Positions 1 through 64,000 of a stretch of DNA of 64,000 nucleotides are shown piece after piece. The notes under the pieces are model-generated. The model was not told the DNA's origin. It ran no database searches and saw nothing but the letters and a program-made list of their open reading frames with translations. Numbering within the stretch: the first letter of the stretch is position 1; each line of letters begins with the position of its first letter. The stretch covers positions 124,001 to 188,000 of the forward strand of contig NZ_CP064655.1 in assembly GCF_018141525.1 (NCBI RefSeq), written 5' to 3'. This stretch comes from Miltoncostaea marina (GTDB lineage Bacteria > Actinomycetota > Thermoleophilia > Miltoncostaeales > Miltoncostaeaceae). Both the position numbers and the translations under genes were made by a program.

Positions 1-290
1 GTGCCCATCGACACGCCGTCGGAGACGGCGATCGTGTTGAGCTCCATCGGCGTGCCGCCGGCCTCGCGCACGCCGCGCTTCACGTGCGTGGCCAGCTCGC
101 GCTGGTTGAGGTTGCACGGCATGGTCTCGATCCACGTCGTGGCCACGCCGACGATCGGCCGTGCGAGGTCCTCGTCCGTGAACCCGGTCCCCTTCAGCAT
201 CGCCCGGGCGGGCGCGCGGTCGGGGCCGTCGGTCATGGCCGCGCTGCGGCGCTTGGCCGGGTCGGAGGGTCCGTACGGGTCAGTCGTCAT
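1..290 (-). CDS. ilvD: Dihydroxy-acid dehydratase, N-terminal part (cut by window edge)
   Basis: Only the first 96 codons are present; the gene runs off the left edge. IlvD dehydrates 2,3-dihydroxy acids to 2-oxo acids in valine, isoleucine and pantothenate synthesis. Reading leftwards from the ATG at 290, the hallmarks TDGPDRAPARAMLKGTGF, GVATTWIETMPCN (its Cys is expected to bind the Fe-S cluster) and NTIAVSDGVSMG appear in the usual order. No Shine-Dalgarno sequence precedes position 290. An in-frame ATG at 236, directly before DGPDRAP, is therefore an alternative start. The gene lies 52 bp downstream of ppc on the same strand and may be cotranscribed with it. Confidence 0.93.
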   Translation of the reverse strand, partial: MTTDPYGPSDPAKRRSAAMTDGPDRAPARAMLKGTGFTDEDLARPIVGVATTWIETMPCNLNQRELATHVKRGVREAGGTPMELNTIAVSDGVSMG

Positions 291-342
291 GGCGGGAGGA
301 TACGCGGCGTCCCCGGCACGGAGCGCGGCGCGGCGCCCTCGC

Positions 343-3048
343 TCAGCCGGTGTTGCGCAGGCCCGCCGCGATGCCGCTGACGGTCAGCAGCAGGGGGTGC
401 TCCAGCTCGGCCCGCCGCGCCGGGTCGCGCTCGGCGCGCAGCTCGCGCAGCAGGCGGATCTGGATGGCGTGCAGCGGGTCGACGTAGGGGTTGCGCAGCC
501 GGATGGAGCTCTGCAGCCACGGGACGTCGTCGAGCAGCCGCTCGCGGCCCACAACGGCCAGCAGCCCCTCCGTCGTGCGCCGGTACTCGTCCGTGACCGT
601 GCCCAGCATGCGCTCGCGCAGGGCGTCGTCCCCCACGAGCCCGGCGTAGAGGCCGGCCACGCGCATGTCGGCCTTGCCGACGGCCATGTGGCAGGTGTCG
701 ACCACCACCCGCCACCACGGCCAGCCGGCGTACATCTCGCGAAGCACGCCGGCCGCGCCGCGATAGCGGCCGGTGAACGCCCGCAACGCGGTCCCGACCC
801 CGTACCACGACGGCAGCAGGTGGCGGTTCTGCGTCCAGGCGAACACCCAGGGGATCGCGCGCAGGTCCTCCACCCGCAGCGCGCCGTCGCCGGCGCGCCG
901 CGCCGGCCGGGAGCCGATGTTCAGCAGGCCCAGCTCCTCGATGGGGCTGGCCTGGGTGAAGTAGGGGATGAAGCCGGGGTCCTCGTAGACCAGCCCGCGG
1001 TAGGCCGCCATCGAGGCCGCGGCGAGCTCGGCCGCCGCCTCGTCCCACACCGGCTTGCGCTCGGAGAAGCCCCGCGCCTCGTCCTCCTCGAGCGTCCGCT
1101 CCAGGACGGCGGCCACCACGGAGTCGAGGTTGCGCTCGGCGATCGGCGGCAGGCCGTACTTGGACGACAGGTTCTCGCCCTGCTCGGTGATGCGGATGCG
1201 CCCGTCGAGGGTGCCGAGCGGCCCGCCCTTCACCGCCCCGTAGGTCGACGCGCCGCCCCGGCCGGCGCTGCCGCCGCGGCCGTGGAACAGCGTGAGGTGC
1301 ACCCCGTCGAGGCGGCACGCGTCGGCGATGCGCTGCTGGGCGAGGAACAGCTCCCAGTTGGAGGCGAGGTAGCCGCCGTCCTTGTTCGAGTCGGAGTACC
1401 CCACCATCACGGTCTGCCGGTCGCCGCGGGCCTCGACGTTGCGCCGGTAGGCCGGGGTGCCGAGCAGCGTGCGCATCATCTCGGGGGCGCGGCGCAAGTC
1501 GTCGATGGTCTCGAACAGCGGCACCAGGTCGACGTCGGAGCGCAGCGCGCCGTCGCCGTCGTCGCGCACCAGCCCGGCGTGGCGGGCCAGGGCGAGCGGC
1601 GCGAGCAGGTCCCCGGCCTCGTGGGTGAAGCTCACGATCACCGTGCCGGCCGCCTCGGGGCCGTGCTCGTCGATCGCCTCGCGCAGGCGCCGGAACGTCT
1701 CGACCACCTCGGCGGCGCGGCCCTCCGGGGCGCCGCCGCCCGCGACGGCCGCCGCGGCCTCGCGCAGGATCGACGAGTGCTGGCGCACGTCGAGCCGGGC
1801 CAGGTGGAAGCCGAAGCTCCGCACCCGGCGGTGCAGGCGGGCGAGGCCCCGGCGCGCGATCCGCTCCCCGCGGTGCTCCTCCAGCGACGCCCGGATGACG
1901 TCGAGGTCGGCGATCATCTCGTCCGGCGAGGCGTAGGGCGCCTCGCCGCCGGGGTCGAGCCGCTCCCACACGAACGAGAGCTTGCGGCGGTAGGGCTCGC
2001 CGGGGTTGCGCGCCGCCACCACCGGCGCGGCGCGCGGCATGCGGGCCTCGTCGGCGGCCAGCGAGGCGCGCAGCGCGTCGCTCACGCCCACCATCCGCTC
2101 GGAGAGCGACAGCTCCGCGGCCAGCGCCCGCACCCGCTCCCGCAGGCTGCGCAGCGCCGCGGTGCGGTGGCGGCCGAGCGCGCGGGGGATGAGGTCCGGC
2201 GTGCAGTTGGGGTTGCCGTCCTGGTCGCCGCCGGCCCACGAGCCGAAGGTGAGGATGTCCTCGTGCGCCGCCACGCCCGGGTAGTGCTCGTCGAGCACCC
2301 GCCCGAGCTCCTCGTGCACCGCGCCCGCCGCGTCGACGAGCATGTGCTCGAGGAAGAACACGACCCGGCGCACCTCGTCGATGGCCTCCGGGCGCGAGGT
2401 GCGCAGCGCGTCGGTCTGCCACAGCACGGTGATCGCCTCGAGCAGCCGCTCGACGGCCTCCCGGTGCTCGCGCGGCGAGCGCGGCGACTCGAGCTCGTCG
2501 AGGCAGGCGTCCACCATCAGGTGCTTCTCCAGCACGTTGTGGCGGGCGATCTCGGTCGGGTGCGCGGTCGCGACCAGCTCGATGCGCATGCGGTCGAGCG
2601 CCGCCTGCACCCGCTCGGCGGGCACGCCGCGCGCGCGCAGGGCGGCGAGCGCGGCCGCCAGGCTCTCGGGCTGGGCCCGCCCCTCCGCGGCGCGCTCGGC
2701 GTCGCGCTGGCGCCGGCGGCGCACCCGGTGGTGCTGCTCGGCGGCGTTGACGAGCTGGAAGTAGATCGAGAAGGCGCGGATGACGCCGACGAGCCCCTCG
2801 CGGTCGAGCCCGCCCACGATGCGCTCGACCTCGCGCTCGCGCGCCGCCGCCTCGGGTCCGCCGGGGTCCGCGCGCAGCTCCCGGTTGAGCAGGCGCAGGC
2901 GCTCCTCCACCTCGAGCAGCCCCTCGCCGCCCTGCTCGACGAGCACGCGCCCGAGCAGGTCCCCCAGCAGGCGGACGTCCCGCCGCAGGGGCTCGTCGCG
3001 CTCCCGGGACCGCCCGAGGGGCGTGTGCCGGTCCCGGGGCCCGGTCAC
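343..3048 (-). CDS. ppc: Phosphoenolpyruvate carboxylase
   Basis: This 901-residue protein has the normal length for bacterial PEP carboxylase, the cytosolic enzyme that carboxylates PEP to oxaloacetate to refill the TCA cycle. Visible signatures are the catalytic-His motif VATAHPTE (His about residue 163), FGSWAGGDQDGNPN, GYSDSNKDGGYLASNW, the glycine-rich loop FHGRGGSAGRGG, and the C-terminal tail ending LRNTG, which is typical of the family. The start is the GTG at 3048, 13 bp after the stop of a small membrane-protein gene. The gene appears complete. Several long open frames lie antisense to it but have the compositional look of shadows. Confidence 0.97.
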   Translation of the reverse strand: MTGPRDRHTPLGRSRERDEPLRRDVRLLGDLLGRVLVEQGGEGLLEVEERLRLLNRELRADPGGPEAAAREREVERIVGGLDREGLVGVIRAFSIYFQLVNAAEQHHRVRRRRQRDAERAAEGRAQPESLAAALAALRARGVPAERVQAALDRMRIELVATAHPTEIARHNVLEKHLMVDACLDELESPRSPREHREAVERLLEAITVLWQTDALRTSRPEAIDEVRRVVFFLEHMLVDAAGAVHEELGRVLDEHYPGVAAHEDILTFGSWAGGDQDGNPNCTPDLIPRALGRHRTAALRSLRERVRALAAELSLSERMVGVSDALRASLAADEARMPRAAPVVAARNPGEPYRRKLSFVWERLDPGGEAPYASPDEMIADLDVIRASLEEHRGERIARRGLARLHRRVRSFGFHLARLDVRQHSSILREAAAAVAGGGAPEGRAAEVVETFRRLREAIDEHGPEAAGTVIVSFTHEAGDLLAPLALARHAGLVRDDGDGALRSDVDLVPLFETIDDLRRAPEMMRTLLGTPAYRRNVEARGDRQTVMVGYSDSNKDGGYLASNWELFLAQQRIADACRLDGVHLTLFHGRGGSAGRGGASTYGAVKGGPLGTLDGRIRITEQGENLSSKYGLPPIAERNLDSVVAAVLERTLEEDEARGFSERKPVWDEAAAELAAASMAAYRGLVYEDPGFIPYFTQASPIEELGLLNIGSRPARRAGDGALRVEDLRAIPWVFAWTQNRHLLPSWYGVGTALRAFTGRYRGAAGVLREMYAGWPWWRVVVDTCHMAVGKADMRVAGLYAGLVGDDALRERMLGTVTDEYRRTTEGLLAVVGRERLLDDVPWLQSSIRLRNPYVDPLHAIQIRLLRELRAERDPARRAELEHPLLLTVSGIAAGLRNTG

Positions 3049-3061
3049 CCGGCCGGGGAGG

Positions 3062-3238
3062 TCAGTCCTCGTCCCCGCGGGCCTTGCCGCCCAGCGCGCC
3101 GAGGGTGAACAGCGCGAAGATGATCCCCATCACGAAGGGCAGGTACCCGGCCTCGTGGCGGTCGTGCCAGCCGACCCACAGCAGCGCCACCGTCAGGCCG
3201 AGCAGCAGCCCGAGGATCCAGACCGGCAGTCCCCTCAT
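3062..3238 (-). CDS. Small two-helix membrane protein
   Basis: This is a 58-residue protein that starts MRGLPVWILG. It has two hydrophobic helices, about residues 5-23 and 32-52, with a short polar turn (HDRHEAG) between them and a charged tail ending RGDED. I chose the ATG at 3238 because GGAG lies 6 nt upstream; the open frame continues further up but gives a basic, low-complexity extension. It sits 13 bp ahead of ppc and is probably cotranscribed with it. I do not recognise the family, and nothing in the sequence links it to carboxylation. Confidence 0.7.
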   Translation of the reverse strand: MRGLPVWILGLLLGLTVALLWVGWHDRHEAGYLPFVMGIIFALFTLGALGGKARGDED

Positions 3239-3334
3239 CTCACACTCCGTCGTCGTTCGCGGACCGGAGGGGAGCCTAGCGGGTCGCCCGCGCGGGCGCG
3301 GCACGGGGCGGGGCCCCTGCTAGGGTGCGCGCCC

Positions 3335-3667
3335 ATGACGACCAACCACGTCGAAGTGCGCGTGGAGGAGCGGGGCGACGTGACGGTGGTGACCGTCGGC
3401 GGCGTCCTCGACGCGCTCGCCCTCCCGGACGTCTCGCGGGCCCTCACGGATGCCCAGCGCGGCGCGGCGCACGTCATCATCGATCTCAGCGGCGTCACCT
3501 TCATGGACAGCCGGGGGCTCGGCTCGCTGCTCGCCGCGAACGAGCGCGCCCGCGAGGGCGCTCCGCCGGTGTCGATCCACCGCCCGTCGGAGGCCGTCCA
3601 GCGCCTGCTGGACGTCTCGGGCGTCCGCGGCGTGATCCCCGAGGTCGACGAGCTCCCCACGGCCTGA
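3335..3667 (+). CDS. STAS-domain anti-sigma factor antagonist
   Basis: This 110-residue protein is essentially a single STAS domain. The core IIDLSGVTFMDSRGLGSL carries the DS pair whose serine is phosphorylated by an anti-sigma kinase in the SpoIIAA/RsbV family. The flanking beta-strands (VTVVTVGGVLDALALPDV) and the C-terminal helix (SEAVQRLLDVSGV) also fit. Unphosphorylated family members bind and sequester an RsbW/SpoIIAB-type kinase and free a sigma factor. The start is the ATG at 3335; the upstream extension is antisense to ppc. No kinase or sigma partner is adjacent, so the partner must be elsewhere. Confidence 0.9.
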   Translation: MTTNHVEVRVEERGDVTVVTVGGVLDALALPDVSRALTDAQRGAAHVIIDLSGVTFMDSRGLGSLLAANERAREGAPPVSIHRPSEAVQRLLDVSGVRGVIPEVDELPTA

Positions 3668-3723
3668 AGGTCCGCCCCGTCCGGGGGCTCCACACCCGCC
3701 CGCGCGCGCCTGCAGTTACCTGT

Positions 3724-3742
3724 GCTTATCTGATCGATAAGC
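3724..3742. promoter_or_regulatory. Palindrome CTTATC-N5-GATAAG, possible operator
   Basis: GCTTATC and GATAAGC form 7-bp inverted arms around TGATC. The core has the same hexamers and 5-bp spacing as the palindrome at 9207-9223 ahead of the sulfate importer. It stands just upstream of the decayed acetyltransferase/carbonic anhydrase region, so it may be the operator of a lost transcription unit. No convincing -35/-10 pair is visible here. Confidence 0.45.
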
Positions 3743-3904
3743 GGAGTTGATGGATGCCGCCGCCGGCCAGCGGCGGTCCCGTCGCCTCCCCGCCCTGTCC
3801 GACGGAGGGGTCCAGATGATCCCGCCACCGCCCGCCCGGCGGCCGTCAGCCGGCGCCCGCCCACGTCCCGGCCCCGTCACGGGCCCGCACCGGTCGCCTC
3901 CGCC

Positions 3905-4500
3905 ATCGCCGGCGTCGGCGCCGCCGGCCACGCCAGGTGCGTGCTGGAGGCCCTCCGCTCCACGTTCCGCTTCCGCCGCCGAGGCCCACGAAGGCGTGCT
4001 CGACGCCGTCGGCGCGCAGCGCGGCCAGGCCGACGCCGGCGAGGTCCGCGCAGCCGAGCGCCATCTCGCCGCGCGCGGCGACCGCGGTGTCGACCAGCGC
4101 CGGCCCGCGGGCGGCGGCCGGCGCGCTGCTGCGCGACGCCGGGTTCGCGCTGCCGCCGATCGTGCACCGCAGCGCGACCGTCGTCGTGTCGGCCCGCCTC
4201 GGGGAGGGGCCCAGGTGATGGCGGCCGCGATCGTCAACAGCGCCGCGACCCTCGGCCGGGACAGCCTCGTCAACGCCGGCGCGATCATCGGCCACGACGT
4301 CGTCGTGGGCGACTGCGCCCACGTCGCCTCGTGCGCGCGGGTCGCCGGCGGCGTGCGCATCGGCGAACGCACCCGGGTGGGGGTCGGCGCCGTCCTCCTG
4401 CAGGAGCGGACCATCGGCGCCGGCGCGGTGGTCGGCGCGGGCGCCGTCGTGCTCGACGACGTGCCGCCCGGCGCCCGGGTGGGGGCGTCCCCGCCCGGGC
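3905..4500 (+). pseudogene. Relic of a NeuD/sialic-acid O-acetyltransferase-like gene, rearranged
   Basis: Pieces of a hexapeptide-repeat acetyltransferase are present but not in one frame. On the plus strand, 3905-3970 reads [17 protein letters not shown], like the N-terminal motif of the family. From about 3970 to 4105 the matching reading is on the minus strand ([20 protein letters not shown]). The plus strand resumes at about 4105 with [17 protein letters not shown]. After a frameshift near 4212-4218 the left-handed beta-helix follows ([20 protein letters not shown], then [16 protein letters not shown] and [17 protein letters not shown]). The end is eroded. An intact enzyme would acetylate a nucleotide sugar or glycan. 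The inverted middle piece and the frameshift mean it cannot make that protein. Confidence 0.7.
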
Positions 4501-4580
4501 GCCGCCCCCGTCCCGGCGTCCCCCCGGCGCGCCCGCCGGGCGCCATGTCACCACCACCCAGACGGAGGGGAGGGGCCGGC

Positions 4581-4775
4581 ATGAGCACGGTCACCGACGA
4601 GCTGCTCGGGCACACGCGGTCCTGCGCCGACGGGTCCGACGAGGCCACCTGCAAATGCCGCCGGCCCGGCGGGTCGCGGTCGTCGCCTGCATGGACGCAC
4701 GCCTGGACCCCCAGACGGTGCTCGGCCTCGCCGAGGGCGACGGCCACGTCATCCGCGACGCCGGCGGCGGGGTGG
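4581..4775 (+). pseudogene. Truncated, frameshifted beta-carbonic anhydrase relic
   Basis: A good ribosome site (GGAGGGGAGG) precedes the ATG at 4581, and translation begins [11 protein letters not shown] as in small beta-carbonic anhydrases. Near 4652 the family match moves to another frame: [18 protein letters not shown], then [16 protein letters not shown]. The zinc-ligand motif C-x-D-x-R is intact, but the match stops after about 65 residues, where a complete enzyme has about 165, and runs into the tandem repeats. The remaining zinc ligands (H-x-x-C) are missing, so I regard it as dead. Confidence 0.75.
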
Positions 4776-4816
4776 CCGTGTCCGGCTCGGGGTGGTCCGG
4801 GGTGGCCGAGGCCCGC

Positions 4817-5062
4817 GTCGGCTGGGCCCGATCCGTCCCGCGGGCGCGAGCCGGCCTCCTCGGGCCGGCCCGTCCTCTGGCGACGTCGTCGACGGACCGG
4901 GTCGGCTGGGGCCGATCCTGAGCGCGGGCGGGACCCGGCCCCGCGGGCCGGCTCGTCCGTTGCGAGGTCGTCGACGGACCGGGTCGGCTGGGGCCGATCC
5001 ATGCCGCGGGCGGGACCCGGCCCTGCGGGCCGGCTCGCGCTGGGCACGTTGGCGACCGCCGT
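4817..5062. repeat. Three imperfect ~83-bp tandem repeats
   Basis: Units begin at 4817, 4901 and 4983, each with GTCGGCTGGG followed by (C/G)CCGATCC, a G/C-rich middle and, in the first two, a GTCGACGGACCGG tail. Units 1 and 2 are 84 and 82 bp; unit 3 fades near 5062. They directly follow the carbonic anhydrase relic. They have no start or stop logic of their own, so I see them as noncoding. Confidence 0.8.
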
Positions 5063-5433
5063 GCCCCTCACGCGGGGGCCGGCCCACTTGCGGGGCCGGC
5101 CACGCGGCAAATCGCCCCTGGCCGGGGCGATTTGCGGACCGGCGCACCGCCTTCGGCGGGGCGGGCGCCGGAAACCCCACTGACGTGAGCGTCCGTGGTG
5201 CGCGTGGGGGTGTGCCCGGCGCCCTCGTGGCCGGTTCTGTCTCGCTCCCGCCTTCGGCGGTCGTGTCTACGACCACGTCGAAGCTCGATCAGGTCGTCCA
5301 GGGCGGAGCTCGTCCAGTTCGCCGCGCGGTTGAGGGGCAGATTGCCGGAATGGCGCGCCCCGGCCGCCGGGCCGGGGCCGATTCGGCCGGCGCGCCAGCC
5401 GGCGTTCCTCGGTCCGACGCAGCCCGGGCGGGG
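5063..5433. other. Gene-free stretch with a strong hairpin
   Basis: No supported gene. It contains a perfect 12-bp inverted repeat, GCAAATCGCCCC/GGGGCGATTTGC at 5107-5135 with a 5-nt loop, and two short CCGCC-TTC-GGCGG hairpins near 5147-5159 and 5250-5262. There is no T tract after the main hairpin, so intrinsic termination is unproven. It could still end transcription of cysA, which stops at 5434 on the minus strand. Confidence 0.5.
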
Positions 5434-6399
5434 CTACACCCCCTCGCCGGCGAAGACGCGCTCGCGGGTGGGGCGGACGTGGACGGTGGCGCCGGGGGTG
5501 AGGGCGAGCGCGTCTGCGACGTCGCGGGTGACCTGGGCGGACAGCCGCTCGCCGTCGGGCGTGGCGAGCTCCACGCGCACCTCGAAGCCCAGGTGCACGA
5601 GCCGCTCCACCGTCGCGGGGGAGGTGACGCCGTTGGGCTCGGCGCGCAGCTCGACGTCGTGCGGGCGCACGACGGCGCGGCCGAGGCGCGTGGTGGGGCC
5701 GACGAACGTCATCACGAACTCGTTGACCGGCTGCTCGTAGACCTCGCGCGGGGCGCCGACCTGCTGGATGCGCCCCCCGTCCATCACGGCGATGCGGTCG
5801 GCCACCTCCATGGCCTCCTCCTGGTCGTGGGTGACCAGGACGGTGGTCTGGTGGACCTCCTCGTGCAGCCGGCGCAGCCAGCCGCGCAGCTCCTTGCGCA
5901 CGCGGGCGTCGAGCGCGCCGAACGGCTCGTCGAGCAGCAGCACCTTCGGCTCGACCGCGAGGGCGCGGGCGAGGGCCATGCGCTGGCGCTGGCCGCCCGA
6001 GAGCTGGCTCGGGTAGCGGTGGGCGAAGCCGTCGAGCTGGACGAGCCGCAGCAGCTCGTCCACCCGGTCGCGGATCTCGGCCTTCGGGCGCTTGCGGATG
6101 GACAGGCCGAAGGCGACGTTGTCGCGCACGGTCATGTGCTTGAACGCGGCGTAGTGCTGGAACACGAAGCCCACGCCGCGGCGCTGGGTGGGGACGGCCG
6201 TGGCGTCCTCGCCCGAGATCTCGACCCGGCCGGCGTCCGGGTGCTCGAGGCCGGCGATCACGCGCAGCAGGGTGGACTTGCCGGAGCCCGAGGGGCCGAG
6301 CAGGGCGGTCAGCGATCCGCCCGGCACGTCGAGGCTCACGTCGTCGAGCGCGACGAAGTCGCCGAAGCGCTTGGTGATGTCAGTGACCGTGATCGCCAC
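5434..6399 (-). CDS. cysA: Sulfate ABC transporter ATP-binding protein
   Basis: CysA hydrolyses ATP to drive sulfate or thiosulfate import through CysT/CysW. Visible motifs are Walker [11 protein letters not shown]-loop [14 protein letters not shown], signature [12 protein letters not shown], Walker [14 protein letters not shown] and switch His in LVTHDQEEA. About 90 C-terminal residues form a short TOBE-like domain. I start at the GTG at 6399 because GGGAGG ends 5 nt before it; a GTG at 6405 overlaps that site. The gene overlaps the end of cysW by 20 nt and is the last gene of the sbp-cysT-cysW-cysA operon. It is about 321 residues, slightly short for CysA but complete. Confidence 0.93.
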
Positions 6400-7246
6400 C
6401 GCCACCTCCCTTCCGGTTGAGCAGGTTCATGACGAGGACGACCGCGAGGGCGAGGATCGCCAGCACGACCGAGGAGCCGTAGGCGGCCACGTAGTCGAAG
6501 CCCTGGAAGCGCTCCTCCACGTGCAGGGTGAGCGTCTCGGTCCTGCCCGCGATGCCGCCGGAGACGACGCGCACGGCGCCGTACTCGCCGAGGGCCCGCG
6601 CGGTCGTGAGCACGACGCCGTAGACGACGCCCCAGCGGATGGCGGGCAGCGTGATGCGCCGGAAGGTGGCGAACGCCCCGGCGCCGAGCGTGGAGGCGGC
6701 CTCCTCCTGGTCGGCGCCGACCTCGCGCAGCACGGGGACGACCTCGCGCACGACGAACGGCAGGCAGACGAACACCGTCGCCAGCACCATGCCGGGCAGG
6801 GCGAAGACGACCTGCACGCCGAGCTCCTCGGCGGCCGGGCCGAACCAGCCGGTGCGGCCCCACACGAGCAGGATCGCCAGGCCCACGACCACCGGCGAGA
6901 GGGCCAGCGGCAGGTCGATGAGCGCGTTGACGAGCGGTCGCCCCGGCACCCGGCGGCGCACCAGGATGAGCGCGGCAGCCACGCCGAACACCGTGTTGAG
7001 CGGCACGGCGATCGCGGTGATGAGCAGCGTCAGCCACAGCGCGTGGAGCGCGGCGTCGGTGGTGACCGCCTCCCAGGCGACGCCGACGCCGTCCTCGAAC
7101 GTGTTCCAGAACACCAGGGCCAGCGGCGCGGCGAGCAGCAGCCCCAGGTAGGCGAGCGCCACCAGCCGCAGCGCCCAGCGGGAGACCAGCGCGGCGGCGC
7201 GGCCGCCGGGCCTGCGCGGGATGGCCAGGCCGTCGCTAGCGGGCAT
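6380..7246 (-). CDS. cysW: Sulfate ABC transporter permease CysW
   Basis: This 288-residue inner-membrane permease pairs with CysT to form the sulfate channel. It shows six hydrophobic segments and the cytoplasmic coupling loop [20 protein letters not shown], with the G and aromatic positions that contact the ATPase. The downstream [15 protein letters not shown] stretch is characteristic of CysW/CysT. The C-terminus is an odd glycine- and histidine-rich tail ([10 protein letters not shown]). The start is the ATG at 7246. It overlaps cysT by 11 nt and cysA by 20 nt, indicating translational coupling. Confidence 0.93.
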
Positions 7247-8072
7247 GGCGCGACGTCCAGCGCTCGAGCGCGGACAGCAGCAGCAGCGCCGCCAGCGACA
7301 GGACCAGCAGGAAGACCGACACGGCGGCCGCCCCCTGGCGGTCGTCCGACTCGATCCGGCTGTAGATGTAGAAGGAGGCGACCTGGTCCTGGAACGGGAT
7401 GTTGCCCGTGATCAGCACCAGGGAGCCGAACTCGCCCAGGGCCCGCGAGAACGCGAGGCCGCTGCCGCCGATCACGGCGGGCAGCAGGTTGGGCAGGATG
7501 ATGCGGCGGAAGACCGTGAACGGGCCCGCGCCGAGCGACGCGGCGGCCTGTTCCATCTCGCCGTCGAGCTCAAGCAGCACCGGCTGCACGGCGCGCACCA
7601 CGAAGGGCAGCGTCACGAGCAGCAGGGCGAGCACGATGCCCGCCTTCGTGAAGGCGACGTTGACGCCGACCGGCCCGCGCGGACCGTAGAGCGCGAGCAG
7701 CGTGAGGCCCGCCACGATCGTCGGCAGCGCGAACGGCAGGTCGATCAGGGAGTTGACGATCCCCTTGCCGGGGAAGCGGTCGCGCACGAGGACCCACGCG
7801 ATGAGGGTCCCCATCACGGCGTTGAGGAGCGTGACGATCAGCGACACCTCCAGGGTGAGGCGCACGGCCGCCCACGCGGCGTCGCCGGTGATCGCCTCCC
7901 AGAAGCCGCTCCAGCCCTCCTCGAACCCGCCCGCGGTCAGGGCGGCGAGCGGGATGAGCACCACGAGGCTCATGTAGAGCACGGCGACGCCCAGCCCGAG
8001 CGGGGCGCCGAGGCGCCCCGCTCGGCCGAACGCGACCCGCGGGATGCGGGCTGCGACGCTGCGGCTACTCAT
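7236..8072 (-). CDS. cysT: Sulfate ABC transporter permease CysT (CysU)
   Basis: This 278-residue permease is the second membrane subunit of the sulfate importer. It has six predicted helices. The conserved loop EQAAASLGAGPFTVFRRIIL is followed by FSRALGEFGSLVLITGNIPF, which is highly typical of CysT. The start is the ATG at 8072, overlapping the end of sbp by 8 nt. Order and overlaps show one polycistronic unit with sbp, cysW and cysA. CysT is distinguished from CysW by the GNIPFQDQVASFYIYSRIE segment near the end. Confidence 0.94.
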   Translation of the reverse strand: MSSRSVAARIPRVAFGRAGRLGAPLGLGVAVLYMSLVVLIPLAALTAGGFEEGWSGFWEAITGDAAWAAVRLTLEVSLIVTLLNAVMGTLIAWVLVRDRFPGKGIVNSLIDLPFALPTIVAGLTLLALYGPRGPVGVNVAFTKAGIVLALLLVTLPFVVRAVQPVLLELDGEMEQAAASLGAGPFTVFRRIILPNLLPAVIGGSGLAFSRALGEFGSLVLITGNIPFQDQVASFYIYSRIESDDRQGAAAVSVFLLVLSLAALLLLSALERWTSRHAR

Positions 8073-9114
8073 CGTCCTGGCTGAAGCCCCGGTCCGCGAA
8101 GATGTCGGCCATGTAGCCGCGGTCGGGGTCGAAGAACTCGTCGCGGAAGCTCGTCCAGCCGCCGAGGTCCTCGTCCATCGTGAACAGGCCCGGGATCTCC
8201 GGGTACTCCGAGGCGTGCTTCTCGGCGACCGCCGGCAGCACCGAGCGGTAGCCCCTCCGCGCGAAGACCTCCTGCGCCGGGGCGCTGAGGGCGAAGTCGA
8301 CGAACGCCTGGGCCGCCTGCGGATCGCCCGAGTTCGCGGTGACCGCGATCGGGTTCTGGATCAGGATGGTCTCGTCGGGGATGACGTACTCGACCGGCTC
8401 GCCGTTGGCCTGGGCGAGCTTCGCCTCGTTCTCGTAGGCCAGCAGCACGTCGCCCTTGCCGGCCCCGAAGACCTGCAGCGACTCGCGGGCGCCCTTGGGC
8501 TGCACCGGCACGTTGGCGAAGAGCGCGCGCAGGTACTCGAGCGCCTCGTCCTTCGACCTGCCCTGCTTGAGCTGGGCGCCGTACGCGGCGGCGACGTTCC
8601 ACTGGGCGCCGCCCGAGCTGAACGGGTTGGGCGTGATGACCTCGACCCCGTCCTTCACGAGGTCGTCCCAGGTGCGGATGCCCTTCGGGTTGCCCTCGCG
8701 CACGAGGAAGACCACGGCCGAGGTGCTGACGAAGCCACCTGTGGGGGTGTCCTGCCACCCGGGCTCCACGATGCCCGGCTCCTCGAGGCGGGTCACGTCG
8801 GGCGCCAGCGAGAGCGCCAGCACGTCGGCGTCGAGGCCGGCCTCGACCGCCCGGCTCTGGTCGCCGGAGGGGCCGTAGGACTGCTCGAACCCGATGCCCT
8901 TCCCCGCGGGCGTGCCCCCGAAGAGCGGGATGAGCTCCTCGTAGACCTCGCGCGGGGTCGTGTAGCCCACGAGGGTGAGGGTGGAATCGCCGCCGCTCGC
9001 GGCGGCGGCGCCGCTCGCCTGGTCCTCGTCGCCGCAGCCCGCGAGCACGGCGAGGGCCGCGACGAGGAGGACGACGGGCAGCGCGAGCAGGCGGAATGGG
9101 TGTCGTACGATCAC
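8065..9114 (-). CDS. sbp: Sulfate/thiosulfate-binding lipoprotein
   Basis: This is a 349-residue extracytoplasmic solute receptor. It has a lipoprotein signal peptide (basic N-terminus, hydrophobic core, lipobox LAGC), which anchors it outside the membrane. The mature protein has the family markers LVGYTTPREVYEELIPLF, SYGPSGDQSRAVEAGL, DVLALSLAPDV, ITPNPFSSGGAQWN and VYEELI. The start is the GTG at 9114, with AAGGAG 7 nt upstream. It is the first gene of the operon, downstream of a 5' hairpin and the CTTATC-N5-GATAAG palindrome, so it is probably regulated by sulfur supply. Sulfate versus thiosulfate preference cannot be told from sequence. Confidence 0.93.
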   Translation of the reverse strand: MIVRHPFRLLALPVVLLVAALAVLAGCGDEDQASGAAAASGGDSTLTLVGYTTPREVYEELIPLFGGTPAGKGIGFEQSYGPSGDQSRAVEAGLDADVLALSLAPDVTRLEEPGIVEPGWQDTPTGGFVSTSAVVFLVREGNPKGIRTWDDLVKDGVEVITPNPFSSGGAQWNVAAAYGAQLKQGRSKDEALEYLRALFANVPVQPKGARESLQVFGAGKGDVLLAYENEAKLAQANGEPVEYVIPDETILIQNPIAVTANSGDPQAAQAFVDFALSAPAQEVFARRGYRSVLPAVAEKHASEYPEIPGLFTMDEDLGGWTSFRDEFFDPDRGYMADIFADRGFSQDDE

Positions 9115-9155
9115 GCAACGCTCCTTGGTCTGGACAGAGGCCGAGCGAGTGAGTC

Positions 9156-9185
9156 GCCCTCCCCCTGTGGCCGCAGGGGGAGGGC
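9156..9185 (-). other. Perfect 12-bp hairpin at the 5' end of the sbp transcript
   Basis: GCCCTCCCCCTG and CAGGGGGAGGGC form a perfect stem with a 6-nt loop. If the TATAAC at 9194-9199 is the -10 box, transcription starts at about 9187 and the stem lies at the very 5' end of the mRNA. There it could stabilise the message or act in attenuation. No U tract follows on the minus strand. Confidence 0.5.
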
Positions 9186-9193
9186 GGCGCCCT

Positions 9194-9223
9194 GTTATAG
9201 CGATCTCTTATCCGTCGGATAAG
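9194..9223 (-). promoter_or_regulatory. sbp operon promoter with overlapping operator palindrome
   Basis: Read on the minus strand, TATAAC (9199-9194) resembles a -10 box. The perfect palindrome CTTATCC-GTC-GGATAAG (9207-9223) covers the spacer and the expected -35 position, a classic repressor arrangement. Its CTTATC-N5-GATAAG core recurs at 3724-3742. The regulator is unknown; an Rrf2-type or similar dimeric repressor of sulfur genes is one possibility, but that is inference. Confidence 0.5.
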
Positions 9224-9285
9224 CGCCGCTAGCATGCTGATGGCTCTTGGCCGTGTCAACCCCCGAGCGCGAGCGACGAGAGGCG

Positions 9286-10785
9286 ATGACGGACGACTAC
9301 CTGGGCGCCGGAGGGCGCCTCCGAGGCGGGCCCGCGCCCGAGCTGGTGCGGGCCGGCTACGCCCACGAGGCGGGGCACGGGCCGCGGCTGGCGCGGTGGC
9401 TGTCGCTGGCCGACCTCGCCCACGCGGTCGCCCTGGTCGAGGCGGGCGCGGTGGCGGGCGACGACGCCCGCGGGCTGCTGCGCGGGCTGCTGGAGCTCGA
9501 CGGGATCCCGGGCGGCGCCTTTCCGTGGCGGCCGGAGCTCGGCGACGCCTTCAACTCGCGCGAGCACGAGCTCAAGGCCCGCGTCGGCGCCTCGGCGGCC
9601 GGGTGGCTGTCGGCGGGGCGCCCGCGCCGCGAGGCGTTCCGGGTGGCCCTGCGGCTGGCGGCCCGCGAGGGGGCGCTCGACCTGCACGACGCGTCCCTCG
9701 ACCTGGCCGCCGCCCTGGTCGGCCTGGCGGAGCGCCACGCCGCGGACCTCGCCGCCGACTACACCTACCTGCAGCCCGCGCAGCCCACGACCGTCGGCCA
9801 CCTGCTGCTGGCCCACGCCTACCCGGCGCTGCGGGACGCGGGCCGCCTGCGCGGCGCGCACGCCTGGCTCGATCGCAGCGTGGCGGGCGTGGGCGGCAGC
9901 GCCGGGTCGCGCTGGCCGATCGACCGCGAGCGCCTCGCCGACCTGCTCGGCTGCGCCGGTGTGATGCGCCACGCGAAGGACGCGATGTGGCAGGCCGACG
10001 GCTACGTCGAGCTGGTCGCGGCCGTGGCGACCGCGGCGACCCACGCCTCGCAGCTCGGCCAGGACCTCGAGATCCTGGCCAGCCAGGAGTTCGCCGCGGT
10101 GAGCCTCGCCGACCGCCACAGCCGCGCGAGCGCCCTCATGCCGCAGAAGCGCAACCCCTACGCGCTCGCCGTCATCCGCACGCAGGCCGGCATCGCCGCC
10201 GGCGACCTCGCCGCGATCCTCGTGGCGCTGCACACCGGGTCGGCCCGCACCGACCACTTCCACCTGCTCAACGGCAGCGTGCCGCGCCTGCTGGAGGAGG
10301 CCGGCGCCGTGACGGCCCTGGCCGCCGAGGTGGTCGCCGGCCTCACGATCGACCCGGCGCGCTGGGAGCGGGCCGCGCGGGAGGGCTTCACCGCGGCCGC
10401 CGACGTCGCCGACGTGCTCGCCGTCGAGGCCGGGATCGACTACCGCACGGCGCACCACGTGGTGGGCCGCGCGGTGCGCGACCTGGTGGACGCCGGGCTG
10501 CCGCCCGACGCGCTCACCCCCGAGCGACTGGCCGCGGCCGCCGAGGCGTCCGCGGGCCGCGCGGTCACGATCTCCGCCGAGGCGCTCGCCGGGGCGCTCG
10601 ACCCCGCCGCGTGCGTGGCCGCGCGGCTGCAGACCGGCTCGGCCGCCCCGGGGGAGGTCGCCGCGATGATCGCCGAGTGCCGGGCGGCCGTCGCGGAGGC
10701 GCGGGGCCTCAGCGCGGCGGCGCGGGAGCGGGCGGCCGGCGCGGCGCGGGGGCTGCGGGAGCGGGCGCGGGAGCTGGCGGGATGA
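9286..10785 (+). CDS. Argininosuccinate lyase-like enzyme (fumarase/aspartase superfamily)
   Basis: About 499 residues. The ArgH-like regions are present: DAFNSREHELKARVG, the YTYLQPAQPTTVGHLLLAHA segment that carries the general-acid region, GSAGSRWPIDRERLADLLG and the catalytic loop. The loop reads RASALMPQKRNPYAL, where true ArgH has GSSxMPQKKNPD; one serine of the pair is replaced by alanine. The enzyme may therefore be a paralogue with another substrate. No arg genes are adjacent. The start is the ATG at 9286 after GAGAGG; a TTG at 9247 is an upstream alternative. The 3' end overlaps the convergent ECF S-component gene by 77 bp. Confidence 0.8.
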   Translation: MTDDYLGAGGRLRGGPAPELVRAGYAHEAGHGPRLARWLSLADLAHAVALVEAGAVAGDDARGLLRGLLELDGIPGGAFPWRPELGDAFNSREHELKARVGASAAGWLSAGRPRREAFRVALRLAAREGALDLHDASLDLAAALVGLAERHAADLAADYTYLQPAQPTTVGHLLLAHAYPALRDAGRLRGAHAWLDRSVAGVGGSAGSRWPIDRERLADLLGCAGVMRHAKDAMWQADGYVELVAAVATAATHASQLGQDLEILASQEFAAVSLADRHSRASALMPQKRNPYALAVIRTQAGIAAGDLAAILVALHTGSARTDHFHLLNGSVPRLLEEAGAVTALAAEVVAGLTIDPARWERAAREGFTAAADVADVLAVEAGIDYRTAHHVVGRAVRDLVDAGLPPDALTPERLAAAAEASAGRAVTISAEALAGALDPAACVAARLQTGSAAPGEVAAMIAECRAAVAEARGLSAAARERAAGAARGLRERARELAG

Positions 10786-11380
10786 CGACGACCTCGGTGC
10801 GGATGCGCGTCGCGTAGCGGCCCAGCAGGCGCAGCAGCGCGGGGCCGGCGACGAGCGCCAGCACGACGTTCGTGGTGGCGTGGACGGCCTCGAACGGCAG
10901 GCTGCGGCCGCCGGACAGCGTCAGCGCGGCCCACGACACCTCCGGGCCGAAGGCGGCCAGGTACCAGAGATTCATCCCCCAGCCGTAGGCGACGCCCCAG
11001 ACGGCGCCGACCGCCGCGAGCCCCAGCCGCGCCCGGCACACGCGCCGCAGCGCGGCGCCCGACAGGCCGGCCAGCGCCCAGAGCGCCATCTGTGGCGGCG
11101 TCCACGGCCCCTGCCCGAGGAAGCTGTTGGAGATGAGCGCCGCCACGGCGCCGACCGCGAGGCCGGCGCGCGCGCCGAGGCTCGCGCCGGTCACCAGGCA
11201 CGTCACCGTGATCGGCTGGGCGCCCGGGATGGGCGCGAACAGCACCCGCCCCGCGGCGGCGAGCGCCCCGATGGTGGCCACAAGGGCCAGCTCCTTCGCG
11301 CCCCCGCCGCGCTCGAGCGCCACGAAGCCCAGCGCGATGAGCAGCAGCACCACCAGTACCACCGTGACGGCGGCGCTCAC
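10709..11380 (-). CDS. ECF transporter substrate-capture (S) component, probably for cobalamin
   Basis: This 223-residue membrane protein has five to six hydrophobic segments. The stretch PGAQPITVTCLVTGASLGAR, then NSFLGQGPWTPPQMALWALAG, resembles S components of ECF vitamin importers. It starts with the GTG at 11380, which overlaps the stop of the ATPase gene (GTGA). It is the last gene of a riboswitch-led operon containing EcfT, a double EcfA and a DUF4430 lipoprotein, which points to cobalamin or a corrinoid precursor. The C-terminus is a Pro/Ala/Arg tail that exists only because the frame runs 77 bp into the convergent lyase gene. Confidence 0.8.
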   Translation of the reverse strand: MSAAVTVVLVVLLLIALGFVALERGGGAKELALVATIGALAAAGRVLFAPIPGAQPITVTCLVTGASLGARAGLAVGAVAALISNSFLGQGPWTPPQMALWALAGLSGAALRRVCRARLGLAAVGAVWGVAYGWGMNLWYLAAFGPEVSWAALTLSGGRSLPFEAVHATTNVVLALVAGPALLRLLGRYATRIRTEVVVIPPAPAPAPAAPAPRRPPAPAPPR

Positions 11381-12780
11381 GCGACACCAGCCACGGCCGC
11401 CGCGGCGCGCTCGCGCAGCGTGCCGTCGCGCAGGTCGAGGTGGCGACCGGCGAGCCTGGCGGCGAAGCCCTCGTCGTGGGTCGCCACCAGCACGGCCGCC
11501 CCCTCGGCCGCCCGGGCGCGCAGCACGTCCGCGAGCGCGCCGCGCCGCGCGGGGTCCATCCCGCGGGTGGGCTCGTCGAGCAGGATCACGCCGGGGCGCG
11601 CGACGAGCGCCGCGGCCAGGGCGACGCGCTCGCGCTGGCCCACCGACAGGTCGAGGGGGTGGCGTTCGGCGAGCTCCGCGAGGTCGAGCTCCTCCATCGC
11701 GCGGGCGACCAGCGCGCGCCGCTCCGCCCGCGGCACCCCGAGCCAGCGCAGGCACAGGGCCACCTCGTCGCGCACCCGCTCGGTCAGCAGGTGGCGGCCC
11801 GGGTCCTGCGGCACGAGCGACAGGGCGGGGAAGCGGCGCTCCGCCGCCAGCGCGGTGACGTCGCGGCGGTCGACCAGCACCCGGCCCGCGTCCGGCGCGT
11901 GCAGCCCGGCGATCGCGCGCAGCAGGGTCGTCTTGCCCGAGCCGTTCGGCCCGTGCACCGCCACCGTCTCGCCCGCGCGCACCTCCAGGGCCGCGCCGCG
12001 CAGCACGGGCGGCCCACCGTGGCCGGCGACCAGCCCGTCCACCACCAGGCGCGGCCCGCCGGGCGCGCCCGCGGCGTGGGGCACGCCGGCGGCGTCGGCC
12101 GGCTCCGGCGCCCCCAGGCGCCCCTCGCGCACCGCCAGCACCCGGTCGGCGAGCCCGCGCGAGCGGTCGGCGCGGTGCTCGCTCACCACGACGGCCACGC
12201 CCGCCCGGGCGCGGCCGCGCAGCGTGGCCGCGAGGGCGGCCGCGCCCGCGGCGTCGAGCTGGGAGGTGGGCTCGTCCAGCAGCAGCACCGACGGCGCGGG
12301 GGCCAGCGCGGCGGCCAGCGCCACGCGCTGGCGCTCGCCGCCGGAGAGGGTCGCGATGGCGCGCCCCGCCAGGTGGGCGGCGCCGGCCTCCTCGAGCGCC
12401 CGCTGCACCCGGCCCGGGATCGCCTCGGCCGGCACGCCGGCGCTCTCCAGGCCGAACGCCACGTCGCGCTCGACCGTGCCCATCACCGACTGCGCCTCGG
12501 GGTCCTGGAAGACCATCCCGGCGGCGCGGCACAGCTGGGCGGGCGGCGTGCGCATGGTGTCGAGGCCGCCCACGGCGACGCGGCCGGCGAAGCGGCCGCC
12601 GTGGAAGTGGGGCACGAGGCCGCACAGCGCCCGCAGCAGGGTCGACTTGCCGCCGCCGGAGGGACCCTCGAGCAGCAGCACCTCGCCGGCGCGCACGTCG
12701 AGGTCGACGCCGTCGAGCGCGGGCCCGGCGCCGCCGCCGTACGCGAACCACAGCCCCCGTGTCTCGGCCGCGGCCCTCAC
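11377..12780 (-). CDS. Fused double ECF ATPase (EcfA1-EcfA2 in one chain)
   Basis: This 467-residue protein has two complete ABC ATPase domains. Domain 1 (about residues 5-230) has GPSGGGKST, LSGGERQRVALA and VLLLDEPTSQLD. Domain 2 (about 250-460) has GPNGSGKTT, LSVGQRERVALA and VILLDEPTRGMD. In the second signature motif the second Gly is replaced by Val. Each ECF transporter needs two ATPase sites, which this fusion supplies in a single polypeptide. It starts at GTG 12780, overlapping the ecfT stop, and its own stop overlaps the S-component start. It is cytosolic, bound to EcfT. Confidence 0.92.
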   Translation of the reverse strand: MRAAAETRGLWFAYGGGAGPALDGVDLDVRAGEVLLLEGPSGGGKSTLLRALCGLVPHFHGGRFAGRVAVGGLDTMRTPPAQLCRAAGMVFQDPEAQSVMGTVERDVAFGLESAGVPAEAIPGRVQRALEEAGAAHLAGRAIATLSGGERQRVALAAALAPAPSVLLLDEPTSQLDAAGAAALAATLRGRARAGVAVVVSEHRADRSRGLADRVLAVREGRLGAPEPADAAGVPHAAGAPGGPRLVVDGLVAGHGGPPVLRGAALEVRAGETVAVHGPNGSGKTTLLRAIAGLHAPDAGRVLVDRRDVTALAAERRFPALSLVPQDPGRHLLTERVRDEVALCLRWLGVPRAERRALVARAMEELDLAELAERHPLDLSVGQRERVALAAALVARPGVILLDEPTRGMDPARRGALADVLRARAAEGAAVLVATHDEGFAARLAGRHLDLRDGTLRERAAAAVAGVA

Positions 12781-13619
12781 CGGCGCAGCACCAGCGCGGC
12801 GCCGCCCAGCGCGGCGGCCGCGGCGGCGGCCAGGGCCAGCCCGCCGGCCCCGAGCAGCGGATCGAGGGTGGGGTAGTACGAGTAGCCGCCGAGCCCCGCC
12901 GTGGCCGCGACCGCGGCGACGGCGACGAGGGCGGCGCCGAGCGCCAGCGCCGCGCGCTCCTCGCGCACCCAGGGGCGCTCGGGGCTGCGGGTGCGCGGCC
13001 CGGCGCCGTAGCCGCGGGCCGTCATGGCCTCGGCCACGTCGAGCCCGCGCTCGAGGCTCGCGCCGAGCAGCGGCAGCGTCAGCGGGGCCGCCCGCCGGGT
13101 GCGCGCGAGCAGGCGGCCGTCGGCCAGGGCCAGGCCGCGCAGCCGCGCCGACTCCGAGATGGCCCGGGCGTCGCGCTGGAGGGTCGGCACCAGCCGCGCG
13201 GCCAGCGCGCACGTCATCGCGGAGCGCGGCGCCACGCGGGCGACCTGCGCCTGCAGGCGGTCGGGGTCGACGTGCGCGAGCAGGGCGCCGACGAGGATCG
13301 CCACCGCGGCCAGCCGCACGCCGATCGCGAGGCCGGCGACGACCTCCTCGACCGTCACCTCCAGGTCGATGACCGCGACCTCGGGGCCGCGCCAGAGGAT
13401 CAGGTCGCCCTCCGCGGACACGAACGGGTTGATCGCCGCGAGCGTCAGGCCGCTGAGCGCGCCGCCGAGCAGGAAGAAGCGGCTCGGCCGGCCGGGCGCG
13501 GTCCACGCGAGGGCCAGCGCCCCGGCGAGCAGGCACAGCAGCACCAGGGGGTGTCCGGTGGAGAAGGCGAGCACGATCGCGCCGAGCCAGAGGGGCGCAA
13601 GCGCCCCGGGCGCCCTCAC
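12777..13619 (-). CDS. ecfT: ECF transporter transmembrane coupling protein EcfT
   Basis: This 280-residue membrane protein transmits ATPase movement to the S component. The two Ala-Arg-Gly-type coupling motifs are visible as SARLRGLAL and TARGYGAG, separated by a helical linker as in the family. Hydrophobic helices occur at about residues 10-45, 95-125 and 225-275. It starts at GTG 13619, overlapping the stop of the upstream lipoprotein gene, and ends overlapping the double ATPase gene. Its place in the cobalamin-riboswitch operon suggests it serves a dedicated (group I) vitamin importer. Confidence 0.9.
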   Translation of the reverse strand: MRAPGALAPLWLGAIVLAFSTGHPLVLLCLLAGALALAWTAPGRPSRFFLLGGALSGLTLAAINPFVSAEGDLILWRGPEVAVIDLEVTVEEVVAGLAIGVRLAAVAILVGALLAHVDPDRLQAQVARVAPRSAMTCALAARLVPTLQRDARAISESARLRGLALADGRLLARTRRAAPLTLPLLGASLERGLDVAEAMTARGYGAGPRTRSPERPWVREERAALALGAALVAVAAVAATAGLGGYSYYPTLDPLLGAGGLALAAAAAAALGGAALVLRR

Positions 13620-14545
13620 GGCCCCGCCCGCCCGGCGGCGCGCAGCGGCCGCCCCTCGCCGTCGAGCGTCAGCGCGTAGCGGCCGCGCACGATGGCGGGG
13701 TCGTCGGCGAGGGCGCGCGCCGCCGCCCGCGCCGCCGCGTCGTCGAGCCCGGCGACGACGACCGCCACCCCCGCCTGCGGGTCGGCCGGGTCGGTGGGCA
13801 CGGCCGCGATCAGGGCCCGGGCGCCGGGCACCGGCTCGCGCGGCGCCCCGCCGGGCCGAGGGCCGTTCGCGCCGCCCTCGACCGCGACGCCGATCCCGGC
13901 GCCGTCGGGGTCGGCGAGGGCGCGCCGCCAGGCCGGGTCGCGCCGCGCGAGCGCGTCGCTGGCCCCGACGACCGCCCGCCAGGGCGACGAGACGTCGGTC
14001 AGCCGCGCCCCGGCCGCCTCGAGCGCCGCGCGCAGCGGCGGGTCGGCCGCCACCGCCGGGCCGCGGCCGCCCGGCAGCGCGAGCGGCGCGGGCCACTGGC
14101 CCACCACCGCGAAGGCGTTCTGCAGCGACCCCCAGTCGCGGTGGTCCCACCAGACGGCGTCGCCGTCCCCCAGCGGCACCTGCTCGGCGCTCGTCGCGCC
14201 CGCGACGCCGTTGACGAAGAAGAACCAGTCCTCCTCGGCCGCGGCGTCGCTGCGCAGCCCGAGCATGCTGTCGACGAACGCGCCGGCGTAGGCGGTCCGC
14301 ACCTCGGTGGCCCCCCGCAGCGCCCGCATGACCGACTGACCGGGCGCGACCCGGGTCGACAGCAGCTCCCGCTCGCCGTACCCGGCGGTCGCCACCAGCG
14401 TGGCGGCGGGCGCCTCGGCCGCGGGCGCGTCCTGCGAGCGGCGCTCGCAGCCGGCGGCCAGCGCGGCGAGCGCGGCGAGCGCGAGCAGCGCCATCAGCAC
14501 GGGCGCCAGCGCCCCGCACGGTCGTCGTCGCACCAACGGCTCCAT
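13616..14545 (-). CDS. DUF4430 lipoprotein, candidate surface cobalamin-binding protein
   Basis: About 309 residues. A basic N-terminus, a hydrophobic stretch and the lipobox LAAGC (Cys about residue 33) indicate a lipoprotein on the outer face. The next ~100 residues (PGQSVMRALRG, EDWFFFVNGVAG, GDGDAVWWDHRDW) match the DUF4430 fold, which is related to the C-terminal domain of transcobalamin. The remainder (about 150-309) is not recognised. It is the first gene after a cobalamin riboswitch and overlaps ecfT. ATG 14545 has no spaced ribosome site; GTG 14533, with GGAG 6 nt upstream, may be the true start. Cobalamin capture is inferred from context. Confidence 0.85.
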   Translation of the reverse strand: MEPLVRRRPCGALAPVLMALLALAALAALAAGCERRSQDAPAAEAPAATLVATAGYGERELLSTRVAPGQSVMRALRGATEVRTAYAGAFVDSMLGLRSDAAAEEDWFFFVNGVAGATSAEQVPLGDGDAVWWDHRDWGSLQNAFAVVGQWPAPLALPGGRGPAVAADPPLRAALEAAGARLTDVSSPWRAVVGASDALARRDPAWRRALADPDGAGIGVAVEGGANGPRPGGAPREPVPGARALIAAVPTDPADPQAGVAVVVAGLDDAAARAAARALADDPAIVRGRYALTLDGEGRPLRAAGRAGP

Positions 14546-14574
14546 TCCTCGAAAGCGGTGTCGGTGCTCGGGCG

Positions 14575-14745
14575 GAGGCAGGTCTCCTGGCTTCCGTTCG
14601 CAGCGACGTCGCGCCTTCCCGGTCGGACCGGTGGCCGGCTTCTCGCCCAGCGACGCCGCTCCCGGTGACAGTGGCGGGACCGCGCCGGATTCGCACCGGC
14701 TTCCCTCGAGCGCCCGAAGGCGACCACCCACCCGAGACACACGGA
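14575..14745 (-). ncRNA. Cobalamin (B12) riboswitch
   Basis: Read on the minus strand, the leader contains, in order, GAAGCCGGTGCGAATCCGGC, GCGGTCCCGCCACTGTCACC, GAGAAGCCGGCC, GGGAAGGCGCGACG and the B12-box-type 3' end AAGCCAGGAGACCTGCC, which together define the family. It ends about 30-40 nt before the DUF4430 lipoprotein start, so ligand binding likely blocks translation of the first gene. This identifies the ECF operon as B12-responsive. Confidence 0.93.
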
Positions 14746-14897
14746 GGCTACCCCGCCCGTCGCGTACTGGTCGACCGGGTGGGTCGATTCGCGAAAACCA
14801 GCGGTTGACACCCGAGCCGCGCGCCGCGTAGAACCGTGAAACTGCCAAAACCGACAGGATCGCCACAGTGATCTCACTCAGAACCGCTAGGAGCTCC

Positions 14898-15536
14898 ATG
14901 CGCGACGAACCACCGCGCCCCCCGCTTCCGTCCCCCCTGCCGGACGGGGACGAGGGCGATCCGTTGTCCGACGAGCTGCTGACGCCCGACGAGGCGCGCG
15001 CGCTGGTGCGGGCGTCGTCGGGACGGGCGCCGACGGGGCTGCGCAACCGGGCGCTCGTGGCCGTGATGTACCGGTCGGGCCTGCGCCCGGGCGAGGCGCT
15101 GGCGCTCCTGCCGGCCGACGTCGACCTGGGCGCCGCGACGGTCGACGTGCCGGCGCGCAAGGGCGGCAGCCGGCGGGTGACCGGCATCGACGCCACCACC
15201 CGCGGGCTCATCGCGGCGTGGCTCGAGCGCCGCCGTGAGCGCGGCATCGCCCACGAGGCGCCGCTGTTCTGCACCCTCGCGGGCGAGCCGCTGAAGGCGG
15301 CCTACGTGCGCGAGCTGCTGCCGCGCCTGGCCCGCCGCGCCGGCATCCGCAAGCGCGTGCACCCCCTCGCGCTTCGCTACGCCAACGCGGCCGAGCTCGC
15401 CGAGGAGGGGATGCCGGCGGCCACGATCGACCGCCACCTGGGCATCGCGCCGGTGGGCGGCGCCCGGCGCTACCGCCGGCCCGTGGCCGACGTCGACGTG
15501 GCCGCGGCGGTGGCCGCGCGGGAGTGGCGCCTCTGA
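14898..15536 (+). CDS. Tyrosine-recombinase-like protein, catalytic domain only
   Basis: About 212 residues, against about 300 for XerC/XerD; the N-terminal core-binding domain is missing. MYRSGLRPGEALAL carries the first catalytic arginine and KGGSRRV the lysine region. RVHPLALRYANAAELAEEG replaces the usual HxLRH box with shifted spacing, and GARRYRRP could supply the tyrosine. AGGAG lies 4 nt before the ATG at 14898. The stop codon is at the edge of the IS5-type insertion, inside the putative CTGA target duplication, so the IS did not remove coding sequence. It may be a degenerate or repurposed recombinase. Confidence 0.7.
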   Translation: MRDEPPRPPLPSPLPDGDEGDPLSDELLTPDEARALVRASSGRAPTGLRNRALVAVMYRSGLRPGEALALLPADVDLGAATVDVPARKGGSRRVTGIDATTRGLIAAWLERRRERGIAHEAPLFCTLAGEPLKAAYVRELLPRLARRAGIRKRVHPLALRYANAAELAEEGMPAATIDRHLGIAPVGGARRYRRPVADVDVAAAVAAREWRL

Positions 15537-15537
15537 C

Positions 15538-15553
15538 GGTCTGTGTATGAACT
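15538..15553 (+). repeat. Outer half of the interrupted left IS terminal repeat
   Basis: GGTCTGTGTATGAACT matches, with one mismatch, the reverse complement of the right end (17863-17878). Its inner half continues at 17014-17031 (GATCCCCGTACCGCTCTG) beyond the inserted TnpB element. Confidence 0.85.
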
Positions 15554-17013
15554 CCGGCTAGGCCGCGAGCTCTGACACGGCGGCCTTCTCGGCCGTGCCC
15601 GCGAGCGGGCTTCTCGTCCGATCGCCGGGGCGGGCAAAGACGCCAGCTGGCACCTCCCGGGCGGGCTCCCCGCGGAGCGAGCGTTTCGCGTCTCCCGGCA
15701 CCTCCGGGCGACGGTCCTCGAGTTCGGCATCCAGGGTGATCCGGCCGTCGGCCCAGGCAGCGAGCACGGCGGCCGCGTCGGTGTCGCGGTCGGCCGAGTG
15801 GCCGCATCCTGAGCAGGTGAAGGTTTGCTCGGAGAGCGGCACTGCAGGGCCGACCTCGCCGCAGGCCGAGCAGGCCCGGGTCGAGGGCAGCCAACGCGGC
15901 GCGCGGATCAGCTCGCCCGAGCGCCAGGCCAGCTTGTAGTCGAGCTGGCGCTCGAAGTCGCCCCAGGCCGCGTCGGAGATGGCGCGCGCGAGGCGGGTTC
16001 GGACGAGGCCCCGAATGCCGAGCGTCTCGACCACGATCCGGCCGTGGGTCGTGGCCAGGTCGGTGGTGAGCTTGTTCGTGACGTCGTTGCGCTGGTCGCG
16101 CGCCCGCTGGTGGAGGCGGGCCACCCGCCGGCGGGCCCGCTCGCGCCGACGGGAGCCGCGCCGGCGCCGGAACATGGCGCGGTTCGCTCGCCGCAGCTGG
16201 CGCAGGGAGCGGGTGAGGTGGCGCGGGTTCTCGACCCGCATGATCTCGTCGCCGTCGGCGGTGGCGCCGACCACGAGCGCGGTGAGGCCGCGGTCGAGGC
16301 CGACCGCCGGGCCGCCGCCTCGGTGATGGTGGGCCTGGTGGAGCGGAGGGCAGGCGAGCGTGATCGCCACCACGAGGCGCCGGCCGTCGCGGCGCAGGGT
16401 GGCCTGCAGCGGCCGCGCGCCGCGGCGCATCAGGCGTCGCACCCGCCGGGTGTCCTCGCGGACGCGGACCACGCCGATCCGGGGGAGCTTCACGACCCGC
16501 GCCGCCTCGTCGCTTCCGACCTGCACCGACCGCCGGTCCTTCGCCCGGAAGCGGCAGCTCTCGGTGCCCCGGCCCCGCTTCGTGAAGCGCGGGAAGCCCA
16601 TGCGGGCGCCTTTCCGGGTGCCGTTGCGCGAGCCAGAGACGGCGCCGAGCGCCCGGCCGAGATCCACGCAGGCCTCCTCCATCACGCCCTGATGAACCTC
16701 GCCCCGCCAGGGCAGGCCATCGGACGAGCCCGCTGCGGGCGAGCGCTTCCAGGCGTTGAAGGCGTTGATGATCGAGAACGGCGTCCAGGGCACATCGGTG
16801 GTGCCGTCGGTGGCGCGGGCGTCGAGCGCGTCCTTCACCAGCCCAAGGGACTGATTCCAGGCGAAGCGCGCGGCGCCCAGGTGGCGCGCGATCAGCTGTC
16901 GTTGCTCGACCGTCGGCTCGAGCGTGAAGCGGAAGCTGGTGGTGCGCCAGCCGTCGGGGAGCTTGGCCGCCATCGCCTGCAAGTATTGGCAGGTTCCCGG
17001 ACGGCACGGCTCC
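15554..17013 (-). mobile_element. TnpB-only element (IS200/IS605- or IS607-like, no TnpA)
   Basis: The borders are fixed by reconstructing the disrupted IS5 terminal repeat: 15553 joins exactly to 17014 with no target duplication. This agrees with the single-strand transposition of IS200/IS605 elements. The 1,460-bp element holds only tnpB, with 4 bp after its stop and 40 bp before its start, so it must be moved by a transposase encoded elsewhere. On the tnpB strand the base-exact 5' flank is GGGATC (candidate TAM) and the 3' flank is AGTTCATACACAG (native guide). Confidence 0.82.
15558..16973 (-). CDS. tnpB: TnpB-family RNA-guided nuclease
   Basis: This 471-residue protein is the programmable DNA nuclease ancestor of Cas12. 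All three RuvC acidic residues are present: D227 in VGLDRGLTAL, E316 in IVVETLGIRG and D395 in SADRDTDA. A four-cysteine zinc ribbon lies between the last two (C368, C371, C387, C390). The N-terminus (WRTTSFRFTLEPTVEQRQLI) is the usual wedge-domain start. The ATG at 16973 gives the standard N-terminus. About 57 residues follow the zinc ribbon; this GC-rich 3' part probably doubles as template for the omega RNA, since only 4 bp separate the stop from the element end. Confidence 0.92.
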   Translation of the reverse strand: MAAKLPDGWRTTSFRFTLEPTVEQRQLIARHLGAARFAWNQSLGLVKDALDARATDGTTDVPWTPFSIINAFNAWKRSPAAGSSDGLPWRGEVHQGVMEEACVDLGRALGAVSGSRNGTRKGARMGFPRFTKRGRGTESCRFRAKDRRSVQVGSDEAARVVKLPRIGVVRVREDTRRVRRLMRRGARPLQATLRRDGRRLVVAITLACPPLHQAHHHRGGGPAVGLDRGLTALVVGATADGDEIMRVENPRHLTRSLRQLRRANRAMFRRRRGSRRRERARRRVARLHQRARDQRNDVTNKLTTDLATTHGRIVVETLGIRGLVRTRLARAISDAAWGDFERQLDYKLAWRSGELIRAPRWLPSTRACSACGEVGPAVPLSEQTFTCSGCGHSADRDTDAAAVLAAWADGRITLDAELEDRRPEVPGDAKRSLRGEPAREVPAGVFARPGDRTRSPLAGTAEKAAVSELAA

Positions 17014-17031
17014 GATCCCCGTACCGCTCTG

Positions 17032-17808
17032 CTACGCCAAGACGCGCCCGAGGAGGTAGTGGCAGGCCGCGATCTCCATCCAGGCCCGCGCGCTCGCGGC
17101 CGGGCCCTCATACGAACGCGACAGGCGCCGCCAGCGGCCGAGGCGCGCGAAGGCGTCCTCGATGCGCCACAGCGGCCGCAGCGGCGTGACGCGCGAGGCG
17201 CCCTTCGGTGGCGCCTTGATGTCGAGGGCGATGCCGCGGCGTGCGCACATCGCCGCCAGCCCGCGGTAGCCGCGGTCGGCGACGATCGCCTTGACGCTCG
17301 GCATGGCGTCGAGCACCGCCTCGAGCAGCTCGCGAGCGACGCGTACATCCTGTGGTCGGGCCGAGTCGTCCCGCACCGCGACCGGCGAGCCGGTGATGTC
17401 GAGTAGCAGCGTGCGTTTGGCGCCGTTGGTGCGCCCGCCGCGGCCGCCCGACTCGTGGAACGACGGGCCGGCTCGACCCCCGCGGGCCACCTGGGCGTCG
17501 ACCATCAGCATCGAGGGGTCGACCGTGCGGCCCTTCATCAGCCGGGCGATCTGGCGAAGGCGGGTCAGCAGCTTCGCCAAGACGCCGCTGTCGCGCCAGC
17601 GGCGGAACTGCCGCCAGACCGTTCCCCATGCGGGCTGTTCCGACGGCAGGTAGCGCCACGGCGACCCTGTACGGGCGAGGTAGAGGATCGCGTCGGCGAT
17701 CGCTCGCCGCGAGATGGCAGGCGGACGACCCCGCCGGCCCGATGCGGGCTCCAGCAGGTCGCAGACGAGGCGCCACTCGTCGTCGGTGACGTCACTCGGG
17801 TAGGCCAT
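17032..17808 (-). CDS. IS5-family DDE transposase
   Basis: This 258-residue protein is encoded in one uninterrupted frame. The N-terminal DUF4096-like region is MAYPSDVTDDEWRLVCDLLE, followed by GSPWRYLPSEQPAWGTVWRQ. Catalytic residues can be assigned as D104 (LMVDAQVA), D178 (IVADRGYRG) and E217 (WRIEDAFARLGRWRRL), with the family's R-x-Y-E ending (SRSYEG). The gene fills the right part of the element and starts 70 bp inside the right terminal repeat. It looks functional, although its left repeat is now split by the TnpB insertion, so the element may no longer move. Confidence 0.93.
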   Translation of the reverse strand: MAYPSDVTDDEWRLVCDLLEPASGRRGRPPAISRRAIADAILYLARTGSPWRYLPSEQPAWGTVWRQFRRWRDSGVLAKLLTRLRQIARLMKGRTVDPSMLMVDAQVARGGRAGPSFHESGGRGGRTNGAKRTLLLDITGSPVAVRDDSARPQDVRVARELLEAVLDAMPSVKAIVADRGYRGLAAMCARRGIALDIKAPPKGASRVTPLRPLWRIEDAFARLGRWRRLSRSYEGPAASARAWMEIAACHYLLGRVLA

Positions 17809-17844
17809 GACGCACCGTTTCCATCGGTGCAGTGGCCGAGATCC

Positions 17845-17878
17845 CTGATCGGTACCGGGATCAGTTCATACACAGGCC
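17845..17878 (-). repeat. Right terminal inverted repeat of the IS5-type element
   Basis: The outer part is GGCCTGTGTATGAACT and the inner part GATCCCGGTACCGATCAG (minus reading). It is intact and served as the template for recognising the interrupted left copy. The CTGA at 17879-17882 immediately outside is the probable target duplication. Confidence 0.85.
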
Positions 17879-17905
17879 CTGAGGCGGCGGCGGGCCGCCG
17901 CCGGG

Positions 17906-18100
17906 CTAGCCGGCGGGGAGCTCCCGGCGCTCGTGCGCCTCGCCGGCGCGATCCCGGCGGGCGCGCGCGGCGGCCGCGGTCCAGCGACGGCGGGCGGCGC
18001 GCATGCGCAGGCGCAGGGCCCGCCCGCGACGGGCCTCGCCGAGGGCGGTCTCGAGCTCGACGCCCCGCAGGGGGCCTGAGGTGATGCGGATGGCTGCCAT
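17906..18100 (-). CDS. Small arginine-rich protein, unknown function
   Basis: This 64-residue frame begins MAAIRITSGPLRGVELE. It continues into a highly basic, Arg/Ala-rich helix (about residues 24-60) and ends in RRELPAG. Charge and length could fit a nucleic-acid-binding peptide, but I recognise no family. It lies just outside the IS right end and has no partner on its strand within 390 bp. Arg/Ala bias is easy to get by chance in DNA this GC-rich, so coding status is uncertain. Confidence 0.4.
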   Translation of the reverse strand: MAAIRITSGPLRGVELETALGEARRGRALRLRMRAARRRWTAAAARARRDRAGEAHERRELPAG

Positions 18101-18214
18101 GGCCGATCGGTTCGCCGTCCGCCCCCCGGCTCCTGCGCCGCGCCGGTCAAGGGGTGCGTCGAGGTGTCGATAAGGAAACCAGCGTCCGCACGGAACCACC
18201 CTGGAGGCACCGCC

Positions 18215-18499
18215 GTGCACGAGCCCGGCCTCACGGACCCCCGCACCGTCTTCGAGCTCACCCGTCCCGGCCGCCTGATCGACGCGCTCGAGGCCTGCAT
18301 GGCGCGGCGCGTCGCCCCGCTGCGCTCCGGCTGGTCGGCCACCGGCCACCTCGGCCGCGACCTGGAGCGCCACTACGGCGTGCGCGTCCCCCGGCCGGCG
18401 ATCGACCGGGCCCTGCGCGTGCTGGCCCGGCGGGGGCGCATCGACCTGCGCGCCGGGCGCGACGGCGCCCTCTGGTTCCGCCTGCGCGACCAGGGCTAG
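18215..18499 (+). CDS. Small winged-helix-like protein
   Basis: This 94-residue frame starts at GTG 18215, with GGAGG 7 nt upstream; a longer frame from 18164 lacks such a site. The second half (WSATGHLGRDLERHYGV, IDRALRVLARRGRIDLRAG, ALWFRLRD) has the helix-helix-wing rhythm of small winged-helix DNA-binding domains. It has no ligand-binding domain. Its stop overlaps the end of the convergent B3/4 gene by 4 bp. A role in regulating the neighbouring glycan operon is possible but unsupported. Confidence 0.6.
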   Translation: MHEPGLTDPRTVFELTRPGRLIDALEACMARRVAPLRSGWSATGHLGRDLERHYGVRVPRPAIDRALRVLARRGRIDLRAGRDGALWFRLRDQG

Positions 18500-19206
18500 C
18501 GCCCGGCGCCGCCGCCCGCCCCGCCGGCCGCGAACGTCCGCGCCGACGTCCGGCACCCGGGCTGGTGCTCCTGCAGCAGCGCGACGAGGTCCGCGACCGC
18601 CGCCGCGACGTCGGCCGCCGCCGCGTCGTGATGGCCCTCCACGAGCAGGAGCGCCTCGGAGGTGTCCGGCCCGGCCACGCTGTGCGTGCTCTGGCGCCAG
18701 CACCAGCGGCGGGCGACCACCGCCCCGTGCCGGTCGACCAGCACCACCTCGCCGCGCTCGGGCGTCGCATCCGCCCCTGATCCGAGGTCGGTGAAGCGCT
18801 CGTCGCCGTCGGCGAAGCGCACGGTCACGCCGCCCCCGAGCGCGGCGAGGTCGAACACCGCCACCGGCAGCGCGTGGCGGATCGAGACGAGGTTGCCGAT
18901 GTCGACGAGCGCGCCGATGGAGGGGATCGCACCCTCCTTCCCGAGCCGGCGCAGGAGCGCCTCGGCGGCGGAGCGGTGCTGGGTCGGGCGGACCCCGAAG
19001 GCGCTGAAGGCCCGCCGCCACGCGGCGATGGACGGCATCTCGGCGACGGGCGTGGCCGCGAGGCGCCCGGCGGCCGCCCGCTGCTCGGCGGCGTACTCGG
19101 CGCGCAGCGCCTCCGGGGCCGGGCCGCCGGCGACGCCCGCGGCGTGGACGACGCCCGCGCGGGCGGCGGGGAACGCTGCTGCGACGGCGGGGTCGTAGGC
19201 GAACAC
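18496..19206 (-). CDS. B3/4-domain protein (PheRS beta-like editing domain)
   Basis: This 236-residue protein matches the stand-alone B3/4 domain found in the phenylalanyl-tRNA synthetase beta chain, where it edits mischarged tRNA or binds amino acids. Typical stretches are AWRRAFSAFGVRPTQHRSA, SIGALVDIGNLVSIRHALPV and GVTVRFADGDERFTDLG. It is the last gene of the ten-gene glycan locus, 17 bp after the ATP-grasp gene. In this setting it might bind or screen the amino acid that the ATP-grasp ligase attaches, but that is inference. The C-terminus is Gly/Ala-rich. Confidence 0.8.
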   Translation of the reverse strand: MFAYDPAVAAAFPAARAGVVHAAGVAGGPAPEALRAEYAAEQRAAAGRLAATPVAEMPSIAAWRRAFSAFGVRPTQHRSAAEALLRRLGKEGAIPSIGALVDIGNLVSIRHALPVAVFDLAALGGGVTVRFADGDERFTDLGSGADATPERGEVVLVDRHGAVVARRWCWRQSTHSVAGPDTSEALLLVEGHHDAAAADVAAAVADLVALLQEHQPGCRTSARTFAAGGAGGGAGR

Positions 19207-19223
19207 GGCGGCTCCTCGCGGGG

Positions 19224-20363
19224 TCAGGGCGGGCCGCCGGCCGCGGCGCGCATGTCAGCGAACCACGCCCGGTGGTGGGGCGCCAGCGCGGCGGCGATGC
19301 GCGGCTCCCACCCGAGCCCCGGGTGCGAGTTGATCTCCAGCAGCCGCAGCTCGTAGCCGTCGTCGCCCCGGCGCTCGACGATCAGGTCCAGCCCCGCCAC
19401 GAGCAGGGCCCGGCCCTGCGGCCGCGGCCAGTCGCGCGCGGCGCCCGCGATCGCCGCGAACACCTCGCGGGCGAGCGCCTCGAGCCGGCGCCAGAAGCCC
19501 GGCAGCGGGCGGTGCTCGCGCTCGACGTACGCCAGCATCTCGGTCAGCGGCAGGTTCTCGGCGGGGCCGCCGCCGGGCCGGTGCGACTCCGCGTTGAGCC
19601 ACTCGTCGAGCCGGCCGCTGCCCGGCCGGGCGGGGGCGGCGGTCGTCTTGGCGACGCCCTCCCGGTAGACGCGCACCTCCAGCGGGTCCAGCGAGGTCGC
19701 CATCGCGTGGACGCGGGCGTCCCAGCGCCGCCCCCGGTAGAGGAAGGCGTCGGCGACCAGGTCCTGCGCGACGAACGGCGCGCGGGCGCCGGCGGCGACC
19801 TCGGCGGCCATCGCCGCGGCCGCGTCGCGCGGCACGATCTCGATGCCCCGGCACTGTCCGCTGCGCGACGGCTTGACGATCACGAGCCCGCCGCCCTCCT
19901 CCGCGGCGGCCTCGTCCGGGAGCAGCGTGCGCGGGCGGGGGATCCGCGCCCCGGTCGCCGCCTCGCGCGCGCGCAGGCACCGCTCCAGCTCGCACTTGCC
20001 GTCGAGCCAGCCGAGCAGCGACGACTGCGTGTGGCGGCAGCCCGACGTCCCGACGATCGCGTCGAAGAGGGGCGCGTGGCCCCAGTCGACGCCCCAGGTC
20101 GTCAGGACGACGGCCGGCGTGCGGGCCACGCCGCGCGCGGTGACCAGCGGCCCGCCGGGGTGCTGCACCCGGCAGCGCCCGGCGCGCACCCGGCCCCCCT
20201 CGACGGCGAGCGCCCGCCAGCCGGCGACGACCGCCGTCATCCCGGCCGCGGCGGCGGCGGATGCGAGCGGTGCCCACTCCTTGCGCCGCCGCCCGAGCCA
20301 CTCGTCCGGATAGATCAGGAGCGCCGTCGGCGGCGCGCCGGTGCGGGCGCCCGCGCCGCTCAC
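19224..20363 (-). CDS. Tubulin-tyrosine-ligase-like ATP-grasp enzyme
   Basis: About 379 residues. The ATP-grasp core is clear: VIVKPSRSGQCRGIEIV (nucleotide-binding strand and loop), RWDARVHAMATSLDPLEVRV, REGVAKTT, and the metal-binding end LRLLEINSHPGLGWE. This layout is that of TTL/TTLL-type ligases, which join an amino acid to a carboxylate through an acyl phosphate. The N-terminal ~130 residues form a Rossmann-like pre-ATP-grasp domain. It starts at GTG 20363, overlapping the glycosyltransferase stop by 4 nt. Inside this cluster it could attach an amino acid to a glycan, lipid or aromatic acid; the substrate is unknown. Confidence 0.82.
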   Translation of the reverse strand: MSGAGARTGAPPTALLIYPDEWLGRRRKEWAPLASAAAAAGMTAVVAGWRALAVEGGRVRAGRCRVQHPGGPLVTARGVARTPAVVLTTWGVDWGHAPLFDAIVGTSGCRHTQSSLLGWLDGKCELERCLRAREAATGARIPRPRTLLPDEAAAEEGGGLVIVKPSRSGQCRGIEIVPRDAAAAMAAEVAAGARAPFVAQDLVADAFLYRGRRWDARVHAMATSLDPLEVRVYREGVAKTTAAPARPGSGRLDEWLNAESHRPGGGPAENLPLTEMLAYVEREHRPLPGFWRRLEALAREVFAAIAGAARDWPRPQGRALLVAGLDLIVERRGDDGYELRLLEINSHPGLGWEPRIAAALAPHHRAWFADMRAAAGGPP

Positions 20364-21514
20364 CGCAGGCCCGCCGTCTCGAGCATCCCGGCGAGCACGG
20401 TGCGCGCCTCGAAGTGCTCCTCGGCGACCCGGCGGGCGGCGCGCGCCTGACGGTCGTAGTCGCGGTCGAGCCGGTCGAGGGCGTCGACGAGCGAGTCCAG
20501 GTCGGCGAAGGGCAGCACGCCCGCGTCGGCCGGGAGCCAGTCGCCGTAGCCGGTGTCCTGGTGGAGCACCGGCCTGCCGGCGGCCAGGAAGCACGCGCTG
20601 CGATCGCTGAACCACCCCGACCTGCTGGCCACGTAGGCGTGCTTCGCCACGCCGATGTCGCCGCGCGAGCCCGCGATGAAGGCGGCGTACGCCTCGGGGG
20701 TCGCCGTCACCTTCAGCGGGTTGACCAGCCGCCAGCCGGCGCGCCCGAGCGCCTCGCGCGGGACGGCGCCGCCGCCGGCCGCGAGCACGTACTCGCCGCC
20801 GCGCCGCGACGGCAGCGCGGCGACGCGGCCGAACTCGCGGTCCTTGTGGCCGTACGACCTGCCGGCGTGGCGCACCTCGCCCCCGGCGGCCCAGTGCATG
20901 AGCGCGACGAAGGGGGCGCCGGGGGGCGGCGGGGCGCACCGCCAGGCCGACGTCGCCACGACGGGGCGCGTCGGAATCCAGGAGCGGCCCGCGTCGGGCA
21001 CCGTGCAGTCGGCGGCGCCGATCCGCGCCGCGAAGGTGAAGAGGGTGTCGTAGTGGCGGGGCGCGTCGGCGCGACTGCCCGCGCCGGCGGCGAGCGCGGT
21101 CTGGGTGAACATCGGGTCGCCGTCGATGAAGAGCCGCCGCGGGCAGCGCTCCAGCTCGTCGAACCACGTGGGGTCGACGACGGTGAGCACGAACTCGGCC
21201 TCGCCGAGCGCCGCCAGCAGGCGTTCCCAGCCCGCCCCGTGGCACGCGCCGTCCCGGTCGATGAAGCTCCACCGGCCGGCGAAGCCGAAGCGCTCGGCGA
21301 CCGCCGACAGGTAGCGCACGGCGGCGTCCGGCCGGTCCGTCATCGCGTCCGAGGCCGGGTCGTAGGTCTCGAGGGGGCGGTTCTGGCGCTCGACGTAGTG
21401 CACGCGGTAGCCCAGCTCGCGCAGCCCGAGGACGTAGTGCACGTAGTGCATCGTGAGGCCGCCGTACGGCAGCTTGCCGATGCCACCGACGCAGACGGCG
21501 AGCGGGGCGCTCAT
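20360..21514 (-). CDS. CgeB-like glycosyltransferase, copy 1
   Basis: This 384-residue protein has a GT-B-like layout. The N-terminal Gly-rich segment is GGIGKLPYGGLTMHYVHYVL. The middle has FIDGDPMFTQTAL and an ALMHWAAGGEV stretch. The C-terminal donor-binding domain has VAKHAYVASRSGWFSDRSA and LAAGRPVLHQDTGYGDWLP. The C-terminal pattern is shared by the two other transferases of this locus, indicating paralogy. ATG 21514 overlaps the preceding stop and its own stop overlaps the ATP-grasp start. It is expected to be cytosolic, adding a sugar to a carrier. The specific sugar cannot be read from the sequence. Confidence 0.82.
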   Translation of the reverse strand: MSAPLAVCVGGIGKLPYGGLTMHYVHYVLGLRELGYRVHYVERQNRPLETYDPASDAMTDRPDAAVRYLSAVAERFGFAGRWSFIDRDGACHGAGWERLLAALGEAEFVLTVVDPTWFDELERCPRRLFIDGDPMFTQTALAAGAGSRADAPRHYDTLFTFAARIGAADCTVPDAGRSWIPTRPVVATSAWRCAPPPPGAPFVALMHWAAGGEVRHAGRSYGHKDREFGRVAALPSRRGGEYVLAAGGGAVPREALGRAGWRLVNPLKVTATPEAYAAFIAGSRGDIGVAKHAYVASRSGWFSDRSACFLAAGRPVLHQDTGYGDWLPADAGVLPFADLDSLVDALDRLDRDYDRQARAARRVAEEHFEARTVLAGMLETAGLR

Positions 21515-22659
21515 GCGCCGACCGCCTCGAGCAGCGGCGCGAGCGCCCGGTCGGGCGCGAGGAACTCGCGGGCGATCTCGCGGGCCGCGGCCGAGTGGCG
21601 GCCGTAGTCGGCCTCGATCCGCTCGATGGCCGCTGCGGCCTCCTCGGCGTCGCGGACGGCGAACAGGCCCTCGCCGCACGGCAGGTGGGCCGAGATGCCG
21701 GTGTCCTGCACGACGACCGGCCGGCCGGCCGCCAGGTAGGCCGCGCTGCGGTCCCCGAACCACCCGCTGGCGGTCGCCACGAACACCTGCTTGGCCACGC
21801 TGAACTCCCCGCGCGAGGCGCGCACGAACGCGCGGTAGGCGTCGTAGGACGCGGTCACGGCGTGGGCCTCCCGGATCGCCCAGCCGCACGCGCGCAGCCG
21901 CGCGCGCGGCACCTCCCGCCCCGCCACGGCCAGCTCGAAGCGGGCGCCGCGGGCGACCCGGGGCAGCGCGGCGAACCGCTCGAACTCGGCGTCCTTCTGG
22001 CCGAAGACGGCGCCGTCGTACTCGAGCGCCTCGTGCGCGCGCCAGTTCATCACCGTCGTGTAGGGCGCCTCCGGGTCCGGGGGCAGCGGCGCGAACTGGT
22101 CCAGCAGCACGGGGTAGCGGACATGGCGCCACGGCAGGCCCAGCGTCGGGACGGAGCTCGCCGGCGTGCCCACCCCCTGGCCCACCGTGAAGTAGGCGTC
22201 GTAGCGCGGGGTCGCCTCGCCGCCCCGCCGGCGCAGGTCCCAGCGCATCTGCGTCCATCCCGGCTCGCCGTCGATCAGCGCGGTGACGGCGCGCCCGCCG
22301 ACGTCGCCGAGCCAGAGCCCGTGCGTGCCCGCGTCGATGAAGGCGTCGCAGGTGCGCAGGGCCTCGCGCAGCCCCGCCCGCGACATGCCGTGCGCGCGGC
22401 CGGCCGCGTCGACGAAGCACCAGCGCCCCTCGAGGCCGAACCTCGCGAGCAGCGTCGCGACGACCGCGGTGCCGCGCGTGCAGTCGTCGGTCATCTCGCG
22501 GCGCACGGGGTCGAAGCAGGACGACGCCCAGCCGCTCCGCTCCGCCACCACCACGTCGTGGCCCAGGCGGCGCAGCCCGGCGACGAGCTGCAGCGACATC
22601 GACAGCATGCCGCCGAGCGGGTAGCGGACCATGTAGACGCCGACGACGATCCGCGCCAC
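21511..22659 (-). CDS. CgeB-like glycosyltransferase, copy 2
   Basis: This 382-residue paralogue of the flanking transferases starts VARIVVGVYMVRYPLGGML. Shared landmarks are ALIDGEPGWTQMRWDL, YTTVMNWRAHEALEYDG, GQKDAEFERFAALPR, FSVAKQVFVATASGWFGDRSA and LAAGRPVVVQDTG. The start is GTG 22659, one base after the pyruvyltransferase stop; the end overlaps the next transferase by 4 nt. Three related transferases in a row suggest stepwise building of an oligosaccharide rather than redundancy. Acceptor and donor are unknown. Confidence 0.82.
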   Translation of the reverse strand: MARIVVGVYMVRYPLGGMLSMSLQLVAGLRRLGHDVVVAERSGWASSCFDPVRREMTDDCTRGTAVVATLLARFGLEGRWCFVDAAGRAHGMSRAGLREALRTCDAFIDAGTHGLWLGDVGGRAVTALIDGEPGWTQMRWDLRRRGGEATPRYDAYFTVGQGVGTPASSVPTLGLPWRHVRYPVLLDQFAPLPPDPEAPYTTVMNWRAHEALEYDGAVFGQKDAEFERFAALPRVARGARFELAVAGREVPRARLRACGWAIREAHAVTASYDAYRAFVRASRGEFSVAKQVFVATASGWFGDRSAAYLAAGRPVVVQDTGISAHLPCGEGLFAVRDAEEAAAAIERIEADYGRHSAAAREIAREFLAPDRALAPLLEAVGA

Positions 22660-22660
22660 G

Positions 22661-23545
22661 TCAGCCGCCCCCGCCCGCGAGCTCGTCGGCCACGGCCGCC
22701 CGCACCGGCGCGAGGGCGCGGCGGGCGCGCGCCGCCGTGGCCGCGGCGGCGCGCGCCGCCTCGGGCCGCAGGCACCAGCCGAGCGCCTCGCGCAGCGCCG
22801 CGGGCGTGGCGGCGTCGACCGGGAGGGCGTGCGGCCAGCCGAGCGCCTGCGCCTGCCGCAGCACCTTGGCGCCGCCCCGCACCGGATCGACGGCGACGGC
22901 GGGCACCCCGTGCTTGAGCGCCAGCACCAGCCCGTGGAGCCGGGTGGTCACGACCACGTCGACCCGCGCGATCAGCGCCTCGACCTGCGCCGGCGTGGAG
23001 AGGCCGGTCGCGTTGCGGTCGAGCCGCGTGTCGATCGGGACGACGGCCAGCCCCGCGTCGGCGAGCAGCGCGTCCACGAGCGCGTCCGCCTCGGCGTGGG
23101 CGGCACGGTCGCCGTACTCGTCCTGGCGGTGCACGAGCACGCGGCCGGCGACGGGCGCGGGCGGCGCCTCCGACAGCAGGGACAGGTCCGGGCGTGCCGT
23201 GCGCGAGCTGTCGCGCTCGAGCAGCAGGTCGAAGGGGTTCCAGCGCTCCAGCGGGTCGAGCATCGAGACGTCGAGGCCGACCATGCGGCGCCCGGCGAAC
23301 CGCGGCAGGAACTCGGTCAGCGGCCAGCCGTCGCCGCACGGCCCGCACACGAAGACCACCCGGTCGTAGGCGCCGGGGTCGACCGCGCGCCAGTCGACGC
23401 CGCCCGCGAACGGCGGGTCGAGGGCGACGTCGTGGGGCACGCCCGCCTCGCGCAGCCACCCGCACACGACGTCGCGCGCCAGCAGGTCGCCCGCGGTGGC
23501 GCCCATCCCCGCGAACGAGAACCATCCGGCGACGAGCGTCCTCAC
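22661..23545 (-). CDS. Polysaccharide pyruvyltransferase-family protein
   Basis: This 294-residue protein has the family core VDVVVTTRLHGLVLALKHGV followed by PAVAVDPVRGGAKVLRQ. The N-terminus is SFAGMGATAGDLLARDVV, and the middle motif DVSMLDPLERWNPFDLLLE is also present. Members transfer pyruvate from PEP onto sugars as acidic ketals, giving negative charge to exported glycans. The start is GTG 23545, overlapping the transferase stop by 4 nt. It lies between two of the CgeB-like transferases, strong context for glycan decoration. Some relatives have lost pyruvyl activity, so the reaction is inferred. Confidence 0.8.
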   Translation of the reverse strand: MRTLVAGWFSFAGMGATAGDLLARDVVCGWLREAGVPHDVALDPPFAGGVDWRAVDPGAYDRVVFVCGPCGDGWPLTEFLPRFAGRRMVGLDVSMLDPLERWNPFDLLLERDSSRTARPDLSLLSEAPPAPVAGRVLVHRQDEYGDRAAHAEADALVDALLADAGLAVVPIDTRLDRNATGLSTPAQVEALIARVDVVVTTRLHGLVLALKHGVPAVAVDPVRGGAKVLRQAQALGWPHALPVDAATPAALREALGWCLRPEAARAAAATAARARRALAPVRAAVADELAGGGG

Positions 23546-24789
23546 GCGCCCGCCCCCACGGGGGCCCGGGGTCCCGTGCCGAGCGCGTCCTCGACCAGCG
23601 CGCCGAGCACGCGCCCGGCGTCGAACCACTCCGCGGCGATTTCGCGGGCCGCGCGCGCGTGGCGGGCGGGGTCGGCGACGACCGCCTCGATCGCCGCCAG
23701 GGCGCCGTCCGCGGAGTCGAAGGCGAGCACGCCGAGCCCGGCGGGGGGCGACGGCGCGAAGCCGGTGTCCTGCACAACGACCGGGCGGCCGCAGGCGAGG
23801 TAGCACGCGCTGCGGCAGCTGAACCAGCCCGACCGGCCGGTGACGTAGCCGCCCTTCGCGACGCTCAGCTCGGCCCGCGACGAGCGGATGTACGCCCGGT
23901 AGGCCTCGGGCGTGCCGCAGGCGGCGAAGGCGTCGCGCACCCGCCAGCCCGCCGCGGCGAGCACCTCGGCCGGGGTCCCCGCCGCGCTCGCGCCGTCCCC
24001 CGGCGACTCCCAGCCGGCGTGGCGCAGCGACCCGAGGGCGATCTCGAGCGGCACGGGCGAGCGCGCCGGCAGCGTCAGCAGCCGGCGCAGCTCGACGTCC
24101 TTCTGGCCCAGCACGCGCCCGCGCGCCTCGACCGGCGGGTAGCTCGTCCAGCTCATCACGGTCGTGAGGGCGTCGCCGGCCGCCGCCGCGGGCGGCCAGT
24201 CGGCGAGGACCACCGGCTGGCGCGTCGGCAGCCAGCGGTGGCCCGTCGCGAACGGGCCGTCGGCCACCCGCGAGCCGAAGCTGAACGTGACGTCGTGCGC
24301 GTCCACCCGGCGCGCGAATGCGCCCGCCGGATCCTCGATGATCCGCGCCTGCGTGAACACCGGGTCGGAGTCGATGTACGCGAGCCGGGGGATGCCGCGG
24401 TAGCGGCCGGGGTCCTCGAGCGTGCCGGAGACGTTCACCAGGAGGTCGGCCGACCGCAGGATCTCCGCGCGCCGGCGGTCCGGGACCCCGTACCAGCGGC
24501 CCTCGAGCGGCGAGCGGTACATCCAGCGGCCGCCGAGGCCGGCGCGCTCCATCACGGCGGCGAGGTGGCGCACGTTGGCGTGCCCGTCGGCCACCCAGCT
24601 GGCGGGGTCCGCGCCGCCGTCGAGCCGGTACGGCCACTCGCCCGAGTCCTCGAGGTACCAGACGTCGTGGCCCAGCCGCGCGAGCCCCGCCGGGTACTGC
24701 ACGTAGTCCCAGGCGACGCCGCCGAGGCGGGGGTGCTGCGCGATCAGGCCGGTCACGACCACGCGCAGCCGGGACGCGGTCCGGGTCAT
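23542..24789 (-). CDS. CgeB-like glycosyltransferase, copy 3
   Basis: At 415 residues this is the longest of the three paralogues. Landmarks are VVVTGLIAQHPRLGGVAWDY, WYLEDSGEWPYRLDGGADP, RLAYIDSDPVFTQARI, GQKDVELRRLLTLPAR, LSVAKGGYVTGRSGWFSCRS and ACGRPVVVQDTGFAPSP. It carries a ~20-residue insertion around GWESPGDGASAAGTP that the other copies lack. ATG 24789 overlaps the ABC exporter stop and its own stop overlaps the pyruvyltransferase start. It is probably the first of the three transferases to be translated after the exporter. Confidence 0.82.
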   Translation of the reverse strand: MTRTASRLRVVVTGLIAQHPRLGGVAWDYVQYPAGLARLGHDVWYLEDSGEWPYRLDGGADPASWVADGHANVRHLAAVMERAGLGGRWMYRSPLEGRWYGVPDRRRAEILRSADLLVNVSGTLEDPGRYRGIPRLAYIDSDPVFTQARIIEDPAGAFARRVDAHDVTFSFGSRVADGPFATGHRWLPTRQPVVLADWPPAAAAGDALTTVMSWTSYPPVEARGRVLGQKDVELRRLLTLPARSPVPLEIALGSLRHAGWESPGDGASAAGTPAEVLAAAGWRVRDAFAACGTPEAYRAYIRSSRAELSVAKGGYVTGRSGWFSCRSACYLACGRPVVVQDTGFAPSPPAGLGVLAFDSADGALAAIEAVVADPARHARAAREIAAEWFDAGRVLGALVEDALGTGPRAPVGAGA

Positions 24790-26576
24790 CGGCGCGACCG
24801 CGCGGCGGCGCGCGACCCGCGGACCCCGGCCGGCGCGTCGGTCGACACCACCCGTCCCTCGGCGAGCTGCAGGTAGGCGTCGCAGCGCGCGAGCGTCGAG
24901 AGCCGGTGGGCGATCATCACGACGGTGCGGCCCTCCATGAGCCGCTCCATCGCGTCGATCATCATCGCCTCGGTCGCGACGTCGACCGCGCTCGTCGGCT
25001 CGTCGAGGATGAGGATCGGGGCGTCGGTCAGGAAGGCCCGGGCCAGCGAGATGCGCTGGCGCTCGCCCCCCGACAGGGTCATGCCGCGCTCGCCCACCAG
25101 GGTGTCGTAGCCGTCGGGCAGCGCCTCGACGACGTCGTGGACGCCCGCCGCGCGCGCGGCGGCGGCGATCTCGTCCAGCCGCGCGCCGGGCCGCCCGTAC
25201 GCGATGTTCTCCGCGATCGTCGTGGAGAACAGCACCGGCTCCTGCAGGACGACGGCGAACTGGCTGCGCAGGTCGGCGACCCGCAGGTCGCGGATGTCCC
25301 GGCCGTCGAGCAGCACGCGGCCGGCGCCCGGGTCGTGGAAGCGCATCATGAGCCCGACGAGGGTCGTCTTGCCGGAGCCCGTGCGGCCGGCGATGCCGAG
25401 GCGCGTGCCGGGCGGGATCGCGAACGAGATGTCGTGCAGCACCGGGCGCGCCGGGTCGTAGCCGAAGGTGACGCCCTCGAAGGTGATCGCGCCCTCGGCG
25501 CGCCGCGCGGGCCGCGGGTACCGGGGGTCGGCGACGTCCGGCTCCTGGTCGAGCACGAACAGCGCCCGCTCGGCGCTGGCGAGCGACTCCTGCAGCGTGG
25601 TGACCGAGTGCGCGATGGTGCTCATCGGCTGGTAGAGCTGCACGAGGTAGGCCATCACCACGAGCAGGCTGCCGAGGGTGATCACGCCGTCCTGGACGTG
25701 CGAGACGCCGATGTAGAGGGCGGCCGCCGTGCCGACGGCGACGGTGAGGGCCGTCAGCAGGCCGAACAGGCCCTCCGCCACCGCGAGCCGGATGCGGGCG
25801 GACGTGCTGGCGCGGGAGCGCTCGACGTAGCGCACGTGCTCGCGGTCCTCCTGCCCGAACGCCTTCACCACGCGCAGCCCGGAGAGCGCCTCCTGCACCA
25901 CCGCCATGGCCGAGCTGTCGAGGGTGCGCTCGCGCGCCCACCCGGCGCGCAGGCGCCGGCGGAAGGCGATCGTCAGGGCGACCAGCACGGGCGCGACGGC
26001 GAGCGCGACCAGGGCGAGCTGCCAGTCGATGGACGCGGTGACGGCGATCATGCCCGCCACCATCAGCCCCGAGCTCACGAAGGGCGTGACCCCGTTGACG
26101 GCGATCCACTGGATGGCCGGCGCGTCGTACTGGATGCGGTAGAGCGAGTCCGTCACGCCGCGCCGGTCGTGGTACGTGAGCGACAGCCGCTGGACGTGCC
26201 CGAAGAGCGCGGTCCGGAACCCGAGGACCAGCCGTTCGCCGGTGGAGGTCTCGAGCACGTCCTTCGCGAAGGTCGTCAGCTGCGACGCGAGCGCGATCAG
26301 CACGACCAGCGCGGTCACCACCGCCAGCAGGCCGCCCTTCGAGTCGGTCATGCCGTCCGGCAGCACGCCGAGCCAGCCGGGCACCGGCTCGTCGCCGATC
26401 ACGTTGTCGACGGCGATCTTCAGCGGCAGCGGGGCCAGCAGCGCGAGCGGGGCCGCGAGGAGCCCGAGCGCGAACAGGCCGCCGATGTGCGGCCAGTGGT
26501 CGCGCGCCTGCACCAGCAGCCGCCGGTAGACGCGCAGGTCGCCGCCGGGCGGCCCGGGGGCGCGCGGCTCAGCCAT
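24786..26576 (-). CDS. ABC exporter, fused membrane and ATPase domains (MsbA/MDR type)
   Basis: This 596-residue half-transporter is expected to homodimerise. Six transmembrane helices fill about residues 30-325. The ATPase domain (about 350-585) has Walker A GRTGSGKTT, Q-loop VVLQEPVLFSTTIAENIAYG, signature LSGGERQRISLARA, Walker B ILILDEPTSAVD and H-loop IAHRLSTL. Such transporters flip lipid-linked or amphipathic products. It starts at ATG 26576 (MAEPRAPG), overlapping the upstream gene by 8 bp. Its place in the operon suggests it exports the product of the surrounding glycosyltransferases. Confidence 0.92.
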   Translation of the reverse strand: MAEPRAPGPPGGDLRVYRRLLVQARDHWPHIGGLFALGLLAAPLALLAPLPLKIAVDNVIGDEPVPGWLGVLPDGMTDSKGGLLAVVTALVVLIALASQLTTFAKDVLETSTGERLVLGFRTALFGHVQRLSLTYHDRRGVTDSLYRIQYDAPAIQWIAVNGVTPFVSSGLMVAGMIAVTASIDWQLALVALAVAPVLVALTIAFRRRLRAGWARERTLDSSAMAVVQEALSGLRVVKAFGQEDREHVRYVERSRASTSARIRLAVAEGLFGLLTALTVAVGTAAALYIGVSHVQDGVITLGSLLVVMAYLVQLYQPMSTIAHSVTTLQESLASAERALFVLDQEPDVADPRYPRPARRAEGAITFEGVTFGYDPARPVLHDISFAIPPGTRLGIAGRTGSGKTTLVGLMMRFHDPGAGRVLLDGRDIRDLRVADLRSQFAVVLQEPVLFSTTIAENIAYGRPGARLDEIAAAARAAGVHDVVEALPDGYDTLVGERGMTLSGGERQRISLARAFLTDAPILILDEPTSAVDVATEAMMIDAMERLMEGRTVVMIAHRLSTLARCDAYLQLAEGRVVSTDAPAGVRGSRAAARSRR

Positions 26577-29163
26577 CCACCGGGCGGCGCACGAGCGGGT
26601 CGGGCACCACCTCGGGCTCGCCGGCCCGTTCGCGGGCGGCCGGGGCCTCCTCGGCGCCGCCGAGCGCGCGGACGGCCTCGCCGAGGGCGCCGCCGGACTC
26701 GCGCAGCATGAGCCCCGCGAGCCCGGCGGCCGCCAGCCCCAGGATCGCGGCCGCCACCGCCGCGCCGTCGGCGAGGGCCAGGCCTGCGAGGACGGCGACG
26801 AGCGCGAGCAGCGCCGCGGCCCAGACCGGCCACGAGGGGACGACGCGCGCGCGCACGAGCTGGGCGCCCCCGCCGTGGTCCTCGACCGCGAACCGCACGC
26901 GGGCCGACCCGAACAGGCCCCCGCGGACGCGCAGGTCCCAGCGATCGAAGGCCCCGCCGCGCTCGACGACGACCTCCCGGGCGGCCAGCGCGCGCTCGAC
27001 GTCATGGATGCGCGTCGCGGGGTCGCGCCAGTCCTCGCACCACCGCCTGACCCCGCGCGGGCGCGGCACCAGGCGGCCCGACGTGCGGCCGCGGCTCCAG
27101 GGCGCGAGGCCGTAGTCGAAGCGGCCCGACATCCGCGCGAGCGGCTGGGCCGCCGTGAGCATCGCGGTGATGGCCCGGAGCCGGAGCCGCTCGCCGGGCG
27201 GTCGCGCCTCGAACCGCGTCCGCAGGCCGCGCGCGGCCGCGCCGGCCAGCGTGGCGACGAGCGCGGCGGCCGCGACGGGCAGCGCCAGCAGGAGGGGCGT
27301 CCACGCGATCCCCACCGTGCCGAGCACGGCGAGCAGCGCGATCGCCAGGTACCACTCGGGCATGAGCGGCGCCGCCGCCAGCGCGCCCGGCGCCCGCTGG
27401 TAGAGCGACTGGAAGGGCGCCGCGCCCCACACGCCGTGGTAGATCCGGCCGGCCCGCCGGCCGATCCGGCGCAGCACGGCGTTGCCGTACACGGATCCGC
27501 CCCAGCTCACGTGGCCGAGCACGTTGTACTTCTCCGGCCACTTGCGCTCGAGCAGCGCCTCCGCCCGCCCGTAGCCGCGCTGCTGGCGCCAGTAGGCCCG
27601 CACGGAGGGGCGCCGGTGGTGCCAGACGACGGCGGCGGGGCTGAAGCCGATGCGCCACCCCGCCGCCTGGATCCTCCAGCAGGCGTCGACGTCGTCGCCG
27701 GCCACGCGGAAGGTGGGGTCGAAGCCGCCGATCGCCGCCAGCGCCGACCGCCGGAAGGCCATGTTGCAGCCGGGGATGTGCTCGGCCTCGGTGTCCGAGA
27801 CCAGGACGTGGATCGGCCCGCCGGGCGCGTGCCCCACCGCGTGCGACACCGGCGGATCCTCGTGGGGGGTGATGTTGGGGCCGCCGATGGCGGCGTAGGC
27901 CGAGGTGAGGAACGACCACGCGAGGTGGCGGAGCCAGTCTGGGTCGGGGTAGGCGTCGTCGTCGAGGTAGGCGACGATCTCGCCGGTCGCGGCCTGCCAC
28001 CCGGTGTTGCGCGCCGCGCTGAGGCCGGCGTTGGCCTGCGAGACGAGCCGCACGCCGAACTCGCCGGCGATGGCGGCGGTGGCGTCCGTGGAGCCGTCGT
28101 CGACGACGATCACCTCGCGATGCGGGTAGTCCACGCGCTCGAGCGCCTCGAGGGTCTGGCGGATGGTCCGCGCGCCGTTGTAGGAGCACACCACCACGGA
28201 GACGGTCGGCCAGTCCACGTCGTGAGGGAACGGCACCGCGTCGAGCGCCCGGGACACGGCCGCCAGCGCCGGCTTCGGCGAGCGGTCGGCGCGCGTCAGG
28301 CCGAACGCCCAGTCGTCGACCGGCGCGCCCGCGCGGTGCCACTCGTCGGTCCAGGAGAAGACGACGGCGCCGGCGCACCCCGCGGCGAAGACCGTGCGCA
28401 GCTGCCAGTCGAGCACCTCGGCCTGGCGCCACTCGCCGTTGCGCATCGCGTCCAGGCCCAGCTCGCTCATCAGCAGCGGGCGGTCGCCGGCGATGTTCTG
28501 CAGTCGGGCGATGTAGGCCGTCAGCCGCTCGCGGGACTCGAGGTAGACGTTGAACGAGACCGCGTCGAGGAACGGCAGCTGCAGGTACTCGGTCGTCGGG
28601 TAGTTGACGTAGGTGACGATCCCCGCCGGGTCCTCCTCCTTGACGGCCCGGTAGAGGACCTCCAGGTGGCGCTCGATGCGCCGCCTGCCGAGCCAGCGCG
28701 CGAGCTGCGCGGGGATCTCGTTGCCCAGCGCGTAGCAGAGCAGCGCCGGGTGCCCGGCCACCGAGCGGACCCGCTCGCGCACCATGCGCTCGACGTCCGG
28801 CGCGCCGCGCGGGTCGGCCAGGTAGCCCACGTACTGCTCGGCCGAGAGGCCGACCATCACGCGCAGCCCGTGGCGGGCGGCGGCGTCGAGCAGCGTGACG
28901 GGCGGCGTCGTGTGGGGGATGCGCACCGTGTTGAAGCCGGCCGCCGCCATCGCCGCGAAGTCGCGCTCGATGGTGTGGTGCGCGCGGTACTCCGCGCCGT
29001 CCGCGTCGGGCGCGAAGGCGCCGTAGGAGACGCCCTTCACCAGCAGGGTGCGCCCGTCGGCGACGATGAACTTACCGCGCACCGCGGGGCGGGACGGCGG
29101 CGCGCCAGGCGCCGGCGGCGGCGCGCCGCCGCGGATGCCGCCCGGTGACGTGGTCGTCGCCAT
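26569..29163 (-). CDS. Glycoside hydrolase-glycosyltransferase GT2 fusion, membrane protein
   Basis: This 864-residue chain has two enzymes. Residues ~28-310 form a GH2/GH5-like TIM barrel: KGVSYGAFAPD, acid/base candidate E149 in YALGNEIP and nucleophile candidate E234 in LMSELGLDA. Residues ~319-560 form a family-2 glycosyltransferase: VSVVVCSYNGARTIRQTLEA, VIVVDDGSTDAT, metal-binding DDD at 401-403 and GDDVDACWRIQAAGW. Two helix pairs follow (about 610-660 and 775-830). There is no signal peptide, so the barrel is probably cytosolic and may act as a transglycosidase or a binding module. The ATG at 29163 lies 8 bp after the PP-loop gene. Confidence 0.85.
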   Translation of the reverse strand: MATTTSPGGIRGGAPPPAPGAPPSRPAVRGKFIVADGRTLLVKGVSYGAFAPDADGAEYRAHHTIERDFAAMAAAGFNTVRIPHTTPPVTLLDAAARHGLRVMVGLSAEQYVGYLADPRGAPDVERMVRERVRSVAGHPALLCYALGNEIPAQLARWLGRRRIERHLEVLYRAVKEEDPAGIVTYVNYPTTEYLQLPFLDAVSFNVYLESRERLTAYIARLQNIAGDRPLLMSELGLDAMRNGEWRQAEVLDWQLRTVFAAGCAGAVVFSWTDEWHRAGAPVDDWAFGLTRADRSPKPALAAVSRALDAVPFPHDVDWPTVSVVVCSYNGARTIRQTLEALERVDYPHREVIVVDDGSTDATAAIAGEFGVRLVSQANAGLSAARNTGWQAATGEIVAYLDDDAYPDPDWLRHLAWSFLTSAYAAIGGPNITPHEDPPVSHAVGHAPGGPIHVLVSDTEAEHIPGCNMAFRRSALAAIGGFDPTFRVAGDDVDACWRIQAAGWRIGFSPAAVVWHHRRPSVRAYWRQQRGYGRAEALLERKWPEKYNVLGHVSWGGSVYGNAVLRRIGRRAGRIYHGVWGAAPFQSLYQRAPGALAAAPLMPEWYLAIALLAVLGTVGIAWTPLLLALPVAAAALVATLAGAAARGLRTRFEARPPGERLRLRAITAMLTAAQPLARMSGRFDYGLAPWSRGRTSGRLVPRPRGVRRWCEDWRDPATRIHDVERALAAREVVVERGGAFDRWDLRVRGGLFGSARVRFAVEDHGGGAQLVRARVVPSWPVWAAALLALVAVLAGLALADGAAVAAAILGLAAAGLAGLMLRESGGALGEAVRALGGAEEAPAARERAGEPEVVPDPLVRRPVDG

Positions 29164-29171
29164 GCGCGCCG

Positions 29172-30335
29172 CTACCCGGGGATGATGTCCGGGTCGCCGG
29201 CCGCCGCGCGCGCGTCGAAGTCGGCGAGGATGGCGTGGACGCCGGCGACCAGGTCGTAGCGCGCGCGGCGCTCGAGCAGCGGCACCAGGTCGGCGTACGC
29301 GTCCCGCAGGTTGCCGACCCAGATCATCCGGTACTCGATCACCGTCTGGAGCAGGTCGCGGTCGATGTCGCGCTCCGCGAACGCGGCCGACTCGCGCAGC
29401 TTGCCGAGCGCGACGAGCATGAGCTTCGTGCGGATGCACTTCTCGCACGTCCCGCAGTTGCCGCTGCCGCGCACGTCGTGCACGCAGACGCGGATGTTGT
29501 CGAGGCCCACCGGCCAGCCGGCGACGAGCGCCGTGCGCTCCAGGCGCGGCATGTAGGTGCCGTGGTGGTGCACCTGCAGGCGGGCGCTCGAGTAGTAGGG
29601 GTCGAGCAGCGGGCTCGAGCCGGCCGGCACCGACGGGTGCTGCGCGTCGATGCTGGCGGCGATGTAGGCGTGCCGGTACGCGCCGCTCAGCACGTGCGCC
29701 GCCGACAGGAACATGGCGCCGAAGGCGCTCTTCGCGAAGAACCAGCCGTCGCCGTCCAGCGACCAGATGTTCGTCCGCATCAGCACCACGTCGGCGCCCA
29801 CGTCGTCGCAGACGCGCCGCGCCGCGTCGATCTTCGCGGCGTCCGGGTTGGAGCGCTCGGCCCGCTCGTCGACGAAGTCGACCAGCAGGCAGGAGCGGAT
29901 GGCGAGCGGGTGGTCCGGGTCGAACCACAGCCGGTTGGCGCGCAGCGTGGCCAGCGAGTCGATCCCGCACGACAGCAGCGAGAGCGCGCGATCGCCCGTG
30001 GGCGGCGGCGCCTCGTGGCCGGCCCACTCGACGGCCGGCGGCGGCCCGAGCTCCGGGTACCAGGAGGCGAGCGTCAGCAGCGGCGCCCGCAGCTGGTCCA
30101 GCAGCATGGGGCACAGCGGCCCCTCCACCCGCACCCGCCGCTCGCCGGCGTGCCAGGCGGGCAGGACGGCGCCGACCAGGAAGGCGTTGGGGTCGGCCGT
30201 GAGCGGCGCGGCGTGGTCGGGCCCCACCTCGTAGTAGAGCGTCTGCTCCGCGCGCGGCGCGTCCTCCCAGGCGATCCGCGCCTCCACGCGGCGCGCGCCG
30301 TCGGTCGCCCGCTCGGCGACGGGCCCGACGATCAC
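29172..30335 (-). CDS. QueC-like PP-loop ATPase with a cysteine cluster
   Basis: This 387-residue protein has a PP-loop motif LLSCGIDSLATLRANR (SCGIDS at 122-127), which binds ATP and adenylates a substrate carboxylate or carbonyl. A later cluster NCGTCEKC (C294, C297, C300, with C284 nearby) resembles the zinc site of QueC. The ~110-residue N-terminal region is not recognised. It starts at GTG 30335, overlapping the monooxygenase stop by 4 nt. No queuosine genes are nearby, so a tRNA role is unlikely. Inside a glycan operon it may activate a carboxylate for amide or nitrile formation. Confidence 0.75.
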   Translation of the reverse strand: MIVGPVAERATDGARRVEARIAWEDAPRAEQTLYYEVGPDHAAPLTADPNAFLVGAVLPAWHAGERRVRVEGPLCPMLLDQLRAPLLTLASWYPELGPPPAVEWAGHEAPPPTGDRALSLLSCGIDSLATLRANRLWFDPDHPLAIRSCLLVDFVDERAERSNPDAAKIDAARRVCDDVGADVVLMRTNIWSLDGDGWFFAKSAFGAMFLSAAHVLSGAYRHAYIAASIDAQHPSVPAGSSPLLDPYYSSARLQVHHHGTYMPRLERTALVAGWPVGLDNIRVCVHDVRGSGNCGTCEKCIRTKLMLVALGKLRESAAFAERDIDRDLLQTVIEYRMIWVGNLRDAYADLVPLLERRARYDLVAGVHAILADFDARAAAGDPDIIPG

Positions 30336-31765
30336 TCGGCCACCGCCGGGGTGCCGAGGAGCTCGGGCGCGCGGGCGGCCGCCGGGCGCGCGGCGGCGTC
30401 GCCGAGGGCGTCGAGCTCGACCTCGAGGAGCGCGCGCACGTCGACGTCGTCCCACCGCGACTCGATGTCGGGCACGGCGGCCAGCCGGTCGAGCAGCGCC
30501 TCGTGTCGCTCGCGGATGCGCGCGATCTCGGTGTACGGGTGGCACTCGAACGCGACCATCGTGTAGAGCGGCACGAAGCGGTCCGGCGCCAGCGCGTGGA
30601 GCCGCTCCTCGATCGCCTTGCGGCGGACGAAGCCCGGGTCACGGGCCGCGCGCGCGAGCTCGTCGAAGTGCCGTTCGGCGAGCGCGATGGCGGCCTCGCC
30701 GTTGTCGAGCCGCTCGGCCTCGAAGGCCGCGAGCGCCGCCGCCCAGTCGTCGTCGGCGCGGTCGAGGCACGCCATCAGGGCCGTGCAGTCCTCGAAGCCC
30801 GCGTTGAGGCCCTGCCCGAGGAACGGCACGAGCGTGTGGGCGGCGTCGCCGATCAGGGCCAGCCATCCGTCGTGCACCCACGGCGCGCAGCCGGAGCTGA
30901 GCAGCGGCGCCGGGGTGCCGTTGAAGAAGTCGTGGGCGAGGTGCTCCACGTTGACCGCGAGGTCGCCGCAGCTGCGGGCGAAGAAGAGGTCGAGCGTGTC
31001 CCGGTCGCACAGGGCCGCGAACGAGACCTCGCCCTGCGAGGGCATGAAGACCGAGACCGTGAAGCTGCCGTCCACGTTCGGGAAGCCGACGATCATGCAG
31101 TCCCCCCGCGGCCACAGGTGCAGCGCGCAGGTCGCGTACGCCGGCGCGCCGGATCGCGAGGGCGGGACCCGCATCTCGCGGTACGAGATCGGCGACAGCC
31201 GCTGGTAGAAGCGGAAGGCGGGGTCCTTCAGCAGGCTCCGCCGCACGGCCGAGAACGCGCCGTCGGCAGCGAGCACCCGCGCGGGGCGCGCCTCGACCGG
31301 CGACCCGGCCGGCGTGCGCAGCGCGATCGTCCGCCGCGCCACGTCGACCGCCACGCAGCGGTGCCCGAAGCGCACGGCGACCCGGGGCTCCCGCTCGGCG
31401 AGGTCGAGCAGCCGCATCGTGAGCTCGGCGCGCGAGGCCGAGAAGATCGCGTCCCGGCGCGGGGTGTAGCGCTGGAAGCGCGTGCCGCCGCCCTCGTCGT
31501 GGATCATCCGGCCCTCGAGGGGCAGCGCGATCTCCCGCACGGCGTCGTCGACCGCGGCGGCCCGCAGGCCGCGCCACCCGCGCTCGGCGAGCGTCAGGTT
31601 GATCGATCGCCCGCCCGGCAGCGGGTTGACGCGGGGGTCCGGCCGTGCCTCGAGGACCTCCACGCCGTAGCCGCGGCGCGCGAGGAGGATCGCGAGCAGC
31701 GTCCCCACCGGTCCCGCCCCCACGATGGTGACGTCGAACGTCCGGTCGGCGTTCCGGCGCGCCAT
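30332..31765 (-). CDS. FAD monooxygenase, kynurenine-3-monooxygenase-like
   Basis: This 477-residue flavoprotein begins with the dinucleotide-binding fold TIVGAGPVGTLLAILLARRG. It continues with GGRSINLTLAERGWRGL, which is highly characteristic of kynurenine 3-monooxygenase. The FAD/ribityl motif is LIGDAAHTLVPFLGQGLNAG. Known relatives hydroxylate kynurenine or similar anthranilate-type aromatics with NADPH and O2. No other tryptophan-catabolic gene is near. It heads the ten-gene glycan operon (ATG 31765), which suggests it makes a hydroxylated aromatic building block. A 70-bp gap separates it from the sigma factor gene upstream. Confidence 0.83.
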   Translation of the reverse strand: MARRNADRTFDVTIVGAGPVGTLLAILLARRGYGVEVLEARPDPRVNPLPGGRSINLTLAERGWRGLRAAAVDDAVREIALPLEGRMIHDEGGGTRFQRYTPRRDAIFSASRAELTMRLLDLAEREPRVAVRFGHRCVAVDVARRTIALRTPAGSPVEARPARVLAADGAFSAVRRSLLKDPAFRFYQRLSPISYREMRVPPSRSGAPAYATCALHLWPRGDCMIVGFPNVDGSFTVSVFMPSQGEVSFAALCDRDTLDLFFARSCGDLAVNVEHLAHDFFNGTPAPLLSSGCAPWVHDGWLALIGDAAHTLVPFLGQGLNAGFEDCTALMACLDRADDDWAAALAAFEAERLDNGEAAIALAERHFDELARAARDPGFVRRKAIEERLHALAPDRFVPLYTMVAFECHPYTEIARIRERHEALLDRLAAVPDIESRWDDVDVRALLEVELDALGDAAARPAAARAPELLGTPAVAE

Positions 31766-31835
31766 GCCGCCCCCTTGGCACCGTGCGATGGAGTGATGGC
31801 GGCGGCGCGAGCGGTCGCGTCGTCGCGTGCAACCC

Positions 31836-33782
31836 CTAACGCGGGCGGCGGCCCAAGGTCGACGCTATCTCCCCGGGCGCGGGTCCGGCGCCCGGGCGCC
31901 CCTCGGACGCGGCGGGCCCGGCGCCCTCCGGGCCGCCCGCCGGCCGCGGCGCCGCCGGCGCCGCGTCGGCGCGCCCGCCCTCCCCGCCGGCCCGCTCCGG
32001 CCCGCCGCCCGCGGGGCCCCGGGTCGCCGGCGCGGGCGGGCCCGCGGGCCCGCCGGCCTGCGCGGGCCGGGACGGCGGCGGGAGGGTGCCGGCGACGGGG
32101 GTCGCGGGGTGCCGGACGGCGGGCTCGGGCCGGGCCGCCTGGGGCGCGGGCCGGGCGGCGCCCGCCGGTGTCGCCGGCGGCCCGTGGGAGCCCGCGGCGG
32201 CCCCGGCCGCCGCCGCGGCGCGGGGCGGGACGCCGGGCGGAGGCCCGCCGGGCGGGTCGGCGCGGGGCGGGTCCGCGCGCCCCGGCCGGTCCCCCGCCGG
32301 TCCGCGCGCCGGGGCGCCGGCCACCTCGGGCCCGGCCGCCGCCGCCGCCCACGGCGGGGGCGCGGCAGGCTCGGCGGGCGGGGCGGCGACGGCGTCCGGT
32401 GGCGGCTGGGGCGCCGGCGCCGGGACGGGCCCCGCGGGAGGCGCGGAGGCGGCGCGGGGCCGGGCGGCCACGGGCGCCGCGCCCGCGGCCGGCGCGCCGG
32501 CGGCGGGCGGCGCGGCCGGATCCCCGGACCCGGCCGGCGTGTCCGCCCGGACGGCGGGCTCGGCGACGCCGGCGGGCGCGGCGACCCGCGGCAGGTCGCC
32601 CGCCGCGGCCGGCGCCGCGGCGGGCGTGGCCGCCGGCGGCGCCGAGGCGGGCGGGGGCGCCATGCCGGTGGCCGGGGCCGGGCCGGCGCCCCGGGTGCGT
32701 CCGACGAGGGGCGCCGGCGGCCGGGGCGGACCGGAACCGGCCTGTGCGGGGAGCGCCCACGCCGGCGGGTCGCCGGGTGCCTCGATCGCCGCCCAGCGGC
32801 CGCCGCCGGGCGCCTCCGGCGCGACGGCCGGCCCGCCCAGCACGGGCGGCGCCCCGACCGCCACCGCGATCGCGGCGACCGCCAGCTTGGCGGCGAGCGC
32901 GCCGCCCGCGCCGGAGGCGGCCCCCGCGCACGCCCCCGCGCCCGCGCCCGCGCACCCGCCGCCGGCCCCGCCGGAGAGCGCCGCCAGGGCGTCGCGCACC
33001 GCGCGGACGAGGCCCTGTATCGCGAGCAGCGGCAGCGCCGGCAGGAGCGCGAGCACCCGCCGTCCGGCGGCCGCGGGCGCGTGGGCGCCGCCGCAGGCCG
33101 GGCAGACGCGCAGGTGGGCCGCGACGGCCCGCGACCGGAGCACCCTCCCGTCGCCACCGTCCAGCCGCCGCCGCACCGCGGCGCAGTCGAGCGCCCGCCC
33201 CGCGGCCATCGCGTGCAGCCCCCCGCGCGCCAGGTGCACCAGCTGCTTGGCCGCCGCCGCCGTCACGCCGAGCGCCTCGCCGATCTGCGCGTGCGAGCGG
33301 CCCGCCATCTCGCGCAGCACCAGCGCGCCGCGCTGCTGGTCGGGGAGCGCGAGCAGGTCCTCCACCAGCCCCCGGAGGTCCTCGGCGGCCTCGATCCGCT
33401 CGGCCGGGCCCTCCCCCGGGCGCGGCTCCATCCCCGTCAGCGCGAGCGGCGGCTGGGGCGGGCGACGCCGCAGGATGCTCACGCACTCGTTGTGCGCGAC
33501 CCGGAACAGCCACGGCCGCAGGTCGATCGGCGCCTCCGGATGGGCGAGCAGCCAGCCGTAGGCGCGCATCATCGTGCTCTGGAGCGCCTCCTCGGCGTCG
33601 CGCTCGTCGCGCAGGATCGAGGCGCAGTAACTGACCAGGCGCTGGCGATAGCGCCGGTACAGCTCGTCGAACGCCAGGTCGTCGCCACCGCGTAGGCGGG
33701 CGACGAGCGCCGCGTCCGAGGCCGCGGCGGACGCCCGTTCGCGGGGTGCCGCGGGTCGGTGCGCGTCGGTGCTCGTCGTCAT
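31836..33782 (-). CDS. ECF sigma factor fused to membrane segments and a long Pro/Ala-rich tail
   Basis: 648 residues. Residues ~22-175 are an ECF sigma factor: region 2 FDELYRRYRQRLVSYCASIL, DAEEALQSTMMRAYGWL, LFRVAHNECVSILRR, and region 4 LPDQQRGALVLREMAGRSHA. A cysteine-containing stretch follows (VAAHLRVCPACGGAH), like an anti-sigma zinc finger. Hydrophobic segments come next (about 245-275 and 310-330), then ~320 residues of Pro/Ala/Gly. An attached zinc finger and membrane region suggest a sigma factor that carries its own tether. The start is ATG 33782. The tail lies in extremely GC-rich DNA and could be partly eroded coding sequence. Confidence 0.82.
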   Translation of the reverse strand: MTTSTDAHRPAAPRERASAAASDAALVARLRGGDDLAFDELYRRYRQRLVSYCASILRDERDAEEALQSTMMRAYGWLLAHPEAPIDLRPWLFRVAHNECVSILRRRPPQPPLALTGMEPRPGEGPAERIEAAEDLRGLVEDLLALPDQQRGALVLREMAGRSHAQIGEALGVTAAAAKQLVHLARGGLHAMAAGRALDCAAVRRRLDGGDGRVLRSRAVAAHLRVCPACGGAHAPAAAGRRVLALLPALPLLAIQGLVRAVRDALAALSGGAGGGCAGAGAGACAGAASGAGGALAAKLAVAAIAVAVGAPPVLGGPAVAPEAPGGGRWAAIEAPGDPPAWALPAQAGSGPPRPPAPLVGRTRGAGPAPATGMAPPPASAPPAATPAAAPAAAGDLPRVAAPAGVAEPAVRADTPAGSGDPAAPPAAGAPAAGAAPVAARPRAASAPPAGPVPAPAPQPPPDAVAAPPAEPAAPPPWAAAAAGPEVAGAPARGPAGDRPGRADPPRADPPGGPPPGVPPRAAAAAGAAAGSHGPPATPAGAARPAPQAARPEPAVRHPATPVAGTLPPPSRPAQAGGPAGPPAPATRGPAGGGPERAGGEGGRADAAPAAPRPAGGPEGAGPAASEGRPGAGPAPGEIASTLGRRPR

Positions 33783-34305
33783 CCGTCGACCAGACGTTCA
33801 GGATTCTCGGGCACGGCGACTGTCCACCACCTCGGCCGACGCGATCAACCCCGCGCGCGGACGGCCGTGGCTGTCCCGCCGGGGGATGCGCCGCGCCGGC
33901 GCGGCGTGGTAGCGAGGGCGGCGGGCCGGCGGGGCCCCTCGGCCGGGACGGCCCCGCACCTCGGCACCGGCCCTCGCGAGCACGGCGCCGTTCACCGGCG
34001 CGCCCGCCGCGCGGGGGCCGGGGTGGTGGGCGCGGGTGGCGCGCTGGGCGAGCGCGATGCGTGTGGCGAGGGTCGCCGCCTCGCCCGCTGCCAGCCCGAC
34101 CTCGCGCAGCGTGACCACCTTCGCGCCCGCCCGGCGACGGGGGCGCGAGGTTCCCCGCGACGGCGATCACGAGTGAGGTGGCGGGGCGCCCTGAAGCGAT
34201 CGTTCACGCAACGCCGCGCCGCCGCGCATGCCTCGTCCCGGGGATTGACCGCACGCCGGAGGGCGGCGGAAGGTCGCACTACCGACGTCGGCATCGGGCG
34301 GAACG
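33783..34305. other. Gene-free stretch between two divergent genes
   Basis: About 520 bp between the divergent sigma-factor and lipoprotein genes. Frames on both strands here are short, arginine-rich and without ribosome sites, so I call none. Promoters for both flanking genes should lie here, but I cannot pick convincing -35/-10 pairs. Confidence 0.5.
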
Positions 34306-35238
<933 letters not shown>

Positions 35239-35524
35239 CGCGATGGCCCCCGCGCTCCCGATGCCGTGCCGTCACCGCGGTTCCGCTCCGGGACGCCGCC
35301 CCGGATGACGGTGCGCCCCGGTCCGCCGCCGGCCGCTGCCGGTCCCACGCATCCTCGCCGACGAGCGGCGTCCGCCGTCGGGGCACGTTCCGAGGGCGTG
35401 AGGGCGCGGCGCCGTGCCGCGTCGGGCCTCCGCCGCCGATCGTGCCGGCCCTGCAGCCGCCCGCTCAGGATTCGAGGACCGACACATGGACGTCGTTCCT
35501 CAGGGGCCCGTACCAGCGATGAGG

Positions 35525-35598
35525 TAGCGGAGGAGGGACTCGAACCCCCGACACGCGGATTATGATTCCGCTGCTCTAACCAGCTGAGCTACTCCGCC
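35525..35598 (-). tRNA. tRNA-Met (anticodon CAT)
   Basis: A 74-nt cloverleaf on the minus strand: acceptor GGCGGAG/CTCCGCT, D arm AGCTCAGCTGGTTAGAGC, anticodon stem-loop with CAT, and T arm GGGGGTTCGAGTCCCTC. CCA is not encoded. The D- and T-arm sequences favour elongator Met over Ile2, which also reads CAT before modification. Confidence 0.93.
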
Positions 35599-35629
35599 CC
35601 GGGACGTTCCCCGAGGGGGCTCGTCCGAG

Positions 35630-35702
<73 letters not shown>

Positions 35703-35742
35703 GCGCGACGGCCAGTCTAGCGGACGGCCGGCGGCCCACACA

Positions 35743-36573
35743 TCATGCACTGCGCGGGCGGGGGCGGGCCGGCCGCGTGCCCCGGACGGCCCACGCGGCG
35801 GCGCGCAACCGGATCGAGCCGTCCGCGGCGACGGGCAGGCGGCTCCGTACGGACTCGCGCAGCGCCGCCCGGGCCGCGCCGCCGAGCGAGGCGACGTACG
35901 CGGGGGCGGGCCCCTGCCCGCCGAGGAACGGCGCCCAGAGATCCTCGAAGCCGGCGAACACGGTGGGCACCCTGATGACGTCCACCTCGACCTCCGTGAG
36001 GCCGGCGTCCGCGAACACCCGCCGCAGGGGGTCCGGGCGGCAGAGCGGGAAGCGGGCGCCCTCGTCGAGCGCGCCCGCCGACGGGTCACGGGCGACGGCG
36101 GCGTCCCAGAACCGCCTGAGGAGCTCCATGCCGCCCGCGTAGTCCCACACGTACGCCGCGGTCACGCCGCCCGGCGCCGTGACCCGGGCCATCTCGGCGA
36201 GCGCCTCCCGCGCGGACGGCGCGAAGTTGAGCGCGAGCCCGCACACCACGGCGTCGAACGCGCCGTCGCCGGCCGGCAGGAGGGACGCCCGCCCCGGGCG
36301 GAAGGCGGCCCGGGCGTCGTCCGCGTGGGCGGCCGCGTGGCGGAGGAACGCCTCGGACGGGTCCACGCCGACGATCGAGGAGGGCCGGGCGCCGGCGAGC
36401 ACGGCCGCGGTCAGCGCGCCCGTCCCGCACCCGACGTCGAGCCACGCGCGGCCGGCGGGCACCCCCAGCCAGGCGACGAACCGCGTCGCCACCGGGCGGC
36501 TCCAGCGGCCCATGTAGCGCTCGTACGCCGCGCCGGCGGACCACTCGTCCGGCGGGCGTCCCGCCTCGCCCAC
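35743..36573 (-). CDS. Class I SAM-dependent methyltransferase
   Basis: About 276 residues. Motif I is WLDVGCGTGALTAAVL. The acidic end of strand 2 is IVGVDPSEAFL. Later motifs are FDAVVCGLALNF and MARVTAPGGVTAAYVWDY. This is the UbiE/Methyltransf_11 type, acting on small molecules. The frame opens at a TTG at 36633, but GGAGG lies 5 nt before GTG 36573, which I prefer. No pathway partner is adjacent, so the substrate is unknown. The C-terminal ~120 residues resemble the lid region of ubiquinone/trans-aconitate-type enzymes. Confidence 0.85.
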   Translation of the reverse strand: MGEAGRPPDEWSAGAAYERYMGRWSRPVATRFVAWLGVPAGRAWLDVGCGTGALTAAVLAGARPSSIVGVDPSEAFLRHAAAHADDARAAFRPGRASLLPAGDGAFDAVVCGLALNFAPSAREALAEMARVTAPGGVTAAYVWDYAGGMELLRRFWDAAVARDPSAGALDEGARFPLCRPDPLRRVFADAGLTEVEVDVIRVPTVFAGFEDLWAPFLGGQGPAPAYVASLGGAARAALRESVRSRLPVAADGSIRLRAAAWAVRGTRPARPRPRSA

Positions 36574-36691
36574 GACCACCTCCGCCGCCGGCGCCCCGCG
36601 CGCATCGTCGCGGGGCGCCCCGCGACGGGTCAAGCGTCCCCTTGGCGGGCGGCCGGCGGGCGCCGCGCGGGGGCGCCGGCGGAGCGGTCCG

Positions 36692-37117
36692 CTACGCGTA
36701 GGCCGGCGCCGGCTGGACGAGCCGGATCTGGTTGCCCGAGACGTCCCGGAAGGCGGCGTCGATGCCGTAGGGCACCTCGGTCGGCTCCTGGGAGAACTCG
36801 ACCCCGCGGCCGCGCAGCTCCTCGTAGGTGGCGCGGCAGTCGTCGCAGTTGAGGATGAAGCCGCCCATGCGGCCCTGCGCGACGGCGGTGCGCACCTCGG
36901 CCGCCGTCTGCTCGTCGAACACCGGCGGGGCCGGCACGTTGAGGGTGAACGCGATGTCCGGCTGCCCGGGCGGGCCGACGGTCAGCCAGCGGTAGCCGCC
37001 CATCTCGGGCAGCGAGACGTCGGAGCGGAGCTCGAACCCGAGGCGCTCGGTGTAGAAGGCGAGGGCCTCGTCCTGGTCGTGGACCCAGAGGCCGACGTAG
37101 GCGACGCGAAGCGACAT
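36692..37117 (-). CDS. VOC-superfamily (glyoxalase-like) protein
   Basis: This 141-residue protein is one vicinal-oxygen-chelate fold made of two beta-alpha-beta-beta-beta units: VAYVGLWVHDQDEALAFYTE with LGFELRSDV, and later FILNCDDCRATYEELRGRGV with AAFRDVSGNQIRLVQP. Metal-ligand positions are not all clear; the usual N-terminal His is replaced, so it may bind rather than catalyse. ATG 37117 has GGGAGC just ahead. The AraC regulator gene ends 23 bp upstream on the same strand, a common actinobacterial pair in which the regulator may control the VOC gene. Confidence 0.87.
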   Translation of the reverse strand: MSLRVAYVGLWVHDQDEALAFYTERLGFELRSDVSLPEMGGYRWLTVGPPGQPDIAFTLNVPAPPVFDEQTAAEVRTAVAQGRMGGFILNCDDCRATYEELRGRGVEFSQEPTEVPYGIDAAFRDVSGNQIRLVQPAPAYA

Positions 37118-37140
37118 GCTCCCTGCTCCCTGTGTGGTGA

Positions 37141-37596
37141 TCAGCGGTCGCCGACGACGCTAGCGGCGCCCGCGCGCCGCGGCTTCTCCGAAGCTGCTCG
37201 ACCCTGCGGGCGCGTCCACGCCATCACCACGCAGGTCGGCACCGGCGCGCGCCGGGCGGCCGGCGGATGGGCGGCGCGGTACGCGGTCGGGGTGACGCCG
37301 TAGGCCCGCTTGAACGACGACGTGAACGAGCCGACGCTCGTGAGCCCCACCTCGAGGCAGATGCGCGTGACGGTGTGGTCGGTGGTGCGCAGCAGCGCGG
37401 CCGCGCGCTCGAGGCGGCGTGTGAGCAAATACTGGTGCGGCGTCTCGCCGAAGGCCCGCCGGAACCGGCGGATGAAGTGGGCGGGCGAGGCGTGCGCGGC
37501 CCGCGCGAGCGCGGGCACGTCGAGCGGCTCGCGGTAGCGCGCGTCGATGAGGTCCTTCGCGCGCAGGAGGTGCCGGTCGGGCGGCAGGGACGCCAT
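37141..37596 (-). CDS. AraC-family transcriptional regulator
   Basis: This 151-residue protein consists essentially of the AraC DNA-binding region. The first helix-turn-helix is [20 protein letters not shown] and the second is [20 protein letters not shown], with the family signature [13 protein letters not shown]. There is no N-terminal ligand domain; a short C-terminal extension follows ([12 protein letters not shown]). ATG 37596 is 55 bp from the divergent MaoC start, so the intergenic space may hold shared regulatory sites. It probably regulates the downstream VOC gene, with which it is likely cotranscribed. Confidence 0.9.
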
Positions 37597-37651
37597 GGTG
37601 GGCCGATCATCCCACCGGCCCGGCGCCGCCGCGACGGTACCATCCGCGCCG

Positions 37652-38107
37652 ATGGCCGCCCGCGACCCGCTCTACCTGGAGGACCTCGCCCCGGGGCGGC
37701 GCTTCGCCACCGCCGAGCACACGGTCGACGAGGCGGAGATGCTGGCCTTCGCCGGGCGCTACGACCCGCAGCCGTTCCACCTCGACGCAGAGGCCGGGCG
37801 CGACAGCCTGTTCGGGGGGCTCGTGGCGAGCGGCTGGTTCACCGCCGGGGTCACCATGCGGCTGCAGGTGGAGAGCGGACCCCCGGTGGCCGGCGGCATG
37901 ATCGGCGCAGGCGGCCGCATCGAGTGGCCGCGGCCCACGCGCGCGGGCGACACGTTGCGGGTCGAGACGGAGGTGCTCGAGGCGCGGCCGTCGCGCTCCA
38001 GGCCCGACCGCGGGCTGGTGCGGATCCTCGCCACGACGCTCAACCAGCGCGACGAGCCGGTGCAGACCTTCGAGGTGACCCTGGTGGTGCCCCGCCGGCC
38101 CGCCTGA
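37652..38107 (+). CDS. MaoC-like (R)-hydratase hot-dog protein
   Basis: This 151-residue hot-dog protein has the hydratase-2 motif [17 protein letters not shown], with the catalytic Asp and His spaced five residues apart. [19 protein letters not shown] and [20 protein letters not shown] are also typical. Members hydrate enoyl thioesters. The start is ATG 37652; the upstream extension of the frame overlaps the divergent AraC gene. It stands alone, without fatty-acid genes nearby. Confidence 0.88.
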
Positions 38108-38153
38108 GGCCGCGCCCATCGCCTGTCGGCCTGGGCGGGCATATGGTGACCCC

Positions 38154-38324
38154 ATGCCGAACACGTCGCAGGAGCCACCGGACCAGCCGGTCACGCCGGG
38201 GAAGGTCGCGCCGGAGCCCGCCGAGGACGAGGTCGTCGAGGCCTCGGAGGAGTCGTTCCCGGCGTCCGACCCGCCCTCCTGGATCGAGACCCGCGTGGGC
38301 CCCGCCCGCCGCCCGGACCAGTGA
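38154..38324 (+). CDS. Short protein with [12 protein letters not shown] motif
   Basis: This 56-residue acidic protein starts at ATG 38154 with [13 protein letters not shown]. Its ending [15 protein letters not shown] is a short motif I have seen in many small, uncharacterised bacterial proteins. It is likely disordered, with no membrane segment or cysteines. The motif is a strong sign that this short frame is a real gene. It lies between maoC (46 bp) and the PEBP gene (52 bp) on the same strand and may be cotranscribed. Function unknown. Confidence 0.72.
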
Positions 38325-38376
38325 GATGATCGGGGCGGCGGCCGCGCCGCCCCTGCATCCGTCGACGGAGGTCCCC

Positions 38377-38916
38377 ATGTCGCTCGAGCGCCCCGTCCCG
38401 CCCGACCCGTACTCGTTCCTGCCGTCCCTGCCGTCGTTCACGCTCGAGAGCGACGACGTGCGGGACGGCGAGCCGCTCGCGATGACGTTCGTGCACGACA
38501 GCGCCGGCGGCGAGAACGTGTCGCCGCACCTGCGCTGGTCGGGCGCCCCCGCGGAGGCGAAGAGCTTCCTCGTGAGCTGCTACGACCCCGACGCGCCCAC
38601 CGTGAGCGGCTTCTGGCACTGGAACATGTGGGACGTGCCGGCCTCGGTCACCGAGCTGCCGCGCGGCGCGGGGGCGGGCGACGGCTCGTCGGCGCCGGCC
38701 GGCGCCGTGCAGGCGCGCAACGACTACGGGACGCCCGGCTGGGGCGGCGCCGCGCCGCCGCAGGGCGACCGGCCGCACCGCTACTACCTCGTCGTGACCG
38801 CGCTCGACGTGGAGCGGCTCGGCCCGGGGGCGGACGCGACGCCCGCCGTGGTGAACTTCAACGCGTTCTTCCACGCGCTCGCCCGGGCGACGATCTGCCC
38901 GACCTTCAGCCACTGA
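38377..38916 (+). CDS. YbhB/YbcL-family phosphatidylethanolamine-binding-like protein
   Basis: This 179-residue PEBP-fold protein contains the ligand-pocket motifs [40 protein letters not shown] and [19 protein letters not shown], then [16 protein letters not shown]. Bacterial relatives bind small anions or inhibit proteases; the real ligand is unknown. The start is ATG 38377, with GGAGG 5 nt upstream. There is no signal peptide, so it is cytosolic. Its 3' end overlaps the convergent CDF gene by 11 bp. Confidence 0.92.
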
Positions 38917-39673
38917 GCTGACCGCCCGCCGCGCGGCGACCGCCGCGCGGCGGGTCCCGGTGGTCCGGCGAGTCGCCCGCGGCGCCCCGCACCGTCCGCC
39001 ACGAGGTCCAGGTGATCCGGAGGATCACGGCCGTGATCACCAGGCCGACGACGGGGTCTGCGACCTGCAGCCCCAGGGCGACGAGCCCCGCGCTCGCGAC
39101 GACGCCGAGGCTGACGTAGCCGTCGGCGCGGGCGTGGTGGCCGTCGGCGACCAGCGCGGGGCTCGCCAGGCGCCGACCCGCCCGCAGGCGCACCCGGGCG
39201 GCGAGCTCGTTGCCGAGGAAGCCCGCGGCGCCGGCGGCCGCCAGGGCCACGAGGTGCTCCACGTCGCGCGGCTCGACGATGCGGGCGACCGTCTCGTACA
39301 GCGCCACGCAGGCGCTCACGAAGATGGCGCCCACGACCGCGAGGCCGGCCCAGCGCTCGGCGCGCGCGCTGCGCAGGAGGAACGCGGCCCCGACCGGCAC
39401 CGCGGTGAGGGCGTCGCCGGCGTTGTGGATCAGGTCGGCGAGCAACGCGACGCTGCCACTCACCCCGACGACGACCGCCTGGGCGACCGCGGTGACGGCG
39501 AGGATCGCCAGGCTGACGCCCACTGCCCGCAGGCCCGCCCGCGAGCGCATGATCGAGCGGTCGACGAGGCCGTGCGAGTGGCCGTGCCCGTGCCCATGGG
39601 AGTGGCCGTCCCCACGCGAGTGGCCGTCGGCGCGCCCGTGCGCCTCCGCGTGTTGCCGGACGCGATCGCTCAC
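38906..39673 (-). CDS. Cation diffusion facilitator, His-rich N-terminus, no C-terminal domain
   Basis: This 255-residue metal/proton antiporter exports Zn2+ or similar cations. The N-terminus (residues ~17-37) is a His/Gly chelating tail ([15 protein letters not shown]). Transport-site residues are visible in helix 2 ([16 protein letters not shown]) and helix 5 ([16 protein letters not shown]). After the sixth helix only ~25 residues remain, where most CDFs carry an ~80-residue cytoplasmic metal-binding domain. It is therefore a CTD-less CDF. It starts at GTG 39673, overlapping the arsR-type gene by 4 nt, so both are coregulated. Confidence 0.9.
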
Positions 39674-40032
39674 GCGCGCACCTCGGATGACGCCGCGCCG
39701 CGGCCGAGGCGGACGTGCTCAAGGTGGAGGACCGCCTGGTCGATCAGGTCGCCCACGTGCGGGTCGTGCAGCCGGTACACGATGTGCCGCCCGTCGCGCG
39801 CACGGGCCACCCATCCCATGTGCCGCAGCTGGGCGAGCTGGTGCGAGGCGGCCGAGGGGCTCAGCGCGGCGGCGCGGGCCAGCTCGCCGACCGGGCAGGG
39901 GCCCTGGCGGAGGCGGCTCAGCAGCAGCAGGCGGCTCGGGCTGGCGAGCGCGCGCAGGGCGTCGGCGACCTCCCCCGCCACGGCCGCGTCGATCGCCGGC
40001 GCGGCGGCCGGCTCGTCGGCGCGATGGCTCAT
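39670..40032 (-). CDS. ArsR/SmtB-family metal sensor, CzrA-type
   Basis: This 120-residue winged-helix repressor has the recognition helix in LSPSAASHQLAQLRHMGWV and the wing in ARDGRHIVYRLHD. The C-terminal helix reads DPH, then ten residues, then HLEH. That places Asp, His, His and His with exactly the spacing of the alpha-5 Zn/Co site of CzrA (D84, H86, H97, H100). It is cotranscribed with a CDF exporter that it very likely represses when metal is low. The start is ATG 40032. A candidate operator lies directly upstream. Confidence 0.92.
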   Translation of the reverse strand: MSHRADEPAAAPAIDAAVAGEVADALRALASPSRLLLLSRLRQGPCPVGELARAAALSPSAASHQLAQLRHMGWVARARDGRHIVYRLHDPHVGDLIDQAVLHLEHVRLGRGAASSEVRA

Positions 40033-40046
40033 GCGGCCATCATATG

Positions 40047-40068
40047 TGAACGTCCGCTCAGCCGTTCA
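40047..40068. promoter_or_regulatory. Candidate operator for the ArsR-type sensor
   Basis: TGAACG and CGTTCA form a perfect inverted pair 10 bp apart (40047-40052 and 40063-40068), 15 bp before the regulator start. TGAAC/GTTCA half-sites are typical of ArsR/SmtB repressors. The site probably overlaps the promoter of the regulator-CDF operon. Confidence 0.55.
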
Positions 40069-40134
40069 TGCGATGCGCGCGGCCCACGCCCGGCGGCACG
40101 CAGAGCCGCCGGGCGCAGGGACGTGCGGTCCCGC

Positions 40135-40449
40135 TCAGCGCGGCGTCCCGGCGGGCTCCCTCGCGTGCTGCTCGGCGACGGCGGCGATCTGCGCCTGGCG
40201 CGCGGCGATCTCGCGCTCGCCGAAGCGCACGCCGTGCACGTAGTGCATCGCCACGCCGATCCCCCAGCCGACGAGCGGGAAGGGGAACCAGAGGAAGTCG
40301 GCGTCGGTCGTCGCGACGAGCACGACGTTCAGGATGGTCAGGCCGGTCATGACGAGCGCGTAGACGGCGGCGTGGATCCTCCAGCCGCGGCGCCACTCGC
40401 GCAGCGTGAGCTCGCGCTCGGCGCGCTGGTACGCGTCGGCGGTGATCAT
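40135..40449 (-). CDS. 2TM-domain membrane protein
   Basis: This 104-residue protein matches the small 2TM domain: an N-terminal amphipathic segment (YQRAERELTLREWRRGWRIH), then helices at about residues 27-46 and 53-72 (AAVYALVMTGLTILNVVLVA and FPLVGWGIGVAMHYV), and a charged C-terminal helix (FGEREIAARQAQIAAVAEQ). Such domains often occur in or beside LytTR sensors, but none is adjacent here. The start is ATG 40449. Function unknown. Confidence 0.8.
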   Translation of the reverse strand: MITADAYQRAERELTLREWRRGWRIHAAVYALVMTGLTILNVVLVATTDADFLWFPFPLVGWGIGVAMHYVHGVRFGEREIAARQAQIAAVAEQHAREPAGTPR

Positions 40450-40680
40450 CGGTCCCACCTCGCTCGGCTCGGGGATGGCGGCGGGACAGGCGCCGTCGGG
40501 CGCCCTCCCGTCTGGTCGCCCCGATCGTCCGCCCGGCGCCGGCGTCGGGCATCCGGAAGCGGTGACGGCTCCGTGCGGATCGTCCGCGGCCCCGCCGCGC
40601 CCGGGCCGCGCCGGGCCGGCGGGTTGAGCCCCCGGGCCGGCCCGCCGCAGGCGGCGCCTCGACGGCGACGATGCCGCTGA

Positions 40681-40762
40681 TGGGGGGAGGAGGGTTCGAA
40701 CCTCCGTAGGCGTAGCCGGCGGTTTTACAGACCGCTCCCTTTGACCACTCGGGCATCCCCCC
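40681..40762 (-). tRNA. tRNA-Tyr (anticodon GTA)
   Basis: An 82-nt class II tRNA with a long variable arm: acceptor GGGGGGA/TCCCCCC, D arm GCCCGAGTGGTCAAAGGG, anticodon loop CTGTAAA and T arm GGAGGTTCGAACCCTCC. CCA is not encoded. Confidence 0.94.
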
Positions 40763-40829
40763 CGGGGTCGAGCCACGGAAGGGTACCGACGGGGGCGACG
40801 CCCCTCAAGGCGCGGCCGGGGCGCCGCGC

Positions 40830-41558
40830 TCAGCCCTCGGCCGGCCCGTCCGCCCCCTCGGCGACCGGCTCGAAGCGGTAGCCGACGCCGTAGTGGGTCT
40901 GCACGTACGACATGCCCGGCCGGGCGGCGCCCAGCTTCTGGCGCACCTTGCGCACGAAGACGTCCACCGAGCGGTCGCCGCGCATCATCTCGTAGCCCCA
41001 CACCTCGCGGTAGACGCGCTCGCGCGGCACCGGCTTGCCGCCCGCGTGCGCGAGGGCGTAGAGCACCTCGAACTCGCGCGGGGTGAGCCCCACCGGGCGT
41101 CCCCCGACGAACGCCTGCACCTGCTCGGGGTCGATCAGCAGCCCCTCCGACTCGATCGCCTCGGGGCCGCCGGGGTCGCGGTGCGAGCGCACGCGGCGCA
41201 GGTGGGCCTGCACCCGGGCGAGCAGCTCCTTCATCGAGAAGGGCTTCACCACGTAGTCGTCGGCCCCCATCTCCAGGCCGTGCACCCGGTCGAACTCGCT
41301 GCCGCGGGCGCTGCAGACGATGACCGGCACCCGCGGGTCCTCGCGGCGCAGCTCCTCGGTGACGCGCCAGCCGTCCATCTGCGGCAGCATCAGGTCGAGG
41401 ATCACCAGGTCGGGCCGCTGCTGGCGGAACAGGCGCAGCCCCTGCCCGCCGTCGGTCGCCTTGAGCGTGCGGAACCCGGCGCGGTCGAGGGCGAACGCGA
41501 CCGAGTCGGCGATGGCCTCGTCGTCCTCGACGATCAGGACGGTCTGCGGCGCGGGCAC
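40830..41558 (-). CDS. OmpR/PhoB-family response regulator
   Basis: About 242 residues. The receiver domain (~1-120) has the acidic pair VEDDE, phospho-acceptor VILDLMLPQMDGW and lysine KPFSMKELLARV. The winged-helix effector (~140-235) has LTPREFEVLYALAHAGGKPV and RSVDVFVRKVRQKLG with the C-terminal hairpin YGVGYRFEP. I start at GTG 41558 (VPAPQTVLIVEDD); a much longer frame would add a low-complexity extension spanning a 20-bp direct repeat. No histidine kinase is adjacent. It is divergent from a Ser/Thr kinase gene, so cross-talk is possible but unproven. Confidence 0.92.
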   Translation of the reverse strand: MPAPQTVLIVEDDEAIADSVAFALDRAGFRTLKATDGGQGLRLFRQQRPDLVILDLMLPQMDGWRVTEELRREDPRVPVIVCSARGSEFDRVHGLEMGADDYVVKPFSMKELLARVQAHLRRVRSHRDPGGPEAIESEGLLIDPEQVQAFVGGRPVGLTPREFEVLYALAHAGGKPVPRERVYREVWGYEMMRGDRSVDVFVRKVRQKLGAARPGMSYVQTHYGVGYRFEPVAEGADGPAEG

Positions 41559-41645
41559 GCCGCCGATTCTAGTCGAGGGCGCCGCCGCCGCCCCCCCTCG
41601 CGCCCCGGCGCCGGGGACCCTCCGGGGCGCGGGCACGCCGCCGAT
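41548..41645. repeat. 20-bp direct repeat around the response-regulator start
   Basis: GGCGCGGGCACGCCGCCGAT occurs at 41548-41567 and again at 41626-41645, 78 bp apart and without mismatch. The first copy covers the response-regulator start codon; the second lies in its upstream region. It could be a regulatory-site duplication or a small local duplication. Confidence 0.75.
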
Positions 41646-41730
41646 CCCGCGCGCGGCGCACCCCCCGCCCTCGGCCCGCGCCGGGCGGGGGGTATCCTCG
41701 TCGGGTGCCGATCGCCGCAGAGGACCGGTC

Positions 41731-43191
41731 GTGACCGGCGCCATCCTCGGGGAGCGCTACCGGCTCGACCAGCTGATCGGCCGCGGCGGGATGGCGGCGG
41801 TCTGGAGCGCGACCGACACGGTGCTCGGGCGCCCCGTGGCCGTGAAGCGGTTGCACGCCGGGCTGCTCGCCGACGAGGAGCACGCCGAGCGCTTCCGCCG
41901 CGAGGCCCGCCTCGTGGCGCGTTTGTCGCACCCCAACCTCGTCCACCTGCTCGACCGCGGCGAGGACGCCGAGGGCCCCTACCTCGTGATGGAGCTCGTC
42001 GACGGCGAGAACCTGAAGACGCGGCTGCGGCGCGAGGGGCGGCTCGAGCCGGCCGAGGCGGCGCGCATCTGCGCGGAGGTGGGGGAGGCCCTGACCTACG
42101 CCCACGCCCAGGGCGTGGTGCACCGCGACATCAAGGCCCAGAACGTGCTGCTCACCGCCGACGGCCAGGTGAAGCTCGCCGACTTCGGCATCGCCCGCCT
42201 GATGGAGACCGACGACGAGCACGGCCTGACCCGCACCGACATGCTGCTGGGCAGCGCCGACTACCTGTCGCCCGAGCAGGCGGACGGTCGCCCCGTGGAC
42301 GCGCGGACCGACGTCTACTCGCTGGGCATCCTGCTCTACGAGTGCCTCACCGGCCGGCTGCCGTTCGCCGGCGAGGGCTTCGTGGCGGTGGCGATGAAGC
42401 ACTGCTCGGAGCCCCTGCCCGACCCGCGGGCCGTCGCGCCCGAGGTGCCCGGCCACCTCGCCGCCTGCACGCTGCGCGCGGCCGAGAAGGAGCCGGCCGC
42501 GCGCTTCCCCGACGCCGCCGCGATGGTGGCCGCGCTGCGCGGCGCCGACGAGGGCACGGCGATCATGCCGGCGATCCGGCTGCCGGAGGACGATCGCGCC
42601 GCCCCCGCCGCGGGCCGCCCGCCCGGCCGCCGCCGCCGCCGGCTCGCCTGGCTCGCCGCCGTGCTGGCGATCGCCGTCGCGGCCGGGGTGGCCGGGGCGC
42701 TGCTGCTGGATCCGGGGTCCGGCGACCCGCCGCCCGCCGCCGCCGCGCCGCTCACCTTCGCCGCGGTGCGCGACCACGACCCCGAGGGCGACGCGAGCGA
42801 GAACCCCCAGGACCGCGGCCTGGCGATCGACCCCGACCCGGCGACCGCCTGGTACACGGAGCGGTATCAGTCGACGCCGCGGTTCGGGAACCTCAAGACC
42901 GGCGTCGGGCTCATCCTGCGCCTGACCGCCCCCGCCCAGGCGACCGAGATGGTGATCACCTCGCCCACCCCGGGCGCGCGCTTCCAGGTGCTGGGATCGC
43001 TCGACGGCGACCAGCGCCAGCTGCTCGCCGAGGGCAGGTTCGAGGGTGAGAACCAGGTGGTGCCGCTGGCCGCGGCGCCGCCCCAGGCGGCGTACCTGCT
43101 GTGGATCACCTCGCTCGTGGACGACGGCGCCGGCGGCTACTGGGCCGGCGTGGGGAAGGTGGAGCTGCGGGGGGCGCCGAACGGGACATAG
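41731..43191 (+). CDS. Membrane Ser/Thr protein kinase with a discoidin-like outer domain
   Basis: 486 residues. The kinase domain (~8-270) is complete: IGRGGMAAVW, catalytic-lysine strand PVAVKRL, HRDIKAQNVLL, DFGIA and APE-like SPEQAD. A basic linker precedes one helix (LAWLAAVLAIAVAAGVAGALLL, ~310-331). The outer ~150 residues (GLAIDPDPATAWYTERYQS, LKTGVGLILRL) resemble the F5/8-like domain at the C-terminus of mycobacterial MviN. Such a domain could sense cell-wall material. The start is GTG 41731 after AGAGGA. A recombinase gene follows after 2 bp, forming an operon. Confidence 0.9.
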   Translation: MTGAILGERYRLDQLIGRGGMAAVWSATDTVLGRPVAVKRLHAGLLADEEHAERFRREARLVARLSHPNLVHLLDRGEDAEGPYLVMELVDGENLKTRLRREGRLEPAEAARICAEVGEALTYAHAQGVVHRDIKAQNVLLTADGQVKLADFGIARLMETDDEHGLTRTDMLLGSADYLSPEQADGRPVDARTDVYSLGILLYECLTGRLPFAGEGFVAVAMKHCSEPLPDPRAVAPEVPGHLAACTLRAAEKEPAARFPDAAAMVAALRGADEGTAIMPAIRLPEDDRAAPAAGRPPGRRRRRLAWLAAVLAIAVAAGVAGALLLDPGSGDPPPAAAAPLTFAAVRDHDPEGDASENPQDRGLAIDPDPATAWYTERYQSTPRFGNLKTGVGLILRLTAPAQATEMVITSPTPGARFQVLGSLDGDQRQLLAEGRFEGENQVVPLAAAPPQAAYLLWITSLVDDGAGGYWAGVGKVELRGAPNGT

Positions 43192-43193
43192 CC

Positions 43194-44138
43194 GTGACGT
43201 CGACCGCCGCCTGGGACAGGAGCCTCGAGGACCTCGCCGCGCGCCTGGAGGCCCAGGGCGGGCGCGGTCGGCGGTTGTCGCCGCGCACCCGGGCGGCGTA
43301 CCTGAAGGACGCCCGGCGGGTGGCCGCCTGGCTGGCCGCCCGCGGGGTCGAGGGCCCGGAGCGCGTCACGCCGTCGGCGCTCGAGGCGGCCTTCCGCGGC
43401 CTGGCCTGGTCGCCCGCCACCCGGGCGCGGGCGATCACCGCGCTGCGCGAGTGGCTGTCCCCGCACCACCCGCCGGGCCGCTCGCCGGCGGAGCTGCTCG
43501 ACCGCCCGCGGCCGGCCCCGCCGCCGGTGCCGCGCCTCTCGCAGGCCGACGCCGCCGAGCTGGTCGAGGCGGTCGGCGCCGGGCCCGCCGGCACGCCGGT
43601 CGCGCGCGCGCTGGCCCTGCGCGACCGCGCCCTGGTCGAGGTGCTGTACGGCAGCGGCCTGCGCCGCCAGGAGGCCTGCGACCTCGTGCTGGCCGGCCTC
43701 GACTTCGAGCACGAGGCCCTGCGCGTGGTGGGCAAGGGCGGGCGCGCCCGCACGGTGCCGCTCACCGAGCCGGCGGTCGCCGCGCTGCGCGCCTGGCTCG
43801 CCGAGGGGCGGCCGCGCCTGACGTCGGGGCTGCCGCCGCAGCCGTCCGCCCGGGCACCGGTCTTCGTCTCGCGCGCCGGCCGCCCGCTCGACGGCTCGAC
43901 GGTCTACCGGGTGGTCGCCCGCGCCCTGCGGGCCGGCGGCCGCGCGGGCGGCCCCCACCTGCTGCGCCACGCGGCGGGCACCCACCTGCTGGAGGGCCCC
44001 GGCGGGCGCGACGGCGCGCACCTGCGCGTGGTGCAGGAGGTGCTGGGGCACGCCAGCCTCGCCACCACCCAGCGCTACACGGGGGTGACCACCCGCGCCA
44101 TGCAGGACGCGCTGCGCCGCGGCCACCCGCGCGGATGA
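43194..44138 (+). CDS. Tyrosine recombinase, XerC/XerD-like (first of a pair)
   Basis: 314 residues with an N-terminal SAM-like core-binding domain (LSPRTRAAYLKDARRVAAWL) and a C-terminal catalytic domain. Catalytic residues are visible: Arg in LYGSGLRRQEACDL, Lys in VGKGGRART, the box HLLRHAAGTHLLE, LGHASLATTQRY with the distal His, and the nucleophile Tyr. Members cut and rejoin DNA, for example to resolve chromosome dimers at dif. GTG 43194 is 2 bp after the kinase stop. Its ATGA overlap with the next recombinase suggests a heterodimer is made. Confidence 0.92.
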   Translation: MTSTAAWDRSLEDLAARLEAQGGRGRRLSPRTRAAYLKDARRVAAWLAARGVEGPERVTPSALEAAFRGLAWSPATRARAITALREWLSPHHPPGRSPAELLDRPRPAPPPVPRLSQADAAELVEAVGAGPAGTPVARALALRDRALVEVLYGSGLRRQEACDLVLAGLDFEHEALRVVGKGGRARTVPLTEPAVAALRAWLAEGRPRLTSGLPPQPSARAPVFVSRAGRPLDGSTVYRVVARALRAGGRAGGPHLLRHAAGTHLLEGPGGRDGAHLRVVQEVLGHASLATTQRYTGVTTRAMQDALRRGHPRG

Positions 44139-45196
44139 GCGGGCCGGCGGTGGACCCCGACGGGCTCGGGCGCCTGGTGGCCGCGTTCGTCGACTCGCGC
44201 GAGAACCCGAACACCCGGGCCGCCTACGGCCGCGACCTGGCGGCGCTCACCGCGGCCCTCGGCGCGCCCGCGCCGCCCGCCGACGCGGCCGCCTTCGGCA
44301 TCGAGGACGACCCCGCGGCCCGCGCCGCCGCCGCCGCCCTCGCGGCGCTGCCCCTCGACTGGTGGCAGCGCTGGCGCGACGGCCTGCCCGGCCGCCTCGC
44401 CACCCGCCGGCGGCGGGTGGCGGCCGTGCGCGCCTTCTGCCGCTGGTGGTCGCGGGCGCTGGCGCTGGAGAACCCGGTGCGCGACCTGCGCCCGCCCGCG
44501 AGCGGGCCCGAGGGTCAGGAGGCGCTCGGCCGCGAGGTGGTCGCCCTGGCCCCCGCCGCCGTGCGCCGCATGTGCGAGGCGGCCGCCGCGCCCGGGCCGG
44601 TCGGCGCGCGCGACGCGGCCCTGATCGAGGTGCTCTACGGGTGCGGGCTGCGGGCGAGCGAGGCCGCCGGCCTCGACCTGTCGGCCTGCCACCTCGACGA
44701 CCCGGACGACCCGTTCGTGCTGGTCGACGGCAAGGGCGGCAGGCGGCGGCCGGTGGCCGTGCCGCGCCGCGCCCTGGCCGCGCTGACCGCCTACCTGCGC
44801 ACCGGGCGGCCCGAGCTGCGGGCGCGCGACCGGCGCCCGCGCCCCGACCAGGCCCGCCACCGCGACGCCGACGCGGTCTTCCTGTCCTCGCGCGGCCGGC
44901 GCCTGGGCCGCGCGGCCGTCTGGCGCATCGTCACCGAGGTGGCCGACCGCGCCGGCCTGCGCGCCGAGGGCGCGCGGGTCTTCCCGCACGCCCTGCGGCA
45001 CTCCTGCGGCACCCACTTGATCCAGTCAGGCGTCGACATCCGCTACGTGCAGGCCCACCTGGGCCACGCCTCGCCGGTGACGACCGAGGTGTACACGCAC
45101 GTCACGGCTGCCCATCTGCGCGAGGACTTCGATCGGGCGCATCCGCGAGCTCGCGCTCGGGCGCGCCCGGGAGGTCCCCCGTCAGCCCCTCCTTGA
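44135..45196 (+). CDS. Tyrosine recombinase, XerC/XerD-like (second of a pair)
   Basis: 353 residues. The N-terminal domain (NPNTRAAYGRDLAALTAAL) has an insertion of ~25 residues rich in Ala/Asp relative to its partner. The catalytic domain has LYGCGLRASEAAGLDL, VDGKGGRRRPV, FPHALRHSCGTHLIQSGV and LGHASPVTTEVYTHV, so Arg, Lys, His, Arg, His and Tyr are all in place. The two proteins are similar but clearly diverged, as XerC and XerD are. The last ~30 residues (Arg/Ala/Pro) overlap the convergent tatA 3' end by 95 bp. Confidence 0.92.
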   Translation: MSGPAVDPDGLGRLVAAFVDSRENPNTRAAYGRDLAALTAALGAPAPPADAAAFGIEDDPAARAAAAALAALPLDWWQRWRDGLPGRLATRRRRVAAVRAFCRWWSRALALENPVRDLRPPASGPEGQEALGREVVALAPAAVRRMCEAAAAPGPVGARDAALIEVLYGCGLRASEAAGLDLSACHLDDPDDPFVLVDGKGGRRRPVAVPRRALAALTAYLRTGRPELRARDRRPRPDQARHRDADAVFLSSRGRRLGRAAVWRIVTEVADRAGLRAEGARVFPHALRHSCGTHLIQSGVDIRYVQAHLGHASPVTTEVYTHVTAAHLREDFDRAHPRARARARPGGPPSAPP

Positions 45197-45308
45197 ACTC
45201 GCGCATGCTGCTGCCGAGCCCCCTGCCCATCTCGGGCAGGCGCTTGGCGCCGAACAGCAGCAGCGCGATGCCGAGCACGATCAGGATCTGAACGGGCGAC
45301 AGGCCCAC
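45102..45308 (-). CDS. tatA: Twin-arginine translocase subunit TatA
   Basis: This 68-residue protein has one N-terminal helix (PVQILIVLGIALLLFG), the conserved hinge FGAKRLPEMGRGLG, and an amphipathic helix (SSMREFKEGLTGDL) with an acidic-to-basic tail. TatA oligomers form the pore for folded proteins exported by the Tat pathway. The start is GTG 45308, with GGAGGAGG 7 nt upstream. TatC is not in the window. Its last 95 bp overlap the end of the convergent recombinase gene. Confidence 0.93.
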   Translation of the reverse strand: MGLSPVQILIVLGIALLLFGAKRLPEMGRGLGSSMREFKEGLTGDLPGAPERELADAPDRSPRADGQP

Positions 45309-45475
45309 GGCGCGCACCTCCTCCGGTCGACGACGCGGCCCAGCCTCGCAGCGCGCAGCTCCCGCCTCTGCGGGCGCGGCGACAGGATCCGCGGGCGGCC
45401 GTTGGGCCCGGCGCACAAGGCGACGGCGGAACCGCCCGGGTACCGCGCGGGGGCGGGGCACGGTATGGATGCCCG

Positions 45476-47311
45476 ATGCCCGCACACACGCCCCGCCGCG
45501 CCCTCGCCCCGGCGATCGCCCTCGCCGCCGCGCTGGCCGCCCCGCTCGCCGCCCCCTCCGACGCCCGCGCCGTGGTCCTCGGCGTGCAGGACGACCGCCT
45601 CAGCTCGGGCCCGGTCGCCGACGTCCCGAAGCGCATGGCGCTGATCGACGCGACGAACGCCCGCGTGACGCGCCAGGACGTGCTCTGGTCGCTCGTCGCG
45701 CCCACCCGGCCGGCCCGGCCCACCGACCCCGGCGACCCCGCCTACGACTGGTCGCGCATCGACGCCGCGATGCAGGGCTTCGAGCGGCTGGGCCTGACGC
45801 CGATCCTCGTCGCCTACAGCGCCCCGCCGTGGGCGGCGAACGGGCGCCCGATCCCCCAGGGGACCCAGGTGAACCCGGCCGCGCCCCGGCCGCGCCACTA
45901 CGCCGACTTCATGGAGGCCCTCGCCCGTCGCTACTCGGGGTCGTACACGCCCCAGGGGGCGAGCGGGCCGCTGCCGCGGGCGCGCCACTTCGAGATCTGG
46001 AACGAGCCCAACCTCGGCGCCTTCCTGTCGCCGCAGGTGTCGGGCGGCCGCCGGGTGGCGGTCACCCGCTACGTGGCGATGGCGCGCGCGGGCCACGCGG
46101 CCATCAAGCGGGTCAACCGGAGCGCGATCGTCATCGCCGGGGTGGGCGGCCCCCGCAGCTCGACCGGCGCCAACGGGACCGGGGCGCTCGAGTGGGCGCG
46201 CCGCATCGCGCGCAGCGCCGCGCCGTTCGACGCGTACTCCCAGCACGTCTACCCGGCCGCCGCGCCGCTCGCGAACACGCGCGCCTTCCCCGCATGGGGG
46301 ACGCTGCCGCAGCTCTTCGACGCCCTCGACGCGGTCCCGCGCCGGCGCGGGACCCCGGTGTATCTCACCGAGATCGGCTACACGACCGCGGCGACCGAGT
46401 ACCGCGACGTGCGCGTCAGCCGCGGCCAGCAGGCCGCCTACCTGCGTCAGATCATGGCCCTGCCCCAGGTCCGCTCGGGCCGTGTGCGGGCGATGATCTG
46501 GTTCAACATGCAGGACAACCCCAACTGGCCGGGCGGGATCTTCGACCTGGCGGGGCGGCGCAAGCCCAGCTTCGCGGTCTTCCAGCGCCTGGCCCGCGCC
46601 GGCGCGCTGACGCCCGACCTGCGCGTGCGGCCGCCGGTCACGCTGAGCCGCCGCCAGCTGCTGATCAACCAGCGCATCTCCCAGGCCGCGGTCCGGCGCC
46701 TCAACCTGGTGCAGCGCCGCCTCGACGCGGGCCTGACGACGGCCGACCTGCGGCCCGGCGGGATGGCGCCGCCGGCGTTCGGGCAGGGCGTGGCGACGTC
46801 GTTCGCGGCGGGCGCCGGGCCCGTCGCGGCGCCGCCCCTGACCCGCGCCGCCGAGGTCCCCGACGCGCCGCGCCGCAGGCCGGGCGCGGCGGCCCGGGTG
46901 CGCCTCGCGGCCGCGCAGCTGCTCATCAACCAGCGGGTCTCGCAGGCGGCCGTCCGGCGCGCGAACGGCATCGAGCGGCGCTTCGCCGGCGGGCTGACCG
47001 GCGGCGACCTGCGCCCTGGCGCGATCGACGCGTCGCGGCTGGCGCCCGGGCTGACGATCGACGTCGCGGTCCCCGTCGCCACGCGGCCCGGGCCGTCGCG
47101 CACGGTCGTCGCGCCCGCGGCGCGCCGCCCCGGCGCGCGGGTGTCGCTGTCGGCCGCCCAGCTGCGGGTCAACCAGCGCATCGCCCAGGCCGGCGTGCGG
47201 CGCGCCAACGCGCTGTCCGAGCGGCTGGCCGAGGGCTTCGCCGCCCGCGACTTCCGGCCCCAGTCGGTCACCGCGATCAGCATCGCCCCGGCACTGCGCA
47301 CGCCGGGGTGA
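45476..47311 (+). CDS. Secreted glycoside hydrolase with three C-terminal repeats
   Basis: 611 residues with a cleavable signal peptide (residues ~1-31, ending SDARA). The catalytic domain (~33-385) is a TIM-barrel glycosidase of the GH39/GH5 kind: acid/base E177 in EIWNEPNLGAF and nucleophile candidate E299 in VYLTEIGYTT, then MIWFNMQDNPNWPGG. Three repeats follow at about 390-430, 477-517 and 558-598, each with the pattern QLLINQRISQAAVRR, then about 13 residues, then DLRP. They are linked by Pro/Ala stretches and may be wall-anchoring modules. It is divergent from tatA; no RR signal is seen. Confidence 0.85.
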   Translation: MPAHTPRRALAPAIALAAALAAPLAAPSDARAVVLGVQDDRLSSGPVADVPKRMALIDATNARVTRQDVLWSLVAPTRPARPTDPGDPAYDWSRIDAAMQGFERLGLTPILVAYSAPPWAANGRPIPQGTQVNPAAPRPRHYADFMEALARRYSGSYTPQGASGPLPRARHFEIWNEPNLGAFLSPQVSGGRRVAVTRYVAMARAGHAAIKRVNRSAIVIAGVGGPRSSTGANGTGALEWARRIARSAAPFDAYSQHVYPAAAPLANTRAFPAWGTLPQLFDALDAVPRRRGTPVYLTEIGYTTAATEYRDVRVSRGQQAAYLRQIMALPQVRSGRVRAMIWFNMQDNPNWPGGIFDLAGRRKPSFAVFQRLARAGALTPDLRVRPPVTLSRRQLLINQRISQAAVRRLNLVQRRLDAGLTTADLRPGGMAPPAFGQGVATSFAAGAGPVAAPPLTRAAEVPDAPRRRPGAAARVRLAAAQLLINQRVSQAAVRRANGIERRFAGGLTGGDLRPGAIDASRLAPGLTIDVAVPVATRPGPSRTVVAPAARRPGARVSLSAAQLRVNQRIAQAGVRRANALSERLAEGFAARDFRPQSVTAISIAPALRTPG

Positions 47312-47324
47312 CGCCGCCCGACGT

Positions 47325-48434
47325 TCAGCGGCGGCGGGTGACCCGCACGCCGACGGCGGCGCGGTCGCGCAGGCCGTCGCCGGTCAGCACCGCCCGCACG
47401 ACGTAGCGGCCGGGGCGGGCGTCGCGCGGCAGCGGCACGTTCACCGGCCGCCGCGTCGGTCCGGCGAGCTTGCGGATGGCGCGCCGGGCGCCGCCGCCGC
47501 GCGGCGTCATCGTGACGACCGCGCGCCCCGGCCGGGTGATGTGCACACGCACCGCGCGGACACCGTTGCGCGTGAGCCGCAGCCCCCCGCCGACCGGCAC
47601 CGCGGCGTCGCGCCCGGTGGGTGAGACGTCCGGCGCCGCGAGGAAGGCGCGATGCTGGGCGGCCCAGGCGCGGCCGGCGGCCGCGTCGACCAGGCCGTAG
47701 GCGGCCGGCCCGTTGGCGAGCATGGCGCGCCCGGCCGGCGTGGCGCGCAGGCGCGCCCAGACCTCCGCCTGGCCGGCGCCCCTGTCGGGGCCCACGACCA
47801 CGCGCAGCTCGCCGCCGCGGGCCGGCCAGCGCCCGGCCCAGCGCGTGGGGTGCATCGCCATCTCGCGCGCCGGGAAGGGGGTCAGGTCGCCGCGGTAGGT
47901 CTGCAGGTACACGGCCCGGCCGCGGCTCAGCGCGCCGACCAGCGCGCGCAGGCGCCCCGGCAGGGCGCGCCGCGGGTCGGCGCGGCCGACCTGCTCCACG
48001 AGCGCGGGCGAGGCGTAGAACATCACCCGCCGCGCGTCGGGGCCGAGGCGGGCCATCGCGGCGGCCAGCGAGCGCGCGGCCCGCGGGGTCCAGTGGCGGG
48101 GCGTGATCTCGTCGACGGCCACCAGGCCGGCCGCGCCGTCCGAGCGCCAGCCGGCGCGCAGGGCGGCGGCGATGCGCTTCGGCTCCCTGCCGGCGATCTC
48201 GCGGCCGGCGACCTTGCCGACGCGCCGCCCGTGCGGCCAGCGCGCGCCCTCGGCGGCGGGCGCCTGGCGCAGCGTGGGCCCGCCGACGGCGTCGTGGATC
48301 GCCACGGCGGCGGGCTCGCGGACGTAGAGGAGCGGCGGGTCGGCGGCCGAGGCCGCGCCGGCGGCCGGCCCGAGGGCGGCCACGGCGACGCTCAGGGCGG
48401 CCGCCCGGGTGATGGGCGGGACCGTTCGGGGCAC
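47325..48434 (-). CDS. Secreted protein of unknown function
   Basis: 369 residues starting at GTG 48434. A signal peptide (ITRAAALSVAVAALGPAAGA, ending ASAAD) marks export. Segments LLYVREPAAVAIHDAVGG, VAVDEITPRHWTPRAARSLA and RRVMFYASPALVEQVGR suggest a barrel-like domain possibly related to glycosidases of the neighbouring gene, with an acidic VDE motif. The last ~90 residues (RAVRVHITRPGRAVVTMTPR, PGRYVVRAVLTG) look like an immunoglobulin-type beta-sandwich. The family is not recognised. It is convergent with the repeat-bearing glycosidase. Confidence 0.65.
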   Translation of the reverse strand: MPRTVPPITRAAALSVAVAALGPAAGAASAADPPLLYVREPAAVAIHDAVGGPTLRQAPAAEGARWPHGRRVGKVAGREIAGREPKRIAAALRAGWRSDGAAGLVAVDEITPRHWTPRAARSLAAAMARLGPDARRVMFYASPALVEQVGRADPRRALPGRLRALVGALSRGRAVYLQTYRGDLTPFPAREMAMHPTRWAGRWPARGGELRVVVGPDRGAGQAEVWARLRATPAGRAMLANGPAAYGLVDAAAGRAWAAQHRAFLAAPDVSPTGRDAAVPVGGGLRLTRNGVRAVRVHITRPGRAVVTMTPRGGGARRAIRKLAGPTRRPVNVPLPRDARPGRYVVRAVLTGDGLRDRAAVGVRVTRRR

Positions 48435-48496
48435 GCGGTGAGGGTGCCACGCGGCCGGCCCGCCGGCACCCCCGCGGGCCGGTTCTGACGGAACGC

Positions 48497-49207
48497 TTAC
48501 AGGCCGCCGGGCGACGCGGTGAGCATGCCGACCCCGCCCACCGCGGCCAGCAGCGACAGCACCAGGATGCCGAGCACGAGGCCGGTGAGCGCCTGCCCCC
48601 GGCCCGCGAGGCGCTCGCCCGACGAGCGGATGTCGCCCAGGGCCAGCACGCCGTAGGCGACCGCGAGCGCCGACGTGACCACCGCCACCACGGCCACGAT
48701 GCCGAGGATCGCCGCGAGGGGGGCGGTGCGGGCGCGCTGCAGGCGCCCGGGCGCCAGGCGCACCTCCGGCGACGACTGGGCCACCTTGCGGATGCCCACG
48801 AGGCTCATCGCGACGCCCGCCAGGGCCATCCAGAAGCCGGCCACCAGCAGCAGGCCGCCGCCCTCGAGCGCGAGGTCGGCGTCGTCGGCGAAGCGGTCGG
48901 AGGTGCGCGCCCCGATCACGAGGAACGCGGCCATCAGCGCGAGCCCGGTCGCCAGGACCAGGCCCACCAGGTGCACCCACAGCAGGCGCAGCGCGGCGCC
49001 GGCGGCCGCGCCGGCCGCGCCGAGCGCGGCGATGACGGCGACCGAGGCCCCCGCGCCGGCGGTCGCGAGGGCGCCGTGGGGCTCGTCGGCCGGCCCGGAG
49101 ACGATGTCGGCGACCGGCGCCAGCGCGACGAGCACGCCCGCGAGCGCGCCGGTCGCGAGGCCGGCGCGGACGAGCAGGATCGCGCGGCGGAGCGGGTCGT
49201 CGGCCAT
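48497..49207 (-). CDS. Polytopic membrane protein with DUF4190-like end
   Basis: This 236-residue protein has six to seven hydrophobic helices. The C-terminal third (AILGIVAVVAVVTSALAVAY, DIRSSGERLAGRGQALTGLV) matches DUF4190, a two-helix unit common in actinobacterial membrane proteins. The N-terminal region has helices around residues 10-32, 48-70, 75-97 and 120-145. The start is ATG 49207 (MADDPLRRA). It lies 11 bp after the phosphoesterase stop and is probably the last gene of the pknB-ddl transcript. No enzymatic motif is visible. Confidence 0.7.
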   Translation of the reverse strand: MADDPLRRAILLVRAGLATGALAGVLVALAPVADIVSGPADEPHGALATAGAGASVAVIAALGAAGAAAGAALRLLWVHLVGLVLATGLALMAAFLVIGARTSDRFADDADLALEGGGLLLVAGFWMALAGVAMSLVGIRKVAQSSPEVRLAPGRLQRARTAPLAAILGIVAVVAVVTSALAVAYGVLALGDIRSSGERLAGRGQALTGLVLGILVLSLLAAVGGVGMLTASPGGL

Positions 49208-49218
49208 CGCGGGCGACA

Positions 49219-49848
49219 CTAGCCGAGGTCCAGCGGGACGGTGCTGGGACGGATGCCCCCGCTGCCGACCTCGAGGATCCCCACCGACGGCCGCATCGCC
49301 TCTGCGCCGAGCTGGGCGCGGAAGCGCCGCACCGCGCGGTCGGCGACGCCGGTCAGCCCGGCGCCCGGCGGGCGCCCGCCCTGGAGGCTGCCCCAGGGGC
49401 ACACCGCCCCCGGCGAGTAGAGCAGCGTGCCGCCCGACCAGGCGGTCACCGGCTCGTGCCAGTGGCCGTAGACGATGGCGTCGACCGGGCCCAGGCGCCG
49501 CGCCAGCGCGCGCCGGATGCCGGCCCGGTAGCGCAGGTTGCGCCGGGCGGCGAGCGACGCCGTGATCACCGACGCGTCCACCGCCCACAGCCGCCGGCCG
49601 TGGGTGAGGCCGATGCGGTGGCCGCCGGCCGCCACGACGGCCGTCGCCGGCAGGGCGAGCGACCCCAGCCGGTCGTGGTCGCCGCGCACGGCGACGACCG
49701 GCGCGACGGCGCCGAGCACGTCGAGCACCTCGGGCACGCTGAGGTCGCCGGCGTGGAGGATCAGGTCGCAGCCCTCCAGCGCCTCCAGTACGGCGGCCGG
49801 CACCTCGTCGAGGAACTCGCCGACGTGGGCGTCGGCCACGACCCCCAC
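49219..49848 (-). CDS. YfcE/MJ0936-type metallophosphoesterase
   Basis: About 209 residues. The calcineurin-like fold motifs are present: VADAHVGEF (D-x-H), ILHAGDLS (GD), VAVRGDHDRLG (GNH[D/E] variant with D for N), LTHG and VYGHWHEPV (GHxH). All metal-ligand positions except the altered N are kept. Relatives hydrolyse phosphodiesters of small substrates. I start at GTG 49848; the frame is open into ddl but no ATG or GTG with a good ribosome site is seen there. It follows ddl by 29 bp and is likely cotranscribed. Confidence 0.87.
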   Translation of the reverse strand: MGVVADAHVGEFLDEVPAAVLEALEGCDLILHAGDLSVPEVLDVLGAVAPVVAVRGDHDRLGSLALPATAVVAAGGHRIGLTHGRRLWAVDASVITASLAARRNLRYRAGIRRALARRLGPVDAIVYGHWHEPVTAWSGGTLLYSPGAVCPWGSLQGGRPPGAGLTGVADRAVRRFRAQLGAEAMRPSVGILEVGSGGIRPSTVPLDLG

Positions 49849-49877
49849 GCGGGTCGTGCGCGCGGCGCCGCGCGCGC

Positions 49878-50909
49878 TCAGCAGCGGTACCGGCGGGCCT
49901 CGGCCGCGCGCTCGACGCCCAGGTCGATGAGGCGCGACACCAGCTCGGGGTAGGGCACGCCCGCCGCCTCCATCAGCCGGGTGTACGCGCTGGTGGGCGT
50001 GAACCCGGGCATGGTGTTGAGCTCCGACAGCAGCACGTCGCCGTCGTCGGTCACGAAGAAGTCGATCCGGGCCAGGCCGGCGCAGTCGACCTCGGCGAAC
50101 GCGCGCAGCGCCAGCGCCCGCGCCCGCTCGGCGACCTCGGGCGGCAGGTCGGCCGGCACCTGCAGGCCCGAGCGGCCCGGCCGGTACTTCGTCTCGTAGT
50201 CGTACCAGTCGCCCTCGTACGTGATCTCGCCCGGCGGCGAGGCGATCGGCTCGGGGCCGTCGAGCACGCCGACCTCGACCTCGCGGCCGCTGATCGCGCG
50301 CTCGACGAGCGCCTTGGCGTCGTGGCGGAAGGCCAGCTCCAGGGCGTCGTCCAGGGCCGCCGCGTCGGGCACGCGGCTGATGCCGACGCTCGAGCCGAGC
50401 CGGGCCGGCTTGGCGAAGGCCGGGTACCCCGGCCCCTGGGCCACGGCCCGCCGCACGGCCCCGGGGTCGCGCTCCCACCCGCGCGCGGTCACGACCACGT
50501 GCTCGGGGGTCGGGATGCCCGCCTGACGCAGCACCACCTTGAACAGCGCCTTGTCCATCGCCACCGCCGACGCCATGACGCCCGCGCCCACGTAGGGGAC
50601 GCCGGCCGTCTCGAGCAGGCCCTGCACGGTGCCGTCCTCGCCGTGCGGCCCGTGGAGCACGGGGAAGACCACGTCGAGCGGCCGGTCCGGCCCGCCGTCG
50701 AGCGGGTGCAGGCGGGCCCGCCCGTCGGGGCCGGGCACCACGGCCACGGGCTGCCCGTCGATGCTCCACGCGCCCTGGGGCGAGATCAGCACGGGGGTCA
50801 CCGCGTAGCGGCCGGGGTCGAGCGCCCCGATGACGGCCGAGGCCGACGCCAGCGACACCTCGTGCTCGCTGCTGCGGCCGCCCATCAGGACGGCGACGGC
50901 GACCGTCAC
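49878..50909 (-). CDS. ddl: D-alanine-D-alanine ligase
   Basis: This 343-residue ATP-grasp enzyme joins two D-Ala for peptidoglycan precursors. Diagnostic motifs are MGGRSSEHEVSLASA, FPVLHGPHGEDGTVQGLLE, ELNTMPGFTPTSAY and the ATP-binding stretch AFAKPARLGSSVGIS. Glu of SEHEVSL and the YDYETKYRPG segment are in place, indicating a D-Ala-D-Ala rather than D-Ala-D-Lac enzyme, though specificity is not certain. It starts at GTG 50909, overlapping the pknB stop by 4 nt. It is placed at the end of the division operon with pknB, pbpA and rodA. Confidence 0.95.
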   Translation of the reverse strand: MTVAVAVLMGGRSSEHEVSLASASAVIGALDPGRYAVTPVLISPQGAWSIDGQPVAVVPGPDGRARLHPLDGGPDRPLDVVFPVLHGPHGEDGTVQGLLETAGVPYVGAGVMASAVAMDKALFKVVLRQAGIPTPEHVVVTARGWERDPGAVRRAVAQGPGYPAFAKPARLGSSVGISRVPDAAALDDALELAFRHDAKALVERAISGREVEVGVLDGPEPIASPPGEITYEGDWYDYETKYRPGRSGLQVPADLPPEVAERARALALRAFAEVDCAGLARIDFFVTDDGDVLLSELNTMPGFTPTSAYTRLMEAAGVPYPELVSRLIDLGVERAAEARRYRC

Positions 50910-52894
50910 CGGCGCTGCCCCGGCGGTCCCAGGCCGTCCGGGCCGCGGCCGTCCGCTCCCGACCCGTCGGCGCCGGAGGGCGGCGGCGCGGGGACGGCGC
51001 CCGCGGGCGCGGTCGGGGTGCTCGGCTCGGGCGCCTGCGCGGGCCCCGAGCTGACGGTGATCACGATGCGCGTGCCCGGCGCCACCTGGGTGCCCGCGGA
51101 CGGGTTCTGCCCGATCACGTCACCGGCGGGCGCGTCGGAGGGCGCCTCCTCGCTGGTCACGACGAAGCCGGCGTCCTGGAGCTTGGCCCGCGCGTCGGTG
51201 GCGGTGTTGCCGGTGACGTCCGGCACGGGCACGTTCGCCGGGGCGACGGCCACGACGATGGTGACCGTGGAGCCCTTCGGCACGCGCGCGGTGGGGCCGG
51301 GGTCCTGGTCGATGACGATGCCGGGGGCGAAGTCGGTGCTGGGGCGCTGCTCGACGCGCACCTCGAGGTCGCGGTCGCGCAGCAGGGCCTCGGCGTCCTG
51401 CTGCGCGCGCCGGCGCACGTCCGGCACGGCGACCTCCTCGGGGCCGCTCGACACCACGATCGTCACCGTGCTGCCCTCGGCGGCCTGCGCCTCGGCTGCC
51501 GGGTCCTGGCTGATCACCAGGCCCTCCTCCACATCGTCGCTCGCCTCGGTGCGGCTCCGGACCTCGAACCCGGCCTGGCGCAGGGCGCGTGTGGCGTCGG
51601 CCTCGGTCATCTCGAGGACGTCCGGCACGGCCACCTCGCCGGGGCCGCCGCTGACGCGCACTACCACGGTCGAGCCCTCGTCGACCTCCTCGCCCGCGGG
51701 CGGGTCGGTGCCGACGACGGTCCCCTCGGGGACGGTGCCGCTCTCGACCGTGCGCACGTCGGCCACGAGGCCGGCGCCCTCCAGCGCCCGCACCGCCTCG
51801 GCCTCGGTCTGCCCGGCCACACGCGGCACCGTGACGGTGTCCGCCTGGTCGCCGGTCATGAAGAGGATCGCCCCGGTGGCGATCGCCGCCAGGATCACGA
51901 GGATCCCCAGGATCATCGGCCAGCGCCGCCGCCGCCGCGGCGGCTCGGCGGGGGGCGGGGGCGGCGCGACCCGGGTGGGGCCGGTGGCCGGCTCCATCAC
52001 CCGCGTGTACTCGGCGGAGCCGGCCGCGGCGGCGGCCGGCATGACGCGCGTCGTGCTCCCCGAGCCGTCGATCGCCGAGCGCGCCTCGGCCAGCGCGCGC
52101 GACATCTCCTCGGCGGTGCGGTAGCGCTCGGAGGGCCGCTTGGCGAGCGCCTTCATCACCACGGCCTCGAGCTGCGGCGGCACGTCGTGGTGCGCGCTCG
52201 GCGGGGTGGGCGGGTCGCTCACCTGCTTCATCGCGATCGCCACCGGCGGGCCGCCGTCGAACGGCACCCGCCCGGTGAGCAGCTCGTAGAGCACGATGCC
52301 GGCCGCGTAGCAGTCGCTGGCGGCGGTCACCTCGCCGCCGCGCGCCTGCTCGGGCGAGAGGTACTGGGCCGTGCCGATCACCGAGCCCGGCTCGGTGAAC
52401 TCGGCCTCGGCGCCGGCGCGGGCGATGCCGAAGTCGGTCACCTTGAGGCGGCCGTCCTCGGCCACCAGCACGTTCTGCGGCTTGACGTCGCGGTGCACCA
52501 GGTCGCGGCGGTGGGCGGCGCCGAGCGCGGCGAGGAGCTGCTGGGTCATGTCGATCGCCTCGACGGCCGGCAGCGGCGCCCGGCTGCGGATGACCTGCTT
52601 CAGGTCCGGCCCGGACAGGTACTCCATGACGATGTAGTAGCTGCCGTCCGCCTCACCGCGGTCGTAGACGGCCACGATGTTCGGGTGGTTGAGCCCGGCG
52701 GCCGCGGAGGCCTCGCGGCGGAAGCGCTCGACGAACTGCGGGTCGGAGGCGTAGGGCTCGGAGAGCACCTTGATCGCCACCTGGCGGTCGAGCAGGCGGT
52801 CGTGGCCGAGGTAGACGCGGGCCATGCCGCCCGCGCCGAGCTGGCGGCCCAGCTCGTAGCGGCCGCCGACGACGTCGCCGGGCGCGAAGCTCAC
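50906..52894 (-). CDS. pknB: Ser/Thr protein kinase with four PASTA domains
   Basis: 662 residues. Kinase domain (~10-270): LGAGGMARVYLG, AIKVL, HRDVKPQNVLV, DFGIA and SPEQARGG. The activation/juxtamembrane part holds TTRVMP and YTRVMEP threonines. One helix (WPMILGILVILAAIATGAIL) leads to four outer PASTA repeats, each starting V(P/A)VPxV, which bind muropeptides or lipid II. A Pro-rich tail ends the protein. GTG 52894 overlaps the pbpA stop. It is the PknB of the fhaA-fhaB-pstP-rodA-pbpA-pknB operon; no pknA is present between pbpA and it. It controls growth and division by phosphorylation. Confidence 0.95.
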   Translation of the reverse strand: MSFAPGDVVGGRYELGRQLGAGGMARVYLGHDRLLDRQVAIKVLSEPYASDPQFVERFRREASAAAGLNHPNIVAVYDRGEADGSYYIVMEYLSGPDLKQVIRSRAPLPAVEAIDMTQQLLAALGAAHRRDLVHRDVKPQNVLVAEDGRLKVTDFGIARAGAEAEFTEPGSVIGTAQYLSPEQARGGEVTAASDCYAAGIVLYELLTGRVPFDGGPPVAIAMKQVSDPPTPPSAHHDVPPQLEAVVMKALAKRPSERYRTAEEMSRALAEARSAIDGSGSTTRVMPAAAAAGSAEYTRVMEPATGPTRVAPPPPPAEPPRRRRRWPMILGILVILAAIATGAILFMTGDQADTVTVPRVAGQTEAEAVRALEGAGLVADVRTVESGTVPEGTVVGTDPPAGEEVDEGSTVVVRVSGGPGEVAVPDVLEMTEADATRALRQAGFEVRSRTEASDDVEEGLVISQDPAAEAQAAEGSTVTIVVSSGPEEVAVPDVRRRAQQDAEALLRDRDLEVRVEQRPSTDFAPGIVIDQDPGPTARVPKGSTVTIVVAVAPANVPVPDVTGNTATDARAKLQDAGFVVTSEEAPSDAPAGDVIGQNPSAGTQVAPGTRIVITVSSGPAQAPEPSTPTAPAGAVPAPPPSGADGSGADGRGPDGLGPPGQRR

Positions 52895-54327
52895 CGCGCC
52901 TCGATCGCCGCGCGCATGACGTCGGCCGCCACCGGGGCGGCCGCGATGCCGCCGGTCTCGGACGTGTCCTCGATGACGACCGCCACGGCGACGACCGGGT
53001 CCTCGGCCGGGGCGAAGCCGATGAACCAGGCCTGGTTGCGGTTGGGGTCGTCCGACTCGGCGGTGCCGGTCTTGCCCGCCACCGTCACGCCGGCGCTCGA
53101 CAGCGCCGCCGCGGTGCCGGTGCCCTCGCGCACCACGTTCTCCATCATCGCGGCGAGCTCGGCGGCGGTCGCCGCGTCCATCGCCTCGCCCACCGGGCGC
53201 GGCGTGGCGCGCCGCACCTCCGAGCCGCCGCGGTCGAGGATGCGCCGCATGAGCTGCGGGGCCATCACCGTGCCGCCGTTGGCGACGCCGGCGGCGACCA
53301 TCGCCATCTGCAGCGGCGTCACCAGCAGCCGCTCCTGGCCGATCGCGACCCGCGCCACGTCGATGCCCTGCTCGTCGTTGGGCAGCAGGCGGTCGCCCGG
53401 GCCGCGCCGGCCCGACGAGCGCACCTGGTCGTCGGGCAGGTCGATCGGCGGCCGCTCGCCGAAGCCGTAGGCCTCCATCGTCTCGCCGAGGCGGGCGGCG
53501 CCGAGGTCGTCGCCGATCGAGGCGAAGGTGGTGTTGATGGAGTTGGTCAGCGCGGTCGTGAGGGTGTGCGTGCCGAAGACGTTGCCGCCGAAGTTGCGGA
53601 TGTCGCCGCCGGGCGTGGAGTAGCGGCCGGTGTCCCGGAAGGTGGAGCCGGCCGTGAAGCGCCCGGACTCGAGCGCGGCCGTGGCGGTGACCACCTTAAA
53701 GGTCGAGCCCGGCGCGTAGGCGCCGGCCGTCGCCCGGTTGAGGAACGGCCCGCCCTCGGTGGGGATGGAGGGGAAGTCGGTGATCGCCGTCTGCAGGTTG
53801 AAGGTGGGCGCCGAGGCCATGGCGAGCACCTGGCCGGTGGACGGGTCGAGCGCCACCACCGCGCCGCGCCGGCCGGCGAGATGCTCCTCGGCGACCCCCT
53901 GCACGCGCGTGTCGATGGACAGCTGCACGTCGGCCCCGCGCTTCTCGCGCAGGTTGAGGCGCTGCAGCAGGGGCTCGGTGCCGAAGCTGCCCGACAGGTA
54001 GCGGTTGTAGAAGTCCTCGACCCCGGTCTTGCCGCGCTCGTCCGACGTGTAGCCCACGACGTGCGCCGCGAGCGCCCCCTGCGGGTAGCGCCGCTCGTAG
54101 ACCTGCTGGCCCTGCACGCGCCGTGGCCGCGAGCGGGCCAGCGCCTTGCCGTCGGCCGACAGGATGCGCCCGCGGTCGATGAGCCGCTCCTGCTGCTGCG
54201 TCTGCAGGTTGCCGGTGCGGTCGCGCAGGTCGTCGGCCGCGACCACCTGCCACCAGCCGAGCATCAGCATGAGCAGCCCGAAGCCCGCGGCCAGCGTGAG
54301 GTAGAGGCGCCGGATCGACCGGTTCAC
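52891..54327 (-). CDS. pbpA: Class B penicillin-binding protein PbpA
   Basis: 478 residues. An N-terminal membrane helix (LYLTLAAGFGLLMLMLGWW) is followed by a dimerisation region, then the transpeptidase domain: SxxK in APGSTFKVVTA, SxN in TNSINTTFA and KTG in VAGKTGTAES. Members cross-link peptidoglycan with the SEDS polymerase encoded next door. It starts at GTG 54327 with a 4-nt overlap with rodA/ftsW; its stop overlaps pknB. It is shorter than FtsI and fits the mycobacterial PbpA class. Located on the outer membrane face. Confidence 0.95.
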   Translation of the reverse strand: MNRSIRRLYLTLAAGFGLLMLMLGWWQVVAADDLRDRTGNLQTQQQERLIDRGRILSADGKALARSRPRRVQGQQVYERRYPQGALAAHVVGYTSDERGKTGVEDFYNRYLSGSFGTEPLLQRLNLREKRGADVQLSIDTRVQGVAEEHLAGRRGAVVALDPSTGQVLAMASAPTFNLQTAITDFPSIPTEGGPFLNRATAGAYAPGSTFKVVTATAALESGRFTAGSTFRDTGRYSTPGGDIRNFGGNVFGTHTLTTALTNSINTTFASIGDDLGAARLGETMEAYGFGERPPIDLPDDQVRSSGRRGPGDRLLPNDEQGIDVARVAIGQERLLVTPLQMAMVAAGVANGGTVMAPQLMRRILDRGGSEVRRATPRPVGEAMDAATAAELAAMMENVVREGTGTAAALSSAGVTVAGKTGTAESDDPNRNQAWFIGFAPAEDPVVAVAVVIEDTSETGGIAAAPVAADVMRAAIEAR

Positions 54328-55673
54328 GCGGCGACCGCCTCGCGCTCGGCGGCCTCGCGCTCCATGCGCCGCCGCTCGCGCCGCGACGGCACGTGCCCCG
54401 CCCTCGACCGGTTGCTGATCACCAGCAGGAGGGCCACGAGCACGAAGTTGGTCACCACGCTCGAGCCGCCGTAGGAGAGGAACGGCAGGGTGACGCCGGT
54501 CAGCGGGAGCAGCCGGGTGACCCCGCCGATGATGAGGATCGCCTGCAGGCCGATCGCCGCGGTCAGGCCGCCCGCCAGCAGCTTCGAGAAGCCGTCGTTG
54601 GCCTGGGCGGCGATGATGAACCCGCGCTGGATGAGCAGCAGGAAGCCCAGCAGCAGCCCGACGCCGCCGATGTAGCCCAGCTCGCTGGCGACCGCCGAGA
54701 ACATGAAGTCGGTCTGCAGGAACGGGATCACCGTGCCGCCGTCGTCGGTGACGAGGAAGGCCTTGCCCAGGCCCGGCCCGAAGACGCCGCCCTCGCCGAG
54801 GGCGTACAGCGACTGGACGAGCTGGTAGCCCTGCCCCTGGGGGTCGTCGAACGGCTGCAGCCAGCCGTCGACGCGGGTCTGGATGCGCGGCACGGCGGCG
54901 TAGACCGCCAGGCAGCCCACCAGCACCACGCCGATGCCGATCACGGTGTACGCGACGCGTCCGGTGGCCAGGTAGATCATCGCGAGGAAGACGCCGACCA
55001 GCAGCAGGGCGGTGCCGAAGTCGTTGAGCAGCCCCACGAGCGCCAGGCAGGCGACCAGGAACAGCAGCACGGGCCCGAGGGCGGCCATCGGCGGCACGGG
55101 CACGCCGAGCCGGCGGCGGGTGGGGATGGCGAGGAGCTCCCGCTTGTCGCGCAGGTAGGCGGCCAGGAAGACCACCGCGAGGATCTTGGTTACCTCGCCG
55201 AGCTGCACGGTCTGCCCGCCGCCGATCTGGATCCACAGCTTCGCGCCGTTGATGCGGGTGCCGAAGATCATCGTGATCAGCAGCAGGCCCACGCCGGCGA
55301 GGCCGATCAGGTAGGTGTAGCGCTCGAGCACGCGGTGGTCGGGCAGCAGCACGATCGTCGCGACGAAGGCCGCCCCGCCCACGGCGATCCATACCGCCTG
55401 GTCGGCGGCGAGCGCCGGGCTGATGCGGTCGAGCTCGACCAGGCCGATGGCCACGAGCACCCCCACCACGGGCAGCAGGTAGGGGTCGGCCTGGGGCGCG
55501 CGCACCCGCAGGGCGACGTGCATCGCGACGAAGACGGCGAACACGCCGATCGCCCCCGGCAGCGGCCCGAGGTCGAGGTCGTCGGCGCGCACCGACGCCA
55601 CCGTCGCCGCCCCGAGCACCCCGAGCAGCGCCGCCGGGACGAGGAGCCCCAGCTCTCGCGTGCGGGGCGTCAC
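54324..55673 (-). CDS. SEDS peptidoglycan polymerase, RodA/FtsW family
   Basis: This 449-residue integral protein has about ten to twelve helices. SEDS signatures are GAKLWIQIGGGQTVQLGEVT, LNDFGTALLL, QSLYALGEGGVFGPGLGKA, DFMFSAVASELGYIGG and GVTLPFLSYGGSS. The catalytic Asp candidate sits in the QTDFMFS/LNDFG loops. It polymerises lipid II glycan strands together with PbpA. GTG 55673 overlaps the pstP stop. The basic C-terminal tail (SRRERRRMEREAAERE) is expected inside. Operon order matches mycobacterial rodA (ftsW2). Confidence 0.94.
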   Translation of the reverse strand: MTPRTRELGLLVPAALLGVLGAATVASVRADDLDLGPLPGAIGVFAVFVAMHVALRVRAPQADPYLLPVVGVLVAIGLVELDRISPALAADQAVWIAVGGAAFVATIVLLPDHRVLERYTYLIGLAGVGLLLITMIFGTRINGAKLWIQIGGGQTVQLGEVTKILAVVFLAAYLRDKRELLAIPTRRRLGVPVPPMAALGPVLLFLVACLALVGLLNDFGTALLLVGVFLAMIYLATGRVAYTVIGIGVVLVGCLAVYAAVPRIQTRVDGWLQPFDDPQGQGYQLVQSLYALGEGGVFGPGLGKAFLVTDDGGTVIPFLQTDFMFSAVASELGYIGGVGLLLGFLLLIQRGFIIAAQANDGFSKLLAGGLTAAIGLQAILIIGGVTRLLPLTGVTLPFLSYGGSSVVTNFVLVALLLVISNRSRAGHVPSRRERRRMEREAAEREAVAA

Positions 55674-56968
55674 TGCGCGCCGGGCTGGGCGGGCGTGGGG
55701 TCGGGCGGCTCCGGCGCGGGCGGCCGGGCCGGCTGCGGGGCCTCGAGCACGGGCGGCTGCACGACGCCGTAGCGCCAGACCAGGCGACCGGCGAGGGCGA
55801 CGGCCTCGCCCTGCCCGCGCGCGGTGTCCGACACGGCCCCCGGCTCGGCGGCGCGCACGGCGTCGGCCGACACGCCGGTGTCCTGCCACGGCTCCGAGAG
55901 GTCGCGTCCGAACAGGCCGTAGGGCAGCCCGTGGGCCACGCGCACCGTGCCGTCCGCGGTCGCCTCGAGCGTGTAGGTGCGGCTCGAGACCCAGGCCACG
56001 CCGCCCGCGGCGACCAGCAGCAGCACGAGGGCGGCGGCGACGACCGGCACGGCGCGCGAGCGCCGCCGCCCCAGCGGCTCGATGACCTTCGGCGCCGGCG
56101 AGGGCGGCGCGCCCGCGCGCTCGGCCGCGGCGTGGCCGTGCAGGCCGCCCAGCACCCGCCGGCCGGTGAGGGTCTGGGCGCCGCCGCCGGCCTCCGCCGG
56201 GGCCTCCATCGTGTCGCCCGGCTGGGGGTCCGACGCCCGGCCCACCCGCGCCAGCACCACCGTGACGTTGTCGCTGCCGCCGGCGGCGTTGGCGGCGTCG
56301 ACCAGGGCGCGGGCCGCGGCGGCGAGGTCGCCGGCGCCGGCGAGCAGCTCCGCCACCCGCGGGCCGGGCACGTACGACGACAGGCCGTCGCTGCACAGCA
56401 GCACCACGTCGCCGGCCCGCACGTCGGCCGCCAGCACGTCGGCCTCGACCTCGGCCTCGGCCCCGAGGGCCCGCGTGATCACGTTGCGGTGCGGGTGGTG
56501 CTCGGCCTCCTCCTCGGTGATGCTGCCGCGGCGCACCAGCTCGGCGACCACCGAGTGGTCCTCGGTCACCTGGGTCAGCGCGCCGTCGCGCCAGATGTAC
56601 GCCCGCGAGTCGCCCACGTGCACGATCTCGAGCCGGCCGTCGCGGACCATCGCGACGGTCAGCGTCGTGCCCATGCCGGTCTTGTCCGGGTCGTCGCTGG
56701 CCAGCCGGCGGATCGCCCGGTTGGCGCGCTCGACGGCGCCGCGCACCTCCTCGGGCCCGACCGGCGGGGCGAGGCGCGCCACGGCGTCGACCGCCATCTC
56801 GGCGGCGACCTCGCCGGCCTTGGCGCCGCCCATGCCGTCGGCCACGGCCAGCACCCCGCCGCCCGCGAGCGAGCGGTCCTCGTTGTGGTGCCGGACGCGT
56901 CCCGTGTCGGAGAGGTGGGCCACCTCCACCAGGACGAGCGGGCCGTCCGGGGTGCCCGGGGCGGTCAT
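55670..56968 (-). CDS. pstP: PP2C-type Ser/Thr phosphatase PstP
   Basis: 432 residues. Catalytic domain (~12-245): RHHNEDRSL, AVADGMGGAKAGEVA, GMGTTLTVA, HVGDSRAYIWRDGALTQ, DHSVV, LLCSDGLSSYV and GGSDNVTVVL, so all Mn-binding Asp are present. One helix (AVPVVAAALVLLLVAAGGVAWV) and an outer domain (~310-432) follow, with a Pro-rich end. It removes phosphates added by PknB and the operon kinase. ATG 56968 follows directly on the fhaB stop; its stop overlaps the SEDS gene start. Confidence 0.95.
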   Translation of the reverse strand: MTAPGTPDGPLVLVEVAHLSDTGRVRHHNEDRSLAGGGVLAVADGMGGAKAGEVAAEMAVDAVARLAPPVGPEEVRGAVERANRAIRRLASDDPDKTGMGTTLTVAMVRDGRLEIVHVGDSRAYIWRDGALTQVTEDHSVVAELVRRGSITEEEAEHHPHRNVITRALGAEAEVEADVLAADVRAGDVVLLCSDGLSSYVPGPRVAELLAGAGDLAAAARALVDAANAAGGSDNVTVVLARVGRASDPQPGDTMEAPAEAGGGAQTLTGRRVLGGLHGHAAAERAGAPPSPAPKVIEPLGRRRSRAVPVVAAALVLLLVAAGGVAWVSSRTYTLEATADGTVRVAHGLPYGLFGRDLSEPWQDTGVSADAVRAAEPGAVSDTARGQGEAVALAGRLVWRYGVVQPPVLEAPQPARPPAPEPPDPTPAQPGAQ

Positions 56969-57580
56969 CTACTCCTCGTAGCGGAGGATCGTCTGGCCGA
57001 TTCGCAGCGTGTCGTGCACCTTCAGCTGGGCGTCGCGCTCGACGCGCCGGTCGTTGAGGAACGTGCCGTTCGTGGAGCCGAGGTCCTCGACGAAGTGGTA
57101 CGCCCCGCGGCGCAGGATGCGGGCGTGCATGTGGGAGACGAACTGGTCGTCGATCGTGAGGCCCGCGGCGCCCGAGCGGCCGACCGTCAGCCCGCCCTCC
57201 AGCGCGATCGTACGACCCTCCTCGAGCGCCGTCGACTCCACCACGATCAGCCGCGGATCGAGGTTGGACGACAGGTCGAGGCGCTCGCCCGCGCCGACCC
57301 ACGCGCCCTGGGTGGGCCGGTCGGCGAGGTCGTCGCCGGCGGTGGCGGCCGGCTCGGGGACGGCCGGCTCGGGCGCCGCCACGGGGGCCGCGACGGGCGC
57401 GGGGGCCGGGGTGGCGGGCGTCGTCGCCCGCGGGCGCGGTGCCGGCGCCGGCTCGGGCGGCGGGGGCGGCGGCTGGGCCGTCCGCAGCTGCCGCGCGGAC
57501 GAGCGCACCACCGTCCAGACGAAGGCGTAGAGCAGCGCCAGGAAGGCGATCTGGGCGACGATCAGGCCGGTCTCGTTCAC
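56969..57580 (-). CDS. fhaB: FHA-domain protein FhaB (FipA)
   Basis: 203 residues. A single N-terminal helix (LIVAQIAFLALLYAFVWTVV) anchors it; a Pro/Ala linker leads to a C-terminal FHA domain (~125-200) with GRSGAAGLTI, VSHMHARI and STNGTFLND, all phosphothreonine-binding residues conserved. In mycobacteria FhaB/FipA binds phosphorylated division proteins. It starts at GTG 57580, 24 bp after fhaA, and its stop abuts pstP. N-terminal anchoring and order match the actinobacterial operon. Confidence 0.94.
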   Translation of the reverse strand: MNETGLIVAQIAFLALLYAFVWTVVRSSARQLRTAQPPPPPPEPAPAPRPRATTPATPAPAPVAAPVAAPEPAVPEPAATAGDDLADRPTQGAWVGAGERLDLSSNLDPRLIVVESTALEEGRTIALEGGLTVGRSGAAGLTIDDQFVSHMHARILRRGAYHFVEDLGSTNGTFLNDRRVERDAQLKVHDTLRIGQTILRYEE

Positions 57581-57604
57581 TCGGCGCGCCTCACGGTCGG
57601 GGGG

Positions 57605-58438
57605 TCAGCGGAGCTCGACGCGGATCTCGGTCGTCCCCACCACGATCGTGTCGCCGTCGGCGAGCGCATGTCGCTTGACGACCTGCCCGTTGACCTCGGT
57701 GCCGTTGGTGCTCCCCATGTCCACGAGGTAGTAGTCGAGGCCGATGTGGCGGATCTCCGCGTGGGTGCGGCTGGCGTTGGGGTCCGGCACCACGACGTCG
57801 CAGTCGCGGCTGCGGCCGAGCGTGGTGACCCGCTTCGTGAGGCGGGTGCGCGTACCGCCCATCACGAGGGTCATCACCTCGGGCGTGATCCCGGCCTCCT
57901 CGGCATCGGCCGCCGAGATCACCTGGGTGCCGCTGACGCCCTCGAGCGCGTGGTGGGGGACCGGCGCGGGCGGCGGGACGGGGGCGGGGGGCGGCGCGAC
58001 GGGCGCCTCGGGCGCCGTGGCCGCGGGCTCGCCGTCCTCGGCGGGCGGCGCCGTCTCCGGGCCGCCGGGCGACTCGGCCATGCGGCAGGCGATGCCGAAC
58101 TCGCCGACGCGCAGGTCGGTGTCGGTCTCGAGGATGACCGTCGAGGGCGCCACCAGCGACAGGCCCTCGCCGCGGGCGTGGGCGTCGAGGTAGCTCCCGA
58201 GCTCGGTGACGAGGGCGCGCTCGTAGGACGCGAAGCTCTCGCGGTCCTGGGGGGCCAGGTAGACGGTGAACTCGTTGGGCGCGTACACCCGCGAGACCGA
58301 GACCGTCTTGTGGTCCTCCATCTCGCGCGCGAGCTTGCGGGCCAGCTCGACCGGCTGCAGCGTGCTGCGGAACGCCCGCCGGAAGCCGCGCTCGAAGAGG
58401 CCCTCGATCTTCTGCTCGATGTCGCGGAGGAGGCTCAT
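57605..58438 (-). CDS. fhaA: FHA-domain protein FhaA (DUF3662 plus FHA)
   Basis: 277 residues. The N-terminal DUF3662 domain (~1-120) is LLRDIEQKIEGLFERGF, VELARKLAREMEDHKTV and YAPNEFTVYLAP. A Pro-rich linker leads to an FHA domain (~200-275): LGRSRDCDVVVPDPNASRTH and STNGTEVNG. In mycobacteria FhaA binds phosphorylated MviN and restrains lipid II flipping. ATG 58438 overlaps the stop of the upstream kinase's C-terminal frame (ATGA), tying that kinase to this operon. Confidence 0.94.
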   Translation of the reverse strand: MSLLRDIEQKIEGLFERGFRRAFRSTLQPVELARKLAREMEDHKTVSVSRVYAPNEFTVYLAPQDRESFASYERALVTELGSYLDAHARGEGLSLVAPSTVILETDTDLRVGEFGIACRMAESPGGPETAPPAEDGEPAATAPEAPVAPPPAPVPPPAPVPHHALEGVSGTQVISAADAEEAGITPEVMTLVMGGTRTRLTKRVTTLGRSRDCDVVVPDPNASRTHAEIRHIGLDYYLVDMGSTNGTEVNGQVVKRHALADGDTIVVGTTEIRVELR

Positions 58439-60115
58439 GCGATCGGGTCGCGCACAGTAGCGGACGCCCTCCGGGGGGCCCGGCGGACGCCCCGCCACGG
58501 CCGGACCGCCCACACCAGTATGACGACCCCGGCGGGGATGACCGCCCCCAGCGCGGCGGGCGCGTCGGCGGCGCTCGCCACCAGCGCGGCCGCGAGCGCC
58601 GCGGTCCAGGTCGCGGCGGCCGCGATGCGCGGGCCGCCCGAGGCGCCCGCACGACCGCCGGCACCAGCGCCGCGGCGGCGACGAGCGCCGCCGCCTGCAC
58701 CGCGGTGCCGCCGTGCGCGGCCAGCGGTTCCCAGAGCGCCTCGGCGGCCCGGGCGGGCGACGTCTCGCCGTCGAGCCCGGCCACGGCCGGTGGCGCGAAC
58801 CCGCCCCCCGCCAGCAGCGAGCCGCTGCCCGCCGAGACCTGCCACGCGACGGTCGCGGCCACGCCCGCAGCCGCCACCCAGAGGCGCGCGGGCCACCGCG
58901 GCAGCAGGCCCGCCACGGCGGGCAGCAGCGGCAGCAGGCCGATCGCCGCCAGCGCCGGGCCGGCGGCCGGGAGCAGGGTGAGCCGCCCGAGGCGGGCGCC
59001 GCTCAGCACGCCGAGCACGGCCAGCAGGCCGAGCACGATCCCGGCGCCGGGGGCCTCGAGCCCCACGATCACGCCGCCCGCGACGGCCGCCAGCAGCGCG
59101 GCCGCCACCGGCCTCCAGGCGAACAGCAGCGCCGACGCCGCCACGGTCAGCGCCGCGACCGGCGGGGCGCTCCACTCCACGGGGCCGGCGGCCTCCAGCC
59201 GGGCGGCGCCCGTCGCGAGGGCGACGGCCGCCAGCCCGGCGCCACCGGCCGCGCTGAGCGCCGCCGCAGGGCCCTGGCGCCGCGCCGGCGGGCGGCGCGC
59301 ACGCCGCCGCGCACCCCGGCCAGGGCGTCGGCCAGGTCGGCGGCCGGCGGGCGGCCGGCCGGGTCGGACCGCAGGCCCGCGTCCACCGCCCGGCACAGCT
59401 CGGCCGGCAGGTCCGGGCGGGCCCGGCCGAGCGGCGGCACCGCGCCGAGCGCCGCCCGCCGCGCGGTCTCGGCGGGCGACGGCGCGGCCACCGGGTTGCG
59501 GCCGGTGAGTCCCTCGTAGAGCACGAGGCAGGCCGCGTAGACGTCCGCCCCCGGGCCGACCGGCTCGCCGCGCGCCTGCTCGGGCGCCATGTAGGCCATC
59601 GTCCCCACCACGTCGCCGGTCATCGTGAGCCCGGCCTCGCCCGACAGGCGGGCGACGCCGAAGTCCGACAGGCGGGCGCGCCCGTCGGGCCCCACGAGGA
59701 TGTTCGCGGGCTTCACGTCGCGATGGATCACCCCGCGCGCGTGCGCGTGCGCGAGCGCGTCGAGCGTCTCCTCGGCCAGGCGCACCACGGTGCCGTCGCC
59801 GGGCGGCGGATCGCCGCGCAGCAGCTGGGCGAGCGACGGGCCGTCGACCAGCTCCCACACCAGGTAGAGGCAGCGGCTGTCCTCGCCCCAGTCGAGCAGG
59901 GGGACGATCCGGGGGTGGTCCAGGCGGCTGGCGGCGCGCACCTCGGCGCGCACCCGCGGCGCCAGCCCCAGCTCGGCGGGGACCACCTTGACGGCCACCT
60001 CGTCGCCGGTCACGAGGTCGCGGGCGCGGTGCACGACCGAGGTCGCGCCGCGCCCCAGGGCCGGCCCGAGGACGTAGCGGCCGAGCGCCCGCTGCGATGC
60101 GGTGTCGAGGCTCAC
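58435..60115 (-). pseudogene. Membrane Ser/Thr protein kinase gene with two frame breaks
   Basis: The kinase domain reads from GTG 60115: LGRGATSVVHRARD, VAVKVV, HRDVKPANILV, DFGVARL and MAPEQARG. Near 59280 the coding sense moves to another frame, giving a multi-helix region (GLAAVALATGAARLEAAG, IVLGLLAVLGVLSGARLG and more). Near 58645 it moves again to a third frame (GPRIAAAATWTAALAAALVA ... RDPIA), whose stop overlaps the fhaA start by ATGA. That perfect coupling argues the three pieces were one gene recently, or are one gene split by sequence errors. An intact protein would have about 560 residues, with the kinase inside and about eight helices. Confidence 0.72.
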
Positions 60116-60241
60116 AGCGGACCATCTTCCACGACCCGGCCCGCCATCCTTGGCCGCCCGGGTGCGGCGGGTGTCGTCCGTCACCGCCGGTGGGGCCCCG
60201 CGGCTGGTAGCATCGGCGGACCCTGATGGGCAGGAGTGCCC

Positions 60242-60325
60242 GGGCGAGTGGTGGAATTGGTAGACACGCTAGGTTCAGGGTCTAGTGCTCGTACGAGCTT
60301 GGGGGTTCGAGTCCCCCCTCGCCCA
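60242..60325 (+). tRNA. tRNA-Leu (anticodon CAG)
   Basis: An 84-nt class II tRNA: acceptor GGGCGAG/CTCGCCC, D arm GTGGAATTGGTAGACAC, anticodon loop TTCAGGG within CTAGG/TCTAG, a variable arm TGCTCGTACGAGC and T arm GGGGGTTCGAGTCCCCC. CCA is not encoded. Confidence 0.94.
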
Positions 60326-60391
60326 CTTCCACCCCGCAGCTCCCACCCGGTGCGGATCCCCCTCATCCGACTCCCCTCCCCCATCTGACAC

Positions 60392-61709
60392 TTGGCCGAG
60401 TTCGACGACGAGCGGCCCGACTTCGACGCGGCGTTCCGCGACGACCCGGACGAGGCCGCGGGCACGCGCCGGAGGGCCGCCCGGCCGGGCCGGCGCAGGC
60501 GGCGCGGCGCCGACGAGCCGGGCGAGGGCGCGACCGGCGAGGTGCCGCGCTCGCGTCTGCGCGAGGGGCGCGGCGGGTCGCGGGGCGCGGCCGGCGCGGC
60601 GCGGCGGCGGCTCGCGCGGCGGGCGGCCGGGCGGCGGCGGGGGCGTGGCCGTGCTCCAGCAGCCGCGGGCGCGGCTGCTGCTCATGGCGGTCTTCGCGAT
60701 CATCCTGGTGGTGGTGATCGCGCTGGTGGTGAAGGACTGCCGCCGCGACCAGCTGGTCGACTCGTACACCGGCTACATCAACGACGTGGCCCAGATCCAG
60801 ACCGCGTCGGCCGAGCAGGGCGCCGCGCTGCGCCAGGTGCTCGCCAACCCGCGCGGCGACAAGCCGCCGCAGCTGCGCCAGAAGATCGCCGCGATCGCCG
60901 AGGACGCCCGCGGCCTGGTGGAGCGGGCGGAGGACCTCGACCCGCCGGGCGCCCTGTCCAGCCCGCAGCGTTCGTTCGTGCTGGCGCTCGAGTACCGGGT
61001 GACCGGGCTGTCGACGCTCGCGCAGAACCTGCCCGCGCTGCTGCAATCGACCGACACGCAGCGCAAGGCGGCCGGGATCGCCGGGGTGATGGAGATCTTC
61101 CTGGCGAGCGACGTGCTCTACAAGACGTCGTTCCAGGGCCCCGCCCGCACCGCGCTGGAGGACGACGACATCACGGGCGTCGAGGTGCCGGCGCTGCAGC
61201 CCTTCCTGCCCAACACGACGCTCGTCTCGGCCAGCTCCGAGGACGGCGCCCGCTCGCTGATCCCCGACCTGCAGCGGCGCACGGCGGCGCGCGGCGGCGG
61301 CGGCGGCGAGGACGCCGAGGCCGGCACCCTGCGCGGCACCTCCCTCGAGTCCGTGCTCGTCCTGCCCTCGGAGGACCGGCTCTCGCCCGACACCGCCACG
61401 ACCGTGCAGTCGACGGACCTGCTGAAGTGGCGGGTGACCGTGAAGAACTCCGGCGACTTCGACGAGAGCAACGTGGTCGTGCGCGCCTCCTTCTCCTACC
61501 CGGACAGCCCCAACGACGTGGACACGAAGGAGGTCGCGATCGAGTCGATCGCCTCCGGCGAGACGGCCACGGTCGACGTGCCCGGGCCCGGCACGGAGGC
61601 GGTCATCTTCGGCGACCAGGGGACGCTCGTGATCGAGGTGGTGCCGGTGACCGGCGAGACCCGGGTGGACAACAACACGGTCGAGTACCCGGTCAAGATC
61701 ACCATCTGA
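60392..61709 (+). pseudogene. Membrane protein of unknown function with one apparent frameshift
   Basis: From TTG 60392 the frame reads MAEFDDERPDFDAAFRDDPD and a long Arg-rich segment. Near 60640, at a GGCGGCGGGGG run, the sense shifts to another frame: VAVLQQPRARLLLMAVF, a helix (IILVVVIALVV), then ~330 residues outside with DSYTGYINDVAQIQTASAEQ, SSEDGARSLIPDL and a CARDB-like end (WRVTVKNSGDFDESNVVVRA). If the break is an assembly indel, one ~438-residue protein results. If not, GTG 60645 would start a 354-residue version lacking the cytoplasmic part. It precedes the DUF4446 gene with a TGATG overlap. Confidence 0.7.
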
Positions 61710-62380
61710 TGGAGGTCGGGGTCTGGGTCGCCGTCGCCGCGGGTGTCCCCGGCCTGATCGCCCTCGGGGCGTGCGTCGCGCTGTGGGTGGTCCTGCGCCG
61801 GCTGCGCGCGGCCCAGCAGGTGCTCCTGCCCGACGGGTCCACCGCCGGGCTGGTCGACCGCCAGGCCACGCTCCAGCGGGCGATGGGCCGGCTGGAGGAG
61901 GGGCTGCGCGACCTGCAGAGCCTGGTGGAGCGCCAGGGCGAGGTCACCGAGCGCAGCCTCCGCACCGCCCTGCGCTTCCAGGGCATGGTGCGCTACGACG
62001 CCTACCGCGACATGGGCGGCAGCCAGTCGTGGTCGATCGCCCTCATCGACGGCAACCAGAGCGGCGCGGTGGTGACCTCGCTGCACGCCCGCGACCACGC
62101 GCGGGTCTACCTCAAGGAGCTCGTCGAGGGGCAGCCGAGCCAGCGCCTGTCGCCGGAGGAGGAGCGCGCCGTGGGCCTCGCCCTGGGCGGCCCGCCGCGG
62201 CCGCCGCGCCCCGAGCCCGAGCCGCAGCCCGAGGCGCCGGCGGCGCCGGCGCCGGCGGCCGCGTCGCCGCCGGCGCAGCGGGCCGCCGGGGCGGACGCGG
62301 ACGGGGACGGGGAGGGCGACCGGCAGCCGACGGGGGAGATCGCGCCCGGGCCCGAGCCGCCCGGCGGGCAACGCGCGTGA
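61709..62380 (+). CDS. DUF4446 membrane protein
   Basis: 223 residues. One N-terminal helix (GVPGLIALGACVALWVVL) is followed by a coiled-coil stretch (LVDRQATLQRAMGRLEEGLR, LQSLVERQGEV) and the DUF4446 core (LRFQGMVRYDAYRDMGGSQS, WSIALIDGNQSGAVVTSLHA, YLKELVEGQPSQRLSPEEE). The last ~60 residues are Pro/Ala/Glu-rich. DUF4446 is widespread in Actinomycetota and Firmicutes, with no assigned activity. ATG 61709 overlaps the upstream stop (TGATG) and GTG of pheA overlaps its own stop. Confidence 0.9.
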   Translation: MEVGVWVAVAAGVPGLIALGACVALWVVLRRLRAAQQVLLPDGSTAGLVDRQATLQRAMGRLEEGLRDLQSLVERQGEVTERSLRTALRFQGMVRYDAYRDMGGSQSWSIALIDGNQSGAVVTSLHARDHARVYLKELVEGQPSQRLSPEEERAVGLALGGPPRPPRPEPEPQPEAPAAPAPAAASPPAQRAAGADADGDGEGDRQPTGEIAPGPEPPGGQRA

Positions 62381-63237
62381 GGGTCGGCTACCTGGGGCCG
62401 CCCGGGACCTTCTGCGAGGAGGCCCTGCTGGCGCTGCTCGGCCACGAGGAGGCGCTCGACGAGGTCCCCTTCCCGACGGTCGTCGACTGCTTCCGGGCGG
62501 TGCGCGAGGGCGAGGTGCCCGCCGCGCTGGTCCCGATCGAGAACACGATCGAGGGCTCGGTCACCCAGACCCTCGACCAGCTCGCGGCCAACAGCGGCAT
62601 CCGCATCCTGGGCGAGGTGGTCCTGCCGGTGCGGCACAACCTGCTCGCGAAGGGGCCGATCGACCCGCGGTCGATCGAGCGCGTGCTCTCCCACCCGCAC
62701 GCCACCGCCCAGTGCCAGGACTGGCTGCGCCAGCACGCGCCCGGTGCGACCGTGGTGGCGAGCAACTCCACCGCCGAGGCGGCCCGCATCGTGGGCGCCG
62801 GCGACGGCGGCCCGGTGGCCGCCATCGGCACGCTGCGCGCCGCCGACCTGTACGGCTGCACCGTCATCGCGGCGGACATCGCCGAGGCCGACCACAACTC
62901 CACCCGCTTCGTCCTGATCGGCACCGCGGACCGGCCCTCCGAGCCCGCCGTCGGCCCGGGGCGCTTCCGCACCTCGATCATCTGCGCCCTCGACCGCGAC
63001 CGCCCCGGCGCGCTGCTGGCCATCCTCCAGGAGTTCGCCATGCGGGCGGTCAACCTGAGCCGCCTCGAGAGCCGGCCCACCAAGACGGGCCTCGGCCGCT
63101 ACATCTTCTTCATCGACATCGAGGGCAGCCGCGACCGCGACCTGCCGGTCGACGCGGCCATCACCGCGATCGAGCAGCAGGGTGTCGCCCGCGTCACATA
63201 TCTGGGCGCCTACCGCGCCGGCGGCGAGCCCCGCTAA
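62377..63237 (+). CDS. pheA: Prephenate dehydratase
   Basis: This 286-residue enzyme converts prephenate to phenylpyruvate in phenylalanine synthesis. The catalytic domain (~1-180) has YLGPPGTFCEEAL, VPIENTIEGSVTQTLDQL, SHPHATAQCQDWL, NSTAEAARIV and the catalytic NSTRF box. The ACT domain (~195-280) has RPGALLAILQEFAMRAVNLS and the regulatory ESRPTKTGLGRYIFFIDIEG, so feedback inhibition by Phe is expected. No chorismate mutase is fused. The start is GTG 62377, overlapping the DUF4446 stop by 4 nt. Confidence 0.96.
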   Translation: MRVGYLGPPGTFCEEALLALLGHEEALDEVPFPTVVDCFRAVREGEVPAALVPIENTIEGSVTQTLDQLAANSGIRILGEVVLPVRHNLLAKGPIDPRSIERVLSHPHATAQCQDWLRQHAPGATVVASNSTAEAARIVGAGDGGPVAAIGTLRAADLYGCTVIAADIAEADHNSTRFVLIGTADRPSEPAVGPGRFRTSIICALDRDRPGALLAILQEFAMRAVNLSRLESRPTKTGLGRYIFFIDIEGSRDRDLPVDAAITAIEQQGVARVTYLGAYRAGGEPR

Positions 63238-63317
63238 GATCCGCCCGGGCTCGGGGTGAGAGGCGGAGCCCGATGTTGTCGGTGTGGTCCCTCGCCCCGC
63301 GAGCGTCTGAGGAGCCG

Positions 63318-63845
63318 ATGGCGCAACAGGTCCTCGTCCTGAACGCGACCTACGAGCCCATCAACGTATGCTCGCTCCAGCGCGCCGTCGTCCTCGTGCT
63401 GAAGAACAAGGCCGAGGTCCTCGAGAAGGCCGCCCGCTCGATCCGCTCGGCCGCGGCGACCCACGTCCACCCGCTGGTCATCCGGCTCGTCTACTTCGTG
63501 CGCGTGCCGCGCCACGAGTCGCGCCGCATCTCCCGCCGCGCCGTCTTCGCCCGCGACGGCTACGAGTGCCAGTACTGCGGCGTCGGCACCCACCTGACGC
63601 TCGACCACGTCATCCCCCGCTCGCGCGGCGGCCGCTCCTCCTGGGAGAACGTGGTCACCTCGTGCGCCCCCTGCAACCTGCGCAAGGGCAACCGCCTGCC
63701 GGCCGAGATCGGGATGCACCCCCGCACGAAGCCGCGCCCCCCGCGCCCCGACGTCTTCATCTCCGTCGCCGCCCCCCGGCAGCCCAACGCCTGGCTGCCG
63801 TACCTCTCGCGCGGGGGGTCTATCCTGGCCGCTGCGCCCTCGTAG
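63318..63845 (+). CDS. HNH endonuclease-family protein
   Basis: 175 residues. The N-terminal part is QVLVLNATYEPINVCSLQRA, typical of the actinobacterial HNH group. The HNH core is RRAVFARDGYECQYCG, THLTLDHVIPRSRGG, SSWENVVTSCAPCNLRKG, with two CxxC zinc pairs and the DH of the catalytic strand. Function in these compact proteins is unproven. ATG 63318 has GAGGAG upstream; ATG 63273 is an alternative. Its TAG stop lies inside the D-arm region of tRNA-Arg, so the two genes share 10 bp. Confidence 0.92.
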   Translation: MAQQVLVLNATYEPINVCSLQRAVVLVLKNKAEVLEKAARSIRSAAATHVHPLVIRLVYFVRVPRHESRRISRRAVFARDGYECQYCGVGTHLTLDHVIPRSRGGRSSWENVVTSCAPCNLRKGNRLPAEIGMHPRTKPRPPRPDVFISVAAPRQPNAWLPYLSRGGSILAAAPS

Positions 63846-63908
63846 CTCAGTGGATAGAGCACAGGTTTCCTAAACCTGGTGTCGGAGGTTCGATTCCTCC
63901 CGGGGGCA
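63836..63908 (+). tRNA. tRNA-Arg (anticodon CCT)
   Basis: A 73-nt cloverleaf: acceptor GCCCTCG/CGGGGGC with a G-T pair, D arm AGCTCAGTGGATAGAGC, anticodon stem CAGGT/ACCTG with loop TTCCTAA, and T arm GGAGGTTCGATTCCTCC. CCA is not encoded. The 3' end is a common type of integration target, but no attachment repeat is seen in the remaining 92 bp. Confidence 0.95.
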
Positions 63909-64000
63909 TGCGGCGTCCACCCGGTTCGTCTCCGGCCAAGTGGACAGGCGGCACGCAGCCCGACGAGCCCCGTGAACCGGGATCTGGGCGCCACGACGGG

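Follow-up and report, generated by a model that had tools for sequence, protein, structure and literature searches.

A PP-loop ATPase family of predicted QueC/QatC fold, separate from QueC and associated with glycan genes

P0001, the product of a gene in the 64,000-nucleotide stretch of Miltoncostaea marina DNA that was analysed here (the window), is predicted to adopt the QueC/QatC fold of PP-loop ATPases. It contains the PP-loop and a cysteine motif of the zinc type, it is encoded in a glycan operon of a host in which family searches recovered no queuosine pathway, and its relatives are recurrently accompanied by a homologue of polysaccharide pyruvyl transferases. P0001 probably applies the same ATP-driven activation chemistry to a building block of a surface glycan. 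Known uses of the QueC fold are the modification of tRNA and DNA bases and, as a recent addition, two anti-phage systems that presumably modify proteins. Literature searches recovered no account of glycan clusters with a QueC-like enzyme and none of the P0001 family.

The gene and its operon

On the minus strand, the open reading frame of P0001 starts with a GTG at 30335, and its stop codon ends at 29172. Its third-position GC content is 1.00, like that of the remaining operon genes, and its start codon and the stop codon of the gene upstream share a four-base overlap, GTGA. P0001 is therefore a real gene that lies within an operon. The genes of this operon, in their order, and the parts of P0001 are as follows.

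30332 to 31765, minus strand: kynurenine-3-monooxygenase-like (KMO-like) FAD monooxygenase, directly upstream of P0001, GTGA overlap
29172 to 30335, minus strand: P0001, predicted QueC/QatC-fold PP-loop ATPase, 387 amino acids, GTG start
30000 to 30335, minus strand: N-terminal domain of P0001 (residues 1-112), predicted RNase H-like topology (bbb-a-b-a-b)
29955 to 29972, minus strand: PP-loop SCGIDS, residues 122-127 of P0001
29436 to 29486, minus strand: zinc-type motif C284-x9-C294GTC297EK299C300 of P0001, in which NCGTCEKC corresponds to residues 293-300
26569 to 29175, minus strand: GH2-type TIM barrel fused to a family-2 glycosyltransferase, with a relative in locus L004
24786 to 26579, minus strand: MsbA-like ABC exporter (permease and ATPase)
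23542 to 24789, minus strand: CgeB-like glycosyltransferase 1 (PF13524)
22661 to 23545, minus strand: polysaccharide pyruvyl transferase homologue (PF04230)
21511 to 22659, minus strand: CgeB-like glycosyltransferase 2
20360 to 21514, minus strand: CgeB-like glycosyltransferase 3
19224 to 20363, minus strand: TTL-like ATP-grasp ligase (PF03133), apparently the last gene of the operon

Most junctions of this operon overlap by a few bases. The original prediction had described an SCGIDS PP-loop and an NCGTCEKC cluster in a protein with glycan genes as neighbours. Both motifs were located in P0001 at the expected places, and the downstream genes are glycan genes; the KMO-like gene upstream was missing from that description.

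The monooxygenase is strongly KMO-like (E 2e-71). Neither a kynureninase nor a tryptophan dioxygenase was matched in the host genome, so the enzyme stands outside the usual kynurenine pathway and its substrate is probably not kynurenine from the usual route. This, and the overlap of the two genes, would fit a role of P0001 in activating an aromatic acid that is made with the adjoining monooxygenase and then attached to the glycan. However, the KMO-like gene is absent from all fetched related loci and therefore cannot define the reaction of the family; we regard such a role as distinctly unlikely. Of the new carbohydrate- or aromatic-acid-activating branch that had been proposed, the separate branch and the link to glycans held up, whereas the aromatic part is left with a single non-conserved neighbour.

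TTL-like ATP-grasp enzymes form a class that includes carboxylate-amine ligases, and the protein at 19224-20363 is a second candidate for an amide-forming enzyme of the glycan operon. Among the fetched flanks of related loci, none contained its gene. The window operon has no recognisable glutaminase that could donate ammonia, and no ammonia donor of the HisH/HisF type was found in it.

Several other features surround the operon. Just upstream, the ECF sigma factor encoded by 31836-33782 has a tail of great length that is rich in proline and alanine. A protein with a B3/4 domain (PheRS editing-type) follows directly after the operon at 18496-19206. Near the operon end, a TnpB-like protein, in which a zinc finger was recognised by eye at the C-terminus, adjoins an IS4/5-type transposase (15558-17348 / 17032-17808), and a cobalamin riboswitch is located at 14560-14744 on the minus strand.

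The P0001 family and its separation from QueC

Six other lineages have full-length relatives of P0001 that are 39-44% identical to it. Together with the residues that are invariant in 56 of 56 aligned members (G124, D126, R264, C284, N293, C294, C297, K299 and C300), these relatives exclude a chance origin of P0001. Residue 267 is a Lys or an Arg in all 56 members. Relatives were found at 28 loci in other genomes. Relatives were also found on plasmids of Nostoc, Azospirillum, Gloeothece, Gemmobacter and Halorientalis, where they are annotated as 'hypothetical protein'. The family spans many phyla, often with more than one copy, and no Pfam or NCBIfam model covers it. In one sample of 398 proteobacterial genomes about 10 gave strong profile matches, as did about 12 of 244 genomes sampled from the cyanobacterial phylum. 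In the phylum of the window the family is rare, with matches in 4 of 149 genomes (the window's own, two clear cases and one weak case), and the four other genomes of the organism's own taxonomic family gave no match. Since no relatives were detected in phages or viral contigs and PADLOC gave no match, a defence setting for P0001 was rejected.

Some loci display unusual arrangements. A Nitrospirales contig (L008, 571-8663) contains four intact family copies in a row plus fragments, and tandem copies also occur in L013, L015, L147, L149, L153, L154 and L165. The family proteins of L098, L099 and L101 carry a fused D-Ala-D-Ala carboxypeptidase (Peptidase_S11) domain, whose SxxK motif apparently has glycine in place of the catalytic serine. 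These fusions hint at a cell-wall role.

The motif NCxxCxKC is contained in all 56 members and in none of seven QueC, six QatC and ten N-acetyl-sugar amidotransferase (NASAT) sequences; NCGTCEKC was one of the search patterns behind the 28-locus set, and the members found by profile carry NCxxCxKC as well. The NASATs are PP-loop enzymes that bind zinc and belong to LPS clusters (PMC10607449), so that P0001 would have in common with them both its glycan setting and an amide-activating step. A WbpG-like P0001 would convert an N-acetyl group into an acetamidino group. This assignment is unlikely: the NASAT cysteine pattern CxxC...[GN]xCxxC occurs in 10 of 10 NASATs and is absent from P0001 and from 55 of 56 members, NCBIfam TIGR03573 does not match, and the window operon lacks a recognisable ammonia donor of the HisH/HisF type.

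P0001 had been described as a QueC-like protein outside any queuosine setting. In a tree of the core domains, which has long branches and has to be read with caution, the 56 members group together in a single clade, to the exclusion of QueC and QatC (SH-aLRT 99), and P0001 does not fall inside QueC. PF06508 had no match over the cut-off in P0001 or elsewhere in the host genome. The QueC motifs YxQxHxxE, VPxRN and YPDC are present in 7 of 7 QueC sequences and in 0 of 56 members, P0001 included. Such substrate-side motifs of QueC were defined in PMC13329287, and three carry residues found essential by mutagenesis in that work. Furthermore, family searches of the host genome (one contig, 99% complete) yielded no QueC, QueD/PTPS or TGT, and the same searches were positive in most control genomes. 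It follows from the missing substrate motifs and from the absence of these three enzymes in the host that the substrate of P0001 is not a deazaguanine made by the cell. There is also no queuosine pathway in the host that merely lacks its QueC. In seven genomes of relatives, a strong canonical QueC exists alongside the family member.

The notion that P0001 is a drifted QueC of the queuosine pathway draws on the zinc motif and the PP-loop only. Given the separate clade, the lack of a PF06508 match, the missing motifs, the missing pathway and the canonical QueC in the genomes of seven relatives, it can practically be dismissed. By sequence, P0001 is not a member of the QueC family (PF06508), and the relation consists in the fold and two motifs. 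The label QueC-like is thus appropriate for the fold and the zinc motif, and inappropriate with respect to family membership.

Predicted structure and the N-terminal domain

The AlphaFold2 model of P0001 has a pLDDT of 92.7 and a pTM of 0.92. The top match of this model in VIA-align is QatC (Z 15.3, rmsd 4.5, 298 aligned residues, model residues 1-369), followed by QueC (Z 12.9, rmsd 3.0, 177 aligned residues, model residues 115-312). Cap9 reached a Z of 11.8 over the core and other PP-loop enzymes a Z near 10; the matches of AsnB-like enzymes, NadE, GuaA and MnmA are due to the common PP-loop core and were rejected. Foldseek gave no match below E 0.001 with the same model, and a PDB sequence search with either P0001 or the family profile as query returned no informative relative. 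Profile comparisons of the family with QueC, QatC and NASAT yielded short motif alignments only: in profile-profile comparison the values were 61% for QueC and 64% for QatC, over short segments, versus 98% between QueC and QatC. Because this match is weak, the chemistry of P0001 is argued from the fold and the motifs.

A region of about 110 residues at the N-terminus is kept throughout the family. It had been called unrecognised, and no Pfam model matches it. Its fold is predicted confidently, with a pLDDT of about 92 both when modelled alone and within the full protein; the structure search with this domain alone led to weak matches with RNase H-like folds at a Z of about 5, a level at which, according to the notes of the search tool, matches possibly reflect just a common arrangement. 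QatC was not recovered by the domain alone, and in the full model the region lies inside the range aligned with QatC. The domain is likely to be a non-catalytic platform. QatC requires an N-terminal extension of its own (PMC13279940).

The nearly full-length match to QatC, the best one in structural terms, raises the possibility that P0001 is a QatC/Cap9-like ligase, which would couple an activated acid to the N-terminal end of another protein, for example a glycosyltransferase or the pyruvyl-transferase homologue of the cluster. Protein N-termini are the targets of Cap9 and probably also of QatC (PMC13279940). A neighbour resembling QatA, QatB or QatD was not seen, however, PADLOC did not match P0001, and P0001 has no match over the cut-off to NCBIfam NF041925 (QatC). 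Moreover, the MG motif that Cap9 and QatB substrates need is not found at the start of any of the compared pyruvyl-transferase homologues, and the host lacks the known route to the deazaguanine that Cap9 uses. We consider the chance of such a ligase to be small.

Glycan association, proposed reaction and comparison with known systems

The block consisting of ABC exporter, CgeB-like glycosyltransferase, pyruvyl transferase and two further CgeB-like glycosyltransferases is common to the window and L001, and parts of it were found in L002, L004 and L005; these loci belong to different phyla. P0001 groups with its six closest relatives in a fully supported clade that spans several phyla, and four of the six share the glycosyltransferase/pyruvyl-transferase cluster, which suggests that the cluster was transferred as a unit. 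Cyanobacterial relatives are surrounded by glycan genes, and other neighbours of family members are glycosyltransferases, flippases and a sugar transferase. Several family loci have no glycan gene nearby; the family may therefore not be uniform in function.

Of 53 family loci, 20 have a pyruvyl-transferase homologue in their fetched flanks, compared with 0 of 14 NASAT loci (Fisher p 0.006, with some closely related loci counted more than once). On Azospirillum plasmids this homologue lies directly upstream of the family gene, and the other neighbours are not glycan-assembly genes. The distance matrices of the P0001 family and of the pyruvyl-transferase homologues are correlated (r=0.78, permutation p 0.00015), also without the subclade of the window (r=0.66, p=0.009); shared host descent could contribute to this correlation. 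Since about 60% of the family loci lack the homologue within the flanks seen, it cannot be a general source of the carboxylate for the whole family.

In PP-loop enzymes of this type, an acid or an amide is activated as ATP is split into AMP and PPi, and QueC joins ammonia to an adenylated acid. Since the zinc site and the PP-loop are kept, the deazaguanine motifs are absent and the setting is one of glycan genes, activation of an acid or amide on a glycan precursor is the most economical assumption. Our preferred reading, to which we give slightly less than an even chance, is that P0001 is a zinc-containing, AMP-forming PP-loop enzyme that activates and amidates a carboxylate or amide of a glycan precursor, perhaps next to pyruvylation. 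ATP would be bound at the PP-loop, and P0001 would adenylate a carboxylate (or an amide oxygen) on the precursor. An amine, most simply ammonia, would then displace AMP and give an amidated product, as in the first step of QueC. The likeliest carboxylate would be that of an acidic substituent, for example a pyruvate ketal introduced by the partner pyruvyl transferase, or of a uronic acid. The more specific idea of a family forming a glycan-dedicated QueC/QatC-fold branch that caps, for example by amidation, the carboxylate of a pyruvate ketal or similar acid is rather unlikely. To our knowledge, no enzyme has been described that amidates or caps the carboxylate of a pyruvate ketal on a sugar.

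The outcome might also be a nitrile or a sulphur transfer rather than an amide, given that QueC and ArtA, which belong to the same fold class, make nitriles, and that LarE and ThiI, which also appear among the structural matches, transfer sulphur (PMC13060819). However, nothing positive points to a second dehydration step, and the arrangement of the four cysteines is that of a QueC-type zinc site and not that of the three-cysteine iron-sulphur site of LarE, whose motif is given in PMC13329287. This outcome is quite improbable.

If the preferred reading, amidation of a glycan precursor, is true, the QueC fold would be used in surface polysaccharides independently of deazaguanine and would appear as a general acid-activating module; this use would also help to judge the possible reaction of QatC. 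The recurrent pairing with a pyruvyl-transferase homologue provides a concrete first candidate substrate for a family that occurs in many phyla yet is without a Pfam or NCBIfam model. The paper on the PF06508 superfamily (PMC13329287) mentions neither polysaccharide nor glycosyl nor DUF6395.

The domain family DUF6395 (PF19932) resembles P0001 by a weak match over the zinc-motif region (residues 280-332; 17.9 bits, below the cut-off of 25); weak matches occur in 4 of 25 family members, and no paper mentioning this domain was found. Asparagine-synthetase-like enzymes, including the nitrile synthetase ArtA, share the PP-loop core and catalyse amidation or nitrile formation. In contrast to them, P0001 has no match to their N-terminal glutaminase domain and contains a QueC-type zinc motif. 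NASATs (WbpG, TIGR03573) are likewise PP-loop and zinc enzymes of glycan clusters, but P0001 differs from NASAT/WbuX in cysteine layout and sequence family. QueC has in common with P0001 the fold of the core domain (Z 12.9), the PP-loop and the arrangement C-x(n)-CxxCxxC. P0001 deviates in its PP-loop, which reads SCGIDS instead of SGGxDS, in the C-x9-C spacing of the zinc motif, in its extra N- and C-terminal parts and in the lack of YxQxHxxE, VPxRN and YPDC. QatC is similar in the PP-loop, a four-cysteine zinc site, the absence of YPDC and, in the structural alignment, nearly the full length, perhaps with a comparable N-terminal extension; unlike QatC of the anti-phage system qatABCD, P0001 belongs to a separate clade, contains NCxxCxKC, has no QatA, QatB or QatD partners and is found in a glycan setting. 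The P0001 family thus combines a known fold and known motif chemistry with a new branch and a new setting.
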